Of a stretch of DNA of 64,000 nucleotides, positions 1 to 64,000 are shown one piece after another (the stretch's first letter is position 1; every line of letters starts with the position of its first letter). Origin of the DNA: Streptosporangium sandarakinum (lineage in GTDB: Bacteria > Actinomycetota > Actinomycetes > Streptosporangiales > Streptosporangiaceae); assembly GCF_013409935.1 (NCBI RefSeq), contig NZ_JACCCO010000003.1, positions 806,001-870,000 on the forward strand. Reading direction: 5' to 3'. The translations under genes were made by a program, and so were the position numbers. Below the pieces are notes generated by a model. It saw nothing but the letters and a program-made list of their open reading frames with translations. It was not told the DNA's origin and searched no databases.

Positions 1-286
1 CCGGCTGGAGTACACCGACTGGTGCGGGGTGTTCGGCCCGCGGGACATGAGCCCGGACGACCGGGACCGGGCCGTGGCCCTGTGCGACGCCCTCGACGCC
101 TCGCCGCGCTGGCGGGCCATGTGCGAGGCCAGGGGCTGGAGCCGGGTCTACCTCAGCGGCGACGACTTCCGCCAGTGGCTGACCGGCGAGACCGACCGGG
201 CCCGGGACGTGCTCCGTGATCTCGGTTTGCTGAAAGCCTTCGCCACAACCTGTTGGGGTAGTTGCGTCCGCCGCCACTACATGTAG
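1..286 (+). CDS. Tripartite tricarboxylate transporter substrate-binding protein, C-terminal end (partial)
   Basis: Open frame running in from the left edge and ending at the TAG at 284-286. The visible residues contain a segment like the C-terminal end of TctC/Bug-type periplasmic binding proteins: a D-W-x-G-V-x-x-P stretch, an alternating helix, RGW followed by YLSGDDF and a final helix ending VLRDLGL. In the family this protein binds an organic acid outside the cell and delivers it to the TctAB permease. The frame continues about 18 residues past the usual end with an unusual Cys- and Arg-containing tail. The stop codon overlaps a candidate -10 box for the next transcript, so the tail may be a late extension. 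The family call is by pattern only, because the N-terminus is outside the window. Confidence 0.6.
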   Translation, partial: RLEYTDWCGVFGPRDMSPDDRDRAVALCDALDASPRWRAMCEARGWSRVYLSGDDFRQWLTGETDRARDVLRDLGLLKAFATTCWGSCVRRHYM

Positions 287-289
287 GAT
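262..289 (+). promoter_or_regulatory. Candidate sigma-70-type promoter for the riboswitch-nrdAB transcript
   Basis: TTGCGT at 262-267 and TAGGAT at 284-289 are separated by 16 bases, placing transcription start about 10 bases before the first paired strand of the cobalamin riboswitch. The -10 box overlaps the stop codon of the upstream gene. Seen by eye only; GC-rich actinobacterial promoters are poorly conserved. Confidence 0.45.
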
Positions 290-299
290 CCTCGTCGTT

Positions 300-470
300 G
301 CCGGCTCGCCTTCCTGTGAAGGCGAGGCAAGAGGGAACCCGGTGGGAATCCGGGGCTGCCCCGCAGCGGTGAACGGGAACGACCGCCGTCAGGTGAGCAC
401 TGGGCCATGCCCGGGAAGCGACGGCCAGTAGGCATGTGCCAGGCGCCCGTGAGTCCGAAGACCTGCCGGC
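300..470 (+). promoter_or_regulatory. Cobalamin (B12) riboswitch aptamer
   Basis: This is a clear adenosylcobalamin-type aptamer. P1 can form between GCCGGC at 300-305 and GCCGGC at 465-470. The core GGGAATC...GCCCCGCAGC is present, and the B12 box GAGTCCGAAGACCTGCC lies at 451-467. The first downstream gene is nrdA. In Streptomyces the class I nrdABS operon is known to be repressed through such a riboswitch, while a B12-dependent class II enzyme serves when cobalamin is present. The same logic is inferred here. Confidence 0.95.
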
Positions 471-499
471 GACGGGGGAGGGGACCGGACCGGGTGCCG

Positions 500-520
500 G
501 GGGCCGCGCGAGGCGGCCCC
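500..520 (+). terminator. Hairpin in the riboswitch expression platform
   Basis: A perfect 8-bp stem, GGGGCCGC / GCGGCCCC with a 5-base loop, lies 30 bases after the aptamer and 161 bases before the nrdA start. No U-tract follows, as is usual for actinobacteria. It could act as a transcription terminator or attenuator under ligand control. Its pairing with an alternative partner was not established. Confidence 0.45.
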
Positions 521-681
521 GGGGCGCGCGGCGCGGCCGTCTCTCCCGCACAGATGTCCAGGGCCTCGAGGGCGGGCCCGCGGACGAGGCGGCCCGGCAT
601 GCCCGCGGACCGTTCTCCGACGCGTGCCCTCACCCGGCGGGAGCCGTACAGGGAAGCACCGAGCACGCCAGGGAGAAGCAC

Positions 682-2886
682 GTGGCACCGATCGTGGCCG
701 ACGCCGCCGAAGAGACCGGGCAGGCACGCGAGGATCTGGCCGGCCGCCGGCTGGCCATCGAGGAGGCCGCCGCCCGGGTGGTCACCGATCCGGAGAACTC
801 CAAGGTCGCCGCCGGCCTGCTGGCCGGACTGATCGCCGACGAGGCCGCCGCCCACGGCGTGCGGACCTTCGCCGGGTCCGTCGCCGCCGCCCACGCCGCC
901 GGGCTGCTGCAGGACGGCCTGGCCGCCTTCGTGGCGGCGCACGCCGCCGAGCTGGACGCCCTCGTCGACGACGCCGCCGACGCCCGGTTCGAGTACTTCG
1001 GCCTGCGCACGGTCTACGACCGCTACCTGCTGCGCCACCCCGAGACCCGCGGCGTGCTGGAACGCCCGCAGCACTTCTTCCTGCGGGTGGCGTGCGGCCT
1101 GTCGGAGACGGTCGAGGAGGCCGCCGAGCTGTACCGGCTCATGTCCACCCTGGCCTACCTGCCCAGTTCGCCCACCCTGTTCAACTCCGGGGCGCGCCGG
1201 CCCCAGCTGTCCTCCTGCTTCCTGCTCGACTCGCCCCGCGACGAGCTGGAGGCGATCTACGAGCGGTACGGGCAGGTCGCGCGGCTGTCGAAGTACGCCG
1301 GGGGCATCGGCGTCTCCTGGACCCGGATCCGCTCACGCGGCTCGCTGATCCGCGGCACCAACGGCCACTCCAACGGCGTCGTGCCGTGGCTGCGCACCCT
1401 GGACGCGAGCGTCGCCGCGGTCAACCAGGGCGGCCGCCGCAAGGGCGCGGCCTGCGTCTACCTGGAGACCTGGCACGCCGACATCGAGGACTTCCTGGAG
1501 CTGCGCGACAACACCGGCGAGGAGTCCCGCCGCACGCACAACCTGAACCTCGCCAACTGGATCCCCGACGAGTTCATGCGCCGCGTCGAGGCCGACGGCA
1601 CCTGGTCGCTGTTCGACCCCAGGGAGGTCCCGCACCTCACCGACCTGTACGGCGAGGCGTTCGACACGGCCTACCGCGCCGCCGAGGCCGAGGGCCGCTA
1701 CGTCCGCCAGGTCCCCGCCCGCGCCCTGTACGGCCGGATGATGCGCACCCTCGCCCAGACCGGCAACGGCTGGATGACCTTCAAGGACGCCGCCAACCGC
1801 ACCTCCAACCAGACGGCCCGCCCCGGGAACGTCATCCACCTGTCGAACCTCTGCACCGAGATCCTGGAGGTCACCAGCGACGCCGAGACGGCCGTGTGCA
1901 ACCTCGGCTCGATCAACCTCGCCGCCCACCTCGACGGCGGGCGGATGGACTGGGCGCGGCTGCGCGCCACCGTCCGCACCGCCGTACGGTTCCTGGACCG
2001 CACGATCGACCTGGGCTTCTACCCGACCCCCGAGGCCGAGGCCGCCAACCGCAGGTGGCGGCCGATCGGGCTGGGCCTGATGGGCCTGGCCGACGTGTTC
2101 TTCACGCTGCGGCTGCCGTTCGACTCCCCGGAGGCGCTGGAGCTGTCCACCCGGATCTCCGAGGAGATCGCGCTCGCCGCCTACGCCACCTCCGCCGACC
2201 TGGCCGTCGAGCGGGGCCGCCACCCCTCCTACGACGAGACCCGCGCCGCCCGCGGCGTGCTGCACCCCGACCACTACGGCGCCGGGCGGTCGGCCGAGTG
2301 GGCGGCGCTGCGGGCCAGGATCGCCGGGACGGGCCTGCGCAACTCGCTCATGATCGCGATCGCGCCCACCGCGACCATCGCCTCCATCGCCGGCTGCTAC
2401 GAGTGCATCGAGCCCCAGGTCTCCAACGTCTTCAAGCGCGAGACCCTCTCGGGAGAGTTCCTCCAGGTCAACCGCTACCTGGTCCGCGACCTCGCCGAGC
2501 GCGGCCTGTGGACCCCGCAGATCCGCGACGCGATCAAGCGGGCCGACGGCTCCGTCCAGGACGTCCCCGGCGTGCCCGACGACCTCAGGGCGCTCTACCG
2601 CACCGCCTGGGAGCTGCCGCAGAAGGCGCTCATCGACCTGGCCGCCGCGCGCATGCCGTACATCGACCAGTCGCAGTCGCTGAACCTCTTCATGGCCACG
2701 CCGACCATCGGCAAGCTCTCCTCGATGTACGCCTACGCCTGGAAGTCCGGCCTGAAGACGACCTACTACCTGCGGTCCCGTCCGGCCACCCGGATCGCGC
2801 AGACCACCGTGGCCAGGGCCGTCCCCGAGCCGGAGGCCGTCGCCTGCTCGCTGGAGAACCCCGAGTACTGCGAGGCCTGCCAGTAG
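682..2886 (+). CDS. nrdA: Class I ribonucleotide reductase large (alpha) subunit NrdA
   Basis: Reduces ribonucleoside diphosphates to deoxy forms using a radical from NrdB. The 734-residue frame shows the active-site set: C179 (SSC), N389/C391/E393 (SNLCTE), C406 (VCNLGS), the tyrosine pair Y695-Y696 of the radical path and the C-terminal redox pair C730/C733 (YCEACQ). GTG at 682 is preferred because GGGAGAAG lies 4 bases upstream and family similarity begins there; the frame is open back to 436, but that part is riboswitch leader. The N-terminus lacks the VxKRDG start of the ATP-cone, so dATP overall-activity control may be reduced or absent. nrdB follows after 139 bases. Transcription is expected to fall when cobalamin is plentiful. 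Confidence 0.93.
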   Translation: MAPIVADAAEETGQAREDLAGRRLAIEEAAARVVTDPENSKVAAGLLAGLIADEAAAHGVRTFAGSVAAAHAAGLLQDGLAAFVAAHAAELDALVDDAADARFEYFGLRTVYDRYLLRHPETRGVLERPQHFFLRVACGLSETVEEAAELYRLMSTLAYLPSSPTLFNSGARRPQLSSCFLLDSPRDELEAIYERYGQVARLSKYAGGIGVSWTRIRSRGSLIRGTNGHSNGVVPWLRTLDASVAAVNQGGRRKGAACVYLETWHADIEDFLELRDNTGEESRRTHNLNLANWIPDEFMRRVEADGTWSLFDPREVPHLTDLYGEAFDTAYRAAEAEGRYVRQVPARALYGRMMRTLAQTGNGWMTFKDAANRTSNQTARPGNVIHLSNLCTEILEVTSDAETAVCNLGSINLAAHLDGGRMDWARLRATVRTAVRFLDRTIDLGFYPTPEAEAANRRWRPIGLGLMGLADVFFTLRLPFDSPEALELSTRISEEIALAAYATSADLAVERGRHPSYDETRAARGVLHPDHYGAGRSAEWAALRARIAGTGLRNSLMIAIAPTATIASIAGCYECIEPQVSNVFKRETLSGEFLQVNRYLVRDLAERGLWTPQIRDAIKRADGSVQDVPGVPDDLRALYRTAWELPQKALIDLAAARMPYIDQSQSLNLFMATPTIGKLSSMYAYAWKSGLKTTYYLRSRPATRIAQTTVARAVPEPEAVACSLENPEYCEACQ

Positions 2887-3025
2887 CGCCCGCCGCGCGG
2901 GCGTCCCCTCGCGGGCGCCCGCGCCGCGTCCCGCTTCCCCGATCCGGCACCGCGCCCGGATCGCCGCGCGTCCGTCGCGCGTCTCCTCGTCCCGCTTCAC
3001 CCGAACCCCACGGAGGGCTCCGCCG

Positions 3026-4021
3026 ATGCTGCTCGACCCCGGAATGGACCTCACGCTGCGCCCCATGCGCTACCCGGACTTCTACGAGCGCTACCGCGCC
3101 GCGATCCGCAACACCTGGACCGTGGAGGAGGTGGACCTCTCCTCCGACCTGCCCGACCTCGCCAGGATGACGGCCGAGGAACGCCACCTGATCAACCGGC
3201 TCGTCGCCTTCTTCGCCACCGGCGACTCGATCGTGGCCAACAACCTCGTCCTCAACCTCTACCGGCACGTCAACGCCCCCGAGGCGCGGCTGTACCTCAG
3301 CAGGCAGCTGTTCGAGGAGGCGGTGCACGTCCAGTTCTACCTGACCCTGCTGGACACCTACCTGCCCGACCACGACGAGCGGGTCCGGGCCTTCGCCGCG
3401 GTCGAGCACATACCCTCGATCCGGGACAAGGCCGAGTTCTGCTTCCGGTGGATCGACTCGCTCGGCGGGCTGGACCGCCTGGAGACCCGCGAGGACCGGC
3501 GGGCGTTCCTGCTCAACCTGATCTGCTTCGCCGCGTGCATCGAGGGACTGTTCTTCTACGGCGCCTTCGCCTACGTCTACTGGTTCCGCTCCCGGGGCCT
3601 GCTGGGCGGCCTGGCCACCGGGACCAACTGGGTGTTCCGCGACGAGTCCATGCACATGGAGTTCGCCTTCTCCGTGGTGGACACCGTACGGGCAGAGGAG
3701 CCCGAACTGTTCGACGACGAGCTGGGCGGGCAGGTCACCCGGATGCTGGAGGAGGCGGTGGCCGCCGAGCTGGCCTTCGCCGCCGACCTGTGCGGCGACG
3801 GGCTGCCCGGGATGGAGGTGGACCGGATGCGGCAGTACCTTGAGTACGTGGCCGACCAGCGCCTGGTCCGGCTCGGGTTGCCCGTCAGGTACGGCACCGC
3901 CAACCCCTTCGCCTTCATGGAGCTGCAGGACGTCCAGGAACTCGCCAACTTCTTCGAGCGGCGCGTTTCGGCCTACCAGATAGCCGTTGAGGGGAACGTC
4001 ACATTCGACGAGTCCTTCTGA
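3026..4021 (+). CDS. nrdB: Class I ribonucleotide reductase small (beta) subunit NrdB
   Basis: Ferritin-like diiron protein of 331 residues that makes and stores the tyrosyl radical used by NrdA. Candidate metal ligands are D67, E98, H101, E173, E207 and H210. The radical tyrosine is Y105, four residues after H101, exactly as in the E. coli EtiHsrsY pattern, so this is a tyrosyl-type rather than a Tyr-less R2. The acidic, aromatic C-terminus ending DESF fits the tail that docks on NrdA. GGAGGG ends about 10 bases before the ATG. It lies 139 bases after nrdA and is presumably in the same riboswitch-controlled operon. Confidence 0.93.
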   Translation: MLLDPGMDLTLRPMRYPDFYERYRAAIRNTWTVEEVDLSSDLPDLARMTAEERHLINRLVAFFATGDSIVANNLVLNLYRHVNAPEARLYLSRQLFEEAVHVQFYLTLLDTYLPDHDERVRAFAAVEHIPSIRDKAEFCFRWIDSLGGLDRLETREDRRAFLLNLICFAACIEGLFFYGAFAYVYWFRSRGLLGGLATGTNWVFRDESMHMEFAFSVVDTVRAEEPELFDDELGGQVTRMLEEAVAAELAFAADLCGDGLPGMEVDRMRQYLEYVADQRLVRLGLPVRYGTANPFAFMELQDVQELANFFERRVSAYQIAVEGNVTFDESF

Positions 4022-4082
4022 ATACGCGGCGGGCCCGTGGGCAACCCCCGTGAGGGGACCGACGACGGGAGGAAAGCCGATC

Positions 4083-5108
4083 TTGTCCAGATGGATCATC
4101 ATGCTCATCACGGTGATCGTCGCCGCCGCCGCGGTGGAGGTGGTGCGCCGGGTACTGCGGTCGCGGCTGGTCGGCGAGAAATGGGTTCTCGCCGGTCCGC
4201 TCGTGTGCCGCTGCGCCTGGCCGGCCCTGGCCACGGCGGTCGTCGCGGCCGTCAAGACGGTCTACCAGCCGAACATGGCCGAGGGACCGTTCGCCCACGG
4301 CATCGAGCAGGTGCTCGGCCTGACCATGATCGGCGTCGTCTCCTGGCTGGTCATCGAGGCCGCCTACGCGGTCACCGACGTGGTGCTGGAACGGCTGGTG
4401 ACCGTCGAGGGCGAGCGCAACCGGCGGGCCCGCCGCATCCGCACCCAGATCACCCTGGTCCGCCGGGTGGCCTCAGCGGTGATCATCGTGGTGGCGCTGG
4501 GCGCGATGCTCTTCACCTTCCCCCAGGTGCGCGCGCTCGGCGCCGGGCTGCTGGCCTCCGCCGGAATCGCCGGCGTGATCGTCGGTGTCGCCGCCCAGTC
4601 GACCCTGGGCAACCTGCTCGCCGGGCTGCAACTCGCCTTCAGCGACGCGCTCCGGCTCGACGACGTCGTGGTGGTCGAGGACGAATGGGGCCGCATCGAG
4701 GAGCTCAGCCTCACCTACGTGGTGCTGCACCTGTGGGACGAGCGCAGGCTGGTGCTCCCGGTCTCCTACTTCACCACCAACCCCTTCGAGAACTGGACCC
4801 GCCACAGCAGCCGGGTGATCGGCGCGGTGATGCTCCGCGTCGACTGGTCGGTCCCGGTGGACGAACTGCGCACCGAGCTGTACAGCGCCCTGCGCGAACA
4901 CCCGCTGTGGGACCAGAAGGACTGGGTCCTCCAGGTCGTCGACACCCTGCCCAACGGCCTGGTGGAACTGCGCGCGCTGATGAGCGCCGCCGACTCGCCC
5001 AGCGCGTGGGACCTCAAGTGCGACATCCGCGAGCACATGGTCAGGTTCATCCAGGAGAAGTACCCCGACTCGCTGCCCCGTTTCCGGGTGGACGACCGCG
5101 CCGCGTAG
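4083..5108 (+). CDS. MscS-family mechanosensitive ion channel
   Basis: Membrane protein of about 341 residues with several N-terminal hydrophobic segments. The MscS signature helix region follows (AQSTLGNLLAGLQLAFSDA) with the beta domain after it (DDVVVVEDEWGRIEELS, then LPVSYFTTNPFENWTR). In the family such channels release ions and small solutes on hypo-osmotic shock. TTG at 4083 is chosen because GGGAGGA lies 9 bases upstream; the frame is open further up, overlapping the nrdB end, but has no supporting ribosome site there. It may be co-transcribed with nrdAB; a functional link is not obvious. Confidence 0.85.
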   Translation: MSRWIIMLITVIVAAAAVEVVRRVLRSRLVGEKWVLAGPLVCRCAWPALATAVVAAVKTVYQPNMAEGPFAHGIEQVLGLTMIGVVSWLVIEAAYAVTDVVLERLVTVEGERNRRARRIRTQITLVRRVASAVIIVVALGAMLFTFPQVRALGAGLLASAGIAGVIVGVAAQSTLGNLLAGLQLAFSDALRLDDVVVVEDEWGRIEELSLTYVVLHLWDERRLVLPVSYFTTNPFENWTRHSSRVIGAVMLRVDWSVPVDELRTELYSALREHPLWDQKDWVLQVVDTLPNGLVELRALMSAADSPSAWDLKCDIREHMVRFIQEKYPDSLPRFRVDDRAA

Positions 5109-5174
5109 CCGGCCGTACGGCGGGTTCCCCGTCCGGGGCCCGCGGCGCCGGGGCCGGGCCGTACGGCGGAGCCC

Positions 5175-6746
5175 CTACGCGGCCGGGCCGGGCCGCAGCA
5201 CCCGCGCTGCCCCGGAGATCAGCGCGGTGGCCAGGATCCACCCCGACACGATCAGGGTCCAGGCCAGCCACCGGGTCCAGCCCACCGGATCCCACGCCCC
5301 CCGCTGCTCGAAGACGCTCACCGGGACCAGCAGGTCGAGGGTGTAGGTGAACGGCTGGAAGACCCGGACCTCCTCCGGGTCGATCTTCACCGGCGGAACG
5401 GCGCCGAAGGCCACCGTCCCGGCGGTCAGCAGCACCACCGCCCACAGGGCCGCCAGCCAGGGGCGGTAGCCGTACCCGACGACGAGGTCGAGCAGCCCGC
5501 CCCACGCCCGCCCGGCCGGCCGGAGCGTGCCGCGCCGGTCGCGCTGCTTGGCCAGCAGCACCCGGCGCGCGTCCGGCTCGTGGCCGATCCGCCGGTACCA
5601 CGCCGCGAGCTGCTCGTACGGCTGGGGCCGGTAGCCGTCCGGGTCCCGGCTCGCCCACGACAACCGCTCGGCCACGCTCCACGGGCCGCGCAGCGCCTCG
5701 TAGACCAGCCCGTTGAGGTGGACCCCGCCGGGGTAGGCGTCCGGCCGGTCGAGCAGGACGCCGATCCGCGAGTAGCCCAGGTTGACCTCCCCCTCGATCG
5801 ACTCCGGGGTCAGGATCACCTCGTCCACCTGGGCGTGGCTGAGGTGCAGCACCCGGCCGGGGGCCTTCAGCGTCGCGTCGGAGAAGGAGAGCGTCCCGCC
5901 GACGCGCGCGCCGCGCATCCGGATCGTGCCGGTCGCGGTGAACCCGGCGCTGAACTCCGCCGACCCGCATTCCAGCATGTCGGCCGTCACGGCGTGCGGC
6001 CCGGTCGCGGTGACGACCGAACCCTGCAGGTAGATCCCGCTCCGGAGCTTCGCCCCGATGAGCCGCAGGCCGCCGGTGACGTGCGTGTCCCGCATGAACG
6101 TCGCACCGGTGACGGTGAGACCGCCGGCCCACAGCGCGTGGCGGACCTGGTCGAGGCGGCGTTCACGCGCCTCCTCGAGGGAGATCGTCCGGCGGGTGTC
6201 CACCATCCAGTTGGCACCCGGTTTGAGCCGTTCGCCCGGGGCGGAAAGGCGCATCCGGGAGAGCCTGAGCTGGCCGTTCACCTCGGCGTTGTCCAGCCGG
6301 ATCCCGGCGTGGACGGTCGAGCCGTCGAAGTCGAGCAGGCCCTTGACCGTGCACCGGGTGGCCCGGACGCGTTCCAGGTCGCACCCCCGGAACCGGACGC
6401 CGACGGCGGTGGCGTCGTTGAGGGAGACGGCCCCGGCCAGGTGGCAGTTGAGCAGGTGCAGCTTGCCGGTGAGGGTGGCGTCCGACAGGTCGAGCGGACC
6501 CGTGACCCGCGCGCCCGCCAGTCGCAGCCCGGCGGTCCCGCCCTGCGCGGCCTGCCGCGCGCCGCGCAGCAGCGCCGCCAGGACCTCCGCGCGGACCGTC
6601 CGATCCGGCCCCCACCCGGCGCCCCTCGCCGGGTCGTCCTCCTCCGGGTCGCCGGTGCGCAGGTCCACCCAGGCGCCCGTGGGATAGGCGTTCCAGACCC
6701 GGCGCTCGGCCGGGCTCAGCCGGGGGAACGACCGTACCGGTCTCAT
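5175..6746 (-). CDS. Membrane-anchored pentapeptide-like beta-helix protein
   Basis: About 523 residues. The first 350 residues are a run of short repeats with regularly spaced leucines (patterns such as LRLAGARVTGPLDLSDATLTGKLHLLNC), suggesting a right-handed beta-helix like pentapeptide-repeat proteins. Two hydrophobic segments near the C-terminus (WLAALWAVVLLTAGTVAFGA and WLAWTLIVSGWILATALI) should anchor it in the membrane. Related actinobacterial proteins are sometimes labelled membrane-associated oxidoreductase, but no cofactor motif is visible. The ATG at 6746 has GAGGAGG six bases upstream; an in-frame ATG at 6821 lacks such a site. It converges on the mscS gene. Function unknown. Confidence 0.75.
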   Translation of the reverse strand: MRPVRSFPRLSPAERRVWNAYPTGAWVDLRTGDPEEDDPARGAGWGPDRTVRAEVLAALLRGARQAAQGGTAGLRLAGARVTGPLDLSDATLTGKLHLLNCHLAGAVSLNDATAVGVRFRGCDLERVRATRCTVKGLLDFDGSTVHAGIRLDNAEVNGQLRLSRMRLSAPGERLKPGANWMVDTRRTISLEEARERRLDQVRHALWAGGLTVTGATFMRDTHVTGGLRLIGAKLRSGIYLQGSVVTATGPHAVTADMLECGSAEFSAGFTATGTIRMRGARVGGTLSFSDATLKAPGRVLHLSHAQVDEVILTPESIEGEVNLGYSRIGVLLDRPDAYPGGVHLNGLVYEALRGPWSVAERLSWASRDPDGYRPQPYEQLAAWYRRIGHEPDARRVLLAKQRDRRGTLRPAGRAWGGLLDLVVGYGYRPWLAALWAVVLLTAGTVAFGAVPPVKIDPEEVRVFQPFTYTLDLLVPVSVFEQRGAWDPVGWTRWLAWTLIVSGWILATALISGAARVLRPGPAA

Positions 6747-6929
6747 CGAGGCCCTCCTCGCGGGTCCGCGCCCCTCCCCGGCGGCCGGTGCCCCGCCGGT
6801 TCCGGGACGGTTCGCCGTCATGATCGGGGAACGTCCCGGAAGAATCTACAACGTACAGGTATCCGGTGGTTTCCGATCGGCCACCGGCGACCCCGTCGCC
6901 ACCCTCCGGGTCGGCCTCGTCCCCGGCGC

Positions 6930-7304
6930 CTATTCGGGGGACATGACCTCGTAGAGGTTGCCGGAGTCGTCGGAGAAGAACAGGCCGCGCGGGCACAGCG
7001 GGTGGTCGACGCGGCCGTTGGCGCGGTCGGCGGGGTGGCTGCCGTACGGCACGCCGCGCTCCCGGAGCCGGGCCAGGATCGCGCCGAACGTGGCCGGGTC
7101 CACGTCGAAGGCCAGGTGGTGCCCCTCGGGGTCCTCGACGGTCATGTAGTCGAGGGTGAGGGAGCCGTTGACCCGGACGGGCGCGAAGTGGCCGCGCGCC
7201 CCGGCCGGAGGCAGGCACTCCAGGCCCATGACGTCGGCGAAGAACCGGGCCGCGCGTCCGTTGTCACGGGCGGGGACGATGGTGTGGTTCAGCGTGACGG
7301 TCAC
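6930..7304 (-). CDS. VOC (glyoxalase/bleomycin-resistance fold) family protein
   Basis: A 124-residue protein beginning LNHTIVPARDNGRAARFFADVMGL and ending with FFSDDSGNLYEVMSP, the two beta-alpha-beta-beta-beta modules of the vicinal-oxygen-chelate fold. Family members bind a metal and act on, or sequester, small molecules; the substrate cannot be told. The start overlaps the end of the upstream TetR gene by 4 bases, so the two are translationally coupled and probably co-regulated. Confidence 0.85.
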   Translation of the reverse strand: MTVTLNHTIVPARDNGRAARFFADVMGLECLPPAGARGHFAPVRVNGSLTLDYMTVEDPEGHHLAFDVDPATFGAILARLRERGVPYGSHPADRANGRVDHPLCPRGLFFSDDSGNLYEVMSPE

Positions 7305-8029
7305 CTCGCGCCCTCCTCGGCGGAGCCGGGACGGGCCAGCGCGCCGTGCACGAACACGTCCACGACTTCGGCGACGTCCGGCGCGGTGTCGCCGGCCGAT
7401 CGCCTGCTCCCGGCGGACATCAGGTCCATGAACAGCGCGGCCAGCCGTTCCGGGGGAAGACGCAGCGCCTCGCGGTCCGGCTCGAACAGCTCGGCCAGCG
7501 CCTCGCGGGTCCGCCGGAGGGACGCCTCCCGGCCGCCCGGCGGATGCGGCCCGCCCGGCCGGCCGGCGGCCGCCTCGCCGGCTGTCCCGCCGGTGGGCTC
7601 CTCGCCCGCGGTGCCGGTCGGCGCGTCCGTACGGTCCCCGGGGGAGGGGCGCCGGTCGCGGGACGAACGGTGGCCCGAGGCGTGCAGGGCGCCGAGGACC
7701 GTGCCGATCCGCGTCATGTGGGCCCGCATGGCCTCGGCGGCCTCGGTCAGGCGGGCGGCGAGCGGCTGGTCGAGCGGGACGGCGGCGAGCTGCTCCAGCA
7801 CGTGGCCGGGCTGGAGGGCCTCGGCCACGCAGGCGTCCAGCAGCTCGTCCTTGTCGGCGAACACCCGGAAGATCGTGGCCTCGCCGATCCCGGCGGCCCT
7901 GGCGACCTGGCTGGTGGTGACGGCGGTGCCGTACTCGGCGATCAGGGGGAGGGCGGCGAGCACGATCATCTCCCGCCGCCGCTCGGGGCTCATTCCCGGC
8001 GCTCTGCGCCGGGGGGATGTGGTCTCCAT
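7301..8029 (-). CDS. TetR-family transcriptional repressor
   Basis: A 242-residue protein with an N-terminal TetR DNA-binding domain: helix-turn-helix VTTSQVARAAGIGEATIFRVFADKDEL at about residues 38-65, followed by an alpha-helical ligand domain. A disordered stretch rich in Gly, Pro, Thr and Arg interrupts the middle (about residues 125-170). A perfect 22-bp palindrome sits just 11 bases upstream of the start, so autorepression is likely, and the downstream VOC gene would share this control. The ligand is unknown. Confidence 0.9.
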   Translation of the reverse strand: METTSPRRRAPGMSPERRREMIVLAALPLIAEYGTAVTTSQVARAAGIGEATIFRVFADKDELLDACVAEALQPGHVLEQLAAVPLDQPLAARLTEAAEAMRAHMTRIGTVLGALHASGHRSSRDRRPSPGDRTDAPTGTAGEEPTGGTAGEAAAGRPGGPHPPGGREASLRRTREALAELFEPDREALRLPPERLAALFMDLMSAGSRRSAGDTAPDVAEVVDVFVHGALARPGSAEEGAR

Positions 8030-8040
8030 GTCTTCACCGT

Positions 8041-8062
8041 ACGGAGTGAGTACTCACTCCGT
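8041..8062. promoter_or_regulatory. Perfect 22-bp palindrome, likely TetR operator
   Basis: The half-site ACGGAGTGAGT is followed directly by its exact reverse complement ACTCACTCCGT. The element lies 12-33 bases upstream of the TetR start codon. Size, symmetry and position are those of a TetR-family operator; binding itself is inferred. Confidence 0.8.
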
Positions 8063-8446
8063 CAATGGGAAATCGTGAACGAGTCCTTCGTGCGGGAGGC
8101 GTAGCGCCGCGACGCCCGGCGGCCGGAGGGCCCGTGACATCGGACGCTTCGGCGGACGCGCCATGGTGCCCGGCGATCCGGGGAGGACGCGATGATGCCG
8201 GACGGTCCGGAGGATGTTCCGTGACATCGGCATTTCGGAGAACCTTTCGCATCCCCGGCTCGGCATGTCGCCCTCCCCGAGGGAGATTCCTCATCCCGCC
8301 CCGATTTCCTGCGGAAACGGTTTGCCGAACACGCCACGTGACGGCCGATCACGCCGCATGATGTTCCCCGCGAGGACTCGTCCCCTGCCTCCGATCCTCG
8401 ACGGCGCGACGCGCCTACGCTGAACCCATCCCCCGAGGAGAGAACC
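8063..8446. other. 384-bp spacer with no recognisable gene
   Basis: No frame here has a convincing ribosome site plus family-like product. It should hold the promoter of the coiled-coil gene at 8447, whose GAGGAGAG ribosome site ends just before the ATG. Nothing else was identified. Confidence 0.5.
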
Positions 8447-9415
8447 ATGACCACGTTGGAGGAACGAGTGACCCGGCTGGAGCAGGACTTCATGACGCTC
8501 GGCACCGAGTGCGGGTCCAGAGCCTCGCAGCGCGCGTACGAGGCACTGGACCCCGTCTACACCCAGCTCAACACGGCGGACGAGCGGATCAAGCGGGTGG
8601 ACGACTGGTTCAAGGGCCTGGACGACAAGGCCGTCGGCCTGGGTGTCCAGGTCGGGGAGCTGAAGGCCGTCGTGACCGGCCTCGACACCAGGGTCACGGG
8701 CGTCGACCGCAAGGTGGGCGAACTCGGTACCAAGGCCGTCGCACTCGACACCCGCGTCTCCGACCTCGGCGCCAGGGTCACGGGCGTCGACCGCAAGGTG
8801 GGCGAGCTCGGTACCAAGGTCGCCACGCTCGACACCCGGGTCTCCGACCTCGGCACGCATGTCTCCGAGCTCGGCACGCACGTCTCCAAGCTGGACGGCA
8901 AGGTCACCAGGCTGGACATCAGGGTCACCATGCTCGACGACCGGGTCTCCACATTGGACGACCGGGTCGCCAAGCTCGACAAGCGCGTCTCCGTGCTGGA
9001 TACCCGGGTTTCCGAGCTCGGTACGCAGGTCTCCGACCTCGGCACGCAGGTCGCCAAGCTCGACAAGCGCGTCTCCGTGCTGGACGACCGGGTCGCCAAG
9101 GTCGACGACCGCGTCTCCAAGCTGGACGATCGGGTCTCCAAGCTCGACAGGCGGGTCTCAGCGCTGGACGACCGGGTCGCCAAGCTGGACGACCGCGTCT
9201 CCGTGCTGGACGACCGGGTCTCCAAGCTCGACACCAAGGTCGATCTCCTCCGTGAGGAGATGAACGCCAAGTTCGACGCGATAGACGAGCGGTTCTCGCT
9301 CGTGAACGGGCGGATCGACAAGCTGGAGACGCGGATGGACGAGATGTCCGCGTTCAACGCGACGATGTTCCAGGCGATCCTCGACCGGCTCCCGGAGAAG
9401 CCCTCGGTCAACTGA
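8447..9415 (+). CDS. Long continuous heptad coiled-coil protein
   Basis: A 322-residue, highly charged protein without signal peptide or membrane segment. From residue 65 to 267 it consists of 29 consecutive uninterrupted 7-residue units of the type LDDRVSK, with Leu and Val at d and a positions (4-3 spacing) and Asp/Arg/Lys on the surface. It should form a rod of roughly 30 nm as a parallel coiled coil. The short N- and C-terminal parts are also helical but irregular (LEERVTRLEQDF; IDKLETRMDEM). GAGGAGAG precedes the ATG. Proteins of this kind may be cytoskeletal or scaffold elements, but no named family can be assigned. Neighbours give no functional clue. Confidence 0.85.
   Translation: MTTLEERVTRLEQDFMTLGTECGSRASQRAYEALDPVYTQLNTADERIKRVDDWFKGLDDKAVGLGVQVGELKAVVTGLDTRVTGVDRKVGELGTKAVALDTRVSDLGARVTGVDRKVGELGTKVATLDTRVSDLGTHVSELGTHVSKLDGKVTRLDIRVTMLDDRVSTLDDRVAKLDKRVSVLDTRVSELGTQVSDLGTQVAKLDKRVSVLDDRVAKVDDRVSKLDDRVSKLDRRVSALDDRVAKLDDRVSVLDDRVSKLDTKVDLLREEMNAKFDAIDERFSLVNGRIDKLETRMDEMSAFNATMFQAILDRLPEKPSVN
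8639..9247 (+). repeat. 21-bp coding tandem repeat (29 units)
   Basis: Degenerate 21-base units, each encoding one heptad of the coiled-coil protein, run for 609 bases without a phase break. Some pairs of units are nearly identical (two LDKRVSVLD and two VTGVDRKVGELGTK blocks), showing growth by local duplication. Confidence 0.9.
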
Positions 9416-9557
9416 TCCGCCCCTCCGGGACACCGGGCCGCTCCGCGCGCGGCCCGGCGTCCGAGGCGCCGGTCGGCCGACGCGGACGGGCGTCCAGGCG
9501 CCGGTCAGCGGCCCGGTGCCGGTACACCGGCCGGGGCCTGGCCTCCAGGGAAGCCCG

Positions 9558-10784
9558 TCAGCGGTCGATGATCTCGTTCTTGCCGATGACCACGATCCCG
9601 TTCCTGGTGACCGCGAACCGGCTGCGGTCGTACTCGAGGTCGAAGCCGATCCGCGCCCCGTCGGGGATGACCACGTTCTTGTCGATGATCGCCTTGCGGA
9701 CGACGGCGCCCCGGCCGATCTTCACGTTGTCCATCAGCACCGAGTCCTCCACCCGCGAGTGCGAGTGCAGCACCACGCCGGGGGAGAGGATCGAGTGGTC
9801 CGCCAGGCCGCCGGAGACGATCACACCGGCGGACACCAGGGAGTCGACCGCCCGCCCGACCCGGTCGCCCTCGTTGTGGACGAACTTGGCCGGCGGGAGC
9901 GGGTCGTGCCAGGTGTAGATCGGCCACTGCTGGTTGTACAGGTTGAAGACCGGGTGCGGTGAGATGAGGTCCATGTGGGCCTCGTAGAAGGCGTCGAGCG
10001 TTCCGACGTCGCGCCAGTAGCCCCGGTCACGCTCGGTGGAGCCGGGCACCACGTTGTCGGCGAAGTCGTACACCTGGGCGCCGCCGGACTTCACCAGCAT
10101 CGGGATGATGTTCCCGCCGAGGTCGTGCTTGCTGGTGGGGTCGAGCGCGTCCTCGCGGAGCGCGTCGAGCAACGCCTGGGTCTTGAAGACGTAGTTGCCC
10201 ATCGACGCGTACACCTGGTCGGGGGCGTCGGGCAGGCCCACCGCGTCCTTGGGCTTCTCGCGGAACGCCACGATCCGCCGCCCGGCCGGGTCGGTCTCGA
10301 TCACCCCGAACTGGTCGGCGAGCGACAGCGGCTGCCGGATGGCCGCCACCGTCACGTCGGCGCCGGAGTCGACGTGCTGCTCCACCATCTGCCGGGGGTC
10401 CATCCGGTAGATGTGGTCGGCGCCGAACACGATGACGTGCTCGGGCATCTCGTCGTAGATGAGGTTCAGGTTCTGGAACAGCGCGTCGGCCGACCCGGAG
10501 AACCAGTGCGGGCCCAGCCGCTGCTGCGCGGGCACCGGAGTGACGTAGTTGCCCAGCATGGTCGACAGCCGCCAGGTGCGGGAGACGTGCCGGTCGAGGC
10601 TGTGGCTCTTGTACTGCGTCAGCACCACGATCTTCAGGTACTGGCCGTTGGCGAGGTTCGACAGCACGAAGTCGACGAGCCGGTAGATCCCCCCGAACGG
10701 CACGGCCGGCTTGGCCCGGTCGGCCGTGAGCGGCATCAACCGCTTGCCTTCGCCGCCGGCGAGGACGATCGCGAGGACTCTCAT
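9558..10784 (-). CDS. glgC: Glucose-1-phosphate adenylyltransferase (ADP-glucose pyrophosphorylase)
   Basis: Makes ADP-glucose from ATP and glucose 1-phosphate, the committed step of bacterial glycogen and maltosyl-phosphate synthesis. The 408 residues show the nucleotidyltransferase start [17 protein letters not shown], the [14 protein letters not shown] block, [10 protein letters not shown], the EKP motif in FREKPKD and a C-terminal left-handed beta-helix ([17 protein letters not shown]). Length is normal for the family. It is divergent from the glycogen-synthase-like gene, separated by only about 49 bases, so the two probably share a promoter region, an arrangement usual in actinobacteria. 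Confidence 0.96.
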
Positions 10785-10833
10785 ACACCCGACCCTAACC
10801 CGGTGAACAGGGATGAAACACTACGCTGATCAT

Positions 10834-12012
10834 ATGCGCGTTGATCTGCTGAGCCGCGAGTATCCCCCAGAGGTGTACGGCGGAGCCGGTGTCCATGTCG
10901 AGTACCTCGCCCGCGAGCTTCGGAGGCTGGCCGAGGTCCGGGTGCGCTGCTTCGGGGCGCCCCGGGCGGAGGAGGGGGTGGCGGCGTACCGGACGCCGGC
11001 CGGACTGGAGGGGGCCAACGCCGCCCTCCAGGTCCTCGGCGTCGACCTGGAGATGGCGGCGGCGTGCCAGGGCGCGGACCTGGTGCACAGCCACACCTGG
11101 TACGCCAACTTCGCCGGCCACGTCGCCAAGATGCTGTACGGCGTCCCGCACGTGATGACCACCCACAGCCTGGAGCCGCTGCGGCCGTGGAAGGCCGAGC
11201 AGCTCGGCGGCGGCTACACCTTGTCGTCCTGGGCCGAGCGCGGCGCGCTGGCGAGCGCCGACGCGGTCGTCGCGGTCTCGGAGGGCATGCGCCGCGACGT
11301 GCTGGCCGCCTACCCGGCGGTGGCGCCGGAGAAGGTCACGGTGATCCACAACGGGATCGACACCGCCCAGTACGCCCCCGATCCCGACACCGGTTTCCTG
11401 GCCGCGCACGGCATCGACCCGGCCCGGCCGTACGTGGTGTTCGTGGGCCGGATCACCCGGCAGAAGGGGCTGGTCCATCTGCTGCACGCGGCACGGGACC
11501 TGCGGCGCGACGCCCAGCTCGTGCTCTGCGCGGGCGCGCCGGACACCCCGGAGATCGCCGAGGAGGTGACCGCCCTGGTCCGGGGGCTGGACCGCGAGGG
11601 CGTCGTGTGGATCTCGGAGATGCTGCCGCGCCCCGAGGTGATCCAGATCCTGACCCACGCCACGGTGTTCGTCTGCCCCTCGGTCTACGAGCCGATGGGC
11701 ATCGTGAACCTGGAGGCCATGGCCTGCGAGACCGCCGTGGTGGCCACCGCCACCGGCGGCATCCCCGAGGTCGTGGCCGACGGGTCGACGGGCCTGCTGG
11801 TGCCGATCGAGCAGTCAGCCGCCGACGGCTCCCCCGACGACCCCGAGCGGTTCGCCGCCGACCTCGCCGAGCGGATCAACCGGCTGCTGGACGACCCGAA
11901 GCTGGCCGCCGAGCTGGGCGCGGCCGGGCGGGCGCGGGCCGTGGAGCACTTCTCCTGGGCAAGGATCGCCGAGCGGACGATGGACCTGTACCGATCGGTC
12001 ACCGCCTCCTGA
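10834..12012 (+). CDS. glgA: GT4-type glycogen synthase / alpha-maltose-1-phosphate synthase
   Basis: A 392-residue retaining glycosyltransferase. It starts MRVDLLSREYPPEVYGGAGVH, typical of the actinobacterial family, which is why the ATG at 10834 is preferred to the upstream 10813. Also visible are the nucleotide-sugar site VGRITRQKG and the acidic motif YEPMGIVNLEAMAC with E-x7-E spacing. In mycobacteria the equivalent enzyme (GlgM) joins ADP-glucose to glucose 1-phosphate to make maltose 1-phosphate for the GlgE pathway; sequence alone cannot separate GlgM from GlgA activity. It is paired divergently with glgC, which supplies ADP-glucose. Confidence 0.92.
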   Translation: MRVDLLSREYPPEVYGGAGVHVEYLARELRRLAEVRVRCFGAPRAEEGVAAYRTPAGLEGANAALQVLGVDLEMAAACQGADLVHSHTWYANFAGHVAKMLYGVPHVMTTHSLEPLRPWKAEQLGGGYTLSSWAERGALASADAVVAVSEGMRRDVLAAYPAVAPEKVTVIHNGIDTAQYAPDPDTGFLAAHGIDPARPYVVFVGRITRQKGLVHLLHAARDLRRDAQLVLCAGAPDTPEIAEEVTALVRGLDREGVVWISEMLPRPEVIQILTHATVFVCPSVYEPMGIVNLEAMACETAVVATATGGIPEVVADGSTGLLVPIEQSAADGSPDDPERFAADLAERINRLLDDPKLAAELGAAGRARAVEHFSWARIAERTMDLYRSVTAS

Positions 12013-12048
12013 CGGGGGCCACCGGGTCGGCCTCGCCGTACGGCGGGG

Positions 12049-12414
12049 TCAGCGGCTGATGAAGCTCAGGATGACGTTGTGGGCGTGGTGGGCCTTCTCG
12101 TCGCCGCGGAACTCCACCTCGTAGGTGTGGGTGCCCACGTGGACGGCGATGGCGCCGGAGGAGAAGAACCCGCCGGCGAGGGACTTGTTGCTCACCACGC
12201 TGACGGCCGAGATCTTGCTGTAGGGGATGCTCGTGATGGCGATCTTCTTGCCCACGAACGACTTGTCCTGGACGATCACCCGCCTGTCGGTGAGGCCGAG
12301 GAACCCGGTGCCCGTGCCGATGGCGTCGTAGACGGCGATGATCTGCTCGCCGGGCATCAGGCCGCTCTCGATCTGACGGAGCTGCTCCTTGCGGTCGTAC
12401 GCGATCTGCGTCAT
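12049..12414 (-). CDS. Small PH-like domain (YdbS/bPH type) protein
   Basis: About 121 residues, cytoplasmic and all-beta with a C-terminal helix. It matches bacterial PH-like proteins in layout: GEQIIAVYDAIGTGTGFLGLTDRRVIV, then IPYSKISAVSVV, and a final strand-helix. Start chosen at MTQIAYDRKEQLR, with GAGAGG about 10 bases upstream; the frame is open 19 codons further but without support. It converges on the glycogen synthase gene and is divergent from pgeF. Function unknown; family members are usually lipid- or protein-binding scaffolds. Confidence 0.75.
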   Translation of the reverse strand: MTQIAYDRKEQLRQIESGLMPGEQIIAVYDAIGTGTGFLGLTDRRVIVQDKSFVGKKIAITSIPYSKISAVSVVSNKSLAGGFFSSGAIAVHVGTHTYEVEFRGDEKAHHAHNVILSFISR

Positions 12415-12518
12415 GCGCTCGCAACCTCTCGGGGGAACCGGCGGAACGGAGGATCCGCGCTGACCGTGCAACGAACACGGTTGGAGAGGGGTTCCGCCGG
12501 GTCGGTAAGGTCAAGGCC

Positions 12519-13220
12519 GTGAACGTTCAGATGAGGATCACGGACCGTCACGGAGGCGTGAGCGCTGCGCCGTACGACACCCGCAACCTCGGCGGCGCGT
12601 GCGGGGACGACCCCGCGGCGGTCGCGGCCAACCGGGCCGGTACCGCGGCGGAGTTCGGGCTGGAGCGGGTCGTGTTCATGCGGCAGGTCCACAGCGCCGA
12701 CGTCCGCTACGTCACCGAGCCGTTCGGCGACGACCCGCCGCCGCTGGACGGCGTCTGCACCGACGTCCCCGGCCTCGGCCTGGCGGCGCTGTGCGCCGAC
12801 TGCGCGCCCGTCCTGCTGGCCGACCCCGCGGCGGGCCTGGTGGGCGCGGCGCACTCCGGGCGGGCCGGCACCGTCTCGGGGGTGGTCCCGGCGCTGGTGG
12901 CGGAGATGGCGGCGCGCGGCGCGGAGCCGGGCCGGATGACCGCCCTGATCGGCCCGATGGCCTGCGGGAGCTGCTACGAGGTGCCGGAGGAGATGCGCGC
13001 CGAGGTCACGGCCGTCGTCCCCGAGGCGTGGTCGATCACCCGCCACGACACCCCCGCCCTCGACCTGCGGGCCGCGATCAACTCGCAGCTCGCCAGGGCC
13101 GGTGTCGGCGAGGTCACCCACGACACGCGCTGCACCATCGAGAGCCCCGAGCTGTTCTCCCACCGCCGCGACGGCGTGACCGGCCGCTTCGCCGGCTACG
13201 TCTGGCTGGAACGGGACTAG
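12519..13220 (+). CDS. pgeF: Laccase-domain protein PgeF (purine nucleoside phosphorylase / peptidoglycan editing factor)
   Basis: A 233-residue DUF152/YfiH protein. Hallmarks are QVHSADV, DGVCTDVPGLGLAALCADCAPVLLAD, the HSGR metal-binding loop (GAAHSGRAGT), GPMACGSCYEVPEEM and the late histidine/cysteine segment THDTRCTIES. In E. coli the homologue removes wrong amino acids from peptidoglycan precursors, and other homologues have adenosine phosphorylase/deaminase activity. GTG start. In many actinobacteria this gene sits beside ftsZ; here it does not, so it is a stand-alone copy. Confidence 0.88.
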   Translation: MNVQMRITDRHGGVSAAPYDTRNLGGACGDDPAAVAANRAGTAAEFGLERVVFMRQVHSADVRYVTEPFGDDPPPLDGVCTDVPGLGLAALCADCAPVLLADPAAGLVGAAHSGRAGTVSGVVPALVAEMAARGAEPGRMTALIGPMACGSCYEVPEEMRAEVTAVVPEAWSITRHDTPALDLRAAINSQLARAGVGEVTHDTRCTIESPELFSHRRDGVTGRFAGYVWLERD

Positions 13221-13223
13221 GTC

Positions 13224-14150
13224 CTAGGCCGTGCCCGGCGGCTCATGCGCCTCTCCGAGCCGCGCCCACGGCCGCAGCTTCTCCGGATTGCGGACCACCC
13301 AGATCCGGGTGACGCGGCCGTCGGCGACATCGAACGAGGCCACGGCCGTGACGGCGCCGGCCTGCCGGACCACCAGACCCGGCACGCCGTTGACCGGCCA
13401 CTCCAGGAGTTCGAGCCCCGGAGCCCTGCCGGTGAGGGCGGCCATGTACCGGGCGATGGGCGCGGCCCCCTCGACCGGGCGCAGGGCGGCACTGACGATG
13501 CCGCCGCCGTCGGCGGTCATGACGGCGGCGGGATCGAGGAGGCCGACGAGGGCCGCGATGTCCTTCGTCTCCCATGCCTCCTTGACATGCCGCACCACGT
13601 CGGCCTGCCGGGCCGCCGTCACCGGAGGGCGCGCGACGCCCACCCGCCGCCGGGCGGAGGCCGCCAGCTGCTTGCAGGCCGCGGGGGTCCGGCCGAGGAC
13701 GTCGGCGATCTCGGCGAAGGGGTAGCGGAAGACGTCGTGCAGGACGAACGCCACCCGCTCGGCGGGTGTCATCGACTCCAGGACGACGAGGAAGGCCATG
13801 GTCACCGATTCGTCCAGGACCATCTGGTCGGCGAGGTCGGTGCCAGGGCCGTGGTCCCACCCGGCGCGGCCGGGCAGCGGTTCGGGCAGCCACGCGCCGA
13901 CATACCGTTCACGCCGGGCCCGCGCCGAGCCGAGCACGTCCAGGCAGATGCGGCCGGTCACCGTCGTCAGCCAGGCGCCGGGGGACACGATCTCCTCCTG
14001 CCGGCTTCGTGGCAGCGCGTACCAGCGCGCGTAGGCCTCCTGTACGGCGTCCTCGGCCTCGGCCAGCGAGCCGAGCAACCGGTAGGCGACATTGATCAGC
14101 TGGCGCCGCTCACCGGCTGTCTCATCGGTGCTCGTCCCGGCCGTCCCCAT
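13224..14150 (-). CDS. ECF41-group sigma factor with C-terminal SnoaL-like domain
   Basis: A 308-residue sigma factor. Region 2 includes NVAYRLLGSLAEAEDAVQEAYARWY (residues about 20-45), followed by the ECF41-typical YVGAWLPEPL. Region 4 contains LESMTPAERVAFVLHDVFRYPFAEIADVLGRTPAACKQLAASARRRV. The extra C-terminal NTF2/SnoaL-like domain carries the DGGG motif (TADGGGIV) and NPEKL near the end. In ECF41 this domain controls the sigma factor in place of an anti-sigma factor. A small membrane protein is divergently encoded 104 bases away and may be its target; the usual carboxymuconolactone-decarboxylase partner is not present here. Confidence 0.93.
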   Translation of the reverse strand: MGTAGTSTDETAGERRQLINVAYRLLGSLAEAEDAVQEAYARWYALPRSRQEEIVSPGAWLTTVTGRICLDVLGSARARRERYVGAWLPEPLPGRAGWDHGPGTDLADQMVLDESVTMAFLVVLESMTPAERVAFVLHDVFRYPFAEIADVLGRTPAACKQLAASARRRVGVARPPVTAARQADVVRHVKEAWETKDIAALVGLLDPAAVMTADGGGIVSAALRPVEGAAPIARYMAALTGRAPGLELLEWPVNGVPGLVVRQAGAVTAVASFDVADGRVTRIWVVRNPEKLRPWARLGEAHEPPGTA

Positions 14151-14254
14151 GCTTCCGATCGCCTTCTCGCCTTACCTTTCGCGGGCCCGCGTCGTCGGGC
14201 TGGTGAGACCTTATCGACCTACTGCCCCCGGGGGCGGAACAGGGGGACCGTGGC

Positions 14255-14617
14255 ATGACCACCCAGGCGACGGCACAGCGCAGTTTCTCGTTCCTGCGGA
14301 TCGCGATCGCTCTGCAGACCCTGACCATCTTCCTTCAGGCGGTTTCCGCCGGACTGCTGCTGACCTCGTCCTACGGAGAGACGCTGCACAGCGTCGGAGC
14401 CCGCGTGATGTACGGGGCGGCGCTGCTGTACGTGCTCGCGGCGGTGCTGGCGTGGAAGCCGGGCGGCGGCTCGCCCCGGCCCATCTGGCACGCGTCCGGC
14501 TTCCTCGTCCTCGCCTCCGTCCAGGTCGCGCTGGGCATCGCGCACGTACCGGCGGTCCATCTCCCCCTGGGCGTCCTGATGTTCGGGCTGAGCGTGCTGG
14601 CGCTGGCGCGGCGCTGA
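14255..14617 (+). CDS. Small four-helix membrane protein
   Basis: A 120-residue hydrophobic protein with four predicted membrane spans (around residues 14-36, 50-66, 80-96 and 101-118). Short soluble loops include WKPGGGSPRPIWH between spans two and three. The divergent ECF41 sigma factor gene shares the upstream region, so co-regulation is plausible. No catalytic or binding motif is seen and the family is not recognised beyond a general actinobacterial DUF-type membrane protein. Confidence 0.7.
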   Translation: MTTQATAQRSFSFLRIAIALQTLTIFLQAVSAGLLLTSSYGETLHSVGARVMYGAALLYVLAAVLAWKPGGGSPRPIWHASGFLVLASVQVALGIAHVPAVHLPLGVLMFGLSVLALARR

Positions 14618-14761
14618 GGTCCGGTACGGAGGCACACCGGAACCGGGCGGGGCCCGTCCCGCGCGTCCCCTTCCGGTGCGGCCGCACCGGAAGGGGACGC
14701 TCGCGTGAAGCCGCCGGCCGCCGACGGCTCTCGACCGTCGGCCGTCCTCGGCCGCCGGCCG

Positions 14762-15580
14762 TCAGGCGTCCTCGGCCAGGACGCTTCCGTAGGCGCGGGC
14801 GGCGAGGTCGGCGATGAGGTCGTGCGCGCCGAGCGGGTCGGCGGACTCGGCGCCGATCAGCGCCGCCGCCTCGCCCACCAGGCCGGGGTCGGCCTCGGGG
14901 CCGATGAGGCAGGGGGAGAGGGCGATGCGCTCGGCGCCGACGCCGCGCAGCCGCTCGGCCGCGGCGGCGGCGTCCGGGCCGCCGTCCAGGGAGGCGACCA
15001 GCACGGGGAGGGTCAGGCGCGAGGCCAGCAGGACGGCCGTCGGCTGGGCCTCGGCCGCCCCGTACGCGCCGCCGACCGTGGCGAGGACGACCGCGTCGAT
15101 GGGGCTTCCGATGTTGAGCAGCCGCATCCGGTCCGCGCGGGCAAGGTTCTTCTCGGCCAGGCGGATGTGCAGCGCCTCGGCGAGCAGCGGGTGCGGCCCG
15201 AGCGACTCGGTGACCCGCGCCGCCACCCCGCTCGCCGCGACCGCCGCGGCGATCACGCCGTCGGCGACCGGGTGCGGGCCGGTCAGCAGGGGCACCACGA
15301 TGGCGGCCTCGCCGTCCGCGGGACGCTCACGGGCCGCCGCCTCCAGCTCGGAGGTCAGCTCCTTGCCGTCCTCGCCGAGACCGGCGAGGCGTACTTCGAT
15401 CTGTGGGTTGTCCACCCGGATCATGGACGCCAGCCCGGCGGCGACGCCTGACGCGTCGCCGAGCGTGGCGAGCACCAGCGCGGGTGCCTCGGGTGGGAGC
15501 TGGGAGGGCACGGGTCTGCGGTGCCGGCCGGAGGGCCGTACGGCGCGCCCGCGTACGGGGAGGCTGGAACTCTCACTCAC
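14762..15580 (-). CDS. Sirohydrochlorin chelatase-like (CbiX/CbiK type) protein
   Basis: A 272-residue protein with two chelatase half-domains. The first contains EVRLAGLGEDG and AAIVVPLLTGPHPVADGVIAAA; the second contains VVLATVGGAYGAAEAQPTAV and IALSPCLIGPEADPGLV. These follow the CbiX/SirB layout that inserts a divalent metal (cobalt or iron) into sirohydrochlorin. The usual catalytic His of the HG(S/T)R start is replaced: the first domain reads LATLGDASG. It may therefore be a divergent or non-chelatase member. The proline/arginine-rich first 30 residues are probably disordered. No cobalamin genes adjoin it. Confidence 0.65.
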   Translation of the reverse strand: MSESSSLPVRGRAVRPSGRHRRPVPSQLPPEAPALVLATLGDASGVAAGLASMIRVDNPQIEVRLAGLGEDGKELTSELEAAARERPADGEAAIVVPLLTGPHPVADGVIAAAVAASGVAARVTESLGPHPLLAEALHIRLAEKNLARADRMRLLNIGSPIDAVVLATVGGAYGAAEAQPTAVLLASRLTLPVLVASLDGGPDAAAAAERLRGVGAERIALSPCLIGPEADPGLVGEAAALIGAESADPLGAHDLIADLAARAYGSVLAEDA

Positions 15581-15761
15581 AGGGGCGGACTCTAGGGGTA
15601 TTTACCCACCTTTGTAACTGAAAAAGGCAGCGATTCCGTCACGACCTGCCCCGTGCGGGCCGTACGGACGTCCCCGGATCGGGCTCCCTCCCGGGAGCGG
15701 GACCGGGCGGTCACGGACCGTGGGCCGGCGGGCGCGCGCCCACCGGCCCGCGCGGGCCGGG

Positions 15762-16319
15762 TCAGACGTCGCGGTACCCCTCCCACTCGTCCTCCAGGGC
15801 CGAGTGGATCACGGAGTCGCGCCAGGTGCCCCGGGCCCGCACGTGGTGCCTGATCCGGCCCTCCTCGACCATCCCGGCCACCAGCATCGCGAGCTGGGCC
15901 GCGGTGTTGGCGGGGGAGCGCGCGCCCCAGACGCGGTGCAGGCGCAGGTCCCGGAAGCCGAACGCGAGCACCAGCCGGATCAGGTCGGTGCCGATGCCGC
16001 GGCCCCAGTGGTCGGGCCGCAGGCCGAGGCCGAGCTCCGCGCTGTGCGGATGGTCGGCGTCGATGCGCAGGCGGGCCACGCCGATGGCGTCGTCGCGGTC
16101 GGCCTCGGTCACGGCGAGCACGTACAGGCGGCGGGGCTCGGCGCGGGCGGCGTCCATCGCCTCGGCGACGATCTCCTCGACCTCCTCGCGGGTGCGCGGG
16201 TCGAACGGCAGGTGCTCGGTGGCGGTGGGGTCGCCGTACACGGCGTGCATCGCGTCCACGTCCGCGGCGGTCACTTCCCTCAGCCGGAGCCTCTTGCCGG
16301 AGATCTCAACGTGGCGCAT
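15762..16319 (-). CDS. GNAT-family N-acetyltransferase (RimJ/RimL-like)
   Basis: A 185-residue acetyltransferase starting VEISGKRLRLREVTAADVDAMHAVYGD, the usual N-terminal beta strand of the RimJ group. The acetyl-CoA loop is GLRPDHWGRGIGTDLIRLVLAFGF (Q/RxxGxG/A motif as HWGRGIG). Next is the LHRVWGARSPANTAAQLAMLVAGM segment of protein or small-molecule N-acetyltransferases and a terminal WRDSVIHSALEDEW. The substrate cannot be assigned. Monocistronic. Confidence 0.88.
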   Translation of the reverse strand: MRHVEISGKRLRLREVTAADVDAMHAVYGDPTATEHLPFDPRTREEVEEIVAEAMDAARAEPRRLYVLAVTEADRDDAIGVARLRIDADHPHSAELGLGLRPDHWGRGIGTDLIRLVLAFGFRDLRLHRVWGARSPANTAAQLAMLVAGMVEEGRIRHHVRARGTWRDSVIHSALEDEWEGYRDV

Positions 16320-16621
16320 GGGCAGACGCTAATGCCTCAGCAGTACCAGAAGCTAGGGACTGACACCCCGATATCATCCCAAAAACCACGAAATATGCCG
16401 TGACCCGGGTTCATGGTGAAAAAAGGTTGTTATCCCCTTGCGGTCACCCCATCGCCGGGCCGGGCCGGCGCCGAGGGGCGTCGGCGGGACGTGGGCACCG
16501 CCGGCATCCGCTTCCCCCGGGCTCCTGCCGCGGGTATCCGCTTCCACCGGGCTCCTGTCGCCGCCCTGCGCCCCGGACGCATCTCAGCACGACCATTCAG
16601 GGGATAGTGGACAATAAGCGG
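16320..16621. other. 302-bp intergenic region with a two-copy direct repeat
   Basis: The region lies upstream of the hydrolase gene at 16622 and of the acetyltransferase on the other strand. Two imperfect copies of about 28 bases start 30 bases apart at 16503 and 16533, each beginning GGYATCCGCTTCC. The first 120 bases are AT-richer than average (around 16360-16430), suitable for promoters. No gene seen. Confidence 0.5.
16503..16562 (+). repeat. Two 30-bp imperfect direct repeats
   Basis: Copy one begins GGCATCCGCTTCCCCCGGGC and copy two GGTATCCGCTTCCACCGGGC, with the match continuing through GCTCCTG(C/T)CGC. They are intergenic. The 30-base period is a multiple of three, but no coding use is evident. 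Confidence 0.75.
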
Positions 16622-17728
16622 ATGATCTTCGCATCCGAGGTGCTCGTGGTCACCGGTCCCGCCCTGGTCGCCGATCTCCGGCTGCTCACCGAGGTGGCCG
16701 ACCGCGAGTTCGCCGCCCTCGGCGTCCAGGGCAGGGTGTCGCCGGCCGCCGACCTGCCCGCCTTCCGCGATGCACTGGAGTCGCCCGGCCCGGTGGTCGC
16801 CGTCCCCGGCTCCGACCCCGAGGCGCGCGCGCTGTTCGCCGGGCACCCCCGGGCCGTCTGGGTGGACCTCACCAAACCGGCCGCCCCGGGCGACCGGTTT
16901 CCCCCGCCCGCCTCGGGACCCGGCGCGACGTACCTGTACGGGCGCGGGGTCGGCGGGCTGACCTGGGCGATCAGGCACGCCGTGCACCGGATGCGGTGGC
17001 CGGCCAGGCGCGTCCCCTACGGCGAGCACCCCGACCAGTGGGCCGAGGTGCGCCTCCCGGAGGGCGGCGACGCCGGCCGGGCGCCCGTGGCGGTGCTGCT
17101 GCACGGCGGCTACTGGCGCTCCGTCTGGGGCGCCGACCTGATGGACGCGCTCTGCGTCGACCTGGCCGGACGCGGCTTCGCCGCCTGGAACCTGGAGTAC
17201 CGCCGCCCCGACCTGCACGGCTGGGCCGCGACCACCGAGGACGTGGCACGCGGCGTCGCGCTGGCCGCCGGGGACGCCCCGGGGCCGGTCGTGCTCATCG
17301 GCCACTCGGCGGGCGGCCAGCTCGCCCTGCGCGCCGCCGCCGACGACCGCCGGGTCACCCTGGCCGTCTCCCTGGCCGGCGTCGTGGACCTCGTGGAGGG
17401 CGAGCGCAGGCACCTGGGAGACGGCGCGGTGGAGGCCGCCCTCGGCGGGACGGCCGACGAGGCGCCCGGGACCTACCGCGACTCCAGCCCGATGGAGCGG
17501 CTGCCCCTTGGCGTCCCCCAGCTCGTCGTGCAGGGCGGGGGCGACAACCTCGACCTCCTCGACCTGGGCCGCCGCTACGCCCGCGCCGCCCAGGACGCCG
17601 GGGACGACGTGACGTACCTGGAGATGTCCGGCGGCCACTTCGACGTCATCGACGCCGCCTCCCCCATCTGGCGGGCCACCGCCGGCGCGATCACCGGACG
17701 CGTCTTCCCTTCCGGCCGCTCCTCCTGA
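16622..17728 (+). CDS. Arylformamidase-like alpha/beta hydrolase with N-terminal AroQ-like domain
   Basis: About 368 residues in two parts. Residues 150-368 are an alpha/beta hydrolase with HGGYW at 161-165, the hallmark oxyanion motif of kynurenine formamidases, the nucleophile elbow GHSAGG (S229) and a late SGGHFDVID carrying the catalytic His. Residues 1-125 resemble a degenerate type II dehydroquinase fold (VLVVTGPALVADL; VWVDLTKPA; YGRGVGGLTWAIRHA), without the catalytic Tyr/His set. Formamidase would convert N-formylkynurenine to kynurenine. A TDO-superfamily gene 1.5 kb downstream supports this. ATG at 16622 begins the recognisable domain; the frame is open further upstream without similarity. 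Confidence 0.72.
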   Translation: MIFASEVLVVTGPALVADLRLLTEVADREFAALGVQGRVSPAADLPAFRDALESPGPVVAVPGSDPEARALFAGHPRAVWVDLTKPAAPGDRFPPPASGPGATYLYGRGVGGLTWAIRHAVHRMRWPARRVPYGEHPDQWAEVRLPEGGDAGRAPVAVLLHGGYWRSVWGADLMDALCVDLAGRGFAAWNLEYRRPDLHGWAATTEDVARGVALAAGDAPGPVVLIGHSAGGQLALRAAADDRRVTLAVSLAGVVDLVEGERRHLGDGAVEAALGGTADEAPGTYRDSSPMERLPLGVPQLVVQGGGDNLDLLDLGRRYARAAQDAGDDVTYLEMSGGHFDVIDAASPIWRATAGAITGRVFPSGRSS

Positions 17729-17775
17729 GGCAAGGCCCGTACCTTTGAACCCTTGAAGCGGGGATGAGGGGGAAC

Positions 17776-18615
17776 ATGGCACGACGAGCGCTGCGGCCGG
17801 TCGATCTCGCCCGGGAGCACGGCCTGTCCACCCAGGCGGTCCGCAACTACGAGGACGAGGGGATCCTCCCGCCCGCCGAGCGCGGCGACACCGGGTACCG
17901 GCGCTACTCCGCCGTCCACGCCCAGGCCCTGCGCGCCTTCCTCGCCCTGCGGCCCGGGTACGGGCACCAGACGGCCGTGGAGATCATGCGCGCCGCGCAC
18001 CGCCGCGACGACGAGACGCTGTTCCACCTCATCGACCGGGCGCACGCCGAGCTGCTGCGCGAGCGCGACACCCTCGGCGAGGTCGCCGCCGCACTCGGCG
18101 CCCTGACCGCGGAGCCCGGATCCGGCGGGAACCCGTCCGGGCGTCCGGTCACGGAACCCGCGTCCGGGCGGCCGGCCATGGAACCCGCGTCCGGTGGTGA
18201 CCCGTCCGGAAGCCCGTCCGGCGGGCTGACCATCGGGACGCTGGCCCACCAGCTCGGGATGCACCCGGCGTCGCTGCGGAAGTGGGAGAGGGCCGGCATC
18301 CTCCGGCCGCACCGCGACCGCGCCACCGGCTACCGCGTCTACCCGCCCGGCGCGGTCCGCGACGCGCGGATGGCCCGCCAGCTCCGCCGGGGCGGCTACC
18401 CGCTCGCCCGGATCGGGCTCTTCATCGAGCAGCTGCGCGCCGCGGGGAGCACGGTGGACCTGGCGGACCTGGCGGACCTGCTGCGCGAATGGCGAACCCG
18501 GCTCGGACGCCGGAGCCGGGCGATGCTCGCCGCGGGCCGGGAGCTCGACGACTACCTCGCCCTCCTCGACTCCGGCCCGGCACAGGACCCCTCCGCTCTC
18601 CCACCGAGGGCGTGA
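17776..18615 (+). CDS. Tandem MerR-type regulator (two MerR domains in one chain)
   Basis: About 279 residues. Domain one begins LRPVDLAREHGLSTQAVRNYEDEGILPPAERGDTGYRRYS. Domain two, after a 45-residue Gly/Pro/Ser linker made of near-repeats (EPASGRPAMEPASGGDPSG), reads LTIGTLAHQLGMHPASLRKWERAGILRPHRDRATGYRVYP. Both are complete winged-helix MerR heads, so a single chain may mimic a dimer; a TioE-like arrangement is known in actinobacteria. No effector domain with Cys ligands is visible. AGGGGG precedes the ATG closely; an ATG four codons upstream (17764) is the alternative start. It follows the hydrolase gene by 47 bases. Confidence 0.85.
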   Translation: MARRALRPVDLAREHGLSTQAVRNYEDEGILPPAERGDTGYRRYSAVHAQALRAFLALRPGYGHQTAVEIMRAAHRRDDETLFHLIDRAHAELLRERDTLGEVAAALGALTAEPGSGGNPSGRPVTEPASGRPAMEPASGGDPSGSPSGGLTIGTLAHQLGMHPASLRKWERAGILRPHRDRATGYRVYPPGAVRDARMARQLRRGGYPLARIGLFIEQLRAAGSTVDLADLADLLREWRTRLGRRSRAMLAAGRELDDYLALLDSGPAQDPSALPPRA

Positions 18616-18675
18616 GGGCGGGAACCTACGGCGTCAGGGGGCGGGGACGCGCCGGATCGCGGTCGTTCCGGACCG

Positions 18676-19107
18676 TCACGGCGTCAGGGGCCGCCAGGGG
18701 ACCGGACTGGAGAGCACCATCATGCTCGACGGGTGCCCGTACGGCGCGAGCCGGTCGATCAGCTCCTCGAACGCCGTCATCGACGAGGCGGCCACCCGCA
18801 GCAGGCAGCAGGTGTCGCCCGTCACCCGGTGCACCTCCAGGATCTCCGGCCAGGCCAGCGCCTGCTCGTCGCGCAGCACGCAGCGCGGCCCGTAACACGA
18901 CATCCTGATCAGCGCCGCCACCCCGCGCCCGGCCAGCGCCGGGTCCACGCGCGCGTGGTAGCCGATGATCACCCCGGTCTCCTCCAGCCGCCGCACCCGC
19001 TCGGCCACCGCCGGGGCGGACATGTGCACCCGCCGGGCCAGCTCGCTGTAGGAGAGCCTCGCGTCCCGCTGTAACTCGCCCAGCAGTGCCCAATCCATGG
19101 CATCCAT
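18676..19107 (-). CDS. Lrp/AsnC-family transcriptional regulator
   Basis: About 143 residues: N-terminal helix-turn-helix (MDWALLGELQRDARLSYSELARRVHMSAPAVAERVRRLEETGVI) followed by the RAM ligand-binding domain ending in a GD-type loop (VTGDTCCLLRVAA). It is divergent from the TDO-superfamily gene across 148 bases containing a 30-bp inverted repeat. In Pseudomonas an Lrp-type protein (KynR) activates the kynurenine genes in response to kynurenine, so the same pairing suggests local control here. ATG at 19107 has GGAG seven bases upstream; GTG at 19113 is possible. Confidence 0.9.
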   Translation of the reverse strand: MDAMDWALLGELQRDARLSYSELARRVHMSAPAVAERVRRLEETGVIIGYHARVDPALAGRGVAALIRMSCYGPRCVLRDEQALAWPEILEVHRVTGDTCCLLRVAASSMTAFEELIDRLAPYGHPSSMMVLSSPVPWRPLTP

Positions 19108-19156
19108 GGTCACACTCCGTCATGTCGCAAACCGAACCGGTCCGATGCCTTCCGTT

Positions 19157-19186
19157 CCAAAGGCGGAAGACGCATATCGCCTTTGG
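19157..19186. promoter_or_regulatory. Inverted repeat between divergent Lrp and TDO-like genes
   Basis: CCAAAGGCG (19157-19165) and its exact complement CGCCTTTGG (19178-19186) are separated by 12 bases. The element lies 49 bases upstream of the Lrp start and 69 upstream of the dioxygenase start, a suitable place for an Lrp-type operator. Binding is inferred. Confidence 0.65.
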
Positions 19187-19255
19187 TTGATTATTTCGCA
19201 GTATGCGACTCCAGAGCACCATGGAGGTGATCGGACACATTCGAGGAGTACCCAG

Positions 19256-20110
19256 ATGACCGGCACCAGGCAGCTCAGCGAGCATGACCGCGAACTGCGG
19301 TCCATCGCCAACGGGGGCCTGCCCACGCTCGCCTTCGACAGCGCCACGCCGTACGACGACTACGTCGGGACGGCCGTCCTGCACCGGCTCCAGCGCACCG
19401 TCACCGACGCCCCCGAGGAACTGGCGTTCCTGGTGACCACGCAGGTGATGGAGCTGTACTTCGGCCTGCTGCGTTCGGAGTGGCAGCTCGCCCAGCGTCA
19501 GCTCGACGAGGACGACGACGCCGCCGCGACCGCGACGATCAGGCGCTCCGTCCGGCACTTCGAGGCGCTCAACGCCGCCTGGGCGTCGCTGAGCTGGCTC
19601 ACCCCGGCGCAGTTCAACCGGTTCCGCGACGCGCTCGGCGAGGCGTCGGGCTTCCAGTCGGCGGCCTACCGGCACGTGGAGTTCCTGCTCGGCAACAAGT
19701 CCGAGGCCCTGACCCGCCCGCACCGCCGCAACCCCGAGACCTACCGGGAGCTGGTCAAGGCCCTCTCCGAGCCGAGCCTGTACGACTCGGTGCTCGCCTT
19801 CCTCGCCCGGCGGGGTCACGCGGTCCCGCGGAAGGCGATCGAGCGCGACTACGCCGCCGACTACGAGCCCAGCCCCGAGGTCGAGGCCGTCTGGGTCGAG
19901 GTGTACGGCGGGCCGCTCGCCCCGCTCGGCGAGGCCCTGACCGACCTGGCCGAACGGTTCTCCGACTGGCGCTACCGCCACGTGATGGCGGTGCGCCGCT
20001 CGATGGGCGCCAAGCCGGGATCCGGCGGTTCCAACGGCCTGGCCTGGCTGGAGCGCAGCATGCAGCGCCAGGTCTTCCCCGAGCTCTGGACCGCCCGCAC
20101 CCTGATGTGA
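19256..20110 (+). CDS. Tryptophan 2,3-dioxygenase superfamily haem protein, distal His replaced
   Basis: A 284-residue all-helical protein. Family marks are ELYFGLL, SGFQSAAYRHVEFLLGNK (residues 131-148), the proximal haem ligand H242 in WRYRHVMAVRR and the PGSGGSNGLAWLE loop. True TDOs cleave the tryptophan ring to N-formylkynurenine. The conserved distal His of the T-H-Q-x-x-E-L-W-F segment is Thr62 here (TTQVMELYF). This could lower activity or shift chemistry, as in TDO-like biosynthetic enzymes. The nearby arylformamidase-like and Lrp genes favour a kynurenine role, but kynureninase is not in the window. GAGGAG lies 7 bases before the ATG. Confidence 0.82.
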   Translation: MTGTRQLSEHDRELRSIANGGLPTLAFDSATPYDDYVGTAVLHRLQRTVTDAPEELAFLVTTQVMELYFGLLRSEWQLAQRQLDEDDDAAATATIRRSVRHFEALNAAWASLSWLTPAQFNRFRDALGEASGFQSAAYRHVEFLLGNKSEALTRPHRRNPETYRELVKALSEPSLYDSVLAFLARRGHAVPRKAIERDYAADYEPSPEVEAVWVEVYGGPLAPLGEALTDLAERFSDWRYRHVMAVRRSMGAKPGSGGSNGLAWLERSMQRQVFPELWTARTLM

Positions 20111-20120
20111 GCCTGAGCCA

Positions 20121-20214
20121 TACGGCCCGCTCCTCCGTACGGCCCGCTTCTCCGTGCGGCCTGGTTTTCCGTACGGCGCGCTTGTCCGTGTGGCCTGCTT
20201 CTCCGTACGGTCCG
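20121..20214 (+). repeat. 17-bp tandem repeat (5.5 copies)
   Basis: Units such as TACGGCCCGCTCCTCCG, TACGGCCCGCTTCTCCG and TACGGCGCGCTTGTCCG follow head to tail from 20121 to 20205, then a half copy. The array lies directly behind the TDO-like stop codon. Three unit junctions create CCGTACGG palindromes. No function is apparent. Confidence 0.9.
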
Positions 20215-20261
20215 TGCCGCCGCGCGGGCCGTGCCGGGTTCACCGTCCCGGTGCCGCCGCG

Positions 20262-21188
20262 TCAGGCGCGGCGGCCCGTCGGCGCCGAGGATCGCAGCGC
20301 GGCGACGAAGGCGGCGATGGCCGGATGATCCCCCGACCCGCGGCGGAAGGCGATCAGCGTACGGCGGCGCATCGGCAGCTCCACGAGCCGGACGCCGCCG
20401 GGCGGGTCGGCGGCGCCCAGCTCCGGCACCAGCGCGACGCCCTGGCCGATCGCGACCATCGCCAGGACGGTGGCGAAGTCGTCGACGTGGTGCCGGATCC
20501 GCGGGGCGAACCCGGCCGCCTGGCAGGCCCGCACGGTCATCGCGTGACAGAGGGTCCCGGGGGTGGAGGCGATCCAGGGGGCGTCGCGCCACCGCGCCAG
20601 CGGATCACCGCCCGCGCCGTCGTACGCGTCCCACCGCTCCGCCGGGGGGCCGGCCTCGTCGGGGGAGGCGAGGAACATCGACTCCTCCAGCAGCGGCCGG
20701 GAGTCGAGGGCCAGGTCGGGGGCGGCGGGGACGAAGTCGTACTCGTGCACCAGGGCCACGTCCAGATCGCCCGCCCGCAGCCGCGGCGCCACCTCGGCGG
20801 GGTCGATCTCGTCCACCATCGGCTCCAGCCCGGGATGGTCGCGATCCAGCGCGGCCAGGGCCGCGGGCAGGATGGCGCGGGTGGCGGTGGGGAAGGCGCC
20901 GATCCGGACGGTGCCGGTCAGGTCGGTCCGCGCCGCGGCCAGCTCGGCCGCCGCCTGCTCCAGCCGTTCGAGCACGGCCTCGGCGTGACCGACCAGCGCG
21001 ACCCCGGCGGGGGTCAGCCGCACCCGGCGGCCGGTCCGTTCCAGCAGCGCCGCCCCGGCCTCCCGCTCCAGTACGGCGAGCTGCTGGGAGACGGCCGAGG
21101 GCGTGAAGGCCAGGGCCTCGGCGACCGCGGCGATCGTGCCCCGGTGGGCCAGCTCGCGCAGCAGGCGGAGGCGTCGCACATCCAGCAT
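20262..21188 (-). CDS. LysR-family transcriptional regulator
   Basis: A 308-residue regulator: winged helix at residues 1-60 (LRLLRELAHRGTIAAVAEALAFTPSAVSQQLAVLEREAG), linker helix, and a type 2 periplasmic-binding-like effector domain starting GTVRIGAFPTATRAILPAAL. It is divergent from the DapA-like gene with 71 bases between starts, the standard layout in which the regulator controls its neighbour. The effector is unknown. Confidence 0.93.
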   Translation of the reverse strand: MLDVRRLRLLRELAHRGTIAAVAEALAFTPSAVSQQLAVLEREAGAALLERTGRRVRLTPAGVALVGHAEAVLERLEQAAAELAAARTDLTGTVRIGAFPTATRAILPAALAALDRDHPGLEPMVDEIDPAEVAPRLRAGDLDVALVHEYDFVPAAPDLALDSRPLLEESMFLASPDEAGPPAERWDAYDGAGGDPLARWRDAPWIASTPGTLCHAMTVRACQAAGFAPRIRHHVDDFATVLAMVAIGQGVALVPELGAADPPGGVRLVELPMRRRTLIAFRRGSGDHPAIAAFVAALRSSAPTGRRA

Positions 21189-21259
21189 CAGTTCAGCTTA
21201 ACGTTCTCGGAAGAAAAGCGAACTGGACCTGCACGGTCGGCGGCCGGGAAGCTTGAGGT

Positions 21260-22126
21260 ATGAACCTGAACGGTGTCCTCGTCCCGCTCATCACCCCGTT
21301 CGCCGAGGACGGCGAGATCGCCCTCGCGGCGCTCGAAGACCTGGCGTACGCCGCCCTCGACGAGGGCGCGACCGGGCTGGTCGCCCTCGGCACCACCGCC
21401 GAGGCGGCCACACTGGCCCCCGACGAACGGCAGGCGGTCGTCGAGATCTGCGGGCGGGTGTGCCGGGAGCGGGGCGCGACGCTCGTCGTCGGAGCCGGGT
21501 CGAGCGACACCCGCGGATCGGCCGCGGCCCTGCTCGCCCTCAAGGACCGCGCCGACGCCGCGCTGGTCACCGTGCCGTCCTTCGTCCGGCCGTCCGAGGC
21601 CGGGGTGCTCGCCCACTTCGCCGCGCTGGCGCAGGAGACCCCGGTACCGCTGATCGTCTACAACATCCCCTACCGGACCGGTCAGTCCGTCGGCGCCGCC
21701 ACCCTGCGGCGGCTGGGGGAGCTGCCCATGGTGGCCGGGGTCAAGCACGCCGTCGGCGGCGTGGACCAGGACACCGTCACCCTGCTGGCCGACCCGCCCG
21801 AGGGGTTCGCGGTGCTCGCCGGGGACGACCCGTTCTTCTCCGCACTGCTCGCGCTCGGCGCCTCCGGCGGCATCCTCGCCTCCGCCCACCTGCGCACCGA
21901 CCGGTTCGCCGAGCTGGCGGCGGCATGGCACGCGGGCGACGTCGCGCACGCCCGGGCCCTGGGACACCGGCTGTCCGTCATGTCGGCGAGCCTGTTCGCC
22001 GAACCCAACCCCACGGTCCTCAAGGGCGTGCTGCACGCCCAGGGCCGGATCCCGACCGCGGCCGTCCGGCTGCCGCTGATCCCGGCCTCCCAGGCGTCGG
22101 TCGACGCCGTCCTCCGGCTCCTCTGA
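21260..22126 (+). CDS. DapA-family (dihydrodipicolinate synthase-like) aldolase
   Basis: A 288-residue TIM-barrel aldolase of the DapA/NAL family. The Schiff-base lysine is in GVKHAVGG, the catalytic tyrosine in IVYNIPYRTG, the substrate loop is GTTAEAATL (GTTGE in DapA) and PLIPAS is near the C-terminus. DapA condenses pyruvate with aspartate semialdehyde for lysine and cell-wall diaminopimelate; relatives act on other 2-keto acids. The altered loop, and control by a divergent LysR regulator instead of a dap operon, leave the substrate open. Confidence 0.85.
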   Translation: MNLNGVLVPLITPFAEDGEIALAALEDLAYAALDEGATGLVALGTTAEAATLAPDERQAVVEICGRVCRERGATLVVGAGSSDTRGSAAALLALKDRADAALVTVPSFVRPSEAGVLAHFAALAQETPVPLIVYNIPYRTGQSVGAATLRRLGELPMVAGVKHAVGGVDQDTVTLLADPPEGFAVLAGDDPFFSALLALGASGGILASAHLRTDRFAELAAAWHAGDVAHARALGHRLSVMSASLFAEPNPTVLKGVLHAQGRIPTAAVRLPLIPASQASVDAVLRLL

Positions 22127-22237
22127 CCGCGCTGCCTTCGGTTCCCCGGCCGCCCTGCCCTCTCTCCGCCTCCGCCGGGGCCCGGCCCACGCGTCCCGGA
22201 CGGACGGACGGGGGAGGGCGGTCGAGGGGTCAGGGGG

Positions 22238-23047
22238 TCAGGAGGTCTGGCAGGACGGGCACCAGAACAGGTTGCGGCCCGAGAGGACCCCGGTGCGGAC
22301 CTCCGTCCCGCACAGGAGGCACGGCATGCCGAAACGCCGGTAGACGTAGACCTCGCCGCCGTGGCCGTCCACCCGGGGCGGGCGGCCCATCGCCTCCGGG
22401 GTGTGCTCGGGCCGGACCGTGTCGATCCGGCCCACCCGCACCCCCTCGGCCATCAGGAACACCAGGTCGTCCCAGATGGCGGCCCACTGCTCGCGGGTGA
22501 GGTCGCGGCCGGGCCGCGCCGGGTCCACCCCCTGGCGGAACAGCGCCTCGGCGCGGTAGATGTTGCCCACGCCCGCCACCACCGACTGGTCCATCAGCAG
22601 GACGCCGATGGAGGTGCGGCTGCGGCCGATCCGCCGCCAGGCGAGCCCAGGATCGGCGTCCGCGCGCAGCGGGTCGGGGCCGAGCCTGTCGTGCAGCGTC
22701 TTCTTCTCACCCGGGTCGAGCAGCTCGCAGGTGTTGGGCCCGCGCAGGTCGGCGTAGTGCCCGGGGCCGGTCAGGCGCAGCCGCACCGCGCCGACAGGGG
22801 CGGGCGCGGGCACCGGGCCGAAGGCGTACTTGCCGTAGATGCCCAGGTGCACGTGGAGCCAGGTGTCGTCGTCGAAGCCGAGCAGCAGGTGCTTGCCGTG
22901 CGCGTCGGTCTCGCGCAGCACCCGCCCGTCGATCCGGGCCGCTCCGGCGGCGAACCGGCCCTGCGGGCTCTCGGCGTGGATCACCCGGCCGCCGAGCAGC
23001 TCGCGGTGCTGCGCCGCGAGGCGGTGAATGGTGTGTCCCTCAGGCAT
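22238..23047 (-). CDS. nei: Fpg/Nei-family DNA glycosylase / AP lyase
   Basis: Base-excision repair enzyme of about 269 residues that removes oxidised bases and nicks the strand. The start MPEGHTIHRLA supplies the catalytic N-terminal proline and E3, which fixes the start at 23047 although the frame is open 25 codons further upstream. Also visible are the helix-two-turn-helix segment (LLMDQSVVAGVGNIYRAEALF) and the C-terminal zinc finger CLLC...CPSC. It resembles actinobacterial Nei2. Monocistronic. Confidence 0.93.
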   Translation of the reverse strand: MPEGHTIHRLAAQHRELLGGRVIHAESPQGRFAAGAARIDGRVLRETDAHGKHLLLGFDDDTWLHVHLGIYGKYAFGPVPAPAPVGAVRLRLTGPGHYADLRGPNTCELLDPGEKKTLHDRLGPDPLRADADPGLAWRRIGRSRTSIGVLLMDQSVVAGVGNIYRAEALFRQGVDPARPGRDLTREQWAAIWDDLVFLMAEGVRVGRIDTVRPEHTPEAMGRPPRVDGHGGEVYVYRRFGMPCLLCGTEVRTGVLSGRNLFWCPSCQTS

Positions 23048-23180
23048 GATGCGCACAGGATATGGCGGCCGGTGACCGGTCGCCGCCTTCCCGTGCCTTC
23101 CGGCGCACCCGGACCGCCTCACCGTCCCGGCTCACCCGGGGACCTCCCGCGCGTTCGGCGCCCTCTGCCGCGGGGCCGGT

Positions 23181-23363
23181 TCAGCCGGGGCCGATACCGA
23201 GGGACTGTGCGGAGCCGGCGGCGGAGGAACCGGGGCCGACGCGGGTGGGCTGCCCGGAGTCCGCGACGGTGGGCCCGGGGGCGACCGTGCCGGAGACGAA
23301 GCCGATCGACACTCCGAGGACGGCCGCGCCGAGAACCGCCGCGGTGAGACGCCGTGAACGCAT
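23181..23363 (-). CDS. Small secreted peptide of unknown function
   Basis: A 60-residue product with a signal peptide (MRSRRLTAAVLGAAVLGVSIGFVSGTVA) and a short Pro/Gly/Ser-rich tail. GGAGGAG lies just ahead of the ATG, a strong start signal. No cysteine, so it is not a lipoprotein. No family recognised. Confidence 0.5.
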   Translation of the reverse strand: MRSRRLTAAVLGAAVLGVSIGFVSGTVAPGPTVADSGQPTRVGPGSSAAGSAQSLGIGPG

Positions 23364-23603
23364 GGTCTCCTCCATCGAGATCGCCCGCGGCACCACACGG
23401 CGCCCGCGCCCTGCCGGTCGGATCGGGAACGCGCCAGGTGGGCGCGGGCTCCTCGCCGCCCCACCTCACGGCGTCCCCGAAGCCTCCCGGTCGTTCGGCG
23501 GGTGGCTTCCGGAGTCGTGTCCCATCGTGAACCGGGCCGCTCAACGGACTGTTGCAGGGGGATTGCCGGCTCAGAGCCGGCCGTACCCCTCCGGCGGGGT
23601 CCG

Positions 23604-24071
23604 TCAGCCGGCCCGCCGGCCGCGGCGCGCGCGGACGGCGACCGCAGCCGTGTGCGCCGCCGCCGAGAGGAGCGCCCCTGCGGCGTAGGCGATCAGATCG
23701 GCCGCGCCGAACGTGCTGCCGAGCACCAGCCGGGCGAGCACGCTCGCCTCCGACAGCGCCGCCGGGATCGGGGTGAGCTGGGCGAACTCCACCGCCCAGC
23801 TGAACGCCAGCGCGCAGGCCGCCGCCCGGAACGGTGAGACCCGCGGAACCGCCGCGACGACGAGCGCGTGCACCAGCACGGTGTACAGGGCGTCCCCGGC
23901 GTACTTGCCGAACCAGCCGCCGGTGACCGCGCGGATCCCCAGCCCGGCGGCCACCGTGACGGCGACCGCGAGGACGGCGGGCAGTCGCGCGCGGACCGCC
24001 TCGAACCGGCGGGGGCGGCCGGCGGGGGGAGGGGTGCGCGGGGAGGTGTGGGGGGCGGCGGGCACGGCCAC
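23604..24071 (-). CDS. DUF2809-like membrane protein
   Basis: A 155-residue protein with about four membrane spans. It contains the segment GWFGKYAGDALYTVLVHALV and, further on, SWAVEFAQLTPI and VLGSTFGAADLIAYAAGALL, matching the pattern of DUF2809 proteins (KYxGDxLY, VExxQL, DLxxYxxG). The function of the family is unknown. The Pro/Arg-rich N-terminal 25 residues are likely cytoplasmic. Confidence 0.75.
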   Translation of the reverse strand: MAVPAAPHTSPRTPPPAGRPRRFEAVRARLPAVLAVAVTVAAGLGIRAVTGGWFGKYAGDALYTVLVHALVVAAVPRVSPFRAAACALAFSWAVEFAQLTPIPAALSEASVLARLVLGSTFGAADLIAYAAGALLSAAAHTAAVAVRARRGRRAG

Positions 24072-24158
24072 ACCATATCGGCCGGTCCCGGGCCCGGGCG
24101 CGAACCCGGCGTCCCGGCGCCGGCCGGGCGTCAGGCGCGATGATGGGCCGGGCGGGCG

Positions 24159-25235
24159 TCAGCCGGTGACGGGCCGGGCGGGCAGGCCGTGCGGGCGGGC
24201 CTTCGCCAGGACGGTCTCGGCCGTCTCGCAGAGCCGTGCGGCGAGCAGGAAGCGGTGCCGGTCCCCGATACGGCGCGGTTCGAAGGAGATGTGCGCGAAG
24301 GGCGCCCGCGGCGTGCTCGTCCTCGCCAGCCGGTCCAGCTCCCGCTCGACCCGGGCCCACTCCTCGCCCGGGACGTACTGGCGCATGATCGAGTGCCAGA
24401 CCACGGTGAGCGTGCCCGGCTCCGGCCGTACCCGGGCCAGGAAGTCGGCGGCGCCGATGGCCTCGACCTGGGCGGGAACCCGGGCGGCCACCCGCAGGGC
24501 GCCCTCCAGCCGCGCGAAGCGCGCGATCTGGTCGGGCCAGACGTAGGCGCGCAGCGCCAGCGCGCCGCCGGGGGAGAGCGGGTCGATGGGCGTCAGGTCG
24601 CAGCCGCGCCGCTCGATGACGGTCAGCTCCGGACGCTCGGCCGCGGCGTCCAGGAGCCAGACGGGCGGGGTGCCGTCCCAGGCGCCGTCCAGCACGACCG
24701 GGGAGTCGGCGGGCCCCCAGGCGAAATCACCGGCGACGTAGCGGAAGCGGTCGGCGCGCAGGTTCAGCCCGGCGCTGGAGCCCAGCTCGAACAGCCGGAT
24801 CGGCAGCGGGGCCGCCCCGGTGACCTCCAGCAGCCCGGCGATCAGGAGGTTGGACCGGCCGACCTCGTTGGTCTGCGGCGGGCGGGTCATCCAGTCGCGG
24901 ACCCACTCCATCCCGTTCACGACGGCGTCGCGGAAGGCCCGCCAGCAGGGTTCCGGGTCGTCCGGGTCGAACGAGCCGCCCGTGCTGGGATAGCAGGCGG
25001 CCAGGTCCGGGGCCCGGCCGGTGAGGGCCAGGGCGTGCACGCCGCCCAGCAGCCGCAGCGCGACGGCGTCGGGCCCGGGGGCGTCCTCGTACCCGGCGAG
25101 CGCGGCGGCGCAGGGACCCCCCTCGCGGACGTCGCGCGCCACCCGCTCCAGCAGGAACGCGTACAGCGGTGAGCCGAGACTCCGGCAGGCCCGGGCCTGG
25201 TACTCGACCATGACGGCGGCGCGCTCGCGGGACAT
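24159..25235 (-). CDS. DUF2332 family protein
   Basis: A 358-residue cytoplasmic protein typical of the actinobacterial DUF2332 family. Typical segments are YQARACRSLGSPLYAFLLER, TNEVGRSNLL, RLFELGSSAGLNLRADRFRY and VVWHSIMRQYV. The ELGSSAGLNL glycine-rich loop resembles a methyltransferase motif I, suggesting a Rossmann-like fold, but no activity is established. AGGAGG lies six bases before the ATG at 25235; the frame stays open far upstream without coding support. Confidence 0.85.
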   Translation of the reverse strand: MSRERAAVMVEYQARACRSLGSPLYAFLLERVARDVREGGPCAAALAGYEDAPGPDAVALRLLGGVHALALTGRAPDLAACYPSTGGSFDPDDPEPCWRAFRDAVVNGMEWVRDWMTRPPQTNEVGRSNLLIAGLLEVTGAAPLPIRLFELGSSAGLNLRADRFRYVAGDFAWGPADSPVVLDGAWDGTPPVWLLDAAAERPELTVIERRGCDLTPIDPLSPGGALALRAYVWPDQIARFARLEGALRVAARVPAQVEAIGAADFLARVRPEPGTLTVVWHSIMRQYVPGEEWARVERELDRLARTSTPRAPFAHISFEPRRIGDRHRFLLAARLCETAETVLAKARPHGLPARPVTG

Positions 25236-25405
25236 CGAACCCCTCCTGACCGGGCACCGGCCCCCCCGATCACCCGACCGGACCCCGGCCGGCCCGCATA
25301 CCGACGAGCATGCACCCCCGCCGATTCGCGCGATCGGGCGGGGGTGGGTCAGGCCCGGCCCGACGGCACGCCGGTGCACGACGACCTCCATCGGGAGAGG
25401 AGCGG
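25236..25405. other. Spacer between DUF2332 and TPR genes
   Basis: 170 bases holding the likely DUF2332 promoter. Direct inspection shows no gene or strong hairpin. Confidence 0.4.
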
Positions 25406-26833
25406 TCAAAGCCCGGCCGCGCCGTGGGAGGGGACCCGGCCGAGCAGCCGCCGGACCGCCGCGGCCACCCAGATCGTGCCCAGCCCGGCCCACACGGCCA
25501 GCAGCGGGACGTTCTCCGGCCGCTGAAGAGCCGGCCACAGCGCGGGCAGCGCCGGCGACACCGCGGCCGTCGACGCCAGCAGCCCGGCCCACCCGGTGAG
25601 GACCTTCCGGGCGCGCGGGGCGGCGGTGTGCGCCGCCTCCTGGACCGGGGTGACCAGCGCCAGCAGCGCCGCGCCCGCCGTACCCGTCGCCGGCAGCGAC
25701 AGGGCGACGCCCGCGCCCAGCAGCGCCGCGCCCGCGAGGAGCACGGCGCAGCACAGGGCCGCCGACCGCACCTCGCCGCGCCGGAACAGCAGCCGGGTGT
25801 ACGAGCCGCGGGCCAGCCCCAGCGTGACCAGCGACTCGGCCACCCACATCGTCCAGTGGGCCACCGCGATCAGCACGAAGACGGCGATGAGCGGCGGGAT
25901 CAGGGGCAGCGCGAGCATCCACCGGCCGCCCAGGGTGCCCGGCAACCGCGACACCGCCCGGTACAGCGGGTTGCGCCGCTTGAGCGCCACCACGAGCAGC
26001 TCCCGCGCCTGGTCCGCCCCGGGGCTGAGCCGGAGCACCTCGCGGAACGCCCGCGCCGCGTCCCGGGCGCCGCCGAAGGCCAGGTGGACCCGGCCGTACA
26101 CCAGGTGCGCGGACGGCGACTCCGGGTCGAGCCGCACCGCGTCGGAGGCCGCGGCCAGCGCCCCCGCCCGGTCGCCCAGCTCGCCGAGGGCCACCGCGAG
26201 GAGACCGGTGAGCCGGCTGCCGTGCGGGTCGAGGGCCAGGCTGCGCCGGGCGGCCTCCGCCGTCAGCGCCCACTCCTCGCGGTCCGCGTGCACCCGCGTC
26301 AGCAGCTCCCAGACCTGTGCCTGGCCGTGGTCGATCGCCAGCGCGGCCCGCGCGGCGCGCAGCGCCTCCTCCGAACGGTCCGCGTAGTAGAGGACCTGGC
26401 CCGCCGTGTGGTGCGGGTACCAGTGGTCGGGAGCCAGCCGTACCGCCTCACCGGCCTCGGCGACCGCCTCGTCCACCGCCCGCCGGGAGATCAGGGCCAG
26501 CGCGAGCAGGCAGTGCGCGACCACGTGCCCGGGGTCGCGGGCCAGCACCCCGCGCAGCTCCCGCTCGGCGGCCTCGGTACGGCCCAGCCCCAGCAGCGTC
26601 CGCGCCCGCTCGACGGCCACGGCCGGATCGTCCTCCCGGAAGACCGCCGGACTATCGGAGCCCTGGAAACCGGAGTTCTGAAAACCGGAGCCCTGGAAGC
26701 CGGAGCCCTGGAAGCCGGAGCCCTGGAAGCCGGAGCTTTGGGACCTGGAGCCCTGGAAGCCGGAGCTTTGGGACCTGGAGCCCTGGAAGCCGGAGCTTTG
26801 GGAACCGGAGCCCTGGAAGCCGGTCGTGCTCAC
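25406..26833 (-). CDS. TPR membrane protein with GFQGS-repeat N-terminus
   Basis: A 475-residue protein in three parts. Residues 1-60 are a low-complexity run of GFQGS and SQSSGFQGSRS units, resembling a flexible or phase-separating tail. Residues about 68-285 are tetratricopeptide-like helices (AAERELRGVLARDPGHVVAHCLLALALI and similar units of 34). From about 300 to the end are four or five membrane spans (LPLIPPLIAVFVLIAVAHWTMW; VPLLAVWAGLGTIWVAAAV). GTG start overlapping the stop of the upstream AAA+ gene by 4 bases (GTGA), so the two are translationally coupled and probably act together, perhaps as a membrane receptor for the ATPase. Function unknown. Confidence 0.82.
   Translation of the reverse strand: MSTTGFQGSGSQSSGFQGSRSQSSGFQGSRSQSSGFQGSGFQGSGFQGSGFQNSGFQGSDSPAVFREDDPAVAVERARTLLGLGRTEAAERELRGVLARDPGHVVAHCLLALALISRRAVDEAVAEAGEAVRLAPDHWYPHHTAGQVLYYADRSEEALRAARAALAIDHGQAQVWELLTRVHADREEWALTAEAARRSLALDPHGSRLTGLLAVALGELGDRAGALAAASDAVRLDPESPSAHLVYGRVHLAFGGARDAARAFREVLRLSPGADQARELLVVALKRRNPLYRAVSRLPGTLGGRWMLALPLIPPLIAVFVLIAVAHWTMWVAESLVTLGLARGSYTRLLFRRGEVRSAALCCAVLLAGAALLGAGVALSLPATGTAGAALLALVTPVQEAAHTAAPRARKVLTGWAGLLASTAAVSPALPALWPALQRPENVPLLAVWAGLGTIWVAAAVRRLLGRVPSHGAAGL
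26656..26823 (-). repeat. 15/30-bp coding tandem repeat (GFQGS units)
   Basis: About eleven 15-base units of the type GGCTTCCAGGGCTCC (minus strand), three of them interleaved with a CAAAGCTC variant to make 30-base higher-order units. They encode the GFQGS head of the TPR membrane protein. The near-identity of the units indicates recent expansion. Confidence 0.88.
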
Positions 26834-28524
26834 CGCAGATCACGCAGCCAGGGCAGCAGCTCGTCCCACACGCCGCTCTCGTTGGCGTGCAGCACGTAGT
26901 TGCGCGCGGTGCCCAGCCACTCCCGGACGGCGGCGGGCCGCATCGTCCTCGCGGCGGCCATGAGGTCCGGGGTGGACAGCGGGATCGGCCGGCCCGCCCG
27001 GATCGACTCCTGCAGCTTGGCCTCGACCGCGCGGTCCACCAGGCCCTTGAGGTCGGCGCCGACGAACCCCTCGGTGGCCTTGGCCACCTTGTCGAAGTCC
27101 GTTCTCCCCAGGGGCTTGTCGCGGCACATCAGCGAGAGCATCGCGGCCCGCGCGACCGTGTCCGGCGGCGGCACGAACACCATCTGGTCGAACCTGCCGG
27201 GGCGGCGGAAGGCCACGTCGATGTACCAGGGGGCGTTGGTCGCCGCCAGCACCAGCACCCCCTCGTTGGCGTGCTCGTCCACCCCGTCGAGCTCGGCGAG
27301 GAACTGGTTGACGATCTGCCTGCTGTGGGCCTGGCGCATGTCGGAGCGGCGGGCCGCGAGCGCGTCCACCTCGTCGAAGAAAAGGACGCACGGGCGGTTC
27401 CGGCGGGCCATCTCGAACGTCGCGCGCAGGTTGCGCTCGCTCGACCCGGTCCACATGTCGAGGATGTCGGCCAGCCCGACGTCGACGAACGCCGCGCCCA
27501 GCTCACCGGCGGCGGCCCGTGCCAGATGCGTCTTGCCCGCGCCGGGCGGCCCGTACAGCAGCACCCCTCCGCCGGCCCGCTTGCCGTACGCCGCGAACAG
27601 CTCCGGCTGCTGGGCGGGCAGCAACAGCTTCATCCGCAGCGCCTCCTTGACCCCTTCCATCCCGGCGACGTCGGCGAAGGTCACCCGTGAGCGCTCCACC
27701 TCCGCGGTCGGCTCCGCCTCCGCCGAGCCGTACGGCGCGCCGCCCGCGGGCTGCGGCGGCGCGTACGACGGCGCGGGCGAGGCGGGGATCAGGGTGGGGG
27801 TGGTGGGGGCGTGCGAGGCGGGGTTCGAGGAGGACCCCGGCGAGGCGGGGATCAGGGAGGGCGCGGGCGAGGCCGTACCCGGCGTGGCCGGCGCACCCTG
27901 CGGCGCCGTGCGCGGCCGGCTCTGCGGCGCGAATTGCCGCCCCTGCACCGCGTATGGCTGCGCCTGCGGTGTCCCGTGCGGCTGGGGCTGCGGTGCCGTC
28001 GGGGAGACCGTGGCGGACTCGGCCGGGACGGACCCCGTCGGGGCGGGTTGAGCCGGAGCCGGTCCGGCTGAGGCTGGTTCGGCCGAGTCCGCGCCGGTCG
28101 GGACGGAGGGGATCCGAACCGGGACCTCCCGGTCGAGCTGCTCGGCCAGCTCCGGGTCCGCCTGCGACGGGTCGCGGCTCACGGCGTAGCGGTACCACTC
28201 GGCGGCGGCCCTCCGGTTGATCGGGAGTGCCGCCCTGGCCATGAGCGTGTCGGCGCGCACCGGGTGACCGGGGGTCGAGACGAGCCGGTCGAGCACCGCC
28301 AGCGCCACGTCGTTCCTGCCCTGCCGGACGCACGCCTCCGCCAGCCCGACCGTGGCGTCGGGGTCCTCGGGGGCGAGCGCGAGCGCCGCCCGGTACTCGC
28401 CCTCGGCCTCGGCGAGCCGTCCCGCCGCCAGCAGCAGGCCGGCCAGGTGCCGCCGCAGCGGGAGGTTCTCCGGGGAGAGGCGGGCCGCCTCGCGCAGCGC
28501 GTTGAGCGCGGTCTCGTCGGTCAC
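26830..28524 (-). CDS. AAA+ ATPase of the FtsH/Cdc48-like class with N-terminal TPRs
   Basis: A 564-residue protein. Residues 1-125 are tetratricopeptide-like, 135-275 a Pro/Ala/Gln-rich disordered linker, and 280-560 a single AAA+ module: FADVAGMEGVKEAL, Walker A GPPGAGKT (325-332), Walker B LFFDEVDA (E385), sensor ATNAPWYID and arginine finger RRPGRFD. The closest recognisable type is the classic AAA clade (FtsH, Cdc48, katanin). No protease domain follows, so it probably remodels or unfolds partners. GTG start with AAAGGA 8 bases upstream. It is coupled to the downstream TPR membrane protein and divergent from a LuxR gene. Confidence 0.88.
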   Translation of the reverse strand: MTDETALNALREAARLSPENLPLRRHLAGLLLAAGRLAEAEGEYRAALALAPEDPDATVGLAEACVRQGRNDVALAVLDRLVSTPGHPVRADTLMARAALPINRRAAAEWYRYAVSRDPSQADPELAEQLDREVPVRIPSVPTGADSAEPASAGPAPAQPAPTGSVPAESATVSPTAPQPQPHGTPQAQPYAVQGRQFAPQSRPRTAPQGAPATPGTASPAPSLIPASPGSSSNPASHAPTTPTLIPASPAPSYAPPQPAGGAPYGSAEAEPTAEVERSRVTFADVAGMEGVKEALRMKLLLPAQQPELFAAYGKRAGGGVLLYGPPGAGKTHLARAAAGELGAAFVDVGLADILDMWTGSSERNLRATFEMARRNRPCVLFFDEVDALAARRSDMRQAHSRQIVNQFLAELDGVDEHANEGVLVLAATNAPWYIDVAFRRPGRFDQMVFVPPPDTVARAAMLSLMCRDKPLGRTDFDKVAKATEGFVGADLKGLVDRAVEAKLQESIRAGRPIPLSTPDLMAAARTMRPAAVREWLGTARNYVLHANESGVWDELLPWLRDLR

Positions 28525-28777
28525 GTGACGGGTCCTTTCGCAGCCGGACGTGAACTTCGTACCGGTTTTGGGGATTCGCCCTTCTCCGGAACCGGGCACG
28601 ATCTCACCGCCGACCCGGCGGTTACGCGACTCGGCGGGCGTCTCCTGTACCGCCGACCCGGCGGTCGCGTGGCTCGGCGGGCGCTCCCGCCTCCGTTCGA
28701 CGACGCGCGCGAGCACCGGCCAGAATGTGTCGTCGGAACCGCGCCGGAGGTGGGGTGACGCGGCCGGAGGGGGACGT

Positions 28778-29521
28778 GTGGACGAGAACGTGTCGTTGGC
28801 CCAGCTCGCCCGGCGGCTGGAGGACGTGGTGGGAGAGCTGCGCGGCCTCCCCGTCGACGTCGAGCGGCTGGAGGACGGCGAACTCGTCCGGCAGCAGATC
28901 CTGCGGGCCGCCGGTTCGGCCCGCGAGCTGCGCGCCATGCACCCGGTGGGCTCGCCGGACACGGGCCGCCGGGAGCAGCGGAGCCGGAGGGACGTGCTCG
29001 ACGCCCTGCAGGGCGGCCTGGCGATGCGCACGATCGTTCACTCCGGCGTGCTGGACGACCCCCGCAAGGCGGCCCGGCTCAAGGAGTTGCACGCTGCCGG
29101 TGACCTGCACCGGATAATCGACGAGCCGATCCAGCAACTGCTCGTCTTCGACCGCTCGGTGGCGTTCGTCCGGATCACCCCCGTCGCCCACTCGCCGGGC
29201 GCCCTGCTGATCAGGCAGCAGAGCCTGATCAGCATCCTCATCGACCTGTTCGAGCAGACCTGGGCCAGGGCCAGGGAGGTCACCGCGCCGGTGTACCGGC
29301 TGTCCCCGCGCGAGCGCGAGGTGCTCGCCCTGATCGCCGAAGGACGTTCCAACGGCGCCATCGCCCGCGCGCTGTCGATCACCGAGGCGGCCGTCGGCAA
29401 GCATGTGGCCGGTGTGTTCGCCAAGCTGGAGCTGTCCGCGAGCGAGGACGACAACCGGCGGGTGCTGGCGGTGCTCGCCTACCTGCGCGGTGAGGTAACG
29501 CTCGCCCACCTGGCGTGGTGA
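28778..29521 (+). CDS. LuxR-type regulator with TrmB/phospholipase-D-like sensor domain
   Basis: A 247-residue regulator. The C-terminal helix-turn-helix reads LSPREREVLALIAEGRSNGAIARALSITEAAVGKHVAGVF. The N-terminal part (AMRTIVHSGVLDDPRKAARLKELHAAGDLHRIIDEPIQQLLVFDRSVAFV) resembles the sensor of helix-turn-helix regulators of the TrmB/PLD-like type seen widely in Streptomyces. GGAGGGGG precedes the GTG at 28778. It is divergent from the AAA+ gene 253 bases away and may control that operon. The last codons lie within a three-copy DNA repeat extending past the stop. Confidence 0.88.
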   Translation: MDENVSLAQLARRLEDVVGELRGLPVDVERLEDGELVRQQILRAAGSARELRAMHPVGSPDTGRREQRSRRDVLDALQGGLAMRTIVHSGVLDDPRKAARLKELHAAGDLHRIIDEPIQQLLVFDRSVAFVRITPVAHSPGALLIRQQSLISILIDLFEQTWARAREVTAPVYRLSPREREVLALIAEGRSNGAIARALSITEAAVGKHVAGVFAKLELSASEDDNRRVLAVLAYLRGEVTLAHLAW

Positions 29522-29642
29522 GGTCTGGTCTGGCCGTGTGGCGCGGCGAGGTAGCGCTAGCCCGCCTGCCTGGTGTGGTGAGGGCCGGCCTGGCCGTGTG
29601 GCGCTGTGAGGCAGGGCTCGCCTACCTGCCCGGCGTGGCCAG
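29485..29642 (+). repeat. Three-copy ~58-bp repeat spanning the LuxR gene end
   Basis: Copies start at 29485, 29541 and 29601 with GCGCGGTGAG, GCGCGGCGAG and GCGCTGTGAG. Each continues (G/C)CTCGCC-like, CCTGCC-like and GTGG blocks for 40-60 bases. The first copy encodes the last residues and stop of the LuxR protein; the others are downstream non-coding echoes. Confidence 0.8.
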
Positions 29643-29743
29643 GACTCGTATGCCCGCACGGTACGGGGAGGTGGTGACGGCCCCACCTCGTTGTCGCCCC
29701 AGCTCCCATGCGTGCGGACCCGGTGGGCCGCTTGACTGGATTC

Positions 29744-30325
29744 ATGCAACGAATGACCGGATTGTTGATCGGCGCTGTCTTCGGCGCGGTTTTCGTCATA
29801 GTCAACGCGGGGGACCCGCTGGACACCGTGACCGCGACCCTTCTGCGAGTGGTCGCATGCGTGGCGGCCGTGAGCGTCATGGTCATGTGGTTCCGCACCG
29901 CCCGGAGGGAGCGGCCCGCCCCGCGGGAGGCACGACGGAACATGTTCAGCCGCGCCTACCTGGCCGTCGTCGCCGCCGAGGCGGTCCTGCTCTTCGGCGG
30001 GCTCCGGGTGCTGGCCGCCCTCGGACACCCGGAACAGGCCAACGTGGCCTGGGTGGCGTTCGTGGTCGGGGTGCACTTCATCGCGCTCGCCCCCGTCTGG
30101 AAGGACCGGAGCATCGCCGTACCCGGCGTCGTCCTCACCGTGCTCGGCGTGGCCGGTCTCGTCCTGGCGGCGACGGCCGCGGTCGCCTGGGTCCCCTTTG
30201 TCAGCGGCGTGCTGTCCGGGGTGGTGCTCCTCGGCGGCTCGGTGACCTTCGGCCGGCGTGCCATGACGGCTGAAACGACCGGGACGGCCCGGCGGACCGG
30301 CGACGTTCTGAGCCCCTCATCGTGA
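29744..30325 (+). CDS. Membrane protein with five predicted spans
   Basis: About 193 residues. Spans lie near residues 4-22, 28-46, 68-86, 97-115 and 122-160, followed by a polar Thr/Arg/Ser tail. ATG at 29744 (MQRMTGLLIG) is preferred because the hydrophobic start follows directly; an in-frame ATG at 29708 is possible. Neither has a strong ribosome site. No motif or family recognised. It stands alone after the LuxR gene. Confidence 0.65.
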   Translation: MQRMTGLLIGAVFGAVFVIVNAGDPLDTVTATLLRVVACVAAVSVMVMWFRTARRERPAPREARRNMFSRAYLAVVAAEAVLLFGGLRVLAALGHPEQANVAWVAFVVGVHFIALAPVWKDRSIAVPGVVLTVLGVAGLVLAATAAVAWVPFVSGVLSGVVLLGGSVTFGRRAMTAETTGTARRTGDVLSPSS

Positions 30326-30437
30326 TCCCATGACCCGCGCCGACGACGCCGTCGGAGGAAAGAGGAGACTGCCGTCTGAACCGCGCGGGGCGGGATACGG
30401 CGCGCATCTCATCGCGATGGCGAAGCGGGTGCGCGCC

Positions 30438-31049
30438 TCATCGCGATGACGGGGCGGGCGGGCGGCGCATGGCCCAGACGCGCGGGCCGCCGCCGGGCAC
30501 CCGGATCTCCCCCGTCACCTCGAATCCCAGCCGCCGGTAGAAGCGCACGTTGCTCTCGGCCGAGGTCTCAAGGGTGGCGGGCAGGCCGACGCGGTCGGCC
30601 TCGGCCAGACCGGGGCGCAGCACCGCCGTACCCGTCCCGCCGCCCTGCCGCTCCGGCAGCACGCCCACGGTGGCGAGCACGAACGACGGCTCGTCGGCCC
30701 GCAGCGCCGCGCAGGCCGAATCGGCCGCGATCATCGCCGCGTGGCGGTCTCCGGACAGCTCCTCCTCCCGGGCGGCGAGCCCCTGCCAGACCTCGCCGGG
30801 CACCGGCCGGTCGGGCCGCAGCCACACCGCCACGGCCGCCATCCGCCCGTCGTCGCCGTCCGCGGCCCACGCCTCCCCGTACGGCAGACCGACCTCCTCG
30901 ACCGTCAGCCGGAACAACCCGGCCAGTCGCTCCCGGTGCCGGTCGGCGGCGACCGTCCAGCTCGTCCAGGCGTACCCGTCGAAGGCCCGTGCCAGCACCG
31001 CGGCCGCCTCGGCCGTCTCCCCTGGCCCGATCCTGCGCGCCTCCCGCAC
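30438..31049 (-). CDS. GNAT-family N-acetyltransferase
   Basis: About 203 residues with the acetyl-CoA motif LATVGVLPERQGGGTGTAVLRPGL (RQGGGTG) and the C-terminal NVRFYRRLGFEVTGEIRVPGGGP typical of this superfamily. The N-terminal half (AAAVLARAFDGYAWTSWTV) is like those of aminoglycoside/amine acetyltransferase-type proteins from actinobacteria. GTG at 31049 has AAAGG upstream and begins the domain; the frame is open 27 codons further. Substrate unknown. Confidence 0.87.
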   Translation of the reverse strand: MREARRIGPGETAEAAAVLARAFDGYAWTSWTVAADRHRERLAGLFRLTVEEVGLPYGEAWAADGDDGRMAAVAVWLRPDRPVPGEVWQGLAAREEELSGDRHAAMIAADSACAALRADEPSFVLATVGVLPERQGGGTGTAVLRPGLAEADRVGLPATLETSAESNVRFYRRLGFEVTGEIRVPGGGPRVWAMRRPPAPSSR

Positions 31050-31194
31050 GGCACACCACCTTTCCCATCGTTCCGGACGCCGCAGGCGAGCGTATCCCCA
31101 TGCCCGCTCCGGGCGGAGCGCGCCTTCCACCGATCGGAACGCTCGCCCCTGTGCACGGGGACGCGTGCCGGTGATCGACTGTAAGGTCTGGCGA

Positions 31195-31578
31195 ATGGAC
31201 GAGAGCTCCGGGACCAGGCAGGCCGTGCGCGCCTACGTCGACAGCACCGAGCGACGCGACTGGGAGGGCCTCGGCGCGCTGCTCACCGAGGACGTGGTCT
31301 ACGAGATGCCGCAGACCAGGGAACGGATCCGGGGGAAGGCGGCCTTCCTCCGGTTCAACATGGAGTATCCCGGCGACTGGCATCTTGAGCTGCGGCGCGT
31401 CGTCGCCGACGGCCGGCACGCCGCGGCGTGGATCGACGCACGGGTCGGGGCCGAGCACCAGGACGCCTGCGTGTGGTTCGAGACCTCCGAGCAGGGGCTG
31501 ATCAGCCGGATCGTCGACTACTGGCCGGAACCGTACGACCCGCCGTCCGGCCGCGAGCACCTGGTGGAACGCTGGTAG
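31195..31578 (+). CDS. SnoaL-like / NTF2-fold protein
   Basis: A 127-residue single-domain protein of the cone-shaped NTF2/SnoaL fold. It opens VRAYVDSTERRDWEGLGALLTEDVVYEMPQTRERIRGKAAFLRF, the standard helix and strand set, and ends in a strand (LISRIVDYWPEPYDPP). Members are small hydrolases, cyclases or binding proteins; nothing here fixes an activity. TAAGG lies 9 bases ahead of the ATG. It converges with the minus-strand TM gene. Confidence 0.85.
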   Translation: MDESSGTRQAVRAYVDSTERRDWEGLGALLTEDVVYEMPQTRERIRGKAAFLRFNMEYPGDWHLELRRVVADGRHAAAWIDARVGAEHQDACVWFETSEQGLISRIVDYWPEPYDPPSGREHLVERW

Positions 31579-31596
31579 ACCACGCACGGTCCGGCT

Positions 31597-33570
31597 TCAC
31601 GCCGCACCCCGCTCCTTCCCCTCGCGACGATGTTCCTGCGTGATCCACTTCTTCCCTTCCGCGGCGATCCCCTCCAGTACATGCAACGTACGGCGAAGGC
31701 CCGAAGCGTCCAGCGTCGCCTCGGACACCGTTCCGGGCTCCTCTCCCTGCTGGAGTTCCTCCGTCTCCGGCTCCGTCACTTTGACACGGACTTCTTGGCC
31801 GTTGACGAGCGCGAGCTCGAACACCTGCCCGCCGTCGCCCCCGTGGCTCACCCGTACGGCTGCGATCGTCTCGAAGCGATAGTTGGCCCGCCGCAGGATA
31901 TGAGACGAGCCTTGATCGAAATCGAGTGTGGCAGTGATCTCGCGTACTCCATCCGTGGTGAGAAGGAATATGAGAAGTTGGTATTTCTTGTAGCGCCAGG
32001 GGCCGTTCCGTACCCGCGCGCGGACACCTGAGGCGGCGGGCGTCTCGATGAAGGCGTGGGCGATGACGTCGCTTATCTTCAGCCTGTAGTGCTGCAACGC
32101 TTCGTTCAACAGCACTTTCCGGTCGCAGTCCAGCCACGCGGCCATTTCCCGGTCCTTGGGCTTGTCGGCCAGCTTCGCCCGCCACCGAGCGAAGGCCGCC
32201 TCGTCGGTCTCCTTCACCTGCATGCTCTCCACCGTGTCGGCGGCATATCTGCGACGCTCCAGGATGATGTGCAGCCAGGCGCGGGCGGCCATCCATCCGC
32301 TTGCGAGTGCGATGCTCGTTGAGCAAGCCGCACTCAGAGGGCTGGCCGGCACCGCGCCACCCACCGCCCAAAGCCCTCCGGCGACGAAGACGACCGATCC
32401 GAGGAGCGTCACCGCCTTTACTGACGGAGGCGTGGCGAGCTCCTCGCGGTAGCTCCAGAGCATGCCCTTCTCCCAGCGTGTCTTGACGTCACCGGCTCGA
32501 TGCCGGATCAGCCAGGCGATCTTCTCGACGCCGATCCTCTTCTCCCGGTATACCTCGACCACCTCGTCGCGAATGCTTCTACGGATCCCCGCCGTCGTAG
32601 CCAGCCAGAAATCGCGGTCGACACCGCGTGGAACGTATTTGGCGAAGTAGTAATCGAAACGGTGGTCCACCTGCCGTGCGAAGCCGTCGGGTGATGCGTT
32701 GGTTGCGCGCTGCCGAGGCGTCCCGTATTCCTTGTCTTTCGTACGGCGTCGTACGACGCGGAAGCGCCACTCCACACCGTCGCGGACGCCGAAGAAGCCG
32801 CCGATGATGCTCAGTAGGTATGCGAGAAGCACGGAGATCCGGCCTGCCTGGACCAGCAGGTAGCCGATGTGCACCGTCGCCCCGGCGAGGACGGCCGTCG
32901 CCGCCACCGCCTGGACCCAGGTGGACGGGGGTGTCGCGGCCGACTGCGGGCTGCGGGCCTGCGGCCTGGTCGGACTCGGTTCGAAGAACTTCCAGACCCG
33001 GTTCACCCGGTCGCCGGTCATTCGCTCTGTCTTAGCCAGTTTCCATACCTGATGCCACATCTGGTCCTTGAGCGACCCTTCAAGGAACGACTCCAGGTGC
33101 CGCAGAATCAAGGTGCGCTGGAGCGAGCCGAGTGCGTCAACCTCCTTCAGGAGGACCTGGCTGTCCGCATCGGATTTCCTCGCGGAGTCCAGCAGGTGGT
33201 GAAGGGTCTTCAGTCCCTCCGCCCACTCGTCGTCACCGGTGATGTGCCTCCTGCTCTGCGCGTTCTGGAGCATGGCGGACTCTTCTTTGGACAGCTCGCG
33301 CCGCGTTCTGCCGCTCACCAGGGCGAGCAAGCGGTAGAAACGGACCCTGTCGGTGCGGTACCCGGCCATGAAAGCTTCGTTGATGAGCTGTCGCGCCCGA
33401 TCGGCCATATCACCATCAAGGCACTGGACACCGGTCTCGAACTTATCCCGGGGCGAGGCGTCCGCGAATGTCATGTAGGCGTTGACGTCGCCATGGACCG
33501 TTCCCACCTGTGCTCCGACGTACGCGGAACCATCGGCGGTGTTCGTCGTGGAAGCGCCCGGAGCCGTCAT
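31597..33570 (-). CDS. Multi-TM protein with N-terminal VGxQxGTVxG motif module
   Basis: A 657-residue protein of unknown family. Residues about 12-32 contain GSAYVGAQVGTVHGDV, matching a motif in the neighbouring nucleosidase. Residues 40-200 are a helical domain (FETGVQCLDGDMADRARQLINEAFMAG; FYRLLALVSGRTRREL). Two hydrophobic hairpins lie near 225-265 and 390-435, followed by a charged C-terminal region with beta-rich segments (RYKKYQLLIFLLTTDG). The ATG overlaps the nucleosidase stop (ATGA). It could be a membrane effector or receptor recruited through the shared motif. GC is lower than in flanking genes, consistent with acquisition. Confidence 0.8.
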   Translation of the reverse strand: MTAPGASTTNTADGSAYVGAQVGTVHGDVNAYMTFADASPRDKFETGVQCLDGDMADRARQLINEAFMAGYRTDRVRFYRLLALVSGRTRRELSKEESAMLQNAQSRRHITGDDEWAEGLKTLHHLLDSARKSDADSQVLLKEVDALGSLQRTLILRHLESFLEGSLKDQMWHQVWKLAKTERMTGDRVNRVWKFFEPSPTRPQARSPQSAATPPSTWVQAVAATAVLAGATVHIGYLLVQAGRISVLLAYLLSIIGGFFGVRDGVEWRFRVVRRRTKDKEYGTPRQRATNASPDGFARQVDHRFDYYFAKYVPRGVDRDFWLATTAGIRRSIRDEVVEVYREKRIGVEKIAWLIRHRAGDVKTRWEKGMLWSYREELATPPSVKAVTLLGSVVFVAGGLWAVGGAVPASPLSAACSTSIALASGWMAARAWLHIILERRRYAADTVESMQVKETDEAAFARWRAKLADKPKDREMAAWLDCDRKVLLNEALQHYRLKISDVIAHAFIETPAASGVRARVRNGPWRYKKYQLLIFLLTTDGVREITATLDFDQGSSHILRRANYRFETIAAVRVSHGGDGGQVFELALVNGQEVRVKVTEPETEELQQGEEPGTVSEATLDASGLRRTLHVLEGIAAEGKKWITQEHRREGKERGAA

Positions 33571-33929
33571 GACAACCCCTGGGCCAGGCCGATGATGATC
33601 GCCAGCTCCGCGGCCAGTTCCGCCACGTCGCCGATGAGCCCGCGCAGCTTCTTGAGCGCCAGTGTCAGAGTGCCCCGGCTCTGCGGCGTGTCGGACTCCA
33701 GCGCCTTGTCAGCCACGGTGAGCTCCGCCTCCGCCGCCGTGTAGGTGTCGTCGTCCAGGTGGCCGCCGGCCCGTGCTCGCTGGAGCCGGGTGCGGAAACC
33801 GGCGAGCGCCTCCGCCAGGTCGGTCGGCGGGACCGGCTCCGGAGTGATCCGGATCCCGCCGTACACGGTGCCGGCCTGCACTCCCACCCGCGCGTTCCCC
33901 TTCGCGACGTTCCTGATCGTCTCGGGCAT
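33567..33929 (-). CDS. Possible internal-start product: motif plus helical adaptor alone (120 aa)
   Basis: Inside the nucleosidase gene, ATG at 33929 (Met265) has a perfect GAGGAGG centred at 33936-33942, six bases upstream. Such a site is unlikely to occur in the right frame and place by chance. The product would begin MPETIRNVAKGNARVG and consist of the shared motif and the C-terminal helices only, placing the motif at the N-terminus as in the adjacent TM protein. This is a proposal from sequence alone. Confidence 0.45.
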   Translation of the reverse strand: MPETIRNVAKGNARVGVQAGTVYGGIRITPEPVPPTDLAEALAGFRTRLQRARAGGHLDDDTYTAAEAELTVADKALESDTPQSRGTLTLALKKLRGLIGDVAELAAELAIIIGLAQGLS

Positions 33930-34721
33930 GGTCGGCCTCCTCGTCTCTGTCGTGCGTCGGTCGTCGTCCTGCGCCTCGGCGGACAGTTCCTCTGCCAGGG
34001 ACACGGCGAACGCCGCCGCGTTGGCCACCGCCCGTTGCTGCCATCGTTCGCGGTCGGTGTCCTCCTTGGTGCCGTCGGCCCGGTCGCTGATGCCCCGGAC
34101 TACGACCACCGGCAGAGACCGGTTCAGATGCGCGGCCTGCGCCACACCGGCACCTTCCATCTCGACCGCCTGAGCGTCGTTGTAGTGCTCCCGGATCCAG
34201 AGCGCGTGCACGGAGACCTTGGAGTTCAGCACCACCTCGCCGGCGGCGATCGGCCCGAAGTGCACCTCGGGACCCCGGTCGTGAGCCGAAAGGCCCCGCT
34301 TCCAGGAGCCGTCACGGTCAATGTGCCGGGCGATCTGATCGACGACGTGCGGGGTCTCCCAGACACGGGGACGGCTTTTGAAACCGTCATCCTCGCTCGT
34401 GCCTCCGTGGAACGCGTAAACGTGCGTCGCCACCACCACGTCGCCGAGGGCGACGTGGGAGTGCAGGGCTCCCGCCACGCCCACGAAGAGCAGGGCAGCC
34501 GGGGCGAACGTGTTGATGGCGCGTTCGGCCAGCACCGCCGCCGCCTGGTTGCCCTTGCCGACGTGGGCCAGCACGATCGGGCACCGGCCACCCGCGAGCC
34601 GACCGACCTCGAAGCGGGTGCCCTGCGGATGACGGCGTGGACGCGGATCGACCAGTTTCTCCTGGACCGCCTGATACTCCAGGTCCAGCGCGGTGAGGAT
34701 CACGATCGGGGGACGGCTCAC
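33567..34721 (-). CDS. MTAN/PNP-like nucleosidase with C-terminal motif and helical adaptor
   Basis: A 384-residue protein. Residues 5-245 are a nucleoside phosphorylase/MTAN domain: VILTALDLEYQAV, FVGVAGALHSHVALGDVVVA, catalytic AVEMEG (E189) and VRGISDRAD (D213), both expected for hydrolysis of an N-glycosidic bond. Residues 275-291 hold GNARVGVQAGTVYGGI, then a helical bundle runs to the end (LAEALAGFRTRLQRARAGGHL; LKKLRGLIGDVAELAAEL). The GTG start lies 1 base after the Nudix stop, with GAGGAG 8 bases upstream. A second ribosome site precedes Met265. Substrate unknown; nucleotide-related signalling or toxic NAD/nucleoside cleavage is inferred from context. Confidence 0.85.
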   Translation of the reverse strand: MSRPPIVILTALDLEYQAVQEKLVDPRPRRHPQGTRFEVGRLAGGRCPIVLAHVGKGNQAAAVLAERAINTFAPAALLFVGVAGALHSHVALGDVVVATHVYAFHGGTSEDDGFKSRPRVWETPHVVDQIARHIDRDGSWKRGLSAHDRGPEVHFGPIAAGEVVLNSKVSVHALWIREHYNDAQAVEMEGAGVAQAAHLNRSLPVVVVRGISDRADGTKEDTDRERWQQRAVANAAAFAVSLAEELSAEAQDDDRRTTETRRPTMPETIRNVAKGNARVGVQAGTVYGGIRITPEPVPPTDLAEALAGFRTRLQRARAGGHLDDDTYTAAEAELTVADKALESDTPQSRGTLTLALKKLRGLIGDVAELAAELAIIIGLAQGLS

Positions 34722-34722
34722 T

Positions 34723-35451
34723 TCACTGCTCCTCTGTGCTCGACGACTCGGCGGGCCGGACCATCGGCGGATACAGGACCGCGCGCGGACCGGCTTTGAA
34801 CAGTCGGGCCGGTCGTCCGGTCGCGGCCTTCCGGGCCGAGCCGACCGGGACGATGAAGCCATCGGTCTTCTGTACCTTGCGATAGAAGTTCCGGGGGTCG
34901 AGGGGGATCCCCCATACGGCCTCGTACACCTCCTGAAGCTCGGTGATCGTGAAGATCGGCCCGCAGAACGCCGTCGCGATCGCGGAGTGCTCAAGCGTGA
35001 CGCGGGCGCGTTCGACGCCGTCCGCGACGATCCGCCGGTGGTCGAAGGCGAGCTCCAGCTCTCCGGAGAGCACCCGGTCGACCGGCTGCCACCTGGCGTC
35101 GGCCGCGTCCGTACCGGCCGTCGGCTCGGGAAGGCGCGGCGCGATCGCCAGGTAGGCCACCGACACCACCCGGCCGCGCGGGTCACGGCCGGGCTCGCCG
35201 TACACGCCCAGCTGCTCCAGGCGCAGGGTCTCGGCGTCCAGGTTCGCCTCCTCGGACAGCTCCCGGTGGGCCGCGGCGGTGAGGTCTTCCTCAGGGTGCC
35301 GGAGGAAACCGCCGGGCAGCGCCGACGCGCCCCTGTACGGTTCGACGCCGCGCTCGACGAGCAGCACATGCAGCCGCGATCTACGCAACGTCAGGATCAC
35401 CAGGTCGACGGCGAGCAGTACGGCGGGGGCCACCCAGCGATCGTCGGTCAT
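34723..35451 (-). CDS. NrtR-like Nudix-domain transcriptional regulator
   Basis: A 242-residue protein. Residues 10-150 form a Nudix domain (ALPGGFLRHPEEDLTAAAHRELSEEANL, LGVYGEPGRDPRGRVVSVAYLAI). Residues 165-230 form the NrtR-type winged helix (FTITELQEVYEAVWGIPLDPRNFYRKVQKTDGFIVPVG). NrtR proteins sense ADP-ribose or related NAD products through the Nudix fold and repress NAD genes. Here it heads an operon with the nucleosidase and TM protein, with only one base between stop and next start. A TGTCA-N3-TGACA element 19 bases upstream is a likely operator. The effector is inferred, not shown. Confidence 0.88.
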   Translation of the reverse strand: MTDDRWVAPAVLLAVDLVILTLRRSRLHVLLVERGVEPYRGASALPGGFLRHPEEDLTAAAHRELSEEANLDAETLRLEQLGVYGEPGRDPRGRVVSVAYLAIAPRLPEPTAGTDAADARWQPVDRVLSGELELAFDHRRIVADGVERARVTLEHSAIATAFCGPIFTITELQEVYEAVWGIPLDPRNFYRKVQKTDGFIVPVGSARKAATGRPARLFKAGPRAVLYPPMVRPAESSSTEEQ

Positions 35452-35469
35452 GCGATGAGACTAGCTTTT

Positions 35470-35482
35470 TGTCAATCTGACA
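35470..35482. promoter_or_regulatory. TGTCA-N3-TGACA inverted repeat upstream of the Nudix regulator
   Basis: A 5-bp inverted repeat with a 3-base centre, set in an AT-rich patch (AGCTTTTTGTCAATCTGACA) unusual for this genome. It starts 19 bases upstream of the regulator's ATG, so autorepression is plausible. Confidence 0.55.
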
Positions 35483-35573
35483 GAAATAGCGTTCCGGTGC
35501 TGTTTCCGTTGCCTGCCCTTTCGAGCCGACGGTCCGCCCCCGCACCCGTGCTACGCGCGCGGGGACGGACCTG

Positions 35574-38500
35574 CTACACGAACGGCCTGAACCGCGGCAG
35601 CGGGTGGAGATGCAGCCGCCCCTCCGGAAGCTCCGCCCGGGCCAGTTCCGCCAGGTGGTCGTGGTGGGTGAAGACGATCATCTGGAAGCGGTCGGCCATC
35701 TCCTCCAGCACGCGCAGGGTCGCGCGGGTGCGCTGGTCGTCGAAGGTCATGAAGATGTCGTCCACGACGAAGGGGAGGGTGTGCCCCTCCTCGGCGTACC
35801 GCTCCAGCGACGCCAGCCGCAGTGCCAGGTAGAGCTGGTCCCTGGTGCCCTCGCTGAGCTGCTCGACCCTGAGGGGCTGGTCGCCGCGCCGGGCCAGCAC
35901 GACGGGGGAGTCTCTGTCCTCGTCCAGTTCCAGCCCGGCGTAGCCGTCCAGGGTCAACCGCCTGAAAAGCGCACTCGCCCTGGTCAGGATCGGGTCCTGT
36001 TGCTCCTGCCGATACTTCTCCATGCACGAGGTGACGATCTCTCTGGCCACCCGCAGTCGGAGGTACTCCTCGCTCTCCTCGATCAGGGCCGCCGCGGCCG
36101 TCTCGGCGTTCGCCGCGGCCTGGGCCGCCTCGGCCGACCCGTCGAGCTGCGCGAGCCGGATCCTCCTCTCGCCGAGAAACGCCGACTGCTCGGTCCGCCG
36201 CCTCTCCAGGTCCTCGATCCGGTCCGCGAGATCTTCCAGGTCCGCGTGGAGACGGTCGGGGTCGGTGGCCGACGCCTCCTTCTCCAGGGCATGGAGACCT
36301 TCCTCCGTGACGGGGAGCGTCACGGTCACCTCCGAGAGGGCGGCGGTCAGCTCGGTGTGCCGCCGGCGGCGCCGTACGGCCTCGCTCAGCGCTTCGGCAC
36401 CGTCCACCCCCGCTCTCCCGACGAGAGCCGCGAGTTCCGCGTCCAGGTCCGCGGTGGTGCGCAGATGGTGATCGACGTCGGCCGCCAGCGCGGCGTGCCC
36501 GGCCTGGAGGCGGGCGCGCCGGTCGGCGGCCGAACGGTTCTCCTGCGCCTCCCGGTGCAGGTCCGCCACGAACCCGTACCGTTCGGTCTCGTCGTCGGGG
36601 AGCCGCCTGCCGCACTCGCGGACGACCCTCTCCAGGGAGGCGCGGAACCGCTCGACCACGGCGGTGTCCTGCTCCATCTCCCTGTCGCTCCTGACGGCCG
36701 AGTCGACCGCGGCGGACACCTGTTCGAGCGACTCCAGGCGGGTGACGGCCTCCGCGGTCTCCAGCCCGGAGGCCAGCCCGGCGCGGGCCAGCAACCCGTC
36801 CCAGTCGGCCCGCCAGGCGTCCAGCTCATGTTCGCCCTGGGTGACCTGCGCCTCGGCTTCCGCCAGCTCGTCGCGGGCGGTGGCGACCCGGTCGGCCAGG
36901 GCGGCGCGTTCCCGCGCCTCCTCCTCCTGCCGGGTCAGGCTGGTCTCGGCGACCTCTCGCAGCTCAGGCAGCTCCGCGAGGGCGCTGTCGGCGCCGAGCG
37001 AGGACGCCTCTCCCGTGACCCGCAGCACCTCGCGAAGCCGCGCGATGTGCTGGGAGGCCTGCTCCCGGCGGGAGGCGAGCCCGGCGCGCACGGCCGCGAG
37101 CCTGCCGGCGTCCTCCCGGAGCCGTTCGGCGGCCCGGAGCACGGCGGGGGCCGCCTTGGGGGTGGCGGGCCGGGGACCGGCGAAGTCCTCCCACAGGCAG
37201 GCCCATTCGCCCGCCAGCCTCTCGGCGTGGCGATCGAGTTCCGCCTCTTCCCGGGCGCACTCGGCCAGCCCGCGCTCTCCCTCGCCGATCTGGAGTTCGA
37301 GCCGGTAGCGCTTGGCGACCCGGTCCGCCTCCTGGCGCAGCCTGTCGGCGAGATGGTCGGCCCGGGCGACGGCCGGCGCGAACTCGTCCACCCGCTCCCG
37401 GCGCCCGCCGCGGATCTCCCGCCAGAGGGCGTCGCGGTCCGACCGGGCGGCGGCGAGGTCGTCCCCGGTGGGCGGCGGGTCGACGTTCAGCAGGCCCGCC
37501 AGCTCCAGGCGGTCGCCGTCGAGCCGCTTGGCCAGCTCCTTCGTCCGCCTGGCCAGGTCGCGCCGGTCCCGCTTGAGCTCGTCGAGCGCCTCGGCGTGCG
37601 CACCGATCTCCGCTTCGGAAGGCACGGTGACACTTCCCGCCTCCGCCACGGGAGGCATCGCCAGCTTCAGGTCGCGCAAGCCCTGCTCGACGGCGCCGCG
37701 GAGCCGCCGCTCCTCCTCGTCGTCGGCCACCATACGGCTGAGCAGGTCATCGGGGATCGCGGCGAGGACGGCGCGCAACGGCCCGGTCTCCTCGGCGGCC
37801 GGAAGCCCGCTGAGCTTCTTCTCCGCCTCCTCCAGCTTCCGCCGCAGCCTGTCCGTCGCGCGCCGGTCCCGAGCCAGCGCGGTCTCCAGCTCCGTGTGCC
37901 GGTCGTGCAGTTCCTGGGCCCGCTTCCGCACCGATCGGGGCACGTCATACCGGGCGGCGTCTTCAAGGCGGGCATCGGGGTGTACCTGGCGCAGCAGTGC
38001 CTCCGCCTTCCGCCGCGCCTCGGCGGCGTCTCCGGCCGACTTCGCCAGCCGCCGGGCCGCGTTCCGGGCGTCCCGGTGATCCTGGAAAAGGGATTCGATC
38101 GTGCCCGCGACGGCCAGCAGACCTTCGTCGACGACCAGCCGGCTCATCTCATCCTCTGCCGCGGCGAGGCGCCGCCGGGCGTCGTCCAGAGTGTTCCGCG
38201 CGCTCCCCAGCTCCTCCAGCAGCCCGGGGAGCCGGTCAGTGACCTCCTGCGGCGCGAGGACGCCCTCCGCCCGAACCTCCTCGATCTGAGAGAGCAGGAA
38301 GCGGCGCCGGTCCAGGGCGGGGAGCGCCTGGCTCAGCCGTTCCAGGCGGGACTCCTCCCTCCTCGCCCCCTTCAGCTCACCGGCCAGCCGGGCGAGAGCC
38401 TCCTCGGCCTCGGCGACCTCACGCTCCCGCCGGGCGTACTCCTCCGGCCGGAGGAGCGCCGTGCGCTGCCGCTCCCGGGCGCGGCGCAGCTCGGCGATCC

Positions 38501-39044
38501 GCGTGTTGATCACCGGGCGCTGGCCCCGCTGCTTGTACAGCTCCGCCATGCGCTCGTCGATGGCCTTCAGGGTCTCGGACAGCCGGAGCCCGGAGCGCGA
38601 GGCGGTCAGCGCCTGCCGGAAGTCCCCGCCGCCGTGCGCCAGTTCCTCACCGCCCCGGCGGAGCTCCGCGCTGGTCAGGGCGAACACCGAGCCGAAGGTG
38701 GTCCGGTCGACGCCGCCGAGGGCGGCGTCCAGCTCCGCCTGGCCCACCGCCGAGCCGTCCGGGGCGAGCAGTGGCGTGTTGCGGGTCTTGGTCCTGATGA
38801 ACTCCAGGGTGCCGCCGTCGCTCCTTCTGATCAGCGCGCCGAGCCGCAGCGCCCCCTTGGCGTGCACGAAGTCGTACGGCGAGCGGACGTCGATGCCGTA
38901 CAGGAGCTGGTCGAGAGCGTGCAGGGCGGTCGACTTGCCCGCCTCGTTCGGCCCGGTCACCAGGTGGATGCCCGGAGCCGACAGGTCGAGGGACATTCCG
39001 GTGAAGGGGCCGAACGCCACCAGGTCCAGCCGGTCGATCCTCAT
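35574..39044 (-). CDS. SbcC/YhaN-like SMC-type ATPase
   Basis: A 1156-residue ATPase. The N-terminal head holds MRIDRLDLVAFGPFTG and Walker A GPNEAGKST. A very long coiled coil fills the middle. The C-terminal head holds the signature LSEGTRDQLYLALRLA, Walker B LPFVVDDIFMTFDD and the H-loop in IVFTHHDHL. No CxxC zinc hook is present at the coil apex, so it is closer to YhaN than to classic SbcC. With the SbcD-like nuclease (4-bp ATGA overlap) it should process DNA ends or hairpins. The alternative ATG 24 codons upstream lies inside the nuclease gene. Confidence 0.9.
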   Translation of the reverse strand: MRIDRLDLVAFGPFTGMSLDLSAPGIHLVTGPNEAGKSTALHALDQLLYGIDVRSPYDFVHAKGALRLGALIRRSDGGTLEFIRTKTRNTPLLAPDGSAVGQAELDAALGGVDRTTFGSVFALTSAELRRGGEELAHGGGDFRQALTASRSGLRLSETLKAIDERMAELYKQRGQRPVINTRIAELRRARERQRTALLRPEEYARREREVAEAEEALARLAGELKGARREESRLERLSQALPALDRRRFLLSQIEEVRAEGVLAPQEVTDRLPGLLEELGSARNTLDDARRRLAAAEDEMSRLVVDEGLLAVAGTIESLFQDHRDARNAARRLAKSAGDAAEARRKAEALLRQVHPDARLEDAARYDVPRSVRKRAQELHDRHTELETALARDRRATDRLRRKLEEAEKKLSGLPAAEETGPLRAVLAAIPDDLLSRMVADDEEERRLRGAVEQGLRDLKLAMPPVAEAGSVTVPSEAEIGAHAEALDELKRDRRDLARRTKELAKRLDGDRLELAGLLNVDPPPTGDDLAAARSDRDALWREIRGGRRERVDEFAPAVARADHLADRLRQEADRVAKRYRLELQIGEGERGLAECAREEAELDRHAERLAGEWACLWEDFAGPRPATPKAAPAVLRAAERLREDAGRLAAVRAGLASRREQASQHIARLREVLRVTGEASSLGADSALAELPELREVAETSLTRQEEEARERAALADRVATARDELAEAEAQVTQGEHELDAWRADWDGLLARAGLASGLETAEAVTRLESLEQVSAAVDSAVRSDREMEQDTAVVERFRASLERVVRECGRRLPDDETERYGFVADLHREAQENRSAADRRARLQAGHAALAADVDHHLRTTADLDAELAALVGRAGVDGAEALSEAVRRRRRHTELTAALSEVTVTLPVTEEGLHALEKEASATDPDRLHADLEDLADRIEDLERRRTEQSAFLGERRIRLAQLDGSAEAAQAAANAETAAAALIEESEEYLRLRVAREIVTSCMEKYRQEQQDPILTRASALFRRLTLDGYAGLELDEDRDSPVVLARRGDQPLRVEQLSEGTRDQLYLALRLASLERYAEEGHTLPFVVDDIFMTFDDQRTRATLRVLEEMADRFQMIVFTHHDHLAELARAELPEGRLHLHPLPRFRPFV

Positions 39045-40276
39045 CGGTGGCTCCGCCCTTCCGTGACCATGGATTCCAGCAGTTCGAAGGCGTCGTCGGC
39101 GATCCGCAGCAGCCACTGCGGGTCACCGAGGCGGGTGCCGTCCCGGTCGAAGACGTCCGGCGGCAGCGCCGGGTAGAGCGGGGTCGTCTCGACCAGTTTC
39201 CGCAGGGCGTCCCCGTCGGCACGCAGCGCGTCGGCGGTGCGCCGCAGGTCGGGGAGGATCCCGGCGGCCCCTTCGTCCGGGGCGTCCGGCGGCCGGGTCT
39301 CGATCCGCACCTTCTCCACCCACAGCTCACCCTGGTCGGTGGCGGCCAGGCGCACCTCGTTGAGGAACCGGGGACGCTCTCGCCACAGGGGCAGGTGCGC
39401 GGGGCTGGAACCGGTGACGCTGACCCGGACCGCGTGCAGCCGGTCACCGGGGATCTCCCTGAGCCCGCGGACCACCAGGTCGACGGCCGAATCGACGTCG
39501 GCGGCCCCGGAGACGTCGATCCTCAGGTGTTCCCAGCGGGCGACGTCCAGGTCGTGGTGCACGGCGGAGACGACCTTCAGGTCGTCGACGGTGACCAGCG
39601 TGCAGCCCTTGGGTCCGGTCTCCCGGGCGTGCCTGCCCTGGATGTTGCCGGGGAAGACGATCCACGGGTCCTCCGAGACCACCTCGCGGTGGTGCACGTG
39701 ACCCAGCGCCCAGTAGTCGTAGCCCTTGGCCGCGAGATCGTTCACCGAGCAGGGTGCGTAGCGGTCGTGCCCCTCCCGCCCGGTCAGCGCGGTGTGCAGC
39801 AGCCCCACGTTGAACAGGTCGGCTCGCGGGGCGGGATAGGCCAGGGAGAGGTTGTCGGTGATGTCGGACCGGGCGAAGCCCTGACCGTGCACGGCCAGGC
39901 CGCGCGCCTCGTCGAGGATGGTCTGCGGCCCGCTGGTGTCGAACAGGTGGACGTTGGACGGCAGCCGCAGCTGCTTGGTCATCCGGTTCTGCGCGTCGTG
40001 GTTGCCGTAGACCATGTAGACCTGGATGCCCTCGCGGCCGAGGCGGGACATCTGCCCGGCGAAGAACAGGCCGGTCTGGTAGTCGGGCCAGGTGCCGTCG
40101 TAGACGTCGCCGGCCAGCAGCACGGCGTCCACCGACTCGGACACGGCCAGGTCGACCAGGTTCTCCAGGGCGAGCCTGGAGGCGGTCCGCAGTTTTTCCG
40201 CCGGAGCGCCCTCGTAGGCCGACAACCCGCGCAGCGGGCTGTCGATGTGCAGATCAGCGGCATGGAGAAGTTTCAC
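39041..40276 (-). CDS. SbcD/YhaO-like DNA repair exonuclease (metallophosphoesterase)
   Basis: A 411-residue nuclease subunit. Metal-binding motifs of the Mre11/SbcD fold are HAADLHIDSPL (residues 5-15), LAGDVYDG, YGNHDAQ, a histidine segment in LLHTALTG and GHVHHRE. The C-terminal 130 residues would contact the ATPase partner. GTG start with GAAGGA five bases upstream. Divergent from nothing close: 288 bases upstream without a gene. It is translationally coupled to the SMC-type ATPase, and the pair is expected to act in double-strand-break repair. Confidence 0.92.
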   Translation of the reverse strand: MKLLHAADLHIDSPLRGLSAYEGAPAEKLRTASRLALENLVDLAVSESVDAVLLAGDVYDGTWPDYQTGLFFAGQMSRLGREGIQVYMVYGNHDAQNRMTKQLRLPSNVHLFDTSGPQTILDEARGLAVHGQGFARSDITDNLSLAYPAPRADLFNVGLLHTALTGREGHDRYAPCSVNDLAAKGYDYWALGHVHHREVVSEDPWIVFPGNIQGRHARETGPKGCTLVTVDDLKVVSAVHHDLDVARWEHLRIDVSGAADVDSAVDLVVRGLREIPGDRLHAVRVSVTGSSPAHLPLWRERPRFLNEVRLAATDQGELWVEKVRIETRPPDAPDEGAAGILPDLRRTADALRADGDALRKLVETTPLYPALPPDVFDRDGTRLGDPQWLLRIADDAFELLESMVTEGRSHR

Positions 40277-40564
40277 TCTGGTCCTTCTCTGGGGAAGTCG
40301 CACGCCCTGGAGGGTGGGGCGCTCGTCACGGGAGAGACATGCGCAGACCACCGATGATGACGTGCAGGAAGGAGGAAAGTGGTGCGAATGGTGAAATCGT
40401 TGGTTCGTTCCACCGGTACGTGAGCAGGGACGGAACGGGAGCGCGCCCGTGGCCGGACTCGCCGGATGGCGACGGCGCCGCACGGTCACCCGTTGGCCGG
40501 GCCCGCCCTCGACGGCTGGGACCGCACCGACGGCCGGGCTTGCTTCGGCAGCCGGGCCCGAGGG

Positions 40565-41176
40565 TCAGTTGCGGGTGAGGGACCACGAGCCGTCGGCGTG
40601 GACGGTGACCAGGCGGGTGCCCGACGGCAGCAGGGCCTTGCCCTTGTAGGAGCCGATCTGGTTGAACAGCAGGTCGCCGTAGGAACCCGGGCGGGTGTAG
40701 CTCTGGACGATGAAGTTGCCCTCACCGGTGAAAGACGAGCGGACGGTCCGCAGGCCGCGGGTGGGGGAGAGCTTGAGCACCTGGTCGCCGGTGCCGTGGA
40801 CGGTTCCGGTGCACCAGCAGCGGGCCTTGCTCAGCGGCTTGAACACCGCGCTCCACGCGCCGTCGGCTTTGATCTCCAGCGCCGCCGTTCCCATGCCGGC
40901 GCGGGCGTTGTACAGGACCGTGCCGCTGTAGGGGCCGATCTCGTTGACCAGCAACTCCTCCTTCTTCCCGGCCGGGGTGACGGTGAAGACGATGAAGTTG
41001 GCCTCACCGTCGTGCCGGAGCTGCAGCAGGCCAGGGGTCTTGGTGAGGCGGACGCGGACGACCTCGTCGCCCTCGCCCCGGTAGGTGGTGTCGGCGTGGG
41101 CGGTGCCGGCGCTCACGGCGCCGGTGGTGAGGGTGGCGGCGGCCAGGACGAGCGCGGCCAGAACACGCTTGAACAT
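40565..41176 (-). CDS. Secreted protein with an internally duplicated domain
   Basis: A 203-residue product with a signal peptide (MFKRVLAALVLAAATLTTGAVSAGTAHA, cleavage likely after AHA). The mature part contains two related segments of about 75 residues. Each starts (D)(E/Q)V(V/L)(R/K)(V/L), continues with (G/E)(A/G)NFIV, then (E/D)LL(V/F)N(E/Q)IG(P/S)Y(S/K)G and ends with a (A/G)DG(A/S)WS strand. The pattern suggests two beta-sandwich repeats. GAGGAG lies four bases before the ATG; the frame is open 15 codons further. No enzyme motif. Function unknown. Confidence 0.75.
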   Translation of the reverse strand: MFKRVLAALVLAAATLTTGAVSAGTAHADTTYRGEGDEVVRVRLTKTPGLLQLRHDGEANFIVFTVTPAGKKEELLVNEIGPYSGTVLYNARAGMGTAALEIKADGAWSAVFKPLSKARCWCTGTVHGTGDQVLKLSPTRGLRTVRSSFTGEGNFIVQSYTRPGSYGDLLFNQIGSYKGKALLPSGTRLVTVHADGSWSLTRN

Positions 41177-41271
41177 GGGGCTCCTCAAGGGGGATGGGCA
41201 CACCGGGGTACAGCCGTTCACAGAGCCTTACCCGAAGGTACGGTGTGACCGACGCCACCTAGTAGAGCACG

Positions 41272-41288
41272 TGTTGACACAATCAACA
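41272..41288. promoter_or_regulatory. Inverted repeat upstream of the methylase-hsd operon
   Basis: TGTTGA (41272-41277) and TCAACA (41283-41288) with 5 bases between, in an AT-rich patch between the divergent secreted-protein gene and the methylase gene. TTGACA at 41274-41279 could also be a -35 box. Candidate operator for the HTH-bearing methylase or another regulator. Confidence 0.45.
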
Positions 41289-41372
41289 AACAACTTCCGT
41301 GACATTGCCCGGAGAAGACGCTCAGCGCTAGTGTCTGGTTCACGTCCGAAGAGACCCCGGGAGGCGGCCGAC

Positions 41373-43529
41373 ATGCGGCGAGACGTCCAGGTGACCGCTG
41401 CCGACATCGCGCGGCTGGCCGGGGTGGGCCGGGCGGCGGTGAGCAACTGGCGCCGCCGCCACGCCGACTTCCCGCAACCCGTCGGCGGTACGGCCACCAG
41501 CCCGGCCTTCTCCCTGGCGGAGATCCGCGCCTGGCTCCTCTCACCCGGCTCGCCCGGCTCCGCCGGCCATGATCGGGAGCTGCCGTCCGACGAGTGGCTC
41601 TGGCAGGACCTGCGGGCCGTCGCCGGTGACGACGACCTCGCCGACCTGATCGCCGACCTCGGCGCGTTCCTCGTCTACACGCACCGCCGCGCCCGCGACT
41701 GGGCGGAGCTCGCGGCCGGCGACGACGCGGCGGTCGCCGCCGCTCTGCCCGAGAGGATCCGCGAGGTCGTGCCGGCCTTCCCCGCCGTCCTGCCCCCGGA
41801 CCGGGTGCCGCTGATCCGCGCCGTCGCCCGGCTCGGCACCGAGCGCGGCGCATCCGGAGCCTTCGAGTTCCTGCGCGAACGCTACTTCGAGACGCACTCC
41901 CGGCGGCTCCACCCCACCCCGCGCGAGATCACCGAGCTGAGCCTGGAACTGGCCGGTCTCGGCGCAGAGGTGCCGACCGGTCCCCGGGTCCCCGGTGACG
42001 CCGGACCGGAGCCGGCCGGTTCGCGGGTCCGCGGCGTCCCCGGCCCGGAGTCGCCGGGCCGGCGGGTCCGCAGTGTCCTCGATCCGGTCTGCGGCGCCGG
42101 TGACCACCTCCTCGCGGCGCTGGACCGCTCATCCGCCGTCCGGGTCATGGGCCAGGAGGCCGACCCGGCCGTCGCCCGGCTCACCGCCGTACGGCTCGCC
42201 CTGCGCGGCGACGACACCGACGTCCGCACCGGAGACTCCCTGCGCGCCGACGCCTTCCCCGGCGAGACCGCCGACGCGGTGGTGTGCAACCCGCCGTTCA
42301 ACGACCGCGCCTGGGGATACGAGGAACTGGCCTCCGACCCGCGCTGGGAGTACGGCCTGCCGCCCCGGATGGAGTCCGAGCTCGCCTGGGTCCAGCACGC
42401 ACTGGCCCACCTGCGGCCGGACGGCGTCGCCGTCCTGCTGATGCCACCGGCCGTGGGCAACCGCAGGTCCGGCCGCCGCATCCGCGGTCAGTTGCTGCGC
42501 CGCGGCGCGCTGCGCGCCGTCATCGGGCTGCCCGCCGGAGCCGTCCCCAACGTCGCGGTTGCCCTGAACCTGTGGGTGCTGTGCAGGCCCGCCGAGCCCC
42601 GCACCCCCGGCCACGTCCTGATGATCGACACCTCCGGCCGGCCAGGCGACTACGCCGAGGCGGCTGTCGCGGCCTGGCGGCGGTTCGACGCCGGGGAGGA
42701 GCTGGACGAGCCCGGGGTGAGTCGTACGGTGCCGGTCATCGACCTGCTGGACGACGAGATCGACCTGACCCCCGCCCGACACCTGTCCACCGCCGCGCAC
42801 CTGCCGCCCGAACGGGTCACCGGCACCCGCGACCGCCTCGCCGACCTGCTGCGCACCGTCGCCGAGCTGACCCCCGCCGTCCGGACCGAACCGCGCGACC
42901 TGCCGCTCGTACCGCTGTCGGAACTCCTGCGGCGCGGCATGCTCACCCTCCACCAGCAGGCGCCCGTCCGCCCCGGTGAGGAGACCGAGGTGGCCGACGG
43001 CTCCGCCGTGCTGACCGCCGAGGATGTCGTGCTCGACCGGCCGCCCTCCGGCCGCACCCCTGAGCACGCGGTGCGGCGGGAGATCCTGACCCGGCCGGGC
43101 GACGTCGCGGTGCCCCAGGTCGTCCGCGTCCCTGTCGCCCGGGTCCTCACCCGGGGCGGCGCCGTGCTAGGCACCCACCTGCACCTCCTGCGGCCCGACC
43201 CCGAGGCGCTGGACGCCGACTTCCTGGCCGGCTTCCTGAGCGGCCCGGCCAACCTCCGCCACTACGGCCCGGCGTCCAGCACCGGCATCCGCGTGGACGT
43301 CCGCCGGGCCGAGGTGCCGCTGCTGCCCATCGAGGAGCAGCGCGCGTACGGCGAGGCGTTCCGGCGGCTGGCCTCCTTCTCTGCCGCGCTGCGGGAGACG
43401 GCCGAAGTGGGGGAGAATCTGATCCGGCTGACCGCCGACGGGCTCACCCACGGTGGCCTCCAGCCACCCGCCGGTGACGACTCGTCCGGCCCCCCGCACG
43501 ACGTGAAGAAGGAGAGCCGTGAGCGGTAA
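41373..43529 (+). CDS. HTH-containing N6-adenine DNA methylase with S-like C-terminus
   Basis: A 718-residue protein. Residues 5-55 carry a helix-turn-helix (VTAADIARLAGVGRAAVSNWRRRH). Residues about 190-480 form a type I-like methylase: motif I LDPVCGAGDHLL (D237), catalytic NPPF (N306 in VVCNPPFND), then VAVLLMPPAVGNRRSG. Residues 530-690 resemble a specificity-subunit half (VPLSELLRRGMLTL; GDVAVPQVVRV; LLPIEEQRAYGEAFRRL). It overlaps hsdM by 11 bases. A stand-alone sequence-specific methylase, self-regulating through its HTH, is one reading; a second modification subunit for the hsd system is another. GGGAGG precedes the ATG. Confidence 0.85.
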   Translation: MRRDVQVTAADIARLAGVGRAAVSNWRRRHADFPQPVGGTATSPAFSLAEIRAWLLSPGSPGSAGHDRELPSDEWLWQDLRAVAGDDDLADLIADLGAFLVYTHRRARDWAELAAGDDAAVAAALPERIREVVPAFPAVLPPDRVPLIRAVARLGTERGASGAFEFLRERYFETHSRRLHPTPREITELSLELAGLGAEVPTGPRVPGDAGPEPAGSRVRGVPGPESPGRRVRSVLDPVCGAGDHLLAALDRSSAVRVMGQEADPAVARLTAVRLALRGDDTDVRTGDSLRADAFPGETADAVVCNPPFNDRAWGYEELASDPRWEYGLPPRMESELAWVQHALAHLRPDGVAVLLMPPAVGNRRSGRRIRGQLLRRGALRAVIGLPAGAVPNVAVALNLWVLCRPAEPRTPGHVLMIDTSGRPGDYAEAAVAAWRRFDAGEELDEPGVSRTVPVIDLLDDEIDLTPARHLSTAAHLPPERVTGTRDRLADLLRTVAELTPAVRTEPRDLPLVPLSELLRRGMLTLHQQAPVRPGEETEVADGSAVLTAEDVVLDRPPSGRTPEHAVRREILTRPGDVAVPQVVRVPVARVLTRGGAVLGTHLHLLRPDPEALDADFLAGFLSGPANLRHYGPASSTGIRVDVRRAEVPLLPIEEQRAYGEAFRRLASFSAALRETAEVGENLIRLTADGLTHGGLQPPAGDDSSGPPHDVKKESRER

Positions 43530-45537
43530 CCACCAGAGGTACGCGGACTTCATCTGGTCGGTCGCCGACCTGCTGCGCGGCGACTACCGCCAGTCGGAGT
43601 ACGGCAAGGTCATCCTGCCCTTCACGCTGCTGCGCCGCATCGACTGCGTGCTCGCCCCCACCAAGCAGGCGGTCCTCGCCAGGGCCGGGGAACTGGAGGG
43701 GCGGGGCCTGCCGGAGCAGGCCGTGGACCGGATGCTGCGCGACGTGGCCGGGGCGAGCTTCTACAACCGCAGCCCCCTCGACTTCGGCAGGTTCACCGGT
43801 GACGCCGAGAACGTCGCGCGGAATCTCCGCGCCTACATCGGCGGGTTCTCCGGCGGCGCTGCCGAGGTGCTGGACAGGTACCGCTTCGACGAGCAGATCA
43901 CCCGCCTCGACGAGGCCGGGCTGCTCTACCTCGTGACCGCGAAGTTCGCCGAGATCGACCTGCACCCGGACGTCGTCGACAACCACCAGATGGGCTACAT
44001 CTTCGAGGAGCTCATCCGGAGGTTCTCCGAGATCTCCAACGAGACCGCGGGAGAGCACTTCACTCCCCGCGAGGTCATCAAGCTGATGGTCAACCTCCTC
44101 ATGGCCCCCGACGACGCGGACATCATGACGCCGGGCATCGTCCGCACGATCTACGACCCGGCCTGCGGCACCGGCGGCATCCTGTCGGCCGCCGAGGAGC
44201 ACATCACCCGCTACAACACCCACGCCACGGTCAAGGTCCACGGCCAGGAGCTCAACCCCGAGTCGTGGGCCATCTGCCGCTCCGACATGATGCTCAAGGG
44301 CCAGGACCCCTCCCAGATCATCCTCGGCAACTCTTTCGTCCACCGCGGCCACGCCGACAAGAGGTTCGACTACCTCATGGCCAACCCGCCGTTCGGCGTG
44401 GAGTGGAAGAAGGTGCAGAAGCAGGTCGAGGACGAGCGCGACACCCTCGGCTGGGCCGGCCGGTTCGGCGCCGGGACACCCCGGATCAACGACGGCTCGT
44501 TCCTCTTCCTCCAGCACATGATCTCCCACATGAAACCGGTCGACCAGGGCGGCTCCCGCATCGCGATCGTCTTCAACGGCTCCCCGCTGTTCACCGGCGC
44601 GGCCGGCTCGGGGGAGTCGGAGATCCGCCGCTGGATCCTGGAGAACGACTGGCTGGAGGCCATCGTCGCCCTGCCCGACCAGCTCTTCTACAACACCGGC
44701 ATCTCCACCTACTTCTGGATCCTGTCCAACCGCAAGGCTCCCGCCCTGAAGGACAAGGTGATCCTGCTGGACGCCCGGGAGTGCTGGACGAAGATGCGCA
44801 AGTCCCTCGGCGACAAGCGCAAGATGATCCCCGACGAGCGGATCGACGAGCTGACCGCGATCTACAAGGACGCCCTCGCCGTCGCGGCCGACGCCGACCA
44901 CGAGCACCACGCCAAGGTGAAGGTCTTCCCGCGCCACGCCTTCGGCTACCAGCGCATCACCGTCGAACGCCCGCTCCGCCAGCGCTTCGAGGTCACCGAC
45001 GCGACCGCCGACGCGGTCGCCGAGGCCAAGGCCATCGCCAGGTTCGACCACCGCGACGCGCTGCTCGCCGCCCTGCGCTCCCTGCCCGGTACGGCGTGCG
45101 GCACCAAACTGGAGTTCGCCGGCAAGCTGGACGCCGCCCTCGCCGAGCACGGCCTGAGCAAGCTCCCCGCCCCGGTGGAGAAGGCGGTCTGGGCCGAGGT
45201 CGCGGTCGGCGACCCCGAGGGCCAGCTCCAGACCGACCGGAAGAACAACCCGCTGCCCGATCCCGACCTGCGGGACAACGAGAACGTAGCGCTGATCTCG
45301 ATGAACTCCACCCCGGCCGAACGGGAGGCGGAGATCGAGGAGTATCTGCGCCGCGAGGTGCTGCCGCACGTGCCGGACGCGTGGGTGGACCATACGAAGA
45401 CGAAGCTGGGGTTCGAGATCCCGTTCACCCGGCATTTCTACGTGTACACGCCGCCCCGGCCGTTGGAAGAGATCGACGCGGAGCTTCGGGCGCTGGAGAC
45501 GGAGATTCAGAAGCTCTTGGGTGAGGTGACTCGATGA
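43519..45537 (+). CDS. hsdM: Type I restriction-modification methyltransferase subunit HsdM
   Basis: A 672-residue M subunit. The N-terminal helical domain HsdM_N (YADFIWSVADLLRGDYRQSEYGKVILPFTLLRRID) precedes the methylase core with GEHFTPREVIKLMV, motif I DPACGTGG (from D213) and NPPF (N289). Together with HsdS it methylates adenine at the recognition site in both strands; with HsdR it forms the restriction complex. GTG start with AAGGAGAG ahead of it inside the previous gene, and a 4-bp ATGA overlap with hsdS. Length is typical for the longer actinobacterial HsdM. Confidence 0.97.
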   Translation: MSGNHQRYADFIWSVADLLRGDYRQSEYGKVILPFTLLRRIDCVLAPTKQAVLARAGELEGRGLPEQAVDRMLRDVAGASFYNRSPLDFGRFTGDAENVARNLRAYIGGFSGGAAEVLDRYRFDEQITRLDEAGLLYLVTAKFAEIDLHPDVVDNHQMGYIFEELIRRFSEISNETAGEHFTPREVIKLMVNLLMAPDDADIMTPGIVRTIYDPACGTGGILSAAEEHITRYNTHATVKVHGQELNPESWAICRSDMMLKGQDPSQIILGNSFVHRGHADKRFDYLMANPPFGVEWKKVQKQVEDERDTLGWAGRFGAGTPRINDGSFLFLQHMISHMKPVDQGGSRIAIVFNGSPLFTGAAGSGESEIRRWILENDWLEAIVALPDQLFYNTGISTYFWILSNRKAPALKDKVILLDARECWTKMRKSLGDKRKMIPDERIDELTAIYKDALAVAADADHEHHAKVKVFPRHAFGYQRITVERPLRQRFEVTDATADAVAEAKAIARFDHRDALLAALRSLPGTACGTKLEFAGKLDAALAEHGLSKLPAPVEKAVWAEVAVGDPEGQLQTDRKNNPLPDPDLRDNENVALISMNSTPAEREAEIEEYLRREVLPHVPDAWVDHTKTKLGFEIPFTRHFYVYTPPRPLEEIDAELRALETEIQKLLGEVTR

Positions 45538-46826
45538 GCTGGAAGCGCATTCCCCTTCGTGGAGCGGCCGAGGTCGCCCTGGGCCGTCAGCGATCGCCCC
45601 AGCACGCCGAGGGCCCGCACATGGTGCCGTACCTCCGGGCCGCCAACGTCAAGGACGGTCAGCTGGCGCTCGACGACGTGCTCACGATGAACTTCACCCC
45701 GCAGGAGCAGCGGATCTTCTCGCTACGGCCCGGGGATGTCCTGGTGACCGAGGGAAGCGGCAGCCTGTCGTCGGTCGGCGCGGCAGCCGTCTGGAGCGGA
45801 GAGATCGAGGGGACGGTCTGCTTCCAGAACACTCTGTTGAGGCTGCGGCCTCGTCCCGGTGTCACCGACGGGAGGTTCCTGGGGTGGTGGGCACGCTCGG
45901 CGTTCGGATCGGGGCTGTTCGCCTCGGTGGCGACCGGGGCGAACATCTACCACGTGAGCGCGGAGCGAGTCCGGGCACTTCCCATCGAGGTGCCATCCCT
46001 GGAAAAACAGGGGAGGATTGCTGATTTTCTTGACGGCCAGGTCACTCAAACGCTTCAGATTCAAGTTATGCGCGCGAAGCAGCGGCTAATTTTGAATGAG
46101 CGCGCCGCATCTTTGATAACCGAAGTTCTTGTTCCGGGGGTAGCAGGTGATACGTGGCCCTGGAACTGGTTGCCGGAGATGCAAGACCGGCCCGTCGTGC
46201 GTCTTGGGTATCTGTGCCGGCTGCAGTCAGGCATCACCATGGACAGTTCACGTGCCATGGACGGCGATGTCGTGACACGTCCATACCTGCGAGTGGCCAA
46301 CGTTCAGGCTGGACATGTCGATCTAAGCTCGCTCGCTGAGGTGACGGTTCCCCGTAAAGTCGCTGAACGAAGCACGCTGCGCACCGGTGATGTACTGATG
46401 ACTGAGGGCGGTGACCTCGACAAACTCGGCCGAGGAACGGTATGGAGCGGTGAGATCGAGGACTGCCTGCACCAGAACCACGTGTTCGCTCTACGCCCTG
46501 ATCTGAAGAAGCTGGACCCCGAGTATCTAGCGCTCATGACTCAGACGCTGCACGGACGCTGCTACTTCGAGAGCACAGGGGTCAAGACCACCAATCTCGC
46601 TTCCACCAACAGCAGCAAGATTCTTGGGTTCCCCGTTCCTTTGCCTTCTGTGGAGCAGCAGCGGCGTCTTGTCAGGCAAGTCGAGGTACAGATGGCGGCG
46701 ATCGACAATGCTCGGCGGGCGTTGGATGAGCAGTCTCGGCTTCTACGGGAGCGACAGCAAGCGTTGATCACGGCGGCGGTCACGGGACAGATCGATGTCA
46801 CGACAGCGCGTGGGGTCATGGACTAG
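45534..46826 (+). CDS. hsdS: Type I restriction-modification specificity subunit HsdS
   Basis: A 430-residue S subunit with two target-recognition domains (about 1-150 and 215-365), each followed by a conserved helical spacer (LEKQGRIADFLDGQVTQTLQIQVMRAKQR and VEQQRRLVRQVEVQMAAIDNARRALDEQSR). It sets the DNA sequence read by the M and R subunits. Base composition drops sharply at about 46000, at the first spacer, and stays low to the end, which suggests that the second half came by recombination with another S gene. hsdR is not adjacent but about 9 kb downstream. Confidence 0.95.
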   Translation: MSWKRIPLRGAAEVALGRQRSPQHAEGPHMVPYLRAANVKDGQLALDDVLTMNFTPQEQRIFSLRPGDVLVTEGSGSLSSVGAAAVWSGEIEGTVCFQNTLLRLRPRPGVTDGRFLGWWARSAFGSGLFASVATGANIYHVSAERVRALPIEVPSLEKQGRIADFLDGQVTQTLQIQVMRAKQRLILNERAASLITEVLVPGVAGDTWPWNWLPEMQDRPVVRLGYLCRLQSGITMDSSRAMDGDVVTRPYLRVANVQAGHVDLSSLAEVTVPRKVAERSTLRTGDVLMTEGGDLDKLGRGTVWSGEIEDCLHQNHVFALRPDLKKLDPEYLALMTQTLHGRCYFESTGVKTTNLASTNSSKILGFPVPLPSVEQQRRLVRQVEVQMAAIDNARRALDEQSRLLRERQQALITAAVTGQIDVTTARGVMD

Positions 46827-46844
46827 GTGGCGTTTCTCCGCATT

Positions 46845-46868
46845 CAAGAAGCGTCCTTTCGCTTCTTG
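46845..46868 (+). terminator. Hairpin terminator after hsdS
   Basis: Perfect 9-bp stem CAAGAAGCG / CGCTTCTTG with a 6-base loop, 19 bases past the hsdS stop. No U-tract follows. Its position suggests the methylase-hsdM-hsdS transcript ends here and that hsdR is transcribed separately. Confidence 0.7.
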
Positions 46869-46975
46869 GGTTCGAGCTGCTTTACGGGTCGGCGCTGAAA
46901 CCTCTCCAGGGCCAGTAGGTTCCCTGTGTTTCCTCGCCCCTCGCCAAGCTGAAAAAATGCGGGGTTTGGTGTGCG

Positions 46976-46989
46976 TTGAAGTCCGGCAA
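46976..46989 (+). promoter_or_regulatory. TTGAAGTCCGGCAA element (copy 1)
   Basis: Identical 14-mer to the one at 47124, within the 320-base region between hsdS and the XRE gene. Candidate binding site for the XRE regulator. Confidence 0.5.
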
Positions 46990-47123
46990 TTGACGCATGT
47001 CCTGATGGTTCGCTCTGAGCGCTTCGCCTTTCTTAGGGCGATCATGTTCAGCGCGCCGAATTCCAGTTACCTTGGGTGTTCGATCGGTTACGACTGGCGA
47101 GCGCCGGGTTGTCGGCGCTGTCC

Positions 47124-47137
47124 TTGAAGTCCGGCAA
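47124..47137 (+). promoter_or_regulatory. TTGAAGTCCGGCAA element (copy 2)
   Basis: Second identical copy, ending 10 bases before the XRE start and overlapping the ribosome-site region. A near-identical third copy occurs at 52242. Confidence 0.5.
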
Positions 47138-47147
47138 GGAGGGCGAA

Positions 47148-47927
47148 ATGGCCAACATCTACACCCCTCAGGCGATCTGGGGCCGGGAGCTTCGTCATTA
47201 CCGCAAGGGGGCGGGCCTCACCCAGGGACAGCTCGCCCAGAAGGTCCACTTCAGTGAGTCGCTGATCAGCGGGGTGGAGACCGGCCAGCTCCCCGCCAGC
47301 CCGGAGTTCGCCGAGACCTGCGACAAGGTCCTCAACACGGGCGGTGCCCTGCACCGCCTCCTCGACTGGCGGAAAGGTCAGATCTTCCCCTCCTGGTTCG
47401 GCCCCTGGCGGGAGAAGGAACAGGAAGCGATCGCCCTCCGGACCTACCAGCCTCTGGTGGTCCCCGGCCTCCTCCAGACCGAGGCGTACGCCCGGGTGAT
47501 GCTCTTCGGGGATGAGGTGAACATAGAGACTCGTTTGAACCGCCAAGCGATCCTCACCCGTGAGGACCCGAAGCCTCCGAGCTTCCGATGCGTGATCGAT
47601 GAGGGGGTCCTGTACCGGCCGATCGGAGGCCCAGGGGTCATGAGAGAACAGCTGGAGCACTTGGTCTCGATGGTCTCTTCCCGCCTTTCCATCCAGGTGG
47701 TTCCTCACGGAATGCACTCGGGCTTGATGGGCGGCTTCGTAATCGCGACGCTGGCAGGAGGAAGCGACGTACTGTATGCGGAGACTGCCATCCGAGGCAT
47801 CACCACGAGCGATCCGGCGGATGTCGCGGCAGCGGTCGAATGTTTCGAGGTCATGAGGACCGAGGCGCTTCCGCTCGGTATGTCCATCGATCTGATCAAG
47901 AAGGCGGTAGAGGAAAAATGGACCTGA
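47148..47927 (+). CDS. XRE-family regulator with DUF5753 domain
   Basis: A 259-residue protein. The N-terminal Cro/C1-type helix-turn-helix (LRHYRKGAGLTQGQLAQKVHFSESLISGVETGQLPAS) is followed by the DUF5753 domain (ALRTYQPLVVPGLLQTEAYARVML; HLVSMVSSRLSIQVVPHGMHSGLMGGFVIATL). These proteins occur in large numbers in actinobacteria, usually paired with a DUF397 protein, as here, with a 10-base overlap. They affect development and antibiotic production in Streptomyces, where the pair can act like a toxin-antitoxin-like regulator set. AAGGAGGG precedes the ATG. Confidence 0.93.
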   Translation: MANIYTPQAIWGRELRHYRKGAGLTQGQLAQKVHFSESLISGVETGQLPASPEFAETCDKVLNTGGALHRLLDWRKGQIFPSWFGPWREKEQEAIALRTYQPLVVPGLLQTEAYARVMLFGDEVNIETRLNRQAILTREDPKPPSFRCVIDEGVLYRPIGGPGVMREQLEHLVSMVSSRLSIQVVPHGMHSGLMGGFVIATLAGGSDVLYAETAIRGITTSDPADVAAAVECFEVMRTEALPLGMSIDLIKKAVEEKWT

Positions 47928-48157
47928 GTAATGCGAAGTGGTTCAAGTCAAGCTTCTCCGGCAGCAATGGCGGGGACTGCGTTGAGGTTGCGGAGTTGAC
48001 GAGCGTCAGTGACGGCCCCGGGCACAAGGACGGGCACCCCGAGCTGATCGCCGTACGCGACTCCAAGGACCCCGGCGGCCCCAAGCTCTTCTTCACCCCC
48101 GCCGAGTGGGACGCCTTCCTCAACGGCGCCAAGGCCGGCGAGTTCGACCGCCACTGA
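47918..48157 (+). CDS. DUF397 family protein
   Basis: A 79-residue DUF397 protein: WFKSSFSGSNGGDCVEVAEL, then IAVRDSKDPGGPKLFFTPAEWDAFLNGAKAGEFD, the complete family signature. It is the standard partner of XRE-DUF5753 regulators and is translationally coupled to the upstream gene. In studied cases the small protein antagonises or is controlled by the regulator. Confidence 0.95.
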   Translation: MDLSNAKWFKSSFSGSNGGDCVEVAELTSVSDGPGHKDGHPELIAVRDSKDPGGPKLFFTPAEWDAFLNGAKAGEFDRH

Positions 48158-48169
48158 CCCGCCCCCGTC

Positions 48170-48196
48170 GGCCGCCGAGGTGTCCCCTCGGCGGCC
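48170..48196 (+). terminator. Strong hairpin after the XRE-DUF397 pair
   Basis: Perfect 11-bp stem GGCCGCCGAGG / CCTCGGCGGCC with a 5-base loop, 12 bases past the DUF397 stop. It marks the end of the regulator operon. DNA composition changes just after it. Confidence 0.85.
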
Positions 48197-48208
48197 GGTG
48201 AACCTCAA

Positions 48209-48391
48209 GGCTTCACCGCCGAACGGATCTCCGTACCGCTACGCTCGTCAACCTCCTGGATCGCGGAGATCCCCGAACGGGTGGTCGGCCTATGGGCTGA
48301 GATAGATCGTCTGCCCGAGACAGGGTGGCTACGCTGGATCCGCGCATCGACCGGAGCGTTGGACCACGAACCTCGGGAAGCCCTTAGATGA
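48209..48391 (+). pseudogene. Open 60-codon remnant ending in ATGA overlap with the DUF262 gene
   Basis: A frame without an early start reads GFTAERISVPLRSSTSW... then ERVVGLWAEIDRLPETGWLRW, and ends at a TGA that overlaps the DUF262 start by the ATGA pattern. Trp- and Leu-containing segments with mid-range GC look like true coding DNA. It may be the 3' end of a gene that once headed the DUF262 cassette and was cut off where the XRE-DUF397 block joined. No family recognised; low certainty. Confidence 0.35.
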
Positions 48392-49542
48392 GATCCGCAC
48401 AGGACGACGTTCTGTTCGAGTACGACTCGGCAGGAGCGAGCACGGGTGTCGAATTGGAGGTCATCGAGGCGATCGATGAGCCGTTCGATCCGGAGCTGAT
48501 CGATGTGGTGACCAGGAACCCCACCGTGGATCTCCTCCTGTCGCGTATCAGAACGGGCATGATCGACCTGGCGCCCGACTTCCAGCGCAAGGCCGGCATC
48601 TGGAACGAGAAACACCAGAGCCGCCTGATCGAGTCTCTACTGCTCAGGATCCCGCTCCCCACGCTCTACGCCTCCGAGGACGAGGACGATGTGTGGGTGA
48701 TCGTGGACGGCATCCAGCGCCTCACTGCGATACGGCGATTCGTCGACCCATCAGGCGTCGGCAGGGAGCAGTTGTTCCTCCAAGGCCTGGAGTATCTCCA
48801 GGACTACGACGGGTGTGCCTTCGACGACCTTCCCGGCCGCCTCCAACTGCGGTTGCGGGAGACCGAACTGGTCGTCCACCTGATCCGCCGTGGCACTCCG
48901 GAGGCGGTGAAGTTCAACATCTTCGCCAGGATCAACACGGGTGGCCTGCCGCTGTCCCGCCAGGAGCTCAGGCACGCCCTCATTCCGGGCCGTGCCCGCA
49001 CGCTTCTCGGGGAACTCGCCGAATCGGAGTCGTTCCTCCGGGCGACCGACAAGAGCGTCAACCCGGAGCGCATGGCCGATCGGGAGATGGTCCTGCGGTT
49101 CATCGCGTTCCGGCTGGTCTCTCTAGCCTCCTACACATACGCCGATTTCGACCACTTCCTTCGCGAGTCCATGCGGACCATCAACAAGATGACACGCGAT
49201 GACATCCAACACATCAAACTGCAGTTCGCCCGCGGGATGGATGCCGCACACTACATTTTCGGTCCTCATGCCTTCCGCAAGCGCTATCGTGGCGTCGAGC
49301 GGAGGTTCCCGATCAACAAAGCCCTCTTCGAAACCGTTGCGGTGAACCTCGCGAAGCGGACCGACGAAGACCTGGCCCTGCTGATGTCCCGGCGCGACCT
49401 GGTCCAGGTCGGCCTCGTCGACCTGCTCACCGATTACCCCGATTTCGAACGGGCGATCTCACAGAGCACGGGAGACCACAGCAAGGTGCGTCTGCGGTTC
49501 GACGCGGTGAGGGATCTCTTCGATAGGGTGATCAATGATTGA
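48388..49542 (+). CDS. DUF262 (ParB/Srx-like) domain protein
   Basis: A 384-residue protein. The N-terminal half has the DUF262 pattern: DFQRKAGIWNEKHQSRLIESLLLRIPLPTLY and VIVDGIQRLTAIRRF (the DGQQR-type motif), then FNIFARINTGGLPLSRQELRHAL. DUF262 proteins such as GmrS hydrolyse nucleotides and feed nuclease partners in modified-DNA restriction. The C-terminal GmrD-like HNH domain (DUF1524) is absent here. It overlaps the ATPase gene by 8 bases, and the two belong to one cassette with the next gene. GGGAAG precedes the ATG. Confidence 0.88.
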   Translation: MRSAQDDVLFEYDSAGASTGVELEVIEAIDEPFDPELIDVVTRNPTVDLLLSRIRTGMIDLAPDFQRKAGIWNEKHQSRLIESLLLRIPLPTLYASEDEDDVWVIVDGIQRLTAIRRFVDPSGVGREQLFLQGLEYLQDYDGCAFDDLPGRLQLRLRETELVVHLIRRGTPEAVKFNIFARINTGGLPLSRQELRHALIPGRARTLLGELAESESFLRATDKSVNPERMADREMVLRFIAFRLVSLASYTYADFDHFLRESMRTINKMTRDDIQHIKLQFARGMDAAHYIFGPHAFRKRYRGVERRFPINKALFETVAVNLAKRTDEDLALLMSRRDLVQVGLVDLLTDYPDFERAISQSTGDHSKVRLRFDAVRDLFDRVIND

Positions 49543-50647
49543 GCGGCTTGACGTCGTCAATTTCAAGGCGTTCGCGAGTGCCAGTGTTCCGCTAGGTCGA
49601 TTCACCCTGCTCTCCGGGCTGAACTCGGCCGGCAAGAGCACGGTCCTGCAAGCCTTGGCCCTGCTCCGCCAATCCCATGCGGCCGGCCTGCTCGACGGTG
49701 GATCGGGTTCGGGGCTCCTGCTCAACGGAGAGCTGGTCGAGCTGGGCACCGGGCGCGACGTTCTGCACGAGAACCATGTGGACACCGGGGGAGAAGGCCC
49801 GCAGATCACGCTATCCGTAACCGAGAAGGGGACCGTCTCCTCATGGACCGCCCTTTACGGTCAGGAAAGTGACATCCTGCACCTTCAAAAACAAGCGACG
49901 GACGAATCTCTCAGCCTGTTCGGGCCTGGTTTCCAATATCTCAAGGCGGATCGGCTGGCTCCCTCCGTCACCTATCCCAGGTCACACGAAATCGCAGTGC
50001 GGCGCGGATTTCTCGGTTGCCGGGGCGAACACACGGTCAACTTCCTCCGCCACAGGCAGGACGATCGTCTGACCTCCTCCTGCCTTCAGCATCCCGACGC
50101 GCTCTCCATGTCGCTCCTCGACCAGACCGACGCCTGGATGCGGGAGATCTGCCCGGGTGTCAATCTTCAGGCCGCCACCATCGAGGGCACGGACCTGGTC
50201 CGGCTCGGTTACCGCATCGATGTCGCCGGCCTGCCCACGGCACTTTCCCATCGCCCCACCAACGTTGGCTTCGGCCTCTCCTACGTCCTGCCGATCGTGG
50301 TGGCCTGCCTGTCGGCCACACCGGGAAGCGTGATCCTCCTGGAGAATCCTGAGGCCCACCTGCACCCTCGCGGTCAGACTGTGATGGCGACGCTCGCGGC
50401 CGCAGCGGTGGCCGCCGGAGCCCAGCTCATCGTGGAAAGCCACAGCGACCATGTCCTCAACGGTCTCAGGCTGGCCGTGAAACACGGGAAGCTCGACGGC
50501 TCAGCCGTCAGGCTTCTCTATTTCCAGCGGGAGCACGATGGAGTGAATATCATCAATCCAGTCATAGGGTCGGACGGGATGATATCGGAGTGGCCGCCCG
50601 GATTCTTTGATGAATGGGAGAACTCGCTCGATCAGCTCCTAGGGTGA
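49535..50647 (+). CDS. AAA ATPase of the DUF3696/OLD-like type
   Basis: A 370-residue ABC/OLD-type ATPase. MIERLDVVNFKAF and Walker A GLNSAGKST start the chain. The C-terminal head has VGFGLSYVLPIVVACL (signature-like), Walker B SVILLENPEAHLHPRGQ and VESHSDHVLNGLR. The last 60 residues (VRLLYFQREHDGVNIINPV...SEWPPGFFDEW) match the DUF3696 end. Such ATPases commonly partner with effector nucleases or toxins in defence loci. It is coupled to the DUF262 gene and followed after 25 bases by the unknown third gene. Confidence 0.9.
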   Translation: MIERLDVVNFKAFASASVPLGRFTLLSGLNSAGKSTVLQALALLRQSHAAGLLDGGSGSGLLLNGELVELGTGRDVLHENHVDTGGEGPQITLSVTEKGTVSSWTALYGQESDILHLQKQATDESLSLFGPGFQYLKADRLAPSVTYPRSHEIAVRRGFLGCRGEHTVNFLRHRQDDRLTSSCLQHPDALSMSLLDQTDAWMREICPGVNLQAATIEGTDLVRLGYRIDVAGLPTALSHRPTNVGFGLSYVLPIVVACLSATPGSVILLENPEAHLHPRGQTVMATLAAAAVAAGAQLIVESHSDHVLNGLRLAVKHGKLDGSAVRLLYFQREHDGVNIINPVIGSDGMISEWPPGFFDEWENSLDQLLG

Positions 50648-50672
50648 CCAATTCTGAGGAGAAAATCCCCCC

Positions 50673-51590
50673 ATGCCTGTTCTGTTGTGCCTCAATGAGC
50701 TTTCTTGTGCCTCTGCCGCACACGAACGTGACGCCGACGACGCCATGATCACTTTCGTGAAGCTACTGCGGCAGTGCCGGGATCGACGTCCGGAAATCTC
50801 GCTGGTCTCCGCCGTGCCGCTCACCGCGCTGAAACTCACGGCCGAGTACTCGATGTCGCAGTGGATGGGGAAGCCGCGTCATCGGGATCTCCGGCTTTTC
50901 CTGCGAGCGCTGCAGAACAGAGCCCCCTTCGCCTCGGTGCTTCCCGACGGTGACGGCCACGTCGAGTATCAGCTCGATGGCGACCGCGCGGACGGCATCG
51001 GGACGGCTCATCTCCTCGATGCCTTGGCCGTCAGCCTTCCGCTGGAGAAACGTTGGGGCAGCGAGTGGGTTCGTCCGATGAGGGCCGGCCTGGAGGAGAC
51101 CGATGAAGGAGACCTCCAACTCCGCACAGAAGAGGTGGTGGTCAGGCACGCCTCCACCGCTGAGCACCTCACCGCTCACGAGGAATGGGTGGCCGCGACC
51201 GGACTCACGGGCGTTCGGACCGCAGGAGAGCTCTGGGAGTCCCGCGCCGACTTCTTCCCCCACCTGAGTTTCCTCGCCAGGGTGGAGGATGACCTCAGAA
51301 CACTTCGTCATCATTGGTTGGCCCCGGTCAGGGATCTGCTGCTGGAGTTGGAGGTCGCGATAAGCAAGTGGGACGTCGGGAAAGATCCTGAACCCGCCTG
51401 GCGCACCAAGGTCACGCCCGAATCCGAGACGCGGAAACGTCTCTGCCGGTTCGTCGACCTGGATGGCACGATGAGGGTCTTCGACCTCCATGCTCGGATG
51501 ACCCCGGGCGCGGGCCGACTGCATTTCCGGATCCGCAGGGAGGACGGCACCGCGGTGATCGCCTACATCGGCCCCAAGCTCAAGGACTGA
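50673..51590 (+). CDS. Unknown third component of the DUF262-ATPase cassette
   Basis: A 305-residue soluble protein. The N-terminal half contains VLLCLNELSCASA, AEYSMSQWMGKPRHRDLRLFL and ADGIGTAHLLDALAVSLPLEKRW; the C-terminal part ends RLHFRIRREDGTAVIAYIGPKLKD, a strand pattern faintly like RelE-type ends. No known enzyme motif is clear. Its place directly after the ATPase, in the same direction with a short gap, suggests it is the effector or target of the module. I do not recognise the family. Confidence 0.8.
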   Translation: MPVLLCLNELSCASAAHERDADDAMITFVKLLRQCRDRRPEISLVSAVPLTALKLTAEYSMSQWMGKPRHRDLRLFLRALQNRAPFASVLPDGDGHVEYQLDGDRADGIGTAHLLDALAVSLPLEKRWGSEWVRPMRAGLEETDEGDLQLRTEEVVVRHASTAEHLTAHEEWVAATGLTGVRTAGELWESRADFFPHLSFLARVEDDLRTLRHHWLAPVRDLLLELEVAISKWDVGKDPEPAWRTKVTPESETRKRLCRFVDLDGTMRVFDLHARMTPGAGRLHFRIRREDGTAVIAYIGPKLKD

Positions 51591-51602
51591 GCATTGTCCC
51601 CC

Positions 51603-51642
51603 TCAGGGCTGTCAGCCCCACGGCCGCGTGACGGCGCCCTGA
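51603..51642. terminator. Possible bidirectional terminator between convergent genes
   Basis: TCAGGGC at 51603-51609 pairs with GCCCTGA at 51636-51642; inside it, GGGCT-GTC-AGCCC also folds. It sits between the end of the unknown gene and the end of the convergent ATPase gene. Confidence 0.4.
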
Positions 51643-51671
51643 AGCAGGGGAGGACGAGGGGGGATGGACGC

Positions 51672-52160
51672 TCAGGGCCAGGCGAGGAGTTGGAACCAGA
51701 CGGACTTGCCGTACGGGTTGAGGGTCCAGCCCCAGTTGTGGGAGAGGTCCTCGACGATGGACAGGCCGCGGCCGGAGGTCTCCAGGTCGGACGGCTTGCG
51801 CATCCGGGGGATCTCGACGCAGGAGTCGTAGACGTCCACGACCAGCAGTGCCCCCAGCTTGCCGACCGTGACCCGGATGATGTTGCGGGCGGGGGCGTCG
51901 GCCGTGCCGTACGCCACGGCGTTGGTGGCCAGCTCCGAGACGAGCAGCTCGGCGATCTCCGGGACGTCTCCGGCCGCGTCCCAGTCGCCGGCCGTGTCGC
52001 GCACGAACCGGCGGACGGACGCCACGCTCCGCTCCGCGCGGGTGATCCACCGCTCGCCGAGCAGGAAAAGGTCCAGGTTGGGCGTGTAGTGGTATCTGCT
52101 CAGCGTCGCGCACGCTTGGAGAGCCTCTTCCACGCTCTCTTTCTTTAACTCGGAATGCAT
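51672..52160 (-). CDS. Anti-sigma-factor-like HATPase (RsbW/SpoIIAB type)
   Basis: A 162-residue GHKL ATPase: N-box AELLVSELATNAVAYG, then LVVDVYDSCVEIP and the G-box SGRGLSIVEDLSHNWGW. These small kinases usually bind sigma factors or anti-anti-sigma proteins; in actinobacteria they are very common beside XRE-DUF397 pairs. The ATG at 52160 has no strong ribosome site nearby; the frame is open further but without similarity. It converges on the DUF262 cassette. Confidence 0.88.
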   Translation of the reverse strand: MHSELKKESVEEALQACATLSRYHYTPNLDLFLLGERWITRAERSVASVRRFVRDTAGDWDAAGDVPEIAELLVSELATNAVAYGTADAPARNIIRVTVGKLGALLVVDVYDSCVEIPRMRKPSDLETSGRGLSIVEDLSHNWGWTLNPYGKSVWFQLLAWP

Positions 52161-52241
52161 GCGTTCAGCGTGCCCGGGTGCGGTCGTGGCGGGTACCCGA
52201 ACGGTTGCGAGCGGCGAGCGTTGAGGTTCACACCGTCGTCC

Positions 52242-52255
52242 TTGAAATCCGGCAA
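52242..52255 (+). promoter_or_regulatory. TTGAAATCCGGCAA element (copy 3)
   Basis: One-base variant of the two elements upstream of the XRE gene, here between the divergent HATPase and membrane-protein genes. The surrounding CGTCCTTGAA...GGCAAGAAGGGCATG also resembles the XRE 5' region, followed by only a 10-codon frame. Confidence 0.5.
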
Positions 52256-52357
52256 GAAGGGCATGACGGCTGTCTGGTCGGGTTCCCGCTGATAGGTTCC
52301 TCCGGCGGCTTGCCTCTGTGACTCCTTTTCCGTGGAAGGGCGTCCGCGGGCCGTTCC

Positions 52358-52822
52358 ATGTCCGCTTCGACATCCGGAGGTCCGGTGCCCGATCCGCACA
52401 TTCCCGTGGAACCGTTGTCCCCGCCGGAGAGTGCGCCGGGAAGGAGGCGCATGCCGGTGGAGATAACGGCCTTGATGGTGCTCATGTGGCTTCAGACGGG
52501 CCTCGGGGCAGTGATGACCTTCATCGCGTTCGCCTTCCTCGTGATGATGGGGCTGCCCAGCCTCGACGTCCTGCCCTGGCACATCTACCTGTTCGTGGTT
52601 CCCCTGCTGGTGCCGGGTCCGCTGTCGGTCCTCATCGCCATGCGACGACGGGGGGCCTGGGTGGCGGCCGTCGTGATCGAGGGGCTCGCGGCTCTGGAGT
52701 ACGGCGGCACCGCGTTCACGCTGTTCGGAGTGTTCAACATCGTCGTGGCGGGCGTAGCGCTTGCTCTTACAATCCTTTTCCTCCTGTTTCGTAGCAAGAG
52801 AACCAGTTGGTTCGAGCGGTAG
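52358..52822 (+). CDS. Four-span membrane protein of unknown function
   Basis: A 154-residue protein with a Pro/Ser-rich cytoplasmic head and four hydrophobic spans (about 36-62, 75-93, 97-115 and 118-143), ending in a basic KRTSWFER tail. The start is uncertain: ATG at 52358, or GTG at 52385 which has GGAGG close upstream. No family motif. Confidence 0.65.
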   Translation: MSASTSGGPVPDPHIPVEPLSPPESAPGRRRMPVEITALMVLMWLQTGLGAVMTFIAFAFLVMMGLPSLDVLPWHIYLFVVPLLVPGPLSVLIAMRRRGAWVAAVVIEGLAALEYGGTAFTLFGVFNIVVAGVALALTILFLLFRSKRTSWFER

Positions 52823-53032
52823 GAGACGCCAGGATCGGCCCGGCCCGTCACCAAGGGGCCGGGCCGCCGCCTTTTCATGGCCTGTCTGGTGGGGTTGGCT
52901 GGGTGCCGGGAATCTCGTCGCCTCCGACATTAAATCGCTTTTGTAGTGACCGTATAGCGGGAATGTCTGTTTCGGGAAACTTCAACGCCAGACCTTGATC
53001 CTGGATGACCTTGCGTGAGACTCTGACGCATT

Positions 53033-55030
53033 GTGGCGGCGAATGCGACTGCGGAGTTGGAAGCGGCGTTGTCGCGGGTCACCCAACTCGGCCGGAGCCA
53101 TGCGGCGGCGCTGGATTCATCGGTGCGGTACATGGTGGCCAACGCCTGGGTCGGCGGGGGAGCGCCGGCGTTCGCCCAGGCGCTCGCGGCCCGCCGTACG
53201 GCGCTGCAGTCGGCCTTCCAGAACGCGGCCGAGGAGATGGCGCGGCGGATCAGGCAGCTCGGCGGCCAAGCGCAGGCGCCCTCGTTCTCCACGTCGGTCG
53301 GTACGGCGGCGGCCCGGCCGTCCTCCTTCTCCGGGATGGACGTCGCCGCGATGGGCCGCCTGGTGGCCGACCTTCAGCGGGCCGGGCCGGAGCTGATCGG
53401 GGCCGGGCAGCGGCTCTCCGCCGAACTGTCGGCGCTGTGCGTCGCCTCGCCCTCCGTACGGCAGGTCGGCGACGCCGGTGTCTGGGCCGAGGAGCAGGTC
53501 CGCGACCTGCGGCAGCGGCTGGCGGTGATCCAGCAGACCCACGACATCGGCACCGCCTCCCAGGCGACGGCCGCCTTCGGCCTGTTCGGCGGGCACGCGC
53601 CGGACGCCAACGGGGTGAACAAGCTGACCGCCGCCGCGGCCCGCGGGGACGTCGCGGCGCTGAAGGCATTGGCGGACCTGCAGAAGGCCGGCAAGGACAA
53701 GACGCTCGCCGGACGGCTCAGCGTGTGGTGGCGACAGCTCGGCCCACTGGCGCAGGGACAGCTGATGAACGCCTCCCCGGGCCTGGTCGGCAGCCTGAAC
53801 GGACTTCCCGCGGTGGACCGTGACAAGGCCAACCGGGCATACCTCGCGGCGCAGAAGTCCGCGATCCCGTCGGAGCTACAGCGTCTCCGCGCCTCCTCGG
53901 CCGCGCTGGGGGCGGAGATGAAGAAGCTGAGTGACCAGATGGCGGGCATCCGCGACCCCTACCAGAAGTACGGTCTCAGCCAGAGACTGGATCAACTGCG
54001 CGAGTCTTCGACGCGGCTGAAGGAGTCGATCGAGGAGCAGGAGCTGAAGATGCGACAGCTCGCGGCGGTGGAGAAGGCTCTGGCGAAGGGTGGGCAGAAC
54101 GGCCGTCCTCCGGTGCTCCTGTTGCAGCTGGAACTTGGAGGTCTGGGCAAAGGCATCATCTCGTTCGGGAATCCTGATGAAGCGGATAAAGTGGCCGTCT
54201 ATGTTCCAGGTACTGGAACCACGTTGGAAGGCTTTGGCGGAGAAGATTCTGAACGCGCCGGACTCACGTGGGATCAGGCAAGCGGGTCCGGCCAGGGTAA
54301 GAAAGTTGCGTCTATCGCTTGGCTCGGTTATGACGCTCCGCAGTGGAATACGTTTGTGAGTGTGAATGGGACGCCCGCGCTCCCTCCTGCCGCCGCGAAG
54401 GGCGCCCCGCTGTTGGCTGGCTTCATGGATGGTCTGCACGCCGCGCACAAGCCGACCACCGATGTTCAGCTCACTGTCCTCGGACACAGCTACGGTTCTA
54501 CGACGGTTGGCGAGGCGGCACAGTTGCGCCGGGGCGACTTCGCCGACCAGTTGATCTTCGTCGGAAGTCCGGGAGTGCGTGCGCTCAATGCAACCCAGCT
54601 CGCGGTCAAATCGGTGTGGGTTGGAGAGGCACCTGACGATTTGGTGGCTGACCTGGGTGTTGCTTCAGACGTCGTCGAGTGGGGGACTACAAGGCTCGGC
54701 CGGAAAGTAGAGAATTTTCCACTTGGCCCCGACCCGAGTTCACTTGAATTCGGTGCTAAAAGATTCTATGTCGAAGGACATTCGGACTCTTATGAAATGG
54801 CTGCTCACTCCAGGTACTGGGCCAGGAGGTCGGCGTCTCTTACCAATATCGGGTACCTGATCAATGGGCAGTATGGTCGTCTCGTTCCGTTCCCCCTTCC
54901 TAGCCAGAGGCCGTTGATGGTTCCCCCATCTCCCACTGCTCCGCCTGTTCCAGCGCCTATGCCACGTGCGATGCCGGTGGAAACGCCCTCGCCCCGTCCA
55001 CAGCCTTCGCCTGCACCTGCTGGAGAGTAG
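53033..55030 (+). CDS. WXG100-like / DUF1023 alpha/beta hydrolase protein
   Basis: A 665-residue protein. The N-terminal 90 residues are a helical hairpin like WXG100 secretion proteins (ALDSSVRYMVANAWVGGGAPAFAQAL, with W in the turn). A second helical region runs from 200 to 350. Residues about 380-590 form a DUF1023 alpha/beta hydrolase: VAVYVPGTGTTLEGF, nucleophile elbow LGHSYGS and later VEGHSDSYEMAAHSRYW with candidate His. The tail is Pro-rich. Secretion through a type VII system is inferred. GC falls sharply from about 54150 onward, so the hydrolase part has a different history from the head. GTG start without a strong ribosome site. Confidence 0.85.
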   Translation: MAANATAELEAALSRVTQLGRSHAAALDSSVRYMVANAWVGGGAPAFAQALAARRTALQSAFQNAAEEMARRIRQLGGQAQAPSFSTSVGTAAARPSSFSGMDVAAMGRLVADLQRAGPELIGAGQRLSAELSALCVASPSVRQVGDAGVWAEEQVRDLRQRLAVIQQTHDIGTASQATAAFGLFGGHAPDANGVNKLTAAAARGDVAALKALADLQKAGKDKTLAGRLSVWWRQLGPLAQGQLMNASPGLVGSLNGLPAVDRDKANRAYLAAQKSAIPSELQRLRASSAALGAEMKKLSDQMAGIRDPYQKYGLSQRLDQLRESSTRLKESIEEQELKMRQLAAVEKALAKGGQNGRPPVLLLQLELGGLGKGIISFGNPDEADKVAVYVPGTGTTLEGFGGEDSERAGLTWDQASGSGQGKKVASIAWLGYDAPQWNTFVSVNGTPALPPAAAKGAPLLAGFMDGLHAAHKPTTDVQLTVLGHSYGSTTVGEAAQLRRGDFADQLIFVGSPGVRALNATQLAVKSVWVGEAPDDLVADLGVASDVVEWGTTRLGRKVENFPLGPDPSSLEFGAKRFYVEGHSDSYEMAAHSRYWARRSASLTNIGYLINGQYGRLVPFPLPSQRPLMVPPSPTAPPVPAPMPRAMPVETPSPRPQPSPAPAGE

Positions 55031-55534
55031 ATGCAACGTTTCGTCGTACTGATGATCGCACTCATTGTTCTTTCCGCCGGCTGTACTGGAAAAGAGACTA
55101 TGGACCATCCCGCGATTACCAAAGAAAAAGCGCTAGGCCGGGTGGAACAGCTTATCAAGGAGGCGATTTCGGGAGTCAATCCGCAACCCCGGCTTGATCT
55201 TGACCAACTTAGTCTTACGGTCGATCATTGCCTTGATCCCACCGACGGGGGCTCCAAAGACCGAATCGTTGTCGGGCGAGGGTATTACTTGCGAGACGTA
55301 CCTAAAGATCGCCTTGCCGAGGTGAGTCGACAGGTCAGGCAGACGTGGGAACAGCGGGGGCATCACGTCTCCGGTGTTTCGCTCGACGGTATCGGCTTCA
55401 CCGGACGCTCGCGACCTGATGACTTCCTGTTCTCGTTGCTTGTCGCTGACAGTGATGGCGGAGAAGTGCTGAACCTTGGTGTCTCGTCGCCCTGTATCTG
55501 GCCCAACGGAACTCCTGAACCTTCCACCGGTTGA
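55031..55534 (+). CDS. Small lipoprotein
   Basis: A 167-residue protein with a lipoprotein signal (MQRFVVLMIALIVLSAGC; lipobox LSAGC, lipid on the cysteine). The mature domain includes a strand-rich part ending LNLGVSSPCIWPNG. The ATG starts directly at the base after the stop of the DUF1023 gene, so the two are made together. Such pairs may be toxin plus immunity protein, or an enzyme with its anchor; nothing proves either. AT content is high compared with the rest of the window. Confidence 0.85.
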   Translation: MQRFVVLMIALIVLSAGCTGKETMDHPAITKEKALGRVEQLIKEAISGVNPQPRLDLDQLSLTVDHCLDPTDGGSKDRIVVGRGYYLRDVPKDRLAEVSRQVRQTWEQRGHHVSGVSLDGIGFTGRSRPDDFLFSLLVADSDGGEVLNLGVSSPCIWPNGTPEPSTG

Positions 55535-55647
55535 CTTCGCCGGCTCCATCCTTCAACTCCGCTCTGAACGCCTTCACCCCTGCGAGGGTCCTTCCGGGCG
55601 CCCCCTTGCGGGCCGCTCCCAGGCAGTCCGCTTGGGGAGGAATGTTC

Positions 55648-55657
55648 GGAACGTTCC
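55648..55657. promoter_or_regulatory. GGAACGTTCC palindrome upstream of hsdR
   Basis: A perfect 10-bp palindrome with a partial extra half-site (GGAATGTTC) directly before it, about 105 bases ahead of the hsdR start, in a 228-base gap. A candidate operator or promoter element for separate hsdR expression. Confidence 0.4.
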
Positions 55658-55762
55658 ACCGATATCCCCCATCGCCCCGCGTCTTCTGTTTCAATTGTGG
55701 GCTCTGAAGTTTCCCGTCCGAGGAACCCGAGACCCCCGAGAACCTCAGAACCCAAAGGACCG

Positions 55763-58700
55763 GTGACCGTGCCCCCCGTGCACCACGAGAAGGTCTTCGA
55801 GGACGCCATCGAGTCGGCGCTGATCGACGCGGGCTGGCTGAAGGGCTCGAACGACTTCTACGACCACGCCCTCGGGCTGAACACGCAGGAGCTGCTCGAC
55901 TTCGTACGGGCGACGCAGCCCAAGGAGTGGCGGCGGCTGGTCACCGCGCAGGCCGGGGATGAGGCGGGAGCCGCGCGGCGGCTGGCCGAGCGGGTGGCCA
56001 AGGCGATCGACGACGAGGGCGCGCTGGAGGTGCTGCGGCATGGCGTCAAGGACCGGGGTGTCCTCTTTCGGCTGGCCTACTTCCGGCCCGCGCACACCGT
56101 CGCCGCCGACGCGCTGGAACCGTACGGCAAGAACATCCTCAGCGTGGTCCGCCAGTTCCGCTACTCGGCGAAGATGACCGACACCCTCGACCTGGCCCTG
56201 TTCGTCAACGGTATCCCCGTCGCCACGGCCGAGCTGAAGAACCCGCTCACCGGCCAGACCGTCGAGAACGCCAAACGGCAATATCGTGAGGACCGCGACC
56301 CCCAGGAGCTTCTGTTCGCCCGGCGGGCGCTCGTCCACTTCGCCGTGGACCCGGACCTGGTGTTCGTCACCACCCGGCTGGCGGGGGAGCGGACGCGCTT
56401 CCTGCCGTTCAACATGGGTACGGCCGGCCCCGGCAAGCCGGGTGGCGCGGGCAACCCCGATGCCCCCGGCGTCCTCGGCGCGGCCGACCTGGGTGATCCG
56501 TACGGCACGGGCACCCCGAACGATCTGGACGGCACGGATGACGGGAGCACCTACCGGACCGCCTACCTCTGGAAGCGGATCTGGCACCCTGACACCTGGC
56601 TCGACCTGCTCAGGCGATTCCTGCACGTCGACGACGAGGACGTCAGGAAGGGCAAGGGGCGCAAGCCGTCCCCGGGCAAGACCCACCGGCTGCCGCTGAT
56701 CTTCCCCCGGTTCCACCAGTGGCACGCCGTGCAGACCCTGACCGGGAACGCCAGGCGGTACGGCGCCGGCCACAACTACCTCGTCCAGCACTCGGCGGGG
56801 TCGGGCAAGTCCAACACGATTGCCTGGCTCGCGCACGCGCTGTCCGGCCTGCACACCCCCGCCGCCCTCGCCGGAATCGACGAGACCGCGCTGGCCAAGG
56901 GATATGAGCCCAATCAGCCGGTCTTCGACAAGGTCATCGTGATCACCGACCGGGTGGTGCTGGACCGCCAGCTCCAGGAGACGATCTACCAGTTCGAGCA
57001 CACGCCGGGCGTGGTCCGGCGGATCGACCAGCACTCCGACCAGCTCGCCGAGGCGTTACAGGGGGAGACCGCCAAGGTCGTCATCACCACCCTGCAGAAG
57101 TTCCCCCACGTGCTGCAGAAGATCGAGGGCCTGCGCGGCAGGCGGTTCGCGGTCATCGTGGACGAGGCGCACTCGTCGCAGTCCGGCGAGGGGGCGGCGG
57201 CACTCAAGCGGGTGCTGCTCAAGCTCGGCGGCGGCATCGCGTCCGGCACGGCGTCCGAAGACACACGCGGCGCCGCACCCAGTGACGCGACCGACGCCGC
57301 GAGCACCGACGACATCGACGAGGACGGCGATCTGCTGACCGCGAGCGCCCTCGCCCGGGGCAGGCACGACAATCTGTCGTACTTCGCGTTCACCGCGACG
57401 CCGAAGGGCAAGACGCTGACCCTCTTCGGCGTGCCCGGCGAGGACGGCAAGCCGCGTGCCTTCCACACCTACTCCATGCGGCAGGCGATCGAGGAGGGCT
57501 TCATCCTCGACGTGCTGAAGAACTACGTCACCTACGCGACGTTCTGGCGGCTGGCCAGCACCGAGCCCGGCGACCGCGAGGTCGACCGGCGCAAGGGGCA
57601 GGCGCTGCTCACCCGGTTCGCCGAGCTGCACCCGACGAGCATGCAGCAGCGGGCGCAGATCATCGTCGAGCACTTCCGCAGGCACACCGCCGGGCGGATG
57701 GGCGGCCGGGCCAAGGCCATGGTGGTCACCCGCTCACGCGAGCACGCCGTACGGCTCGGCCAGGCGATCCGCGACCACGTCACCGCGAACGGCTACTCGG
57801 ACTGCGGCACGCTCATCGCCTTCTCCCAGACGCTGAAGGTCGACGGGGTGGAGTACACCGAGGCGCGCCTCAACGGCTTCAGCGAGCGGGAGCTGCCGGA
57901 GCGGTTCGGCTACTGCCGCGCCGACGACCCCTCACCGGGCGCGTCCGAGAAGGCGGAGTACCGGATCCTCGTCGTCGCCGACAAGTACCAGACCGGGTTC
58001 GACCAGCCGCTGCTGACCACGATGTACGTCGACAAGAAGCTCGCCGGGGTGGCGGCGGTGCAGACGCTGTCGCGGCTGAACCGCACGCACCGGCTCAAGT
58101 CGCAGGGCGACGTGTTCGTGCTCGACTTCGCCAACGAGGCCGAGGAGATCCAGGAGGCGTTCCGGCCGTACTACGAGGGCAGCGCCACCGAGCGGATCGA
58201 CCCCAACCTGCTGTACACCCGCGAGGCGGCCGTGCTCGGGCACGCCCTGCTGGTGGAGTCGGAGATGCAGGCCCTGGCCGAGGGCTACCTGCGGGCCGAG
58301 CGGACCTCGGCGACCCGGCGGGAGCTGGAGAAGGCGCACGCCGAGCTGTACCGGCTGACCGGGCCCGCGGTGCGGCGCTTCGTCGAACGGCAGCGCGAGG
58401 ACGCCGAGAACGGCGGGGACGCGGCCGAGGAGTTCCGTGGCGACCTGCGCGGATACGTCCGCCTGTACGGTTTCCTGTCGCAGGTCGTGCCGTACGTCGA
58501 CCCGGACCTGGAGCGGCTGTACCTGTTCGGCCGCTTCCTGCTGAACCGGCTGCCGCGCCGGGAGGACCCGGCGGTGGACATCGGCGAGATCGACCTCACC
58601 CACCTGAGGATCAGCCTGACCGGTGAGCACGACATCAGCCTCCCCGAGGCGGAGGAGGTGACGATCCCCGGCCCGGACGGCGGGGGAGGCGCGGCCCCCG

Positions 58701-59029
58701 AGCCGGAGACGGCCTCGTTGCGCGACCTGATCGCCGCGTTCAACGACAGGTACGGCCTGGGTCTGTCGGAGGCGGACCAGGTCTGGGTGGAGCAGCAGTT
58801 CCGCGAGGCGGCGGGCGCCGACGCGCTCCGACAGGCCGCACTCGTCAACGACGAGGCCAACTTCGGCGAGGTGTTCGCCGACCACCTGGAGAAGGTCGTC
58901 ATCGACCGGCACACCGGCAACACCGGCCTGATGCAGCGCTTCTACGACGACTCGCTGTTCCGGTCGCGGATCACCGAGATCGGACGGCGGCAGGTCTACC
59001 GGATGATCCGCGACAGCGAGGGGCTGTGA
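55763..59029 (+). CDS. hsdR: Type I restriction endonuclease subunit HsdR
   Basis: A 1088-residue R subunit. The N-terminal nuclease domain has the PD-(D/E)xK end in LDLALFVNGIPVATAELK (E157, K159). The SF2 translocase motor has Walker A SAGSGKS (K349), DEAH (from D467 in IVDEAHSSQ), FTATPKGK and the late QTLSRLNRTH. The C-terminal helical part would bind HsdM. It translocates and cuts unmodified DNA with ATP. GTG at 55763 follows AAAGGA closely; GTG at 55769 is an alternative. It lies about 9 kb from hsdS, with other modules between. Confidence 0.96.
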   Translation: MTVPPVHHEKVFEDAIESALIDAGWLKGSNDFYDHALGLNTQELLDFVRATQPKEWRRLVTAQAGDEAGAARRLAERVAKAIDDEGALEVLRHGVKDRGVLFRLAYFRPAHTVAADALEPYGKNILSVVRQFRYSAKMTDTLDLALFVNGIPVATAELKNPLTGQTVENAKRQYREDRDPQELLFARRALVHFAVDPDLVFVTTRLAGERTRFLPFNMGTAGPGKPGGAGNPDAPGVLGAADLGDPYGTGTPNDLDGTDDGSTYRTAYLWKRIWHPDTWLDLLRRFLHVDDEDVRKGKGRKPSPGKTHRLPLIFPRFHQWHAVQTLTGNARRYGAGHNYLVQHSAGSGKSNTIAWLAHALSGLHTPAALAGIDETALAKGYEPNQPVFDKVIVITDRVVLDRQLQETIYQFEHTPGVVRRIDQHSDQLAEALQGETAKVVITTLQKFPHVLQKIEGLRGRRFAVIVDEAHSSQSGEGAAALKRVLLKLGGGIASGTASEDTRGAAPSDATDAASTDDIDEDGDLLTASALARGRHDNLSYFAFTATPKGKTLTLFGVPGEDGKPRAFHTYSMRQAIEEGFILDVLKNYVTYATFWRLASTEPGDREVDRRKGQALLTRFAELHPTSMQQRAQIIVEHFRRHTAGRMGGRAKAMVVTRSREHAVRLGQAIRDHVTANGYSDCGTLIAFSQTLKVDGVEYTEARLNGFSERELPERFGYCRADDPSPGASEKAEYRILVVADKYQTGFDQPLLTTMYVDKKLAGVAAVQTLSRLNRTHRLKSQGDVFVLDFANEAEEIQEAFRPYYEGSATERIDPNLLYTREAAVLGHALLVESEMQALAEGYLRAERTSATRRELEKAHAELYRLTGPAVRRFVERQREDAENGGDAAEEFRGDLRGYVRLYGFLSQVVPYVDPDLERLYLFGRFLLNRLPRREDPAVDIGEIDLTHLRISLTGEHDISLPEAEEVTIPGPDGGGGAAPEPETASLRDLIAAFNDRYGLGLSEADQVWVEQQFREAAGADALRQAALVNDEANFGEVFADHLEKVVIDRHTGNTGLMQRFYDDSLFRSRITEIGRRQVYRMIRDSEGL

Positions 59030-59235
59030 CGGCCGCCGCACGCCCTCCCCGGGAGGGGGCGGCTCTCTTCCCGCAGGAGTCGGATTTTCTCCCAAAGGGG
59101 ACAGGTCTCTTCTCTCAGGTGGTGGGGTTCCTCCCGGAGGAGACGGCTCTTCTTCTGGAAGGGAGAGGTCTCCTCCGAGAAGGGATCGGATCCTTCCTGC
59201 AGGAGACGCCTCTATTCCCGAAGGGGACCGCGTGA
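59026..59235 (+). CDS. 69-residue heptad-repeat protein coupling hsdR to the kinase
   Basis: GTG at 59026 overlaps the hsdR stop (GTGA) and its own TGA at 59233 overlaps the kinase GTG (again GTGA), so the frame fits both neighbours exactly. After 13 residues the product is eight consecutive 7-residue units, such as FLPKGTG, FLPEETA, LLREGIG and LFPKGTA (consensus roughly hydrophobic-hydrophobic-P-x-E/G-x-G). Third-position GC is lower than in adjacent genes. It may be a real small protein, or a translated linker that keeps ribosomes moving into the kinase gene. No homologue family recognised. Confidence 0.55.
   Translation: MTAAARPPREGAALFPQESDFLPKGTGLFSQVVGFLPEETALLLEGRGLLREGIGSFLQETPLFPKGTA
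59065..59232 (+). repeat. 21-bp tandem repeat (8 units)
   Basis: Eight degenerate 21-base units in phase with the 69-codon frame, first CTCTTCCCGCAGGAG and last CTATTCCCGAAGGGG. They fill the whole hsdR-kinase junction up to the kinase start. Confidence 0.85.
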
Positions 59236-60815
59236 ATCGGGGAGACGTCGTCGGCGACCGGTACGAGCTGGCCGACTACCTCGGCCGCGGCGGCTACGGC
59301 GAGGTCTGGAAGGGCTTCGACCGGTCGCTGGACCGGCATGTCGCGGTCAAGTTCATCCGCACGGAGCGGTTCCCTACCCCGGAACTGCGCCAGGAAGCTG
59401 AGCGGAGATTCCGCCGCGAGGCCCGGGTCACCGCGCGGATCGGGCATCCTGGGGTGCCGGTCATCCACGACCTCGGCACTCACGACGGTGACCTCTACCT
59501 GGTGATGGAGCTCGTCGAGGGATTCCGCGTCGATGACCTGATCGCCTGCCACCACCCGCTCCCGGTCGCCTGGGCGGCGGCGATCGCCGCTCAGATCTGC
59601 GCGGTCCTGACGGTCGCGCACGCCCGTTCGCTCATCCACCGGGACCTCAAGCCGACGAACCTGATCCTGTGTGCCGACGGCACGGTCAAGGTCCTCGACT
59701 TCGGTGTCGTCGCGATGCTGGGCTCGGCGGACGTCACGCAGATCACTCAGGACGGGCAGAACGTCGGCACACCGCACTACATGTCGCCCGAGCTGGCTGT
59801 CACGGGCCTGGCCGGCCCGCGAAGCGATCTGTACGCACTGGGCTGCGTGCTGCACGAGCTGCTGACCGGGTCGCGAGTCTTCGAGTCGGCGTACACCGCC
59901 GCCGAGGTCGGCCGCCACTACACCGAGGCGCCCGCCCCCTTGCGGTCGCTCCGCGCGGATGTGCCCGCCGAGATCGAACGGCTGGTCCTGGAGCTGCTGG
60001 CCAAGAGGGTCGCCGACCGGCCCGTGAGCGCGGCGGAGGTGTACGAGAGGCTGCTGCCGTTCGTGACGGCCCCGCCGCCGCTGCCCGGCGTGACGGCCGC
60101 GCCGCCGTCGCCCGACCCGCTGCGGATGTACGCCGCCGTCGCCGAGCGTGTCGCCGAGACCGCGCTGACCGGGCCTCGCGCCCCGGTACGGGACGCCGGA
60201 CCCGGGCGGAGGCTCTCCGAGGCGGAGCTGCGGGCGGCGAACGAGCGCGCCGAGGAACTCGCCCTCGAAGGACGGTTCAGCCAGGCGGTCGAACTGCTCG
60301 AAGGCGCGCTCGCCGGGGCCGAGGGCGTCCTTCCGCCGGAGGATCCGGTGGTCTTCGCGCTGCGCATGCGGCTGGCCGGCTCACGCTTCGCGGCCAGAGA
60401 CTACCGGCGGGCGGCCGAGGAGTATGACGATCTCCTGCCCCGGCTGTCGGAGCTGCTGGGAGCCGTCCACCCGGCGGTGCTGGGCTGCCGCCTCAACGGG
60501 GCGCTCTGCGCGGCGGCGCTCGGGCGGCACCGGGTCGCGCTCTCGCAGATGGACGGCCTGCTCCACGACGTGCGGCCAGCGCTGGGGGACCGTGACGGGT
60601 TCGTCCTGGAGCTGCGCAGGGAACTCGGCACGCTCCTCACCCGGCTGGGCGACTACGACCGTGCGCGCGCGGTCCTGCGGCCCCTGCTCGCCGACCTGGA
60701 AGCCGAAAGCGGCGCCGGCCACCCCGACACCCGCGACGTCCGAGACCTGCTGCGGTCCCTCGAACGTGTTTCGCCGGCCCGGCCGGTGACGGATGTGGAA
60801 GGCGGGTGGGCGTAA
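59232..60815 (+). CDS. Serine/threonine protein kinase with C-terminal TPR-like helices
   Basis: A 527-residue Hanks-type kinase: glycine loop GRGGYGEVWKG, VAVK (K40), catalytic HRDLKPTN (D138), DFG (D156), MSPE and RSDLYALGCVLHELLTG. Residues 310-520 hold TPR-like helices (FSQAVELLEGALAGAEGVLPPEDPVVFALR). No membrane span, so it is cytoplasmic. GTG start coupled through the repeat frame to hsdR. A kinase attached to a type I restriction locus could control the R subunit or act in abortive infection as Stk2 does in staphylococci. Both are inferences. Confidence 0.9.
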   Translation: MNRGDVVGDRYELADYLGRGGYGEVWKGFDRSLDRHVAVKFIRTERFPTPELRQEAERRFRREARVTARIGHPGVPVIHDLGTHDGDLYLVMELVEGFRVDDLIACHHPLPVAWAAAIAAQICAVLTVAHARSLIHRDLKPTNLILCADGTVKVLDFGVVAMLGSADVTQITQDGQNVGTPHYMSPELAVTGLAGPRSDLYALGCVLHELLTGSRVFESAYTAAEVGRHYTEAPAPLRSLRADVPAEIERLVLELLAKRVADRPVSAAEVYERLLPFVTAPPPLPGVTAAPPSPDPLRMYAAVAERVAETALTGPRAPVRDAGPGRRLSEAELRAANERAEELALEGRFSQAVELLEGALAGAEGVLPPEDPVVFALRMRLAGSRFAARDYRRAAEEYDDLLPRLSELLGAVHPAVLGCRLNGALCAAALGRHRVALSQMDGLLHDVRPALGDRDGFVLELRRELGTLLTRLGDYDRARAVLRPLLADLEAESGAGHPDTRDVRDLLRSLERVSPARPVTDVEGGWA

Positions 60816-61059
60816 GGATCGAGGCCCACGAGCCACCCTGATATGTGCCGAAGCGAGAGCCGGAAGATGGATTTCCGGGGCGGCATCGATCGTTCCCTCG
60901 CTCCGCGCCTGCTGCGCGGCCGCGTGACGGCCTCCCGGAGGCGGGGAAGGACGCCTCCGGCCCGAGGGCGACGGTGAACGCGGCGCGCGGCATCAGCCCT
61001 TCTGGTGAGGTCCGAAAGCCGCCAGCCCGCGCCCGGGCCGAGTTGGTTGGCTGTCCCGC

Positions 61060-61947
61060 ATGAAGTTCTCGCACCGTGACAGAGCCCTGCGTTTCCGCGA
61101 GTTGCACACCGACGGCCGGGTGCTGGTTCTGCCCACCGCCTGGGATGTCGCCAGCGCATGCCTCATCGAGGACGCCGGGGCCGACGCGATCGCCACCACC
61201 AGCGCGGGCGTCGCTTGGAGCCTCGGCGCCGCCGACGGGAACCGGCTCGGCCGCGACCGTGCCCTCGACCTCGTCGCCCGCATCGTCTCCGCGGTCGATG
61301 TCCCCGTCACCGCCGACATCGAAGGCGGCTACGCGAGCGACCCGGACGGGGTGGCCGAAACCGTTCGGGGCGTGCTTGCCGCGGGCGCCGTAGGAATCAA
61401 TATCGAAGACGGCGATGCCCCGGTCCCGCGGCTGCGGCCGGTCGAGGAACAGTGCGAGCGGATCATCGCCGCTCGGCGGGCCGCTGACGCCGTCCAGGTG
61501 CCGATGTTCCTCAACGCGCGCGTCGACACCTACCTGCTGGCCGTCGGTGATCCGGTTACCCGTCTGCGGGCCACCGTGGACCGTGCGGTGGCTTACGTCG
61601 ACGCGGGTGCCGACGGAATCTTCGTGCCGGGGGTCACCGATCCGGAGACGGTGTCGGTTCTCGTCCGGGAGGTTCCGGTGCCGCTCAACATCATGGCCGG
61701 TCCGGGAGCACCCGCGATCGGTGAGCTGGCCGAGCTCGGGGTCGGTCGCGTCAGCCTCGGCCCGGCGATCGCCCTCGCCACTCACGCTCTCGTCCGGCGC
61801 GGCGTCCAAGAGCTGCTCATCGCCGGTACTTATACGGCCTTCGCCGAGACGATGGCCTACGGGGAGGTCAACGCCCTCGTGGATCGCCCGAAGGAGACCG
61901 GTGACCGGCCGCTTCCCGTTGAGAATGAGGGGGCGGAGGCTCAGTAG
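61060..61947 (+). CDS. Isocitrate lyase/phosphoenolpyruvate mutase family protein
   Basis: A 295-residue TIM barrel: LVLPTAWDVASACLIEDAGADAIATTSAGVAWSLG, metal ligands in PVTADIEGGYA, GINIEDGD, and NARVDTYL with the catalytic arginine. These carboxyvinyl-phosphonate/PEP mutase-like proteins act on 2-methylisocitrate, oxaloacetate or phosphonates. The KKCGH of true isocitrate lyase is absent. Physiological substrate unknown. It converges with a DinB gene and overlaps its end by a few bases. Confidence 0.87.
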   Translation: MKFSHRDRALRFRELHTDGRVLVLPTAWDVASACLIEDAGADAIATTSAGVAWSLGAADGNRLGRDRALDLVARIVSAVDVPVTADIEGGYASDPDGVAETVRGVLAAGAVGINIEDGDAPVPRLRPVEEQCERIIAARRAADAVQVPMFLNARVDTYLLAVGDPVTRLRATVDRAVAYVDAGADGIFVPGVTDPETVSVLVREVPVPLNIMAGPGAPAIGELAELGVGRVSLGPAIALATHALVRRGVQELLIAGTYTAFAETMAYGEVNALVDRPKETGDRPLPVENEGAEAQ

Positions 61948-62456
61948 TAGCCCTTGGTGCCGTCGAGCAGTTCCCTGATGGTGTCGAGGTGGCCCACGTG
62001 CCTGGCGGTCTCCTCGACCATGTGGATCAGCATCCAGCGCAGGGTCGCGCCGGCCGACCGGTAGTCGGGGTGCTTGCCCACGTCGTCCAGCGAATGAGCG
62101 GCGATGATCTCGTTGGAGATCTGGCACTGCTGTTCGAACTCGTCGAGCAGCCGGGCGAGCGGAACCCCCTCGGCCCGCATGTCGGCGTCCTCCACGTTCT
62201 CGTCGAACTGCGGATTGCCGTCGGACGGGCGGCCCAGGAAGAGGACCTCGAACCAGCAGTGCTCGGTCCAGCGCATGTGGGAGACCAGCCCGGCCACCGT
62301 CATCAGCGGCGAGGCGGGCAGCACCGACCGGTACGCGTCCTCCTCCGACAGCCCCTCACATTTCCACCGGACGAGCGCGCGCTGCATGTCGAGCCAGCCG
62401 ACGAGCTGGGTCCGCTCATCGGCGACGAAGGGGGGACGAACGCGAGGAAGTGTCAT
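61941..62456 (-). CDS. DinB-family (DUF664) protein
   Basis: A 171-residue four-helix DinB protein: RTQLVGWLDMQRALVRWKCEGLSEEDAYR, LVSHMRWTEHCWFEVLFLG (His ligand), then LRWMLIHMVEETARHVGHLDTIRELLDG with two further His ligands. The family includes mycothiol- or bacillithiol-dependent enzymes; a metal site is likely but the substrate is not known. ATG at 62456 begins the domain; an upstream open part adds 28 codons. Confidence 0.9.
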   Translation of the reverse strand: MTLPRVRPPFVADERTQLVGWLDMQRALVRWKCEGLSEEDAYRSVLPASPLMTVAGLVSHMRWTEHCWFEVLFLGRPSDGNPQFDENVEDADMRAEGVPLARLLDEFEQQCQISNEIIAAHSLDDVGKHPDYRSAGATLRWMLIHMVEETARHVGHLDTIRELLDGTKGYY

Positions 62457-62644
62457 GGTCGCCGACCATACTTCGATCTCCCGCGACGACGCACCACGTT
62501 TTGATCGGGGGCCGATTCCCGCGCGCGCCGTACCGGGCACTCCTCGCCCGCGAGGCGCGTGTTCGGAGCCTTCGGGGTGCCTGGGCGCGCGGCGAAGAAG
62601 GGAACCGACGGCTGTTTGACCTTCCAGCGGCTGGAGGCTCGACG

Positions 62645-63124
62645 ATGTGCCGCATGGATTCGATTCCCGCGGAGATCAGCCGCGACATCTACGGCATGCC
62701 CGCCTTCGTCTCACTGACCGTCGCCGACCTCGACCGCACGGTCGACTGGTACGTGAACGGGCTGGACTTCATCTCGCTGTTCACCGTGCCCGGCCCCGGC
62801 GGTGAGCCCGCGCTGGTGCACCTGCGCCGCTGGCGGTACCAGGACATCCTGGTGCGTCCCGGCAAGGCCGACGCGGGAGAGGGGTGGACGATCGGAGCGA
62901 TGGCCACTCTGGAGCAGCTCGACGCGCTCGCCGAGCGGGCCCGCGCCCACGGTGGCGGTACGGTCGACGGTCCCGCCGACACCCCGTGGAACACCAGGGA
63001 CCTGCGCGTCACCGACCCGGACGGATACACCGTCGTCTACACGGCCCGGCGCGCGGATGGCGACCGCGACGCGCGCTTCAACGCGATGATGGAGGAGGAG
63101 GCCCGCCGGCAACTCGGCGGGTGA
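62645..63124 (+). CDS. VOC/glyoxalase-fold family protein
   Basis: A 159-residue protein with the VOC pattern VSLTVADLDRTVDWYVNGLDFISLFTVPG, then ALVHLRRWRYQDILVRPG and TRDLRVTDPDGYTVVYTARRADGD. One complete module pair. Metal-binding His and Glu are only partly conserved. GGAGG ends 7 bases before the ATG at 62645. A second, different VOC gene follows after 116 bases in the same direction. Confidence 0.87.
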   Translation: MCRMDSIPAEISRDIYGMPAFVSLTVADLDRTVDWYVNGLDFISLFTVPGPGGEPALVHLRRWRYQDILVRPGKADAGEGWTIGAMATLEQLDALAERARAHGGGTVDGPADTPWNTRDLRVTDPDGYTVVYTARRADGDRDARFNAMMEEEARRQLGG

Positions 63125-63240
63125 GGCTGAGCATCGGCCCCCGGGGCTACCTGCCCCGCAGCCGCATAACGGCGTCCGAGGGGTTTCGGGCGCTGTCAGA
63201 ATCGGTGCCGACGACACCTCGGTCACGTACGGAGGGCGGC

Positions 63241-63582
63241 ATGGCACAGGACCTCTTCGTCGGCATCCCCGTCACCGACTACGCCGCGGCGCTGCCGTGG
63301 TACGAGCGACTCTTCGGCCGGCGGCCCTCGTTCCTGCCGAACGACGTCGAGGCGGTGTGGGAGATGGCCGAGAACCGGTACGTCTACATCGTGCAGGACC
63401 CGGAACGGGCGGGGAACGCCCTGGTGCTGTCGTTCGTCGACGACCTGGACGACCGGGTCGCCGAGATCGCGCGGCGAGGCGTCGAGCCCGCCAGGCGCGA
63501 GACGTACGACGGCGGTGTGACCAAGGTGACCTACCGGGACGCGGAAGGCAACGAGATCAGCTTCGGCGGCGTTCCGGGATGA
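63241..63582 (+). CDS. VOC-fold family protein (small)
   Basis: A 113-residue protein starting MAQDLFVGIPVTDYAAALPWYERLFGRRPSFLPNDVEAVWEM, a VOC-type beta-alpha-beta unit, and ending TYRDAEGNEISFGG. It is shorter and distinct from the VOC gene just upstream. GGAGGG precedes the ATG. Function unknown. Confidence 0.85.
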   Translation: MAQDLFVGIPVTDYAAALPWYERLFGRRPSFLPNDVEAVWEMAENRYVYIVQDPERAGNALVLSFVDDLDDRVAEIARRGVEPARRETYDGGVTKVTYRDAEGNEISFGGVPG

Positions 63583-63719
63583 CGCCCCCTCGGGCCTGAT
63601 CGCGGAACGCCGGAGATCGAAGGCGTCCCTTCCGCGAGCCCGAGGCCGGAAAACTGTCGTCGCGGTGCTCTAGCCTCCCGACCAGTTGATCGAGCTGGGC
63701 TTACCGGGAGAAAACGGCT

Positions 63720-64000
63720 ATGACGTACCTTGAGCTGTCCGAGGACGGCGGCGGAGCGCACAAGTTCTACGAGGCGGCCGTGTCCGGGACGCAGGTGACG
63801 ATCACGTACGGGCGCATCGGCGAGGCGGGGCAGACCAGGGTCACCGACTTCCCGACCGCGGAGAAGGCCCAGGCCGCGGCGGCCAAGAAGATCGGCGAGA
63901 AGGTGCGCAAGGGCTACGCGCCCGCCGTGCGCGGGATGCGGCAGCGCAGGCCCGTCACCCGCAGGACCATCGTCAGCACCCGTTCCACCGCCCGGCAGGC
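63720..64000 (+). CDS. WGR-domain protein, N-terminal part (cut by window edge)
   Basis: The frame opens with ATG at 63720 behind GGGAGAA and runs past the right edge without a stop. The visible 93 residues are a WGR domain: YLELSEDGGGAHKFYEAAVSGTQVTITYGRIGEAGQTRVTDFPTAEKAQAAAAKKIGEKVRKGY (WGR as YGR). In bacteria WGR domains occur in MolR-type and HEAT-repeat proteins and may bind nucleic acids. The Arg-rich part afterwards is probably a linker. The remainder cannot be seen. Confidence 0.85.
   Translation, partial: MTYLELSEDGGGAHKFYEAAVSGTQVTITYGRIGEAGQTRVTDFPTAEKAQAAAAKKIGEKVRKGYAPAVRGMRQRRPVTRRTIVSTRSTARQ

What the first reader, a model, noticed from the sequence alone, without database searches (positions are those of the whole stretch)
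31597..35451. NrtR-like regulator + MTAN-like nucleosidase + multi-TM protein: a candidate nucleotide-sensing conflict system
Three minus-strand genes with stop/start distances of 1 base and a 4-base ATGA overlap must be made together. A Nudix regulator of the NrtR type (known to sense ADP-ribose), a nucleosidase with intact EMEG and D213, and a membrane protein form a logical set: sense, cleave, act at the membrane. I cannot match the whole set to a named system. Reduced GC in the TM gene suggests transfer.
Basis: partly seen in the sequence, partly recalled or inferred. Interest (0 to 1): 0.72.

Follow-up and report, generated by a model that had tools for sequence, protein, structure and literature searches.

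The report
Three-gene nucleosidase and membrane-protein system
A conserved three-gene set in actinomycete bacteria encodes what looks like its own switch, an enzyme that strips the base from a nucleoside or nucleotide, and a membrane protein; the enzyme and the membrane protein carry the same short tag, which resembles the sticky tags that link sensors to killers in some immune systems.

Summary
A (Nudix + NrtR winged helix), B (PNP/MTAN-type nucleosidase) and C (four-TM protein) are coupled by a 1-base gap and a 4-base overlap. The set is widespread: of 148 C loci examined, 131 have both A and B, 17 neither, none only one.

(1) B's C-terminus and C's N-terminus carry the same ~20-residue motif (VGxQAGxVxGxV), whose GxQxG core recalls published RHIM-like amyloid signalling motifs. 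(2) In 13 of the 17 loci without A and B, the gene before C encodes another protein with such a motif: TIR (7), SARP-like (5), unassigned (1). (3) A palindrome lies, mostly 31-32 bases, before A in 126 of 129 regions; the genome has one perfect site: a dedicated switch.

C: disordered motif, TPR-like helices, two TM hairpins, PH-like domain; no Pfam or NCBIfam family above cut-off.

Best reading: an NLR-free conflict system. ADP-ribose or a related nucleotide lifts repression (inferred); C is a membrane receptor or scaffold whose motif recruits and activates the nucleosidase or NADase (inferred). Amyloid formation, substrate, trigger and phage defence are untested. C as a downstream pore remains a rival.

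The parts
35466..35486 (.). Palindromic operator candidate TTTCTGTCA-GAT-TGACAAAAA, about 31 bases before the start of A
   Evidence: 93 of 96 upstream regions (window included) hold TGTCA-N3-TGACA with at most 2 mismatches (45 exact) against 3.3% of mononucleotide shuffles; 33 of 33 further loci; one perfect 21-base site in the whole genome, then three sites at 3 mismatches against one for the reversed-pattern control
34723..35451 (-). Gene A: Nudix domain + NrtR winged helix, proposed autorepressor
   Evidence: Pfam NUDIX E 2.4e-16, NrtR_WHD E 6.2e-15; NCBIfam NtrR 113.8 bits, below its 400-bit cut-off; Nudix-box Glu55, Arg63, Glu64, Glu67, Glu68 kept in 128-130 of 130 rows, with one extra residue before Glu55
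33567..34721 (-). Gene B: PNP/MTAN-type nucleosidase with C-terminal motif and helical tail
   Evidence: PNP_UDP_1 E 1e-37; closest solved relatives by profile are MTA/SAH nucleosidases (3eei E 4.3e-21); PADLOC PN-superfamily effector E 4.9e-20
33996..34709 (-). B: nucleosidase domain (aa 5-242) with Glu15, Glu189, Asp213
   Evidence: Pfam range; residues identical in 132 of 132 rows
33852..33911 (-). B: shared motif NVAKGNARVGVQAGTVYGGI (aa 271-290)
   Evidence: Best ungapped match to C's N-terminus in relatives; V279 127, G280 124, Q282 128, G288 120 of 132 rows
33570..33824 (-). B: C-terminal helical tail ending in a hydrophobic stretch (aa 300-384)
   Evidence: Missing in L026 and L027, present in the 11 other B of the first alignment; motif plus tail also stands as a separate small protein between B and C in L077, L078, L080, L082; hydropathy; helical by eye, not modelled
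31597..33570 (-). Gene C: motif + TPR-like + four TM + PH-like protein, no named family
   Evidence: No family hit above cut-off; AlphaFold2 model pLDDT 77
33484..33543 (-). C: shared motif NTADGSAYVGAQVGTVHGDV (aa 10-29), in a disordered N-terminus
   Evidence: pLDDT under 50 for residues 1-29
32986..33453 (-). C: TPR-like helical repeats (aa 40-195)
32725..32928 (-). C: first TM hairpin (aa 215-282)
32173..32427 (-). C: second TM hairpin (aa 382-466)
31600..32067 (-). C: PH-like domain, seven strands plus C-terminal helices (aa 502-657)

Best explanation
A self-contained conflict (probably anti-phage or programmed-death) system of actinomycetes. Shown: A, B and C form a conserved unit; a conserved palindrome stands before A, with one perfect site in the genome; B keeps the nucleosidase catalytic residues; B and C share one short motif; other effector-like proteins with the same kind of C-terminal motif replace B. 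Inferred: A represses the operon and lets go when ADP-ribose or a related nucleotide rises; C is a membrane receptor or scaffold that senses a trigger through its TPR-like and PH-like parts; its N-terminal motif then templates the motif of B (or of the TIR protein), clustering and switching on the enzyme, which strips the base from a nucleoside or nucleotide and so starves or stalls the cell. The motif coupling is probably RHIM/BASS-like, possibly amyloid.
For: 131 of 148 C loci carry A and B, 17 neither, 0 only one. In 100 relatives (own genome included), B at E below 1e-100 occurs in 13 genomes, all among the 14 with C. Motif pair in the 98 A+B loci: mean 53.6, against 24.4 for shuffled C N-termini and 25.4 for B's catalytic domain; 83 of 98 exceed the maximum (37) of both controls. 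In 33 further loci 54.5 against 25.3 and 26.3. Partner swap with motif kept: TIR and SARP-like, at least 4 changes on the C tree. All 7 TIR partners keep W-x-R-x-E-[IL], where the catalytic Glu of TIR NADases is expected (role recalled). Published parallel: fungal PNP_UDP effectors with a C-terminal amyloid motif paired with NLRs bearing it N-terminally (PMC9815663, passages). GxQxG core occurs in the PP core NxGxQxGxN and in the BASS3 peptide GVQVG (PMC8086366, passages). Operator. Patchy distribution. Defence neighbours.
Against: No functional data. The strict GxQxG core is on both sides in only 42 of 112 loci. Motif subtypes agree in 82 of 96 typed pairs, but only 3-5 switches occur on the tree, so co-inheritance explains the agreement. 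In 5 of 98 A+B loci (L069, L156, L172, L175, L176) the best alignment does not fall on the motif, and four SARP-like pairs (L081, L083, L093, L094) score only 34-40. L028 has no recognised partner. C has no recognised NTPase domain and so is unlike an NLR. No PADLOC hit for A or C. Five genomes among the 100 relatives have weaker B-domain relatives (E 3e-53 to 8e-21) without C, so the enzyme type alone does not imply the system. No phage record held C, which is neutral. Defence-island context was looked at in this window only.
Confidence: 0.45

Rival explanations
1. C is the downstream membrane effector: B (or TIR, or the other partner) makes a nucleotide-derived signal and C responds by opening a pore, as proposed for SLATT proteins; the motif only keeps enzyme and channel together.
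For: C has two TM hairpins with long helices. PNPase and TIR effectors sometimes accompany 2TM SLATT proteins in published conflict systems (PMC7159879 and PMC9503650, passages). C is the constant partner, as a common executor would be.
Against: No SLATT or channel family hit for C at E up to 1. Swap partners include a SARP-like protein with DNA-binding and BTAD domains, not known to make a nucleotide signal. The shared motif suggests direct contact rather than a diffusible signal. Motif polarity matches effector C-terminus and receptor N-terminus.
Confidence: 0.3
2. The motif is an ordinary heterotypic docking strand that anchors the enzyme at the membrane; no amyloid templating. Compatible with C as receptor or scaffold.
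For: Short motif, degenerate in part; motif subtypes differ by one-residue indels and three Microbispora pairs (L152, L153, L155) are mismatched in length, which a templated register might tolerate badly.
Against: Resemblance to tested amyloid motifs (GxQxG), motif in a stretch predicted as disordered, same effector/partner polarity as BASS and fungal pairs.
Confidence: 0.35
3. A housekeeping nucleoside-salvage or methylthioadenosine/futalosine recycling operon with an NrtR-type metabolic regulator and a membrane partner of unrelated function.
For: B scores best with MTA/SAH nucleosidase (109.3 bits) and futalosine hydrolase (79.5 bits) and keeps the catalytic residues.
Against: Both scores are below the NCBIfam cut-offs (169 and 124.7). 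Distribution is patchy: match in 114 of 341 family genomes, 4 of 16 in the genus. TIR and SARP-like partners take B's place. The one perfect operator in the genome is the operon's own. One copy sits on a mobilizable plasmid.
Confidence: 0.1

Closest known systems
Bacterial amyloid signalosomes (BASS motifs, Bell effector + NLR; Dyrka et al. 2020, not held; known here only through passages of PMC7889193, PMC8086366, PMC12261475)
   Same: Adjacent or overlapping genes; one short motif at the C-terminus of the effector-like protein and the N-terminus of its partner; multicellular actinomycetes; TIR among the effectors
   Different: Partner is a TPR-like, 4-TM, PH-like protein, not an NLR; effector is usually a nucleosidase, not Bell; dedicated NrtR-type regulator; assignment to BASS1-10 not tested
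Fungal PNP_UDP effectors with PUASM amyloid motif + NACHT NLR (PMC9815663, passages)
   Same: PNP-superfamily enzyme with a C-terminal Gly/Gln motif matched at the N-terminus of the neighbouring receptor
   Different: Bacterial, different motif (PUASM is FxGxGxQxxGxGxF), partner not an NLR
Cap17/Detocs PNP effectors that degrade (d)ATP (Rousset et al. 2023, seen only as a table row in PMC10952713)
   Same: PF01048 enzyme as probable immune effector; PADLOC PN-superfamily hit for B
   Different: No such partners among the three genes; substrate of B unknown
NrtR repressors of NAD metabolism (PMC6800001, passages)
   Same: Nudix + winged helix, palindrome before its own gene
   Different: One perfect site in the genome, before its own operon; palindrome TTYYTGTCA-N3-TGACARRAA differs from mycobacterial GTTTTCGA-N7-TCGAAAAC; catalytic Nudix-box residues mostly kept, unlike MsNrtR
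Nudix- or WYL-regulated ADPr conflict systems (PMC9503650, passages)
   Same: NrtR-like Nudix-HTH as likely ADP-ribose-sensing switch of a conflict operon
   Different: Those carry ADP-ribosylglycohydrolases; this one a nucleosidase and a membrane partner

Membership tests
BASS-type amyloid signalling pair | Same short motif at effector C-terminus and at N-terminus of the adjacent partner | tested here: met
   own pairs about 54 against about 25 for shuffles and for B's catalytic domain; 83 of 98 above both maxima
BASS-type amyloid signalling pair | Partner is an NLR (NB-ARC or NACHT NTPase) | tested here: not met
   C has no Pfam NTPase hit and its model is TPR-like, TM, PH-like
BASS-type amyloid signalling pair | Motif belongs to one of BASS1-10 | not testable with these tools
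   Profiles not available, source paper not held; only the GxQxG core compared
BASS-type amyloid signalling pair | Motif forms amyloid and cross-seeds | not testable with these tools
   Needs peptides
NrtR regulators | Nudix domain followed by NrtR winged helix | tested here: met
   Both Pfam domains above cut-off; NCBIfam NtrR equivalog cut-off not reached
NrtR regulators | Conserved palindromic operator before its own gene | tested here: met
   126 of 129 upstream regions at most 2 mismatches; binding not tested
NrtR regulators | Regulon of NAD metabolism genes | tested here: not met
   One perfect site in the genome, before A; three further sites at 3 mismatches were not examined for their genes
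NrtR regulators | ADP-ribose releases it from DNA | not testable with these tools
   Reported for MsNrtR (PMC6800001, passages); not shown here
MTA/SAH nucleosidase | PNP/MTAN domain with catalytic Glu, Glu, Asp | tested here: met
   (E. coli numbering Glu12, Glu174, Asp197 recalled)
MTA/SAH nucleosidase | NCBIfam equivalog cut-off | tested here: not met
   109.3 bits against 169
Cap17/Detocs ATP nucleosidase | PNP effector domain with ATP cleavage | tested here: inconclusive
   PNP domain and PADLOC PN-superfamily hit; substrate not testable
SLATT pore effector | SLATT 2TM domain | tested here: inconclusive
   No Pfam hit at E up to 1; TM hairpins with long helices
PH superfold | Seven strands closed by a C-terminal helix | tested here: met
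MoxR-vWA/GTPase ternary conflict systems | MoxR, vWA or DO-GTPase core in the operon | tested here: not met
   None among A, B, C by Pfam

The most novel reading that the evidence does not exclude
C founds a new class of bacterial membrane immune receptor, without an NTPase, that seeds amyloid-like assembly of interchangeable base-releasing effectors (nucleosidase or TIR NADase) at the membrane, under a Nudix switch that reads the nucleotide damage the effectors cause: a positive-feedback death circuit.
Probability: 0.25. Interest if true: 0.88.

Novelty: new variant of a known kind. Interest (0 to 1): 0.72.

Why it matters
Amyloid-type immune signalling is known in animals, fungi and NLR pairs of bacteria. 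If this reading holds, it also works from a membrane protein without an NLR, with interchangeable nucleotide-destroying effectors, and it gives a genetically simple, three-gene model with a single-site promoter that can serve as reporter. It would also give a function to a protein family with a match in 114 of 341 genomes of one bacterial family (fragments included), annotated as hypothetical in the one annotated record that I saw, and add a nucleotide-responsive switch that can be tested directly.

Tried and rejected
Housekeeping salvage operon: rejected as main reading (patchy, swapped partners, single perfect operator). Motif co-evolution as proof of contact: rejected; 82 of 96 typed pairs agree but the tree has too few independent switches (median sign-test p 1). 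Low GC of C as proof of transfer: weak. Foldseek of the whole C model gave no match at E 0.001 or better; VIA-align showed TPR-like and TM-helix matches of middling Z. Cyclase reading of the L088 partner: seen by eye only, no Pfam, NCBIfam or PDB support. Motif as a genome-wide signalling code: in the own genome only B, C and one small ORF match at E below 0.01; in 60 relatives the 14 hits with E below 1e-6 lie in the B/C loci. The profile was built from these motifs, so B and C match by construction; what counts is how few others do. Literature: in ten searches no title, abstract start or passage that I saw describes an NrtR-nucleosidase-membrane set; subscription papers and preprints are mostly not held and only listings were seen for most hits, so this is no proof of absence. 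Passages of PMC7885112, PMC8195603 and PMC12881547 were also read.

Rows dropped before counts: of the matches, short or broken C fragments were not fetched; 113 places were examined, by profile scores above 100 within the fetched stretch. L182 (partial C) was left out. The operator count took only A hits that start near the N-terminus (95 loci plus the window). In one search, 80 of 179 relatives were returned; 45 of these were already in the 113. In one search the script picked a wrong upstream ORF for at least L027, L079, L092, L172 and L175 and found none for L069; one search repeats the 98 A+B loci with B itself. L028 has no recognised partner; L262 lies at a contig edge; L182 and L306 have truncated C.
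Full report
What is there. Three minus-strand genes lie at 31597-35451 as described. A (242 aa) has a Nudix domain and an NrtR winged helix. B (384 aa, GTG start one base after A's stop) has a PNP/MTAN-type domain at residues 5-242. C (657 aa) overlaps B by ATGA and matches no Pfam or NCBIfam family above cut-off. The nearest named relatives of C are in Streptosporangium pseudovulgare (94%), S. canum (79%) and S. minutum (72%).

Is the set real? A profile of C has a match, fragments included, in 114 of 341 genomes of the family and 4 of 16 of the genus, in 29 of 394 drawn from the class, 12 of these in the family, and in 2 of 396 drawn from the phylum, the own genome being one. I fetched 113 C loci, leaving out short fragments. 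Both A and B are present in the stretch in 98 and neither in 15; no locus has only one. Of 80 named-genome loci returned (of 179 relatives), 35 were new: 33 with A and B, 2 with neither, one of these at a contig edge and one with a truncated C. Together 131 of 148. In the reverse direction, strong B hits (E below 1e-100) occur in 13 of 100 relatives, all among the 14 with C; five other genomes have weaker B-domain relatives (E 3e-53 to 8e-21) without C. The upstream ORF picked overlaps C by 4 bases in 87 of the 98 A+B loci. In L026 A is divergent; in L302 about 1.65 kb separate B and C.

The shared motif. B's C-terminal region and C's N-terminus hold the same motif: NVAKGNARVGVQAGTVYGGI in B and NTADGSAYVGAQVGTVHGDV in C. 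Over the 98 A+B loci the best ungapped alignment of B's tail with C's N-terminus averages 53.6, against 24.4 for shuffled C N-termini and 25.4 for B's catalytic domain; 83 of 98 exceed the maximum, 37, of both controls, and in 93 of 98 it falls on a VGxQ-type core. A first count that also held the other partners gave 54.1 against 24.6 over 112 loci, 83 above the best of 336 shuffles. In 33 further loci it averages 54.5, against 25.3 and 26.3. In B the motif is conserved beside a variable linker: V279 127, G280 124, Q282 128, G288 120 of 132 rows. In the own genome a profile of 15 observed motifs, the window's two included, matches B and C (E 2.2e-10 and 5.8e-9), one small ORF at E 0.0022, and nothing else below 0.01. 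The core GxQxG occurs in the published PP core NxGxQxGxN (PMC9815663, passages), and the Frankia BASS3 peptide holds GVQVG (PMC8086366, passages). Against this, the exact core is on both sides in only 42 of 112 loci.

Partner swap. In 13 of the 17 loci without A and B the gene just before C encodes another protein with such a motif, by eye, at its C-terminus. Pfam finds TIR_2 in four tested (E 1.6e-13 to 1.2e-10) and BTAD, a SARP-family domain, in three tested (E 1.8e-7 to 1.1e-8); three more are phmmer relatives of the TIR protein and two of the SARP-like one. So 7 TIR, 5 SARP-like, 1 unassigned (L088). The other four are L028 (none recognised), L262 (contig edge), L182 and L306 (truncated C). 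Eight of the 13 pairs score above the best shuffle on the motif itself; L081, L083, L093 and L094 are weaker (34-40), and for L092 the script picked the wrong stretch. Different regulators stand upstream: XRE-type with a weak TPR hit before a TIR partner and XRE-DUF5753 before a SARP-like one, one protein of each tested by Pfam. The fewest changes of partner class on a FastTree of C are 4. Motif subtypes of partner and C agree in 82 of 96 typed pairs, but with 3-5 switches on the tree this is explained by common descent; three Microbispora pairs are mismatched by one residue.

The switch. A palindrome TTYYTGTCA-N3-TGACARRAA lies before A (window 35466-35486), mostly 31-32 bases from the start. 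With at most two mismatches in TGTCA-N3-TGACA it is found in 93 of 96 upstream regions against 3.3% of shuffles and in 33 of 33 further loci. The whole genome has one perfect 21-base site, this one; three more have 3 mismatches, against one for the reversed-pattern control. A thus looks like a local switch, not a NAD-regulon repressor. NrtR of M. smegmatis is an autorepressor released by ADP-ribose and has lost hydrolase activity (PMC6800001, passages). A's Nudix box keeps Glu55, Arg63, Glu64, Glu67 and Glu68 in 128-130 of 130 rows, with one extra residue before Glu55 against GX5E and a degenerate position 70 (Gly in 53 of 130), so it may still hydrolyse its ligand. Nudix-HTH switches of NrtR type have been proposed as ADP-ribose sensors in other conflict operons (PMC9503650, passages).

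The enzyme. Glu15, Glu-Met-Glu 187-189 and Asp213 are identical in 132 of 132 B rows. The alignment to MTA/SAH nucleosidase 3eei places them on its catalytic residues (roles and E. coli numbers recalled). Scores to MTAN and futalosine hydrolase are below NCBIfam cut-offs, and PADLOC gives a PN-superfamily effector at E 4.9e-20. In known defence systems PF01048 effectors degrade (d)ATP (PMC10952713, one table passage); a review gives hydrolase activity on ATP for PNP_UDP and on NAD+ for TIR-related modules (PMC12881547, passages). The substrate of B is unknown.

Context. In this window the operon is followed on its A side by SbcCD-like genes (35574-40489; names by eye), then a type I methyltransferase (41085-43529) and specificity subunit (45534-46826) and NsnABC (48388-51590). 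In three related Streptosporangium loci (L016, L017, L018) the SbcCD-like pair is not there and the operon abuts sequence matching window 40.55 kb onwards. Wide flanks of the other loci were not scanned for defence genes. A complete A-B-C set, annotated as NUDIX protein, MTA/SAH nucleosidase and hypothetical protein, is on the mobilizable Streptomyces plasmid pLBRS, with both motifs and an imperfect palindrome. No phage record held C.

Interpretation. The polarity (motif at the effector's C-terminus and the partner's N-terminus) and the variety of effector-like proteins in one slot are what bacterial and fungal amyloid signalosomes show (PMC7889193, PMC9815663, passages). I therefore place C in the receptor or scaffold position and B in the effector position, with A as a nucleotide-responsive switch. 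Shown: the unit, the motif, the swap, the conserved palindrome, the intact active site. Inferred: repression and its ligand, motif-driven assembly, the trigger, nucleotide depletion, defence. C as a downstream pore (confidence 0.3) and simple docking (0.35, compatible with the main model) remain open. The set fails the NLR criterion of BASS pairs and the regulon criterion of NrtR, so it is filed under neither without qualification: a new variant of a known kind.

Noticed in passing
L185:1237-1572 (G000:C1 near 2915416): A 111-aa ORF carries, by eye, two copies of a similar motif (TAVQVGRVV and NARVGLQADEVRGGLTI) just before a Nudix-like ORF (by eye); it could be a motif decoy or adaptor. It is the only other genome hit of the motif below E 0.01.
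   Followed up: partly
41085-51590: Defence cluster: type I methyltransferase, specificity subunit, XRE-DUF5753 regulator and a three-gene set matching PADLOC NsnA, NsnB, NsnC.
   Followed up: partly
35574-40489: SbcC-like and SbcD-like genes (named by eye) sit between the operon and the type I genes here but not in three related loci: an insertion or loss.
   Followed up: partly
L077, L078, L080, L082 (between B and C): An extra small protein made of only the shared motif and a B-like tail stands between B and C, so motif plus tail may be a mobile module.
   Followed up: no
43444-45435: A 663-aa ORF beside the type I genes without a Pfam or PADLOC hit at the limits used.
   Followed up: no
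L302: About 1.65 kb separate B and C although their motifs still match (score 79); content not examined.
   Followed up: no
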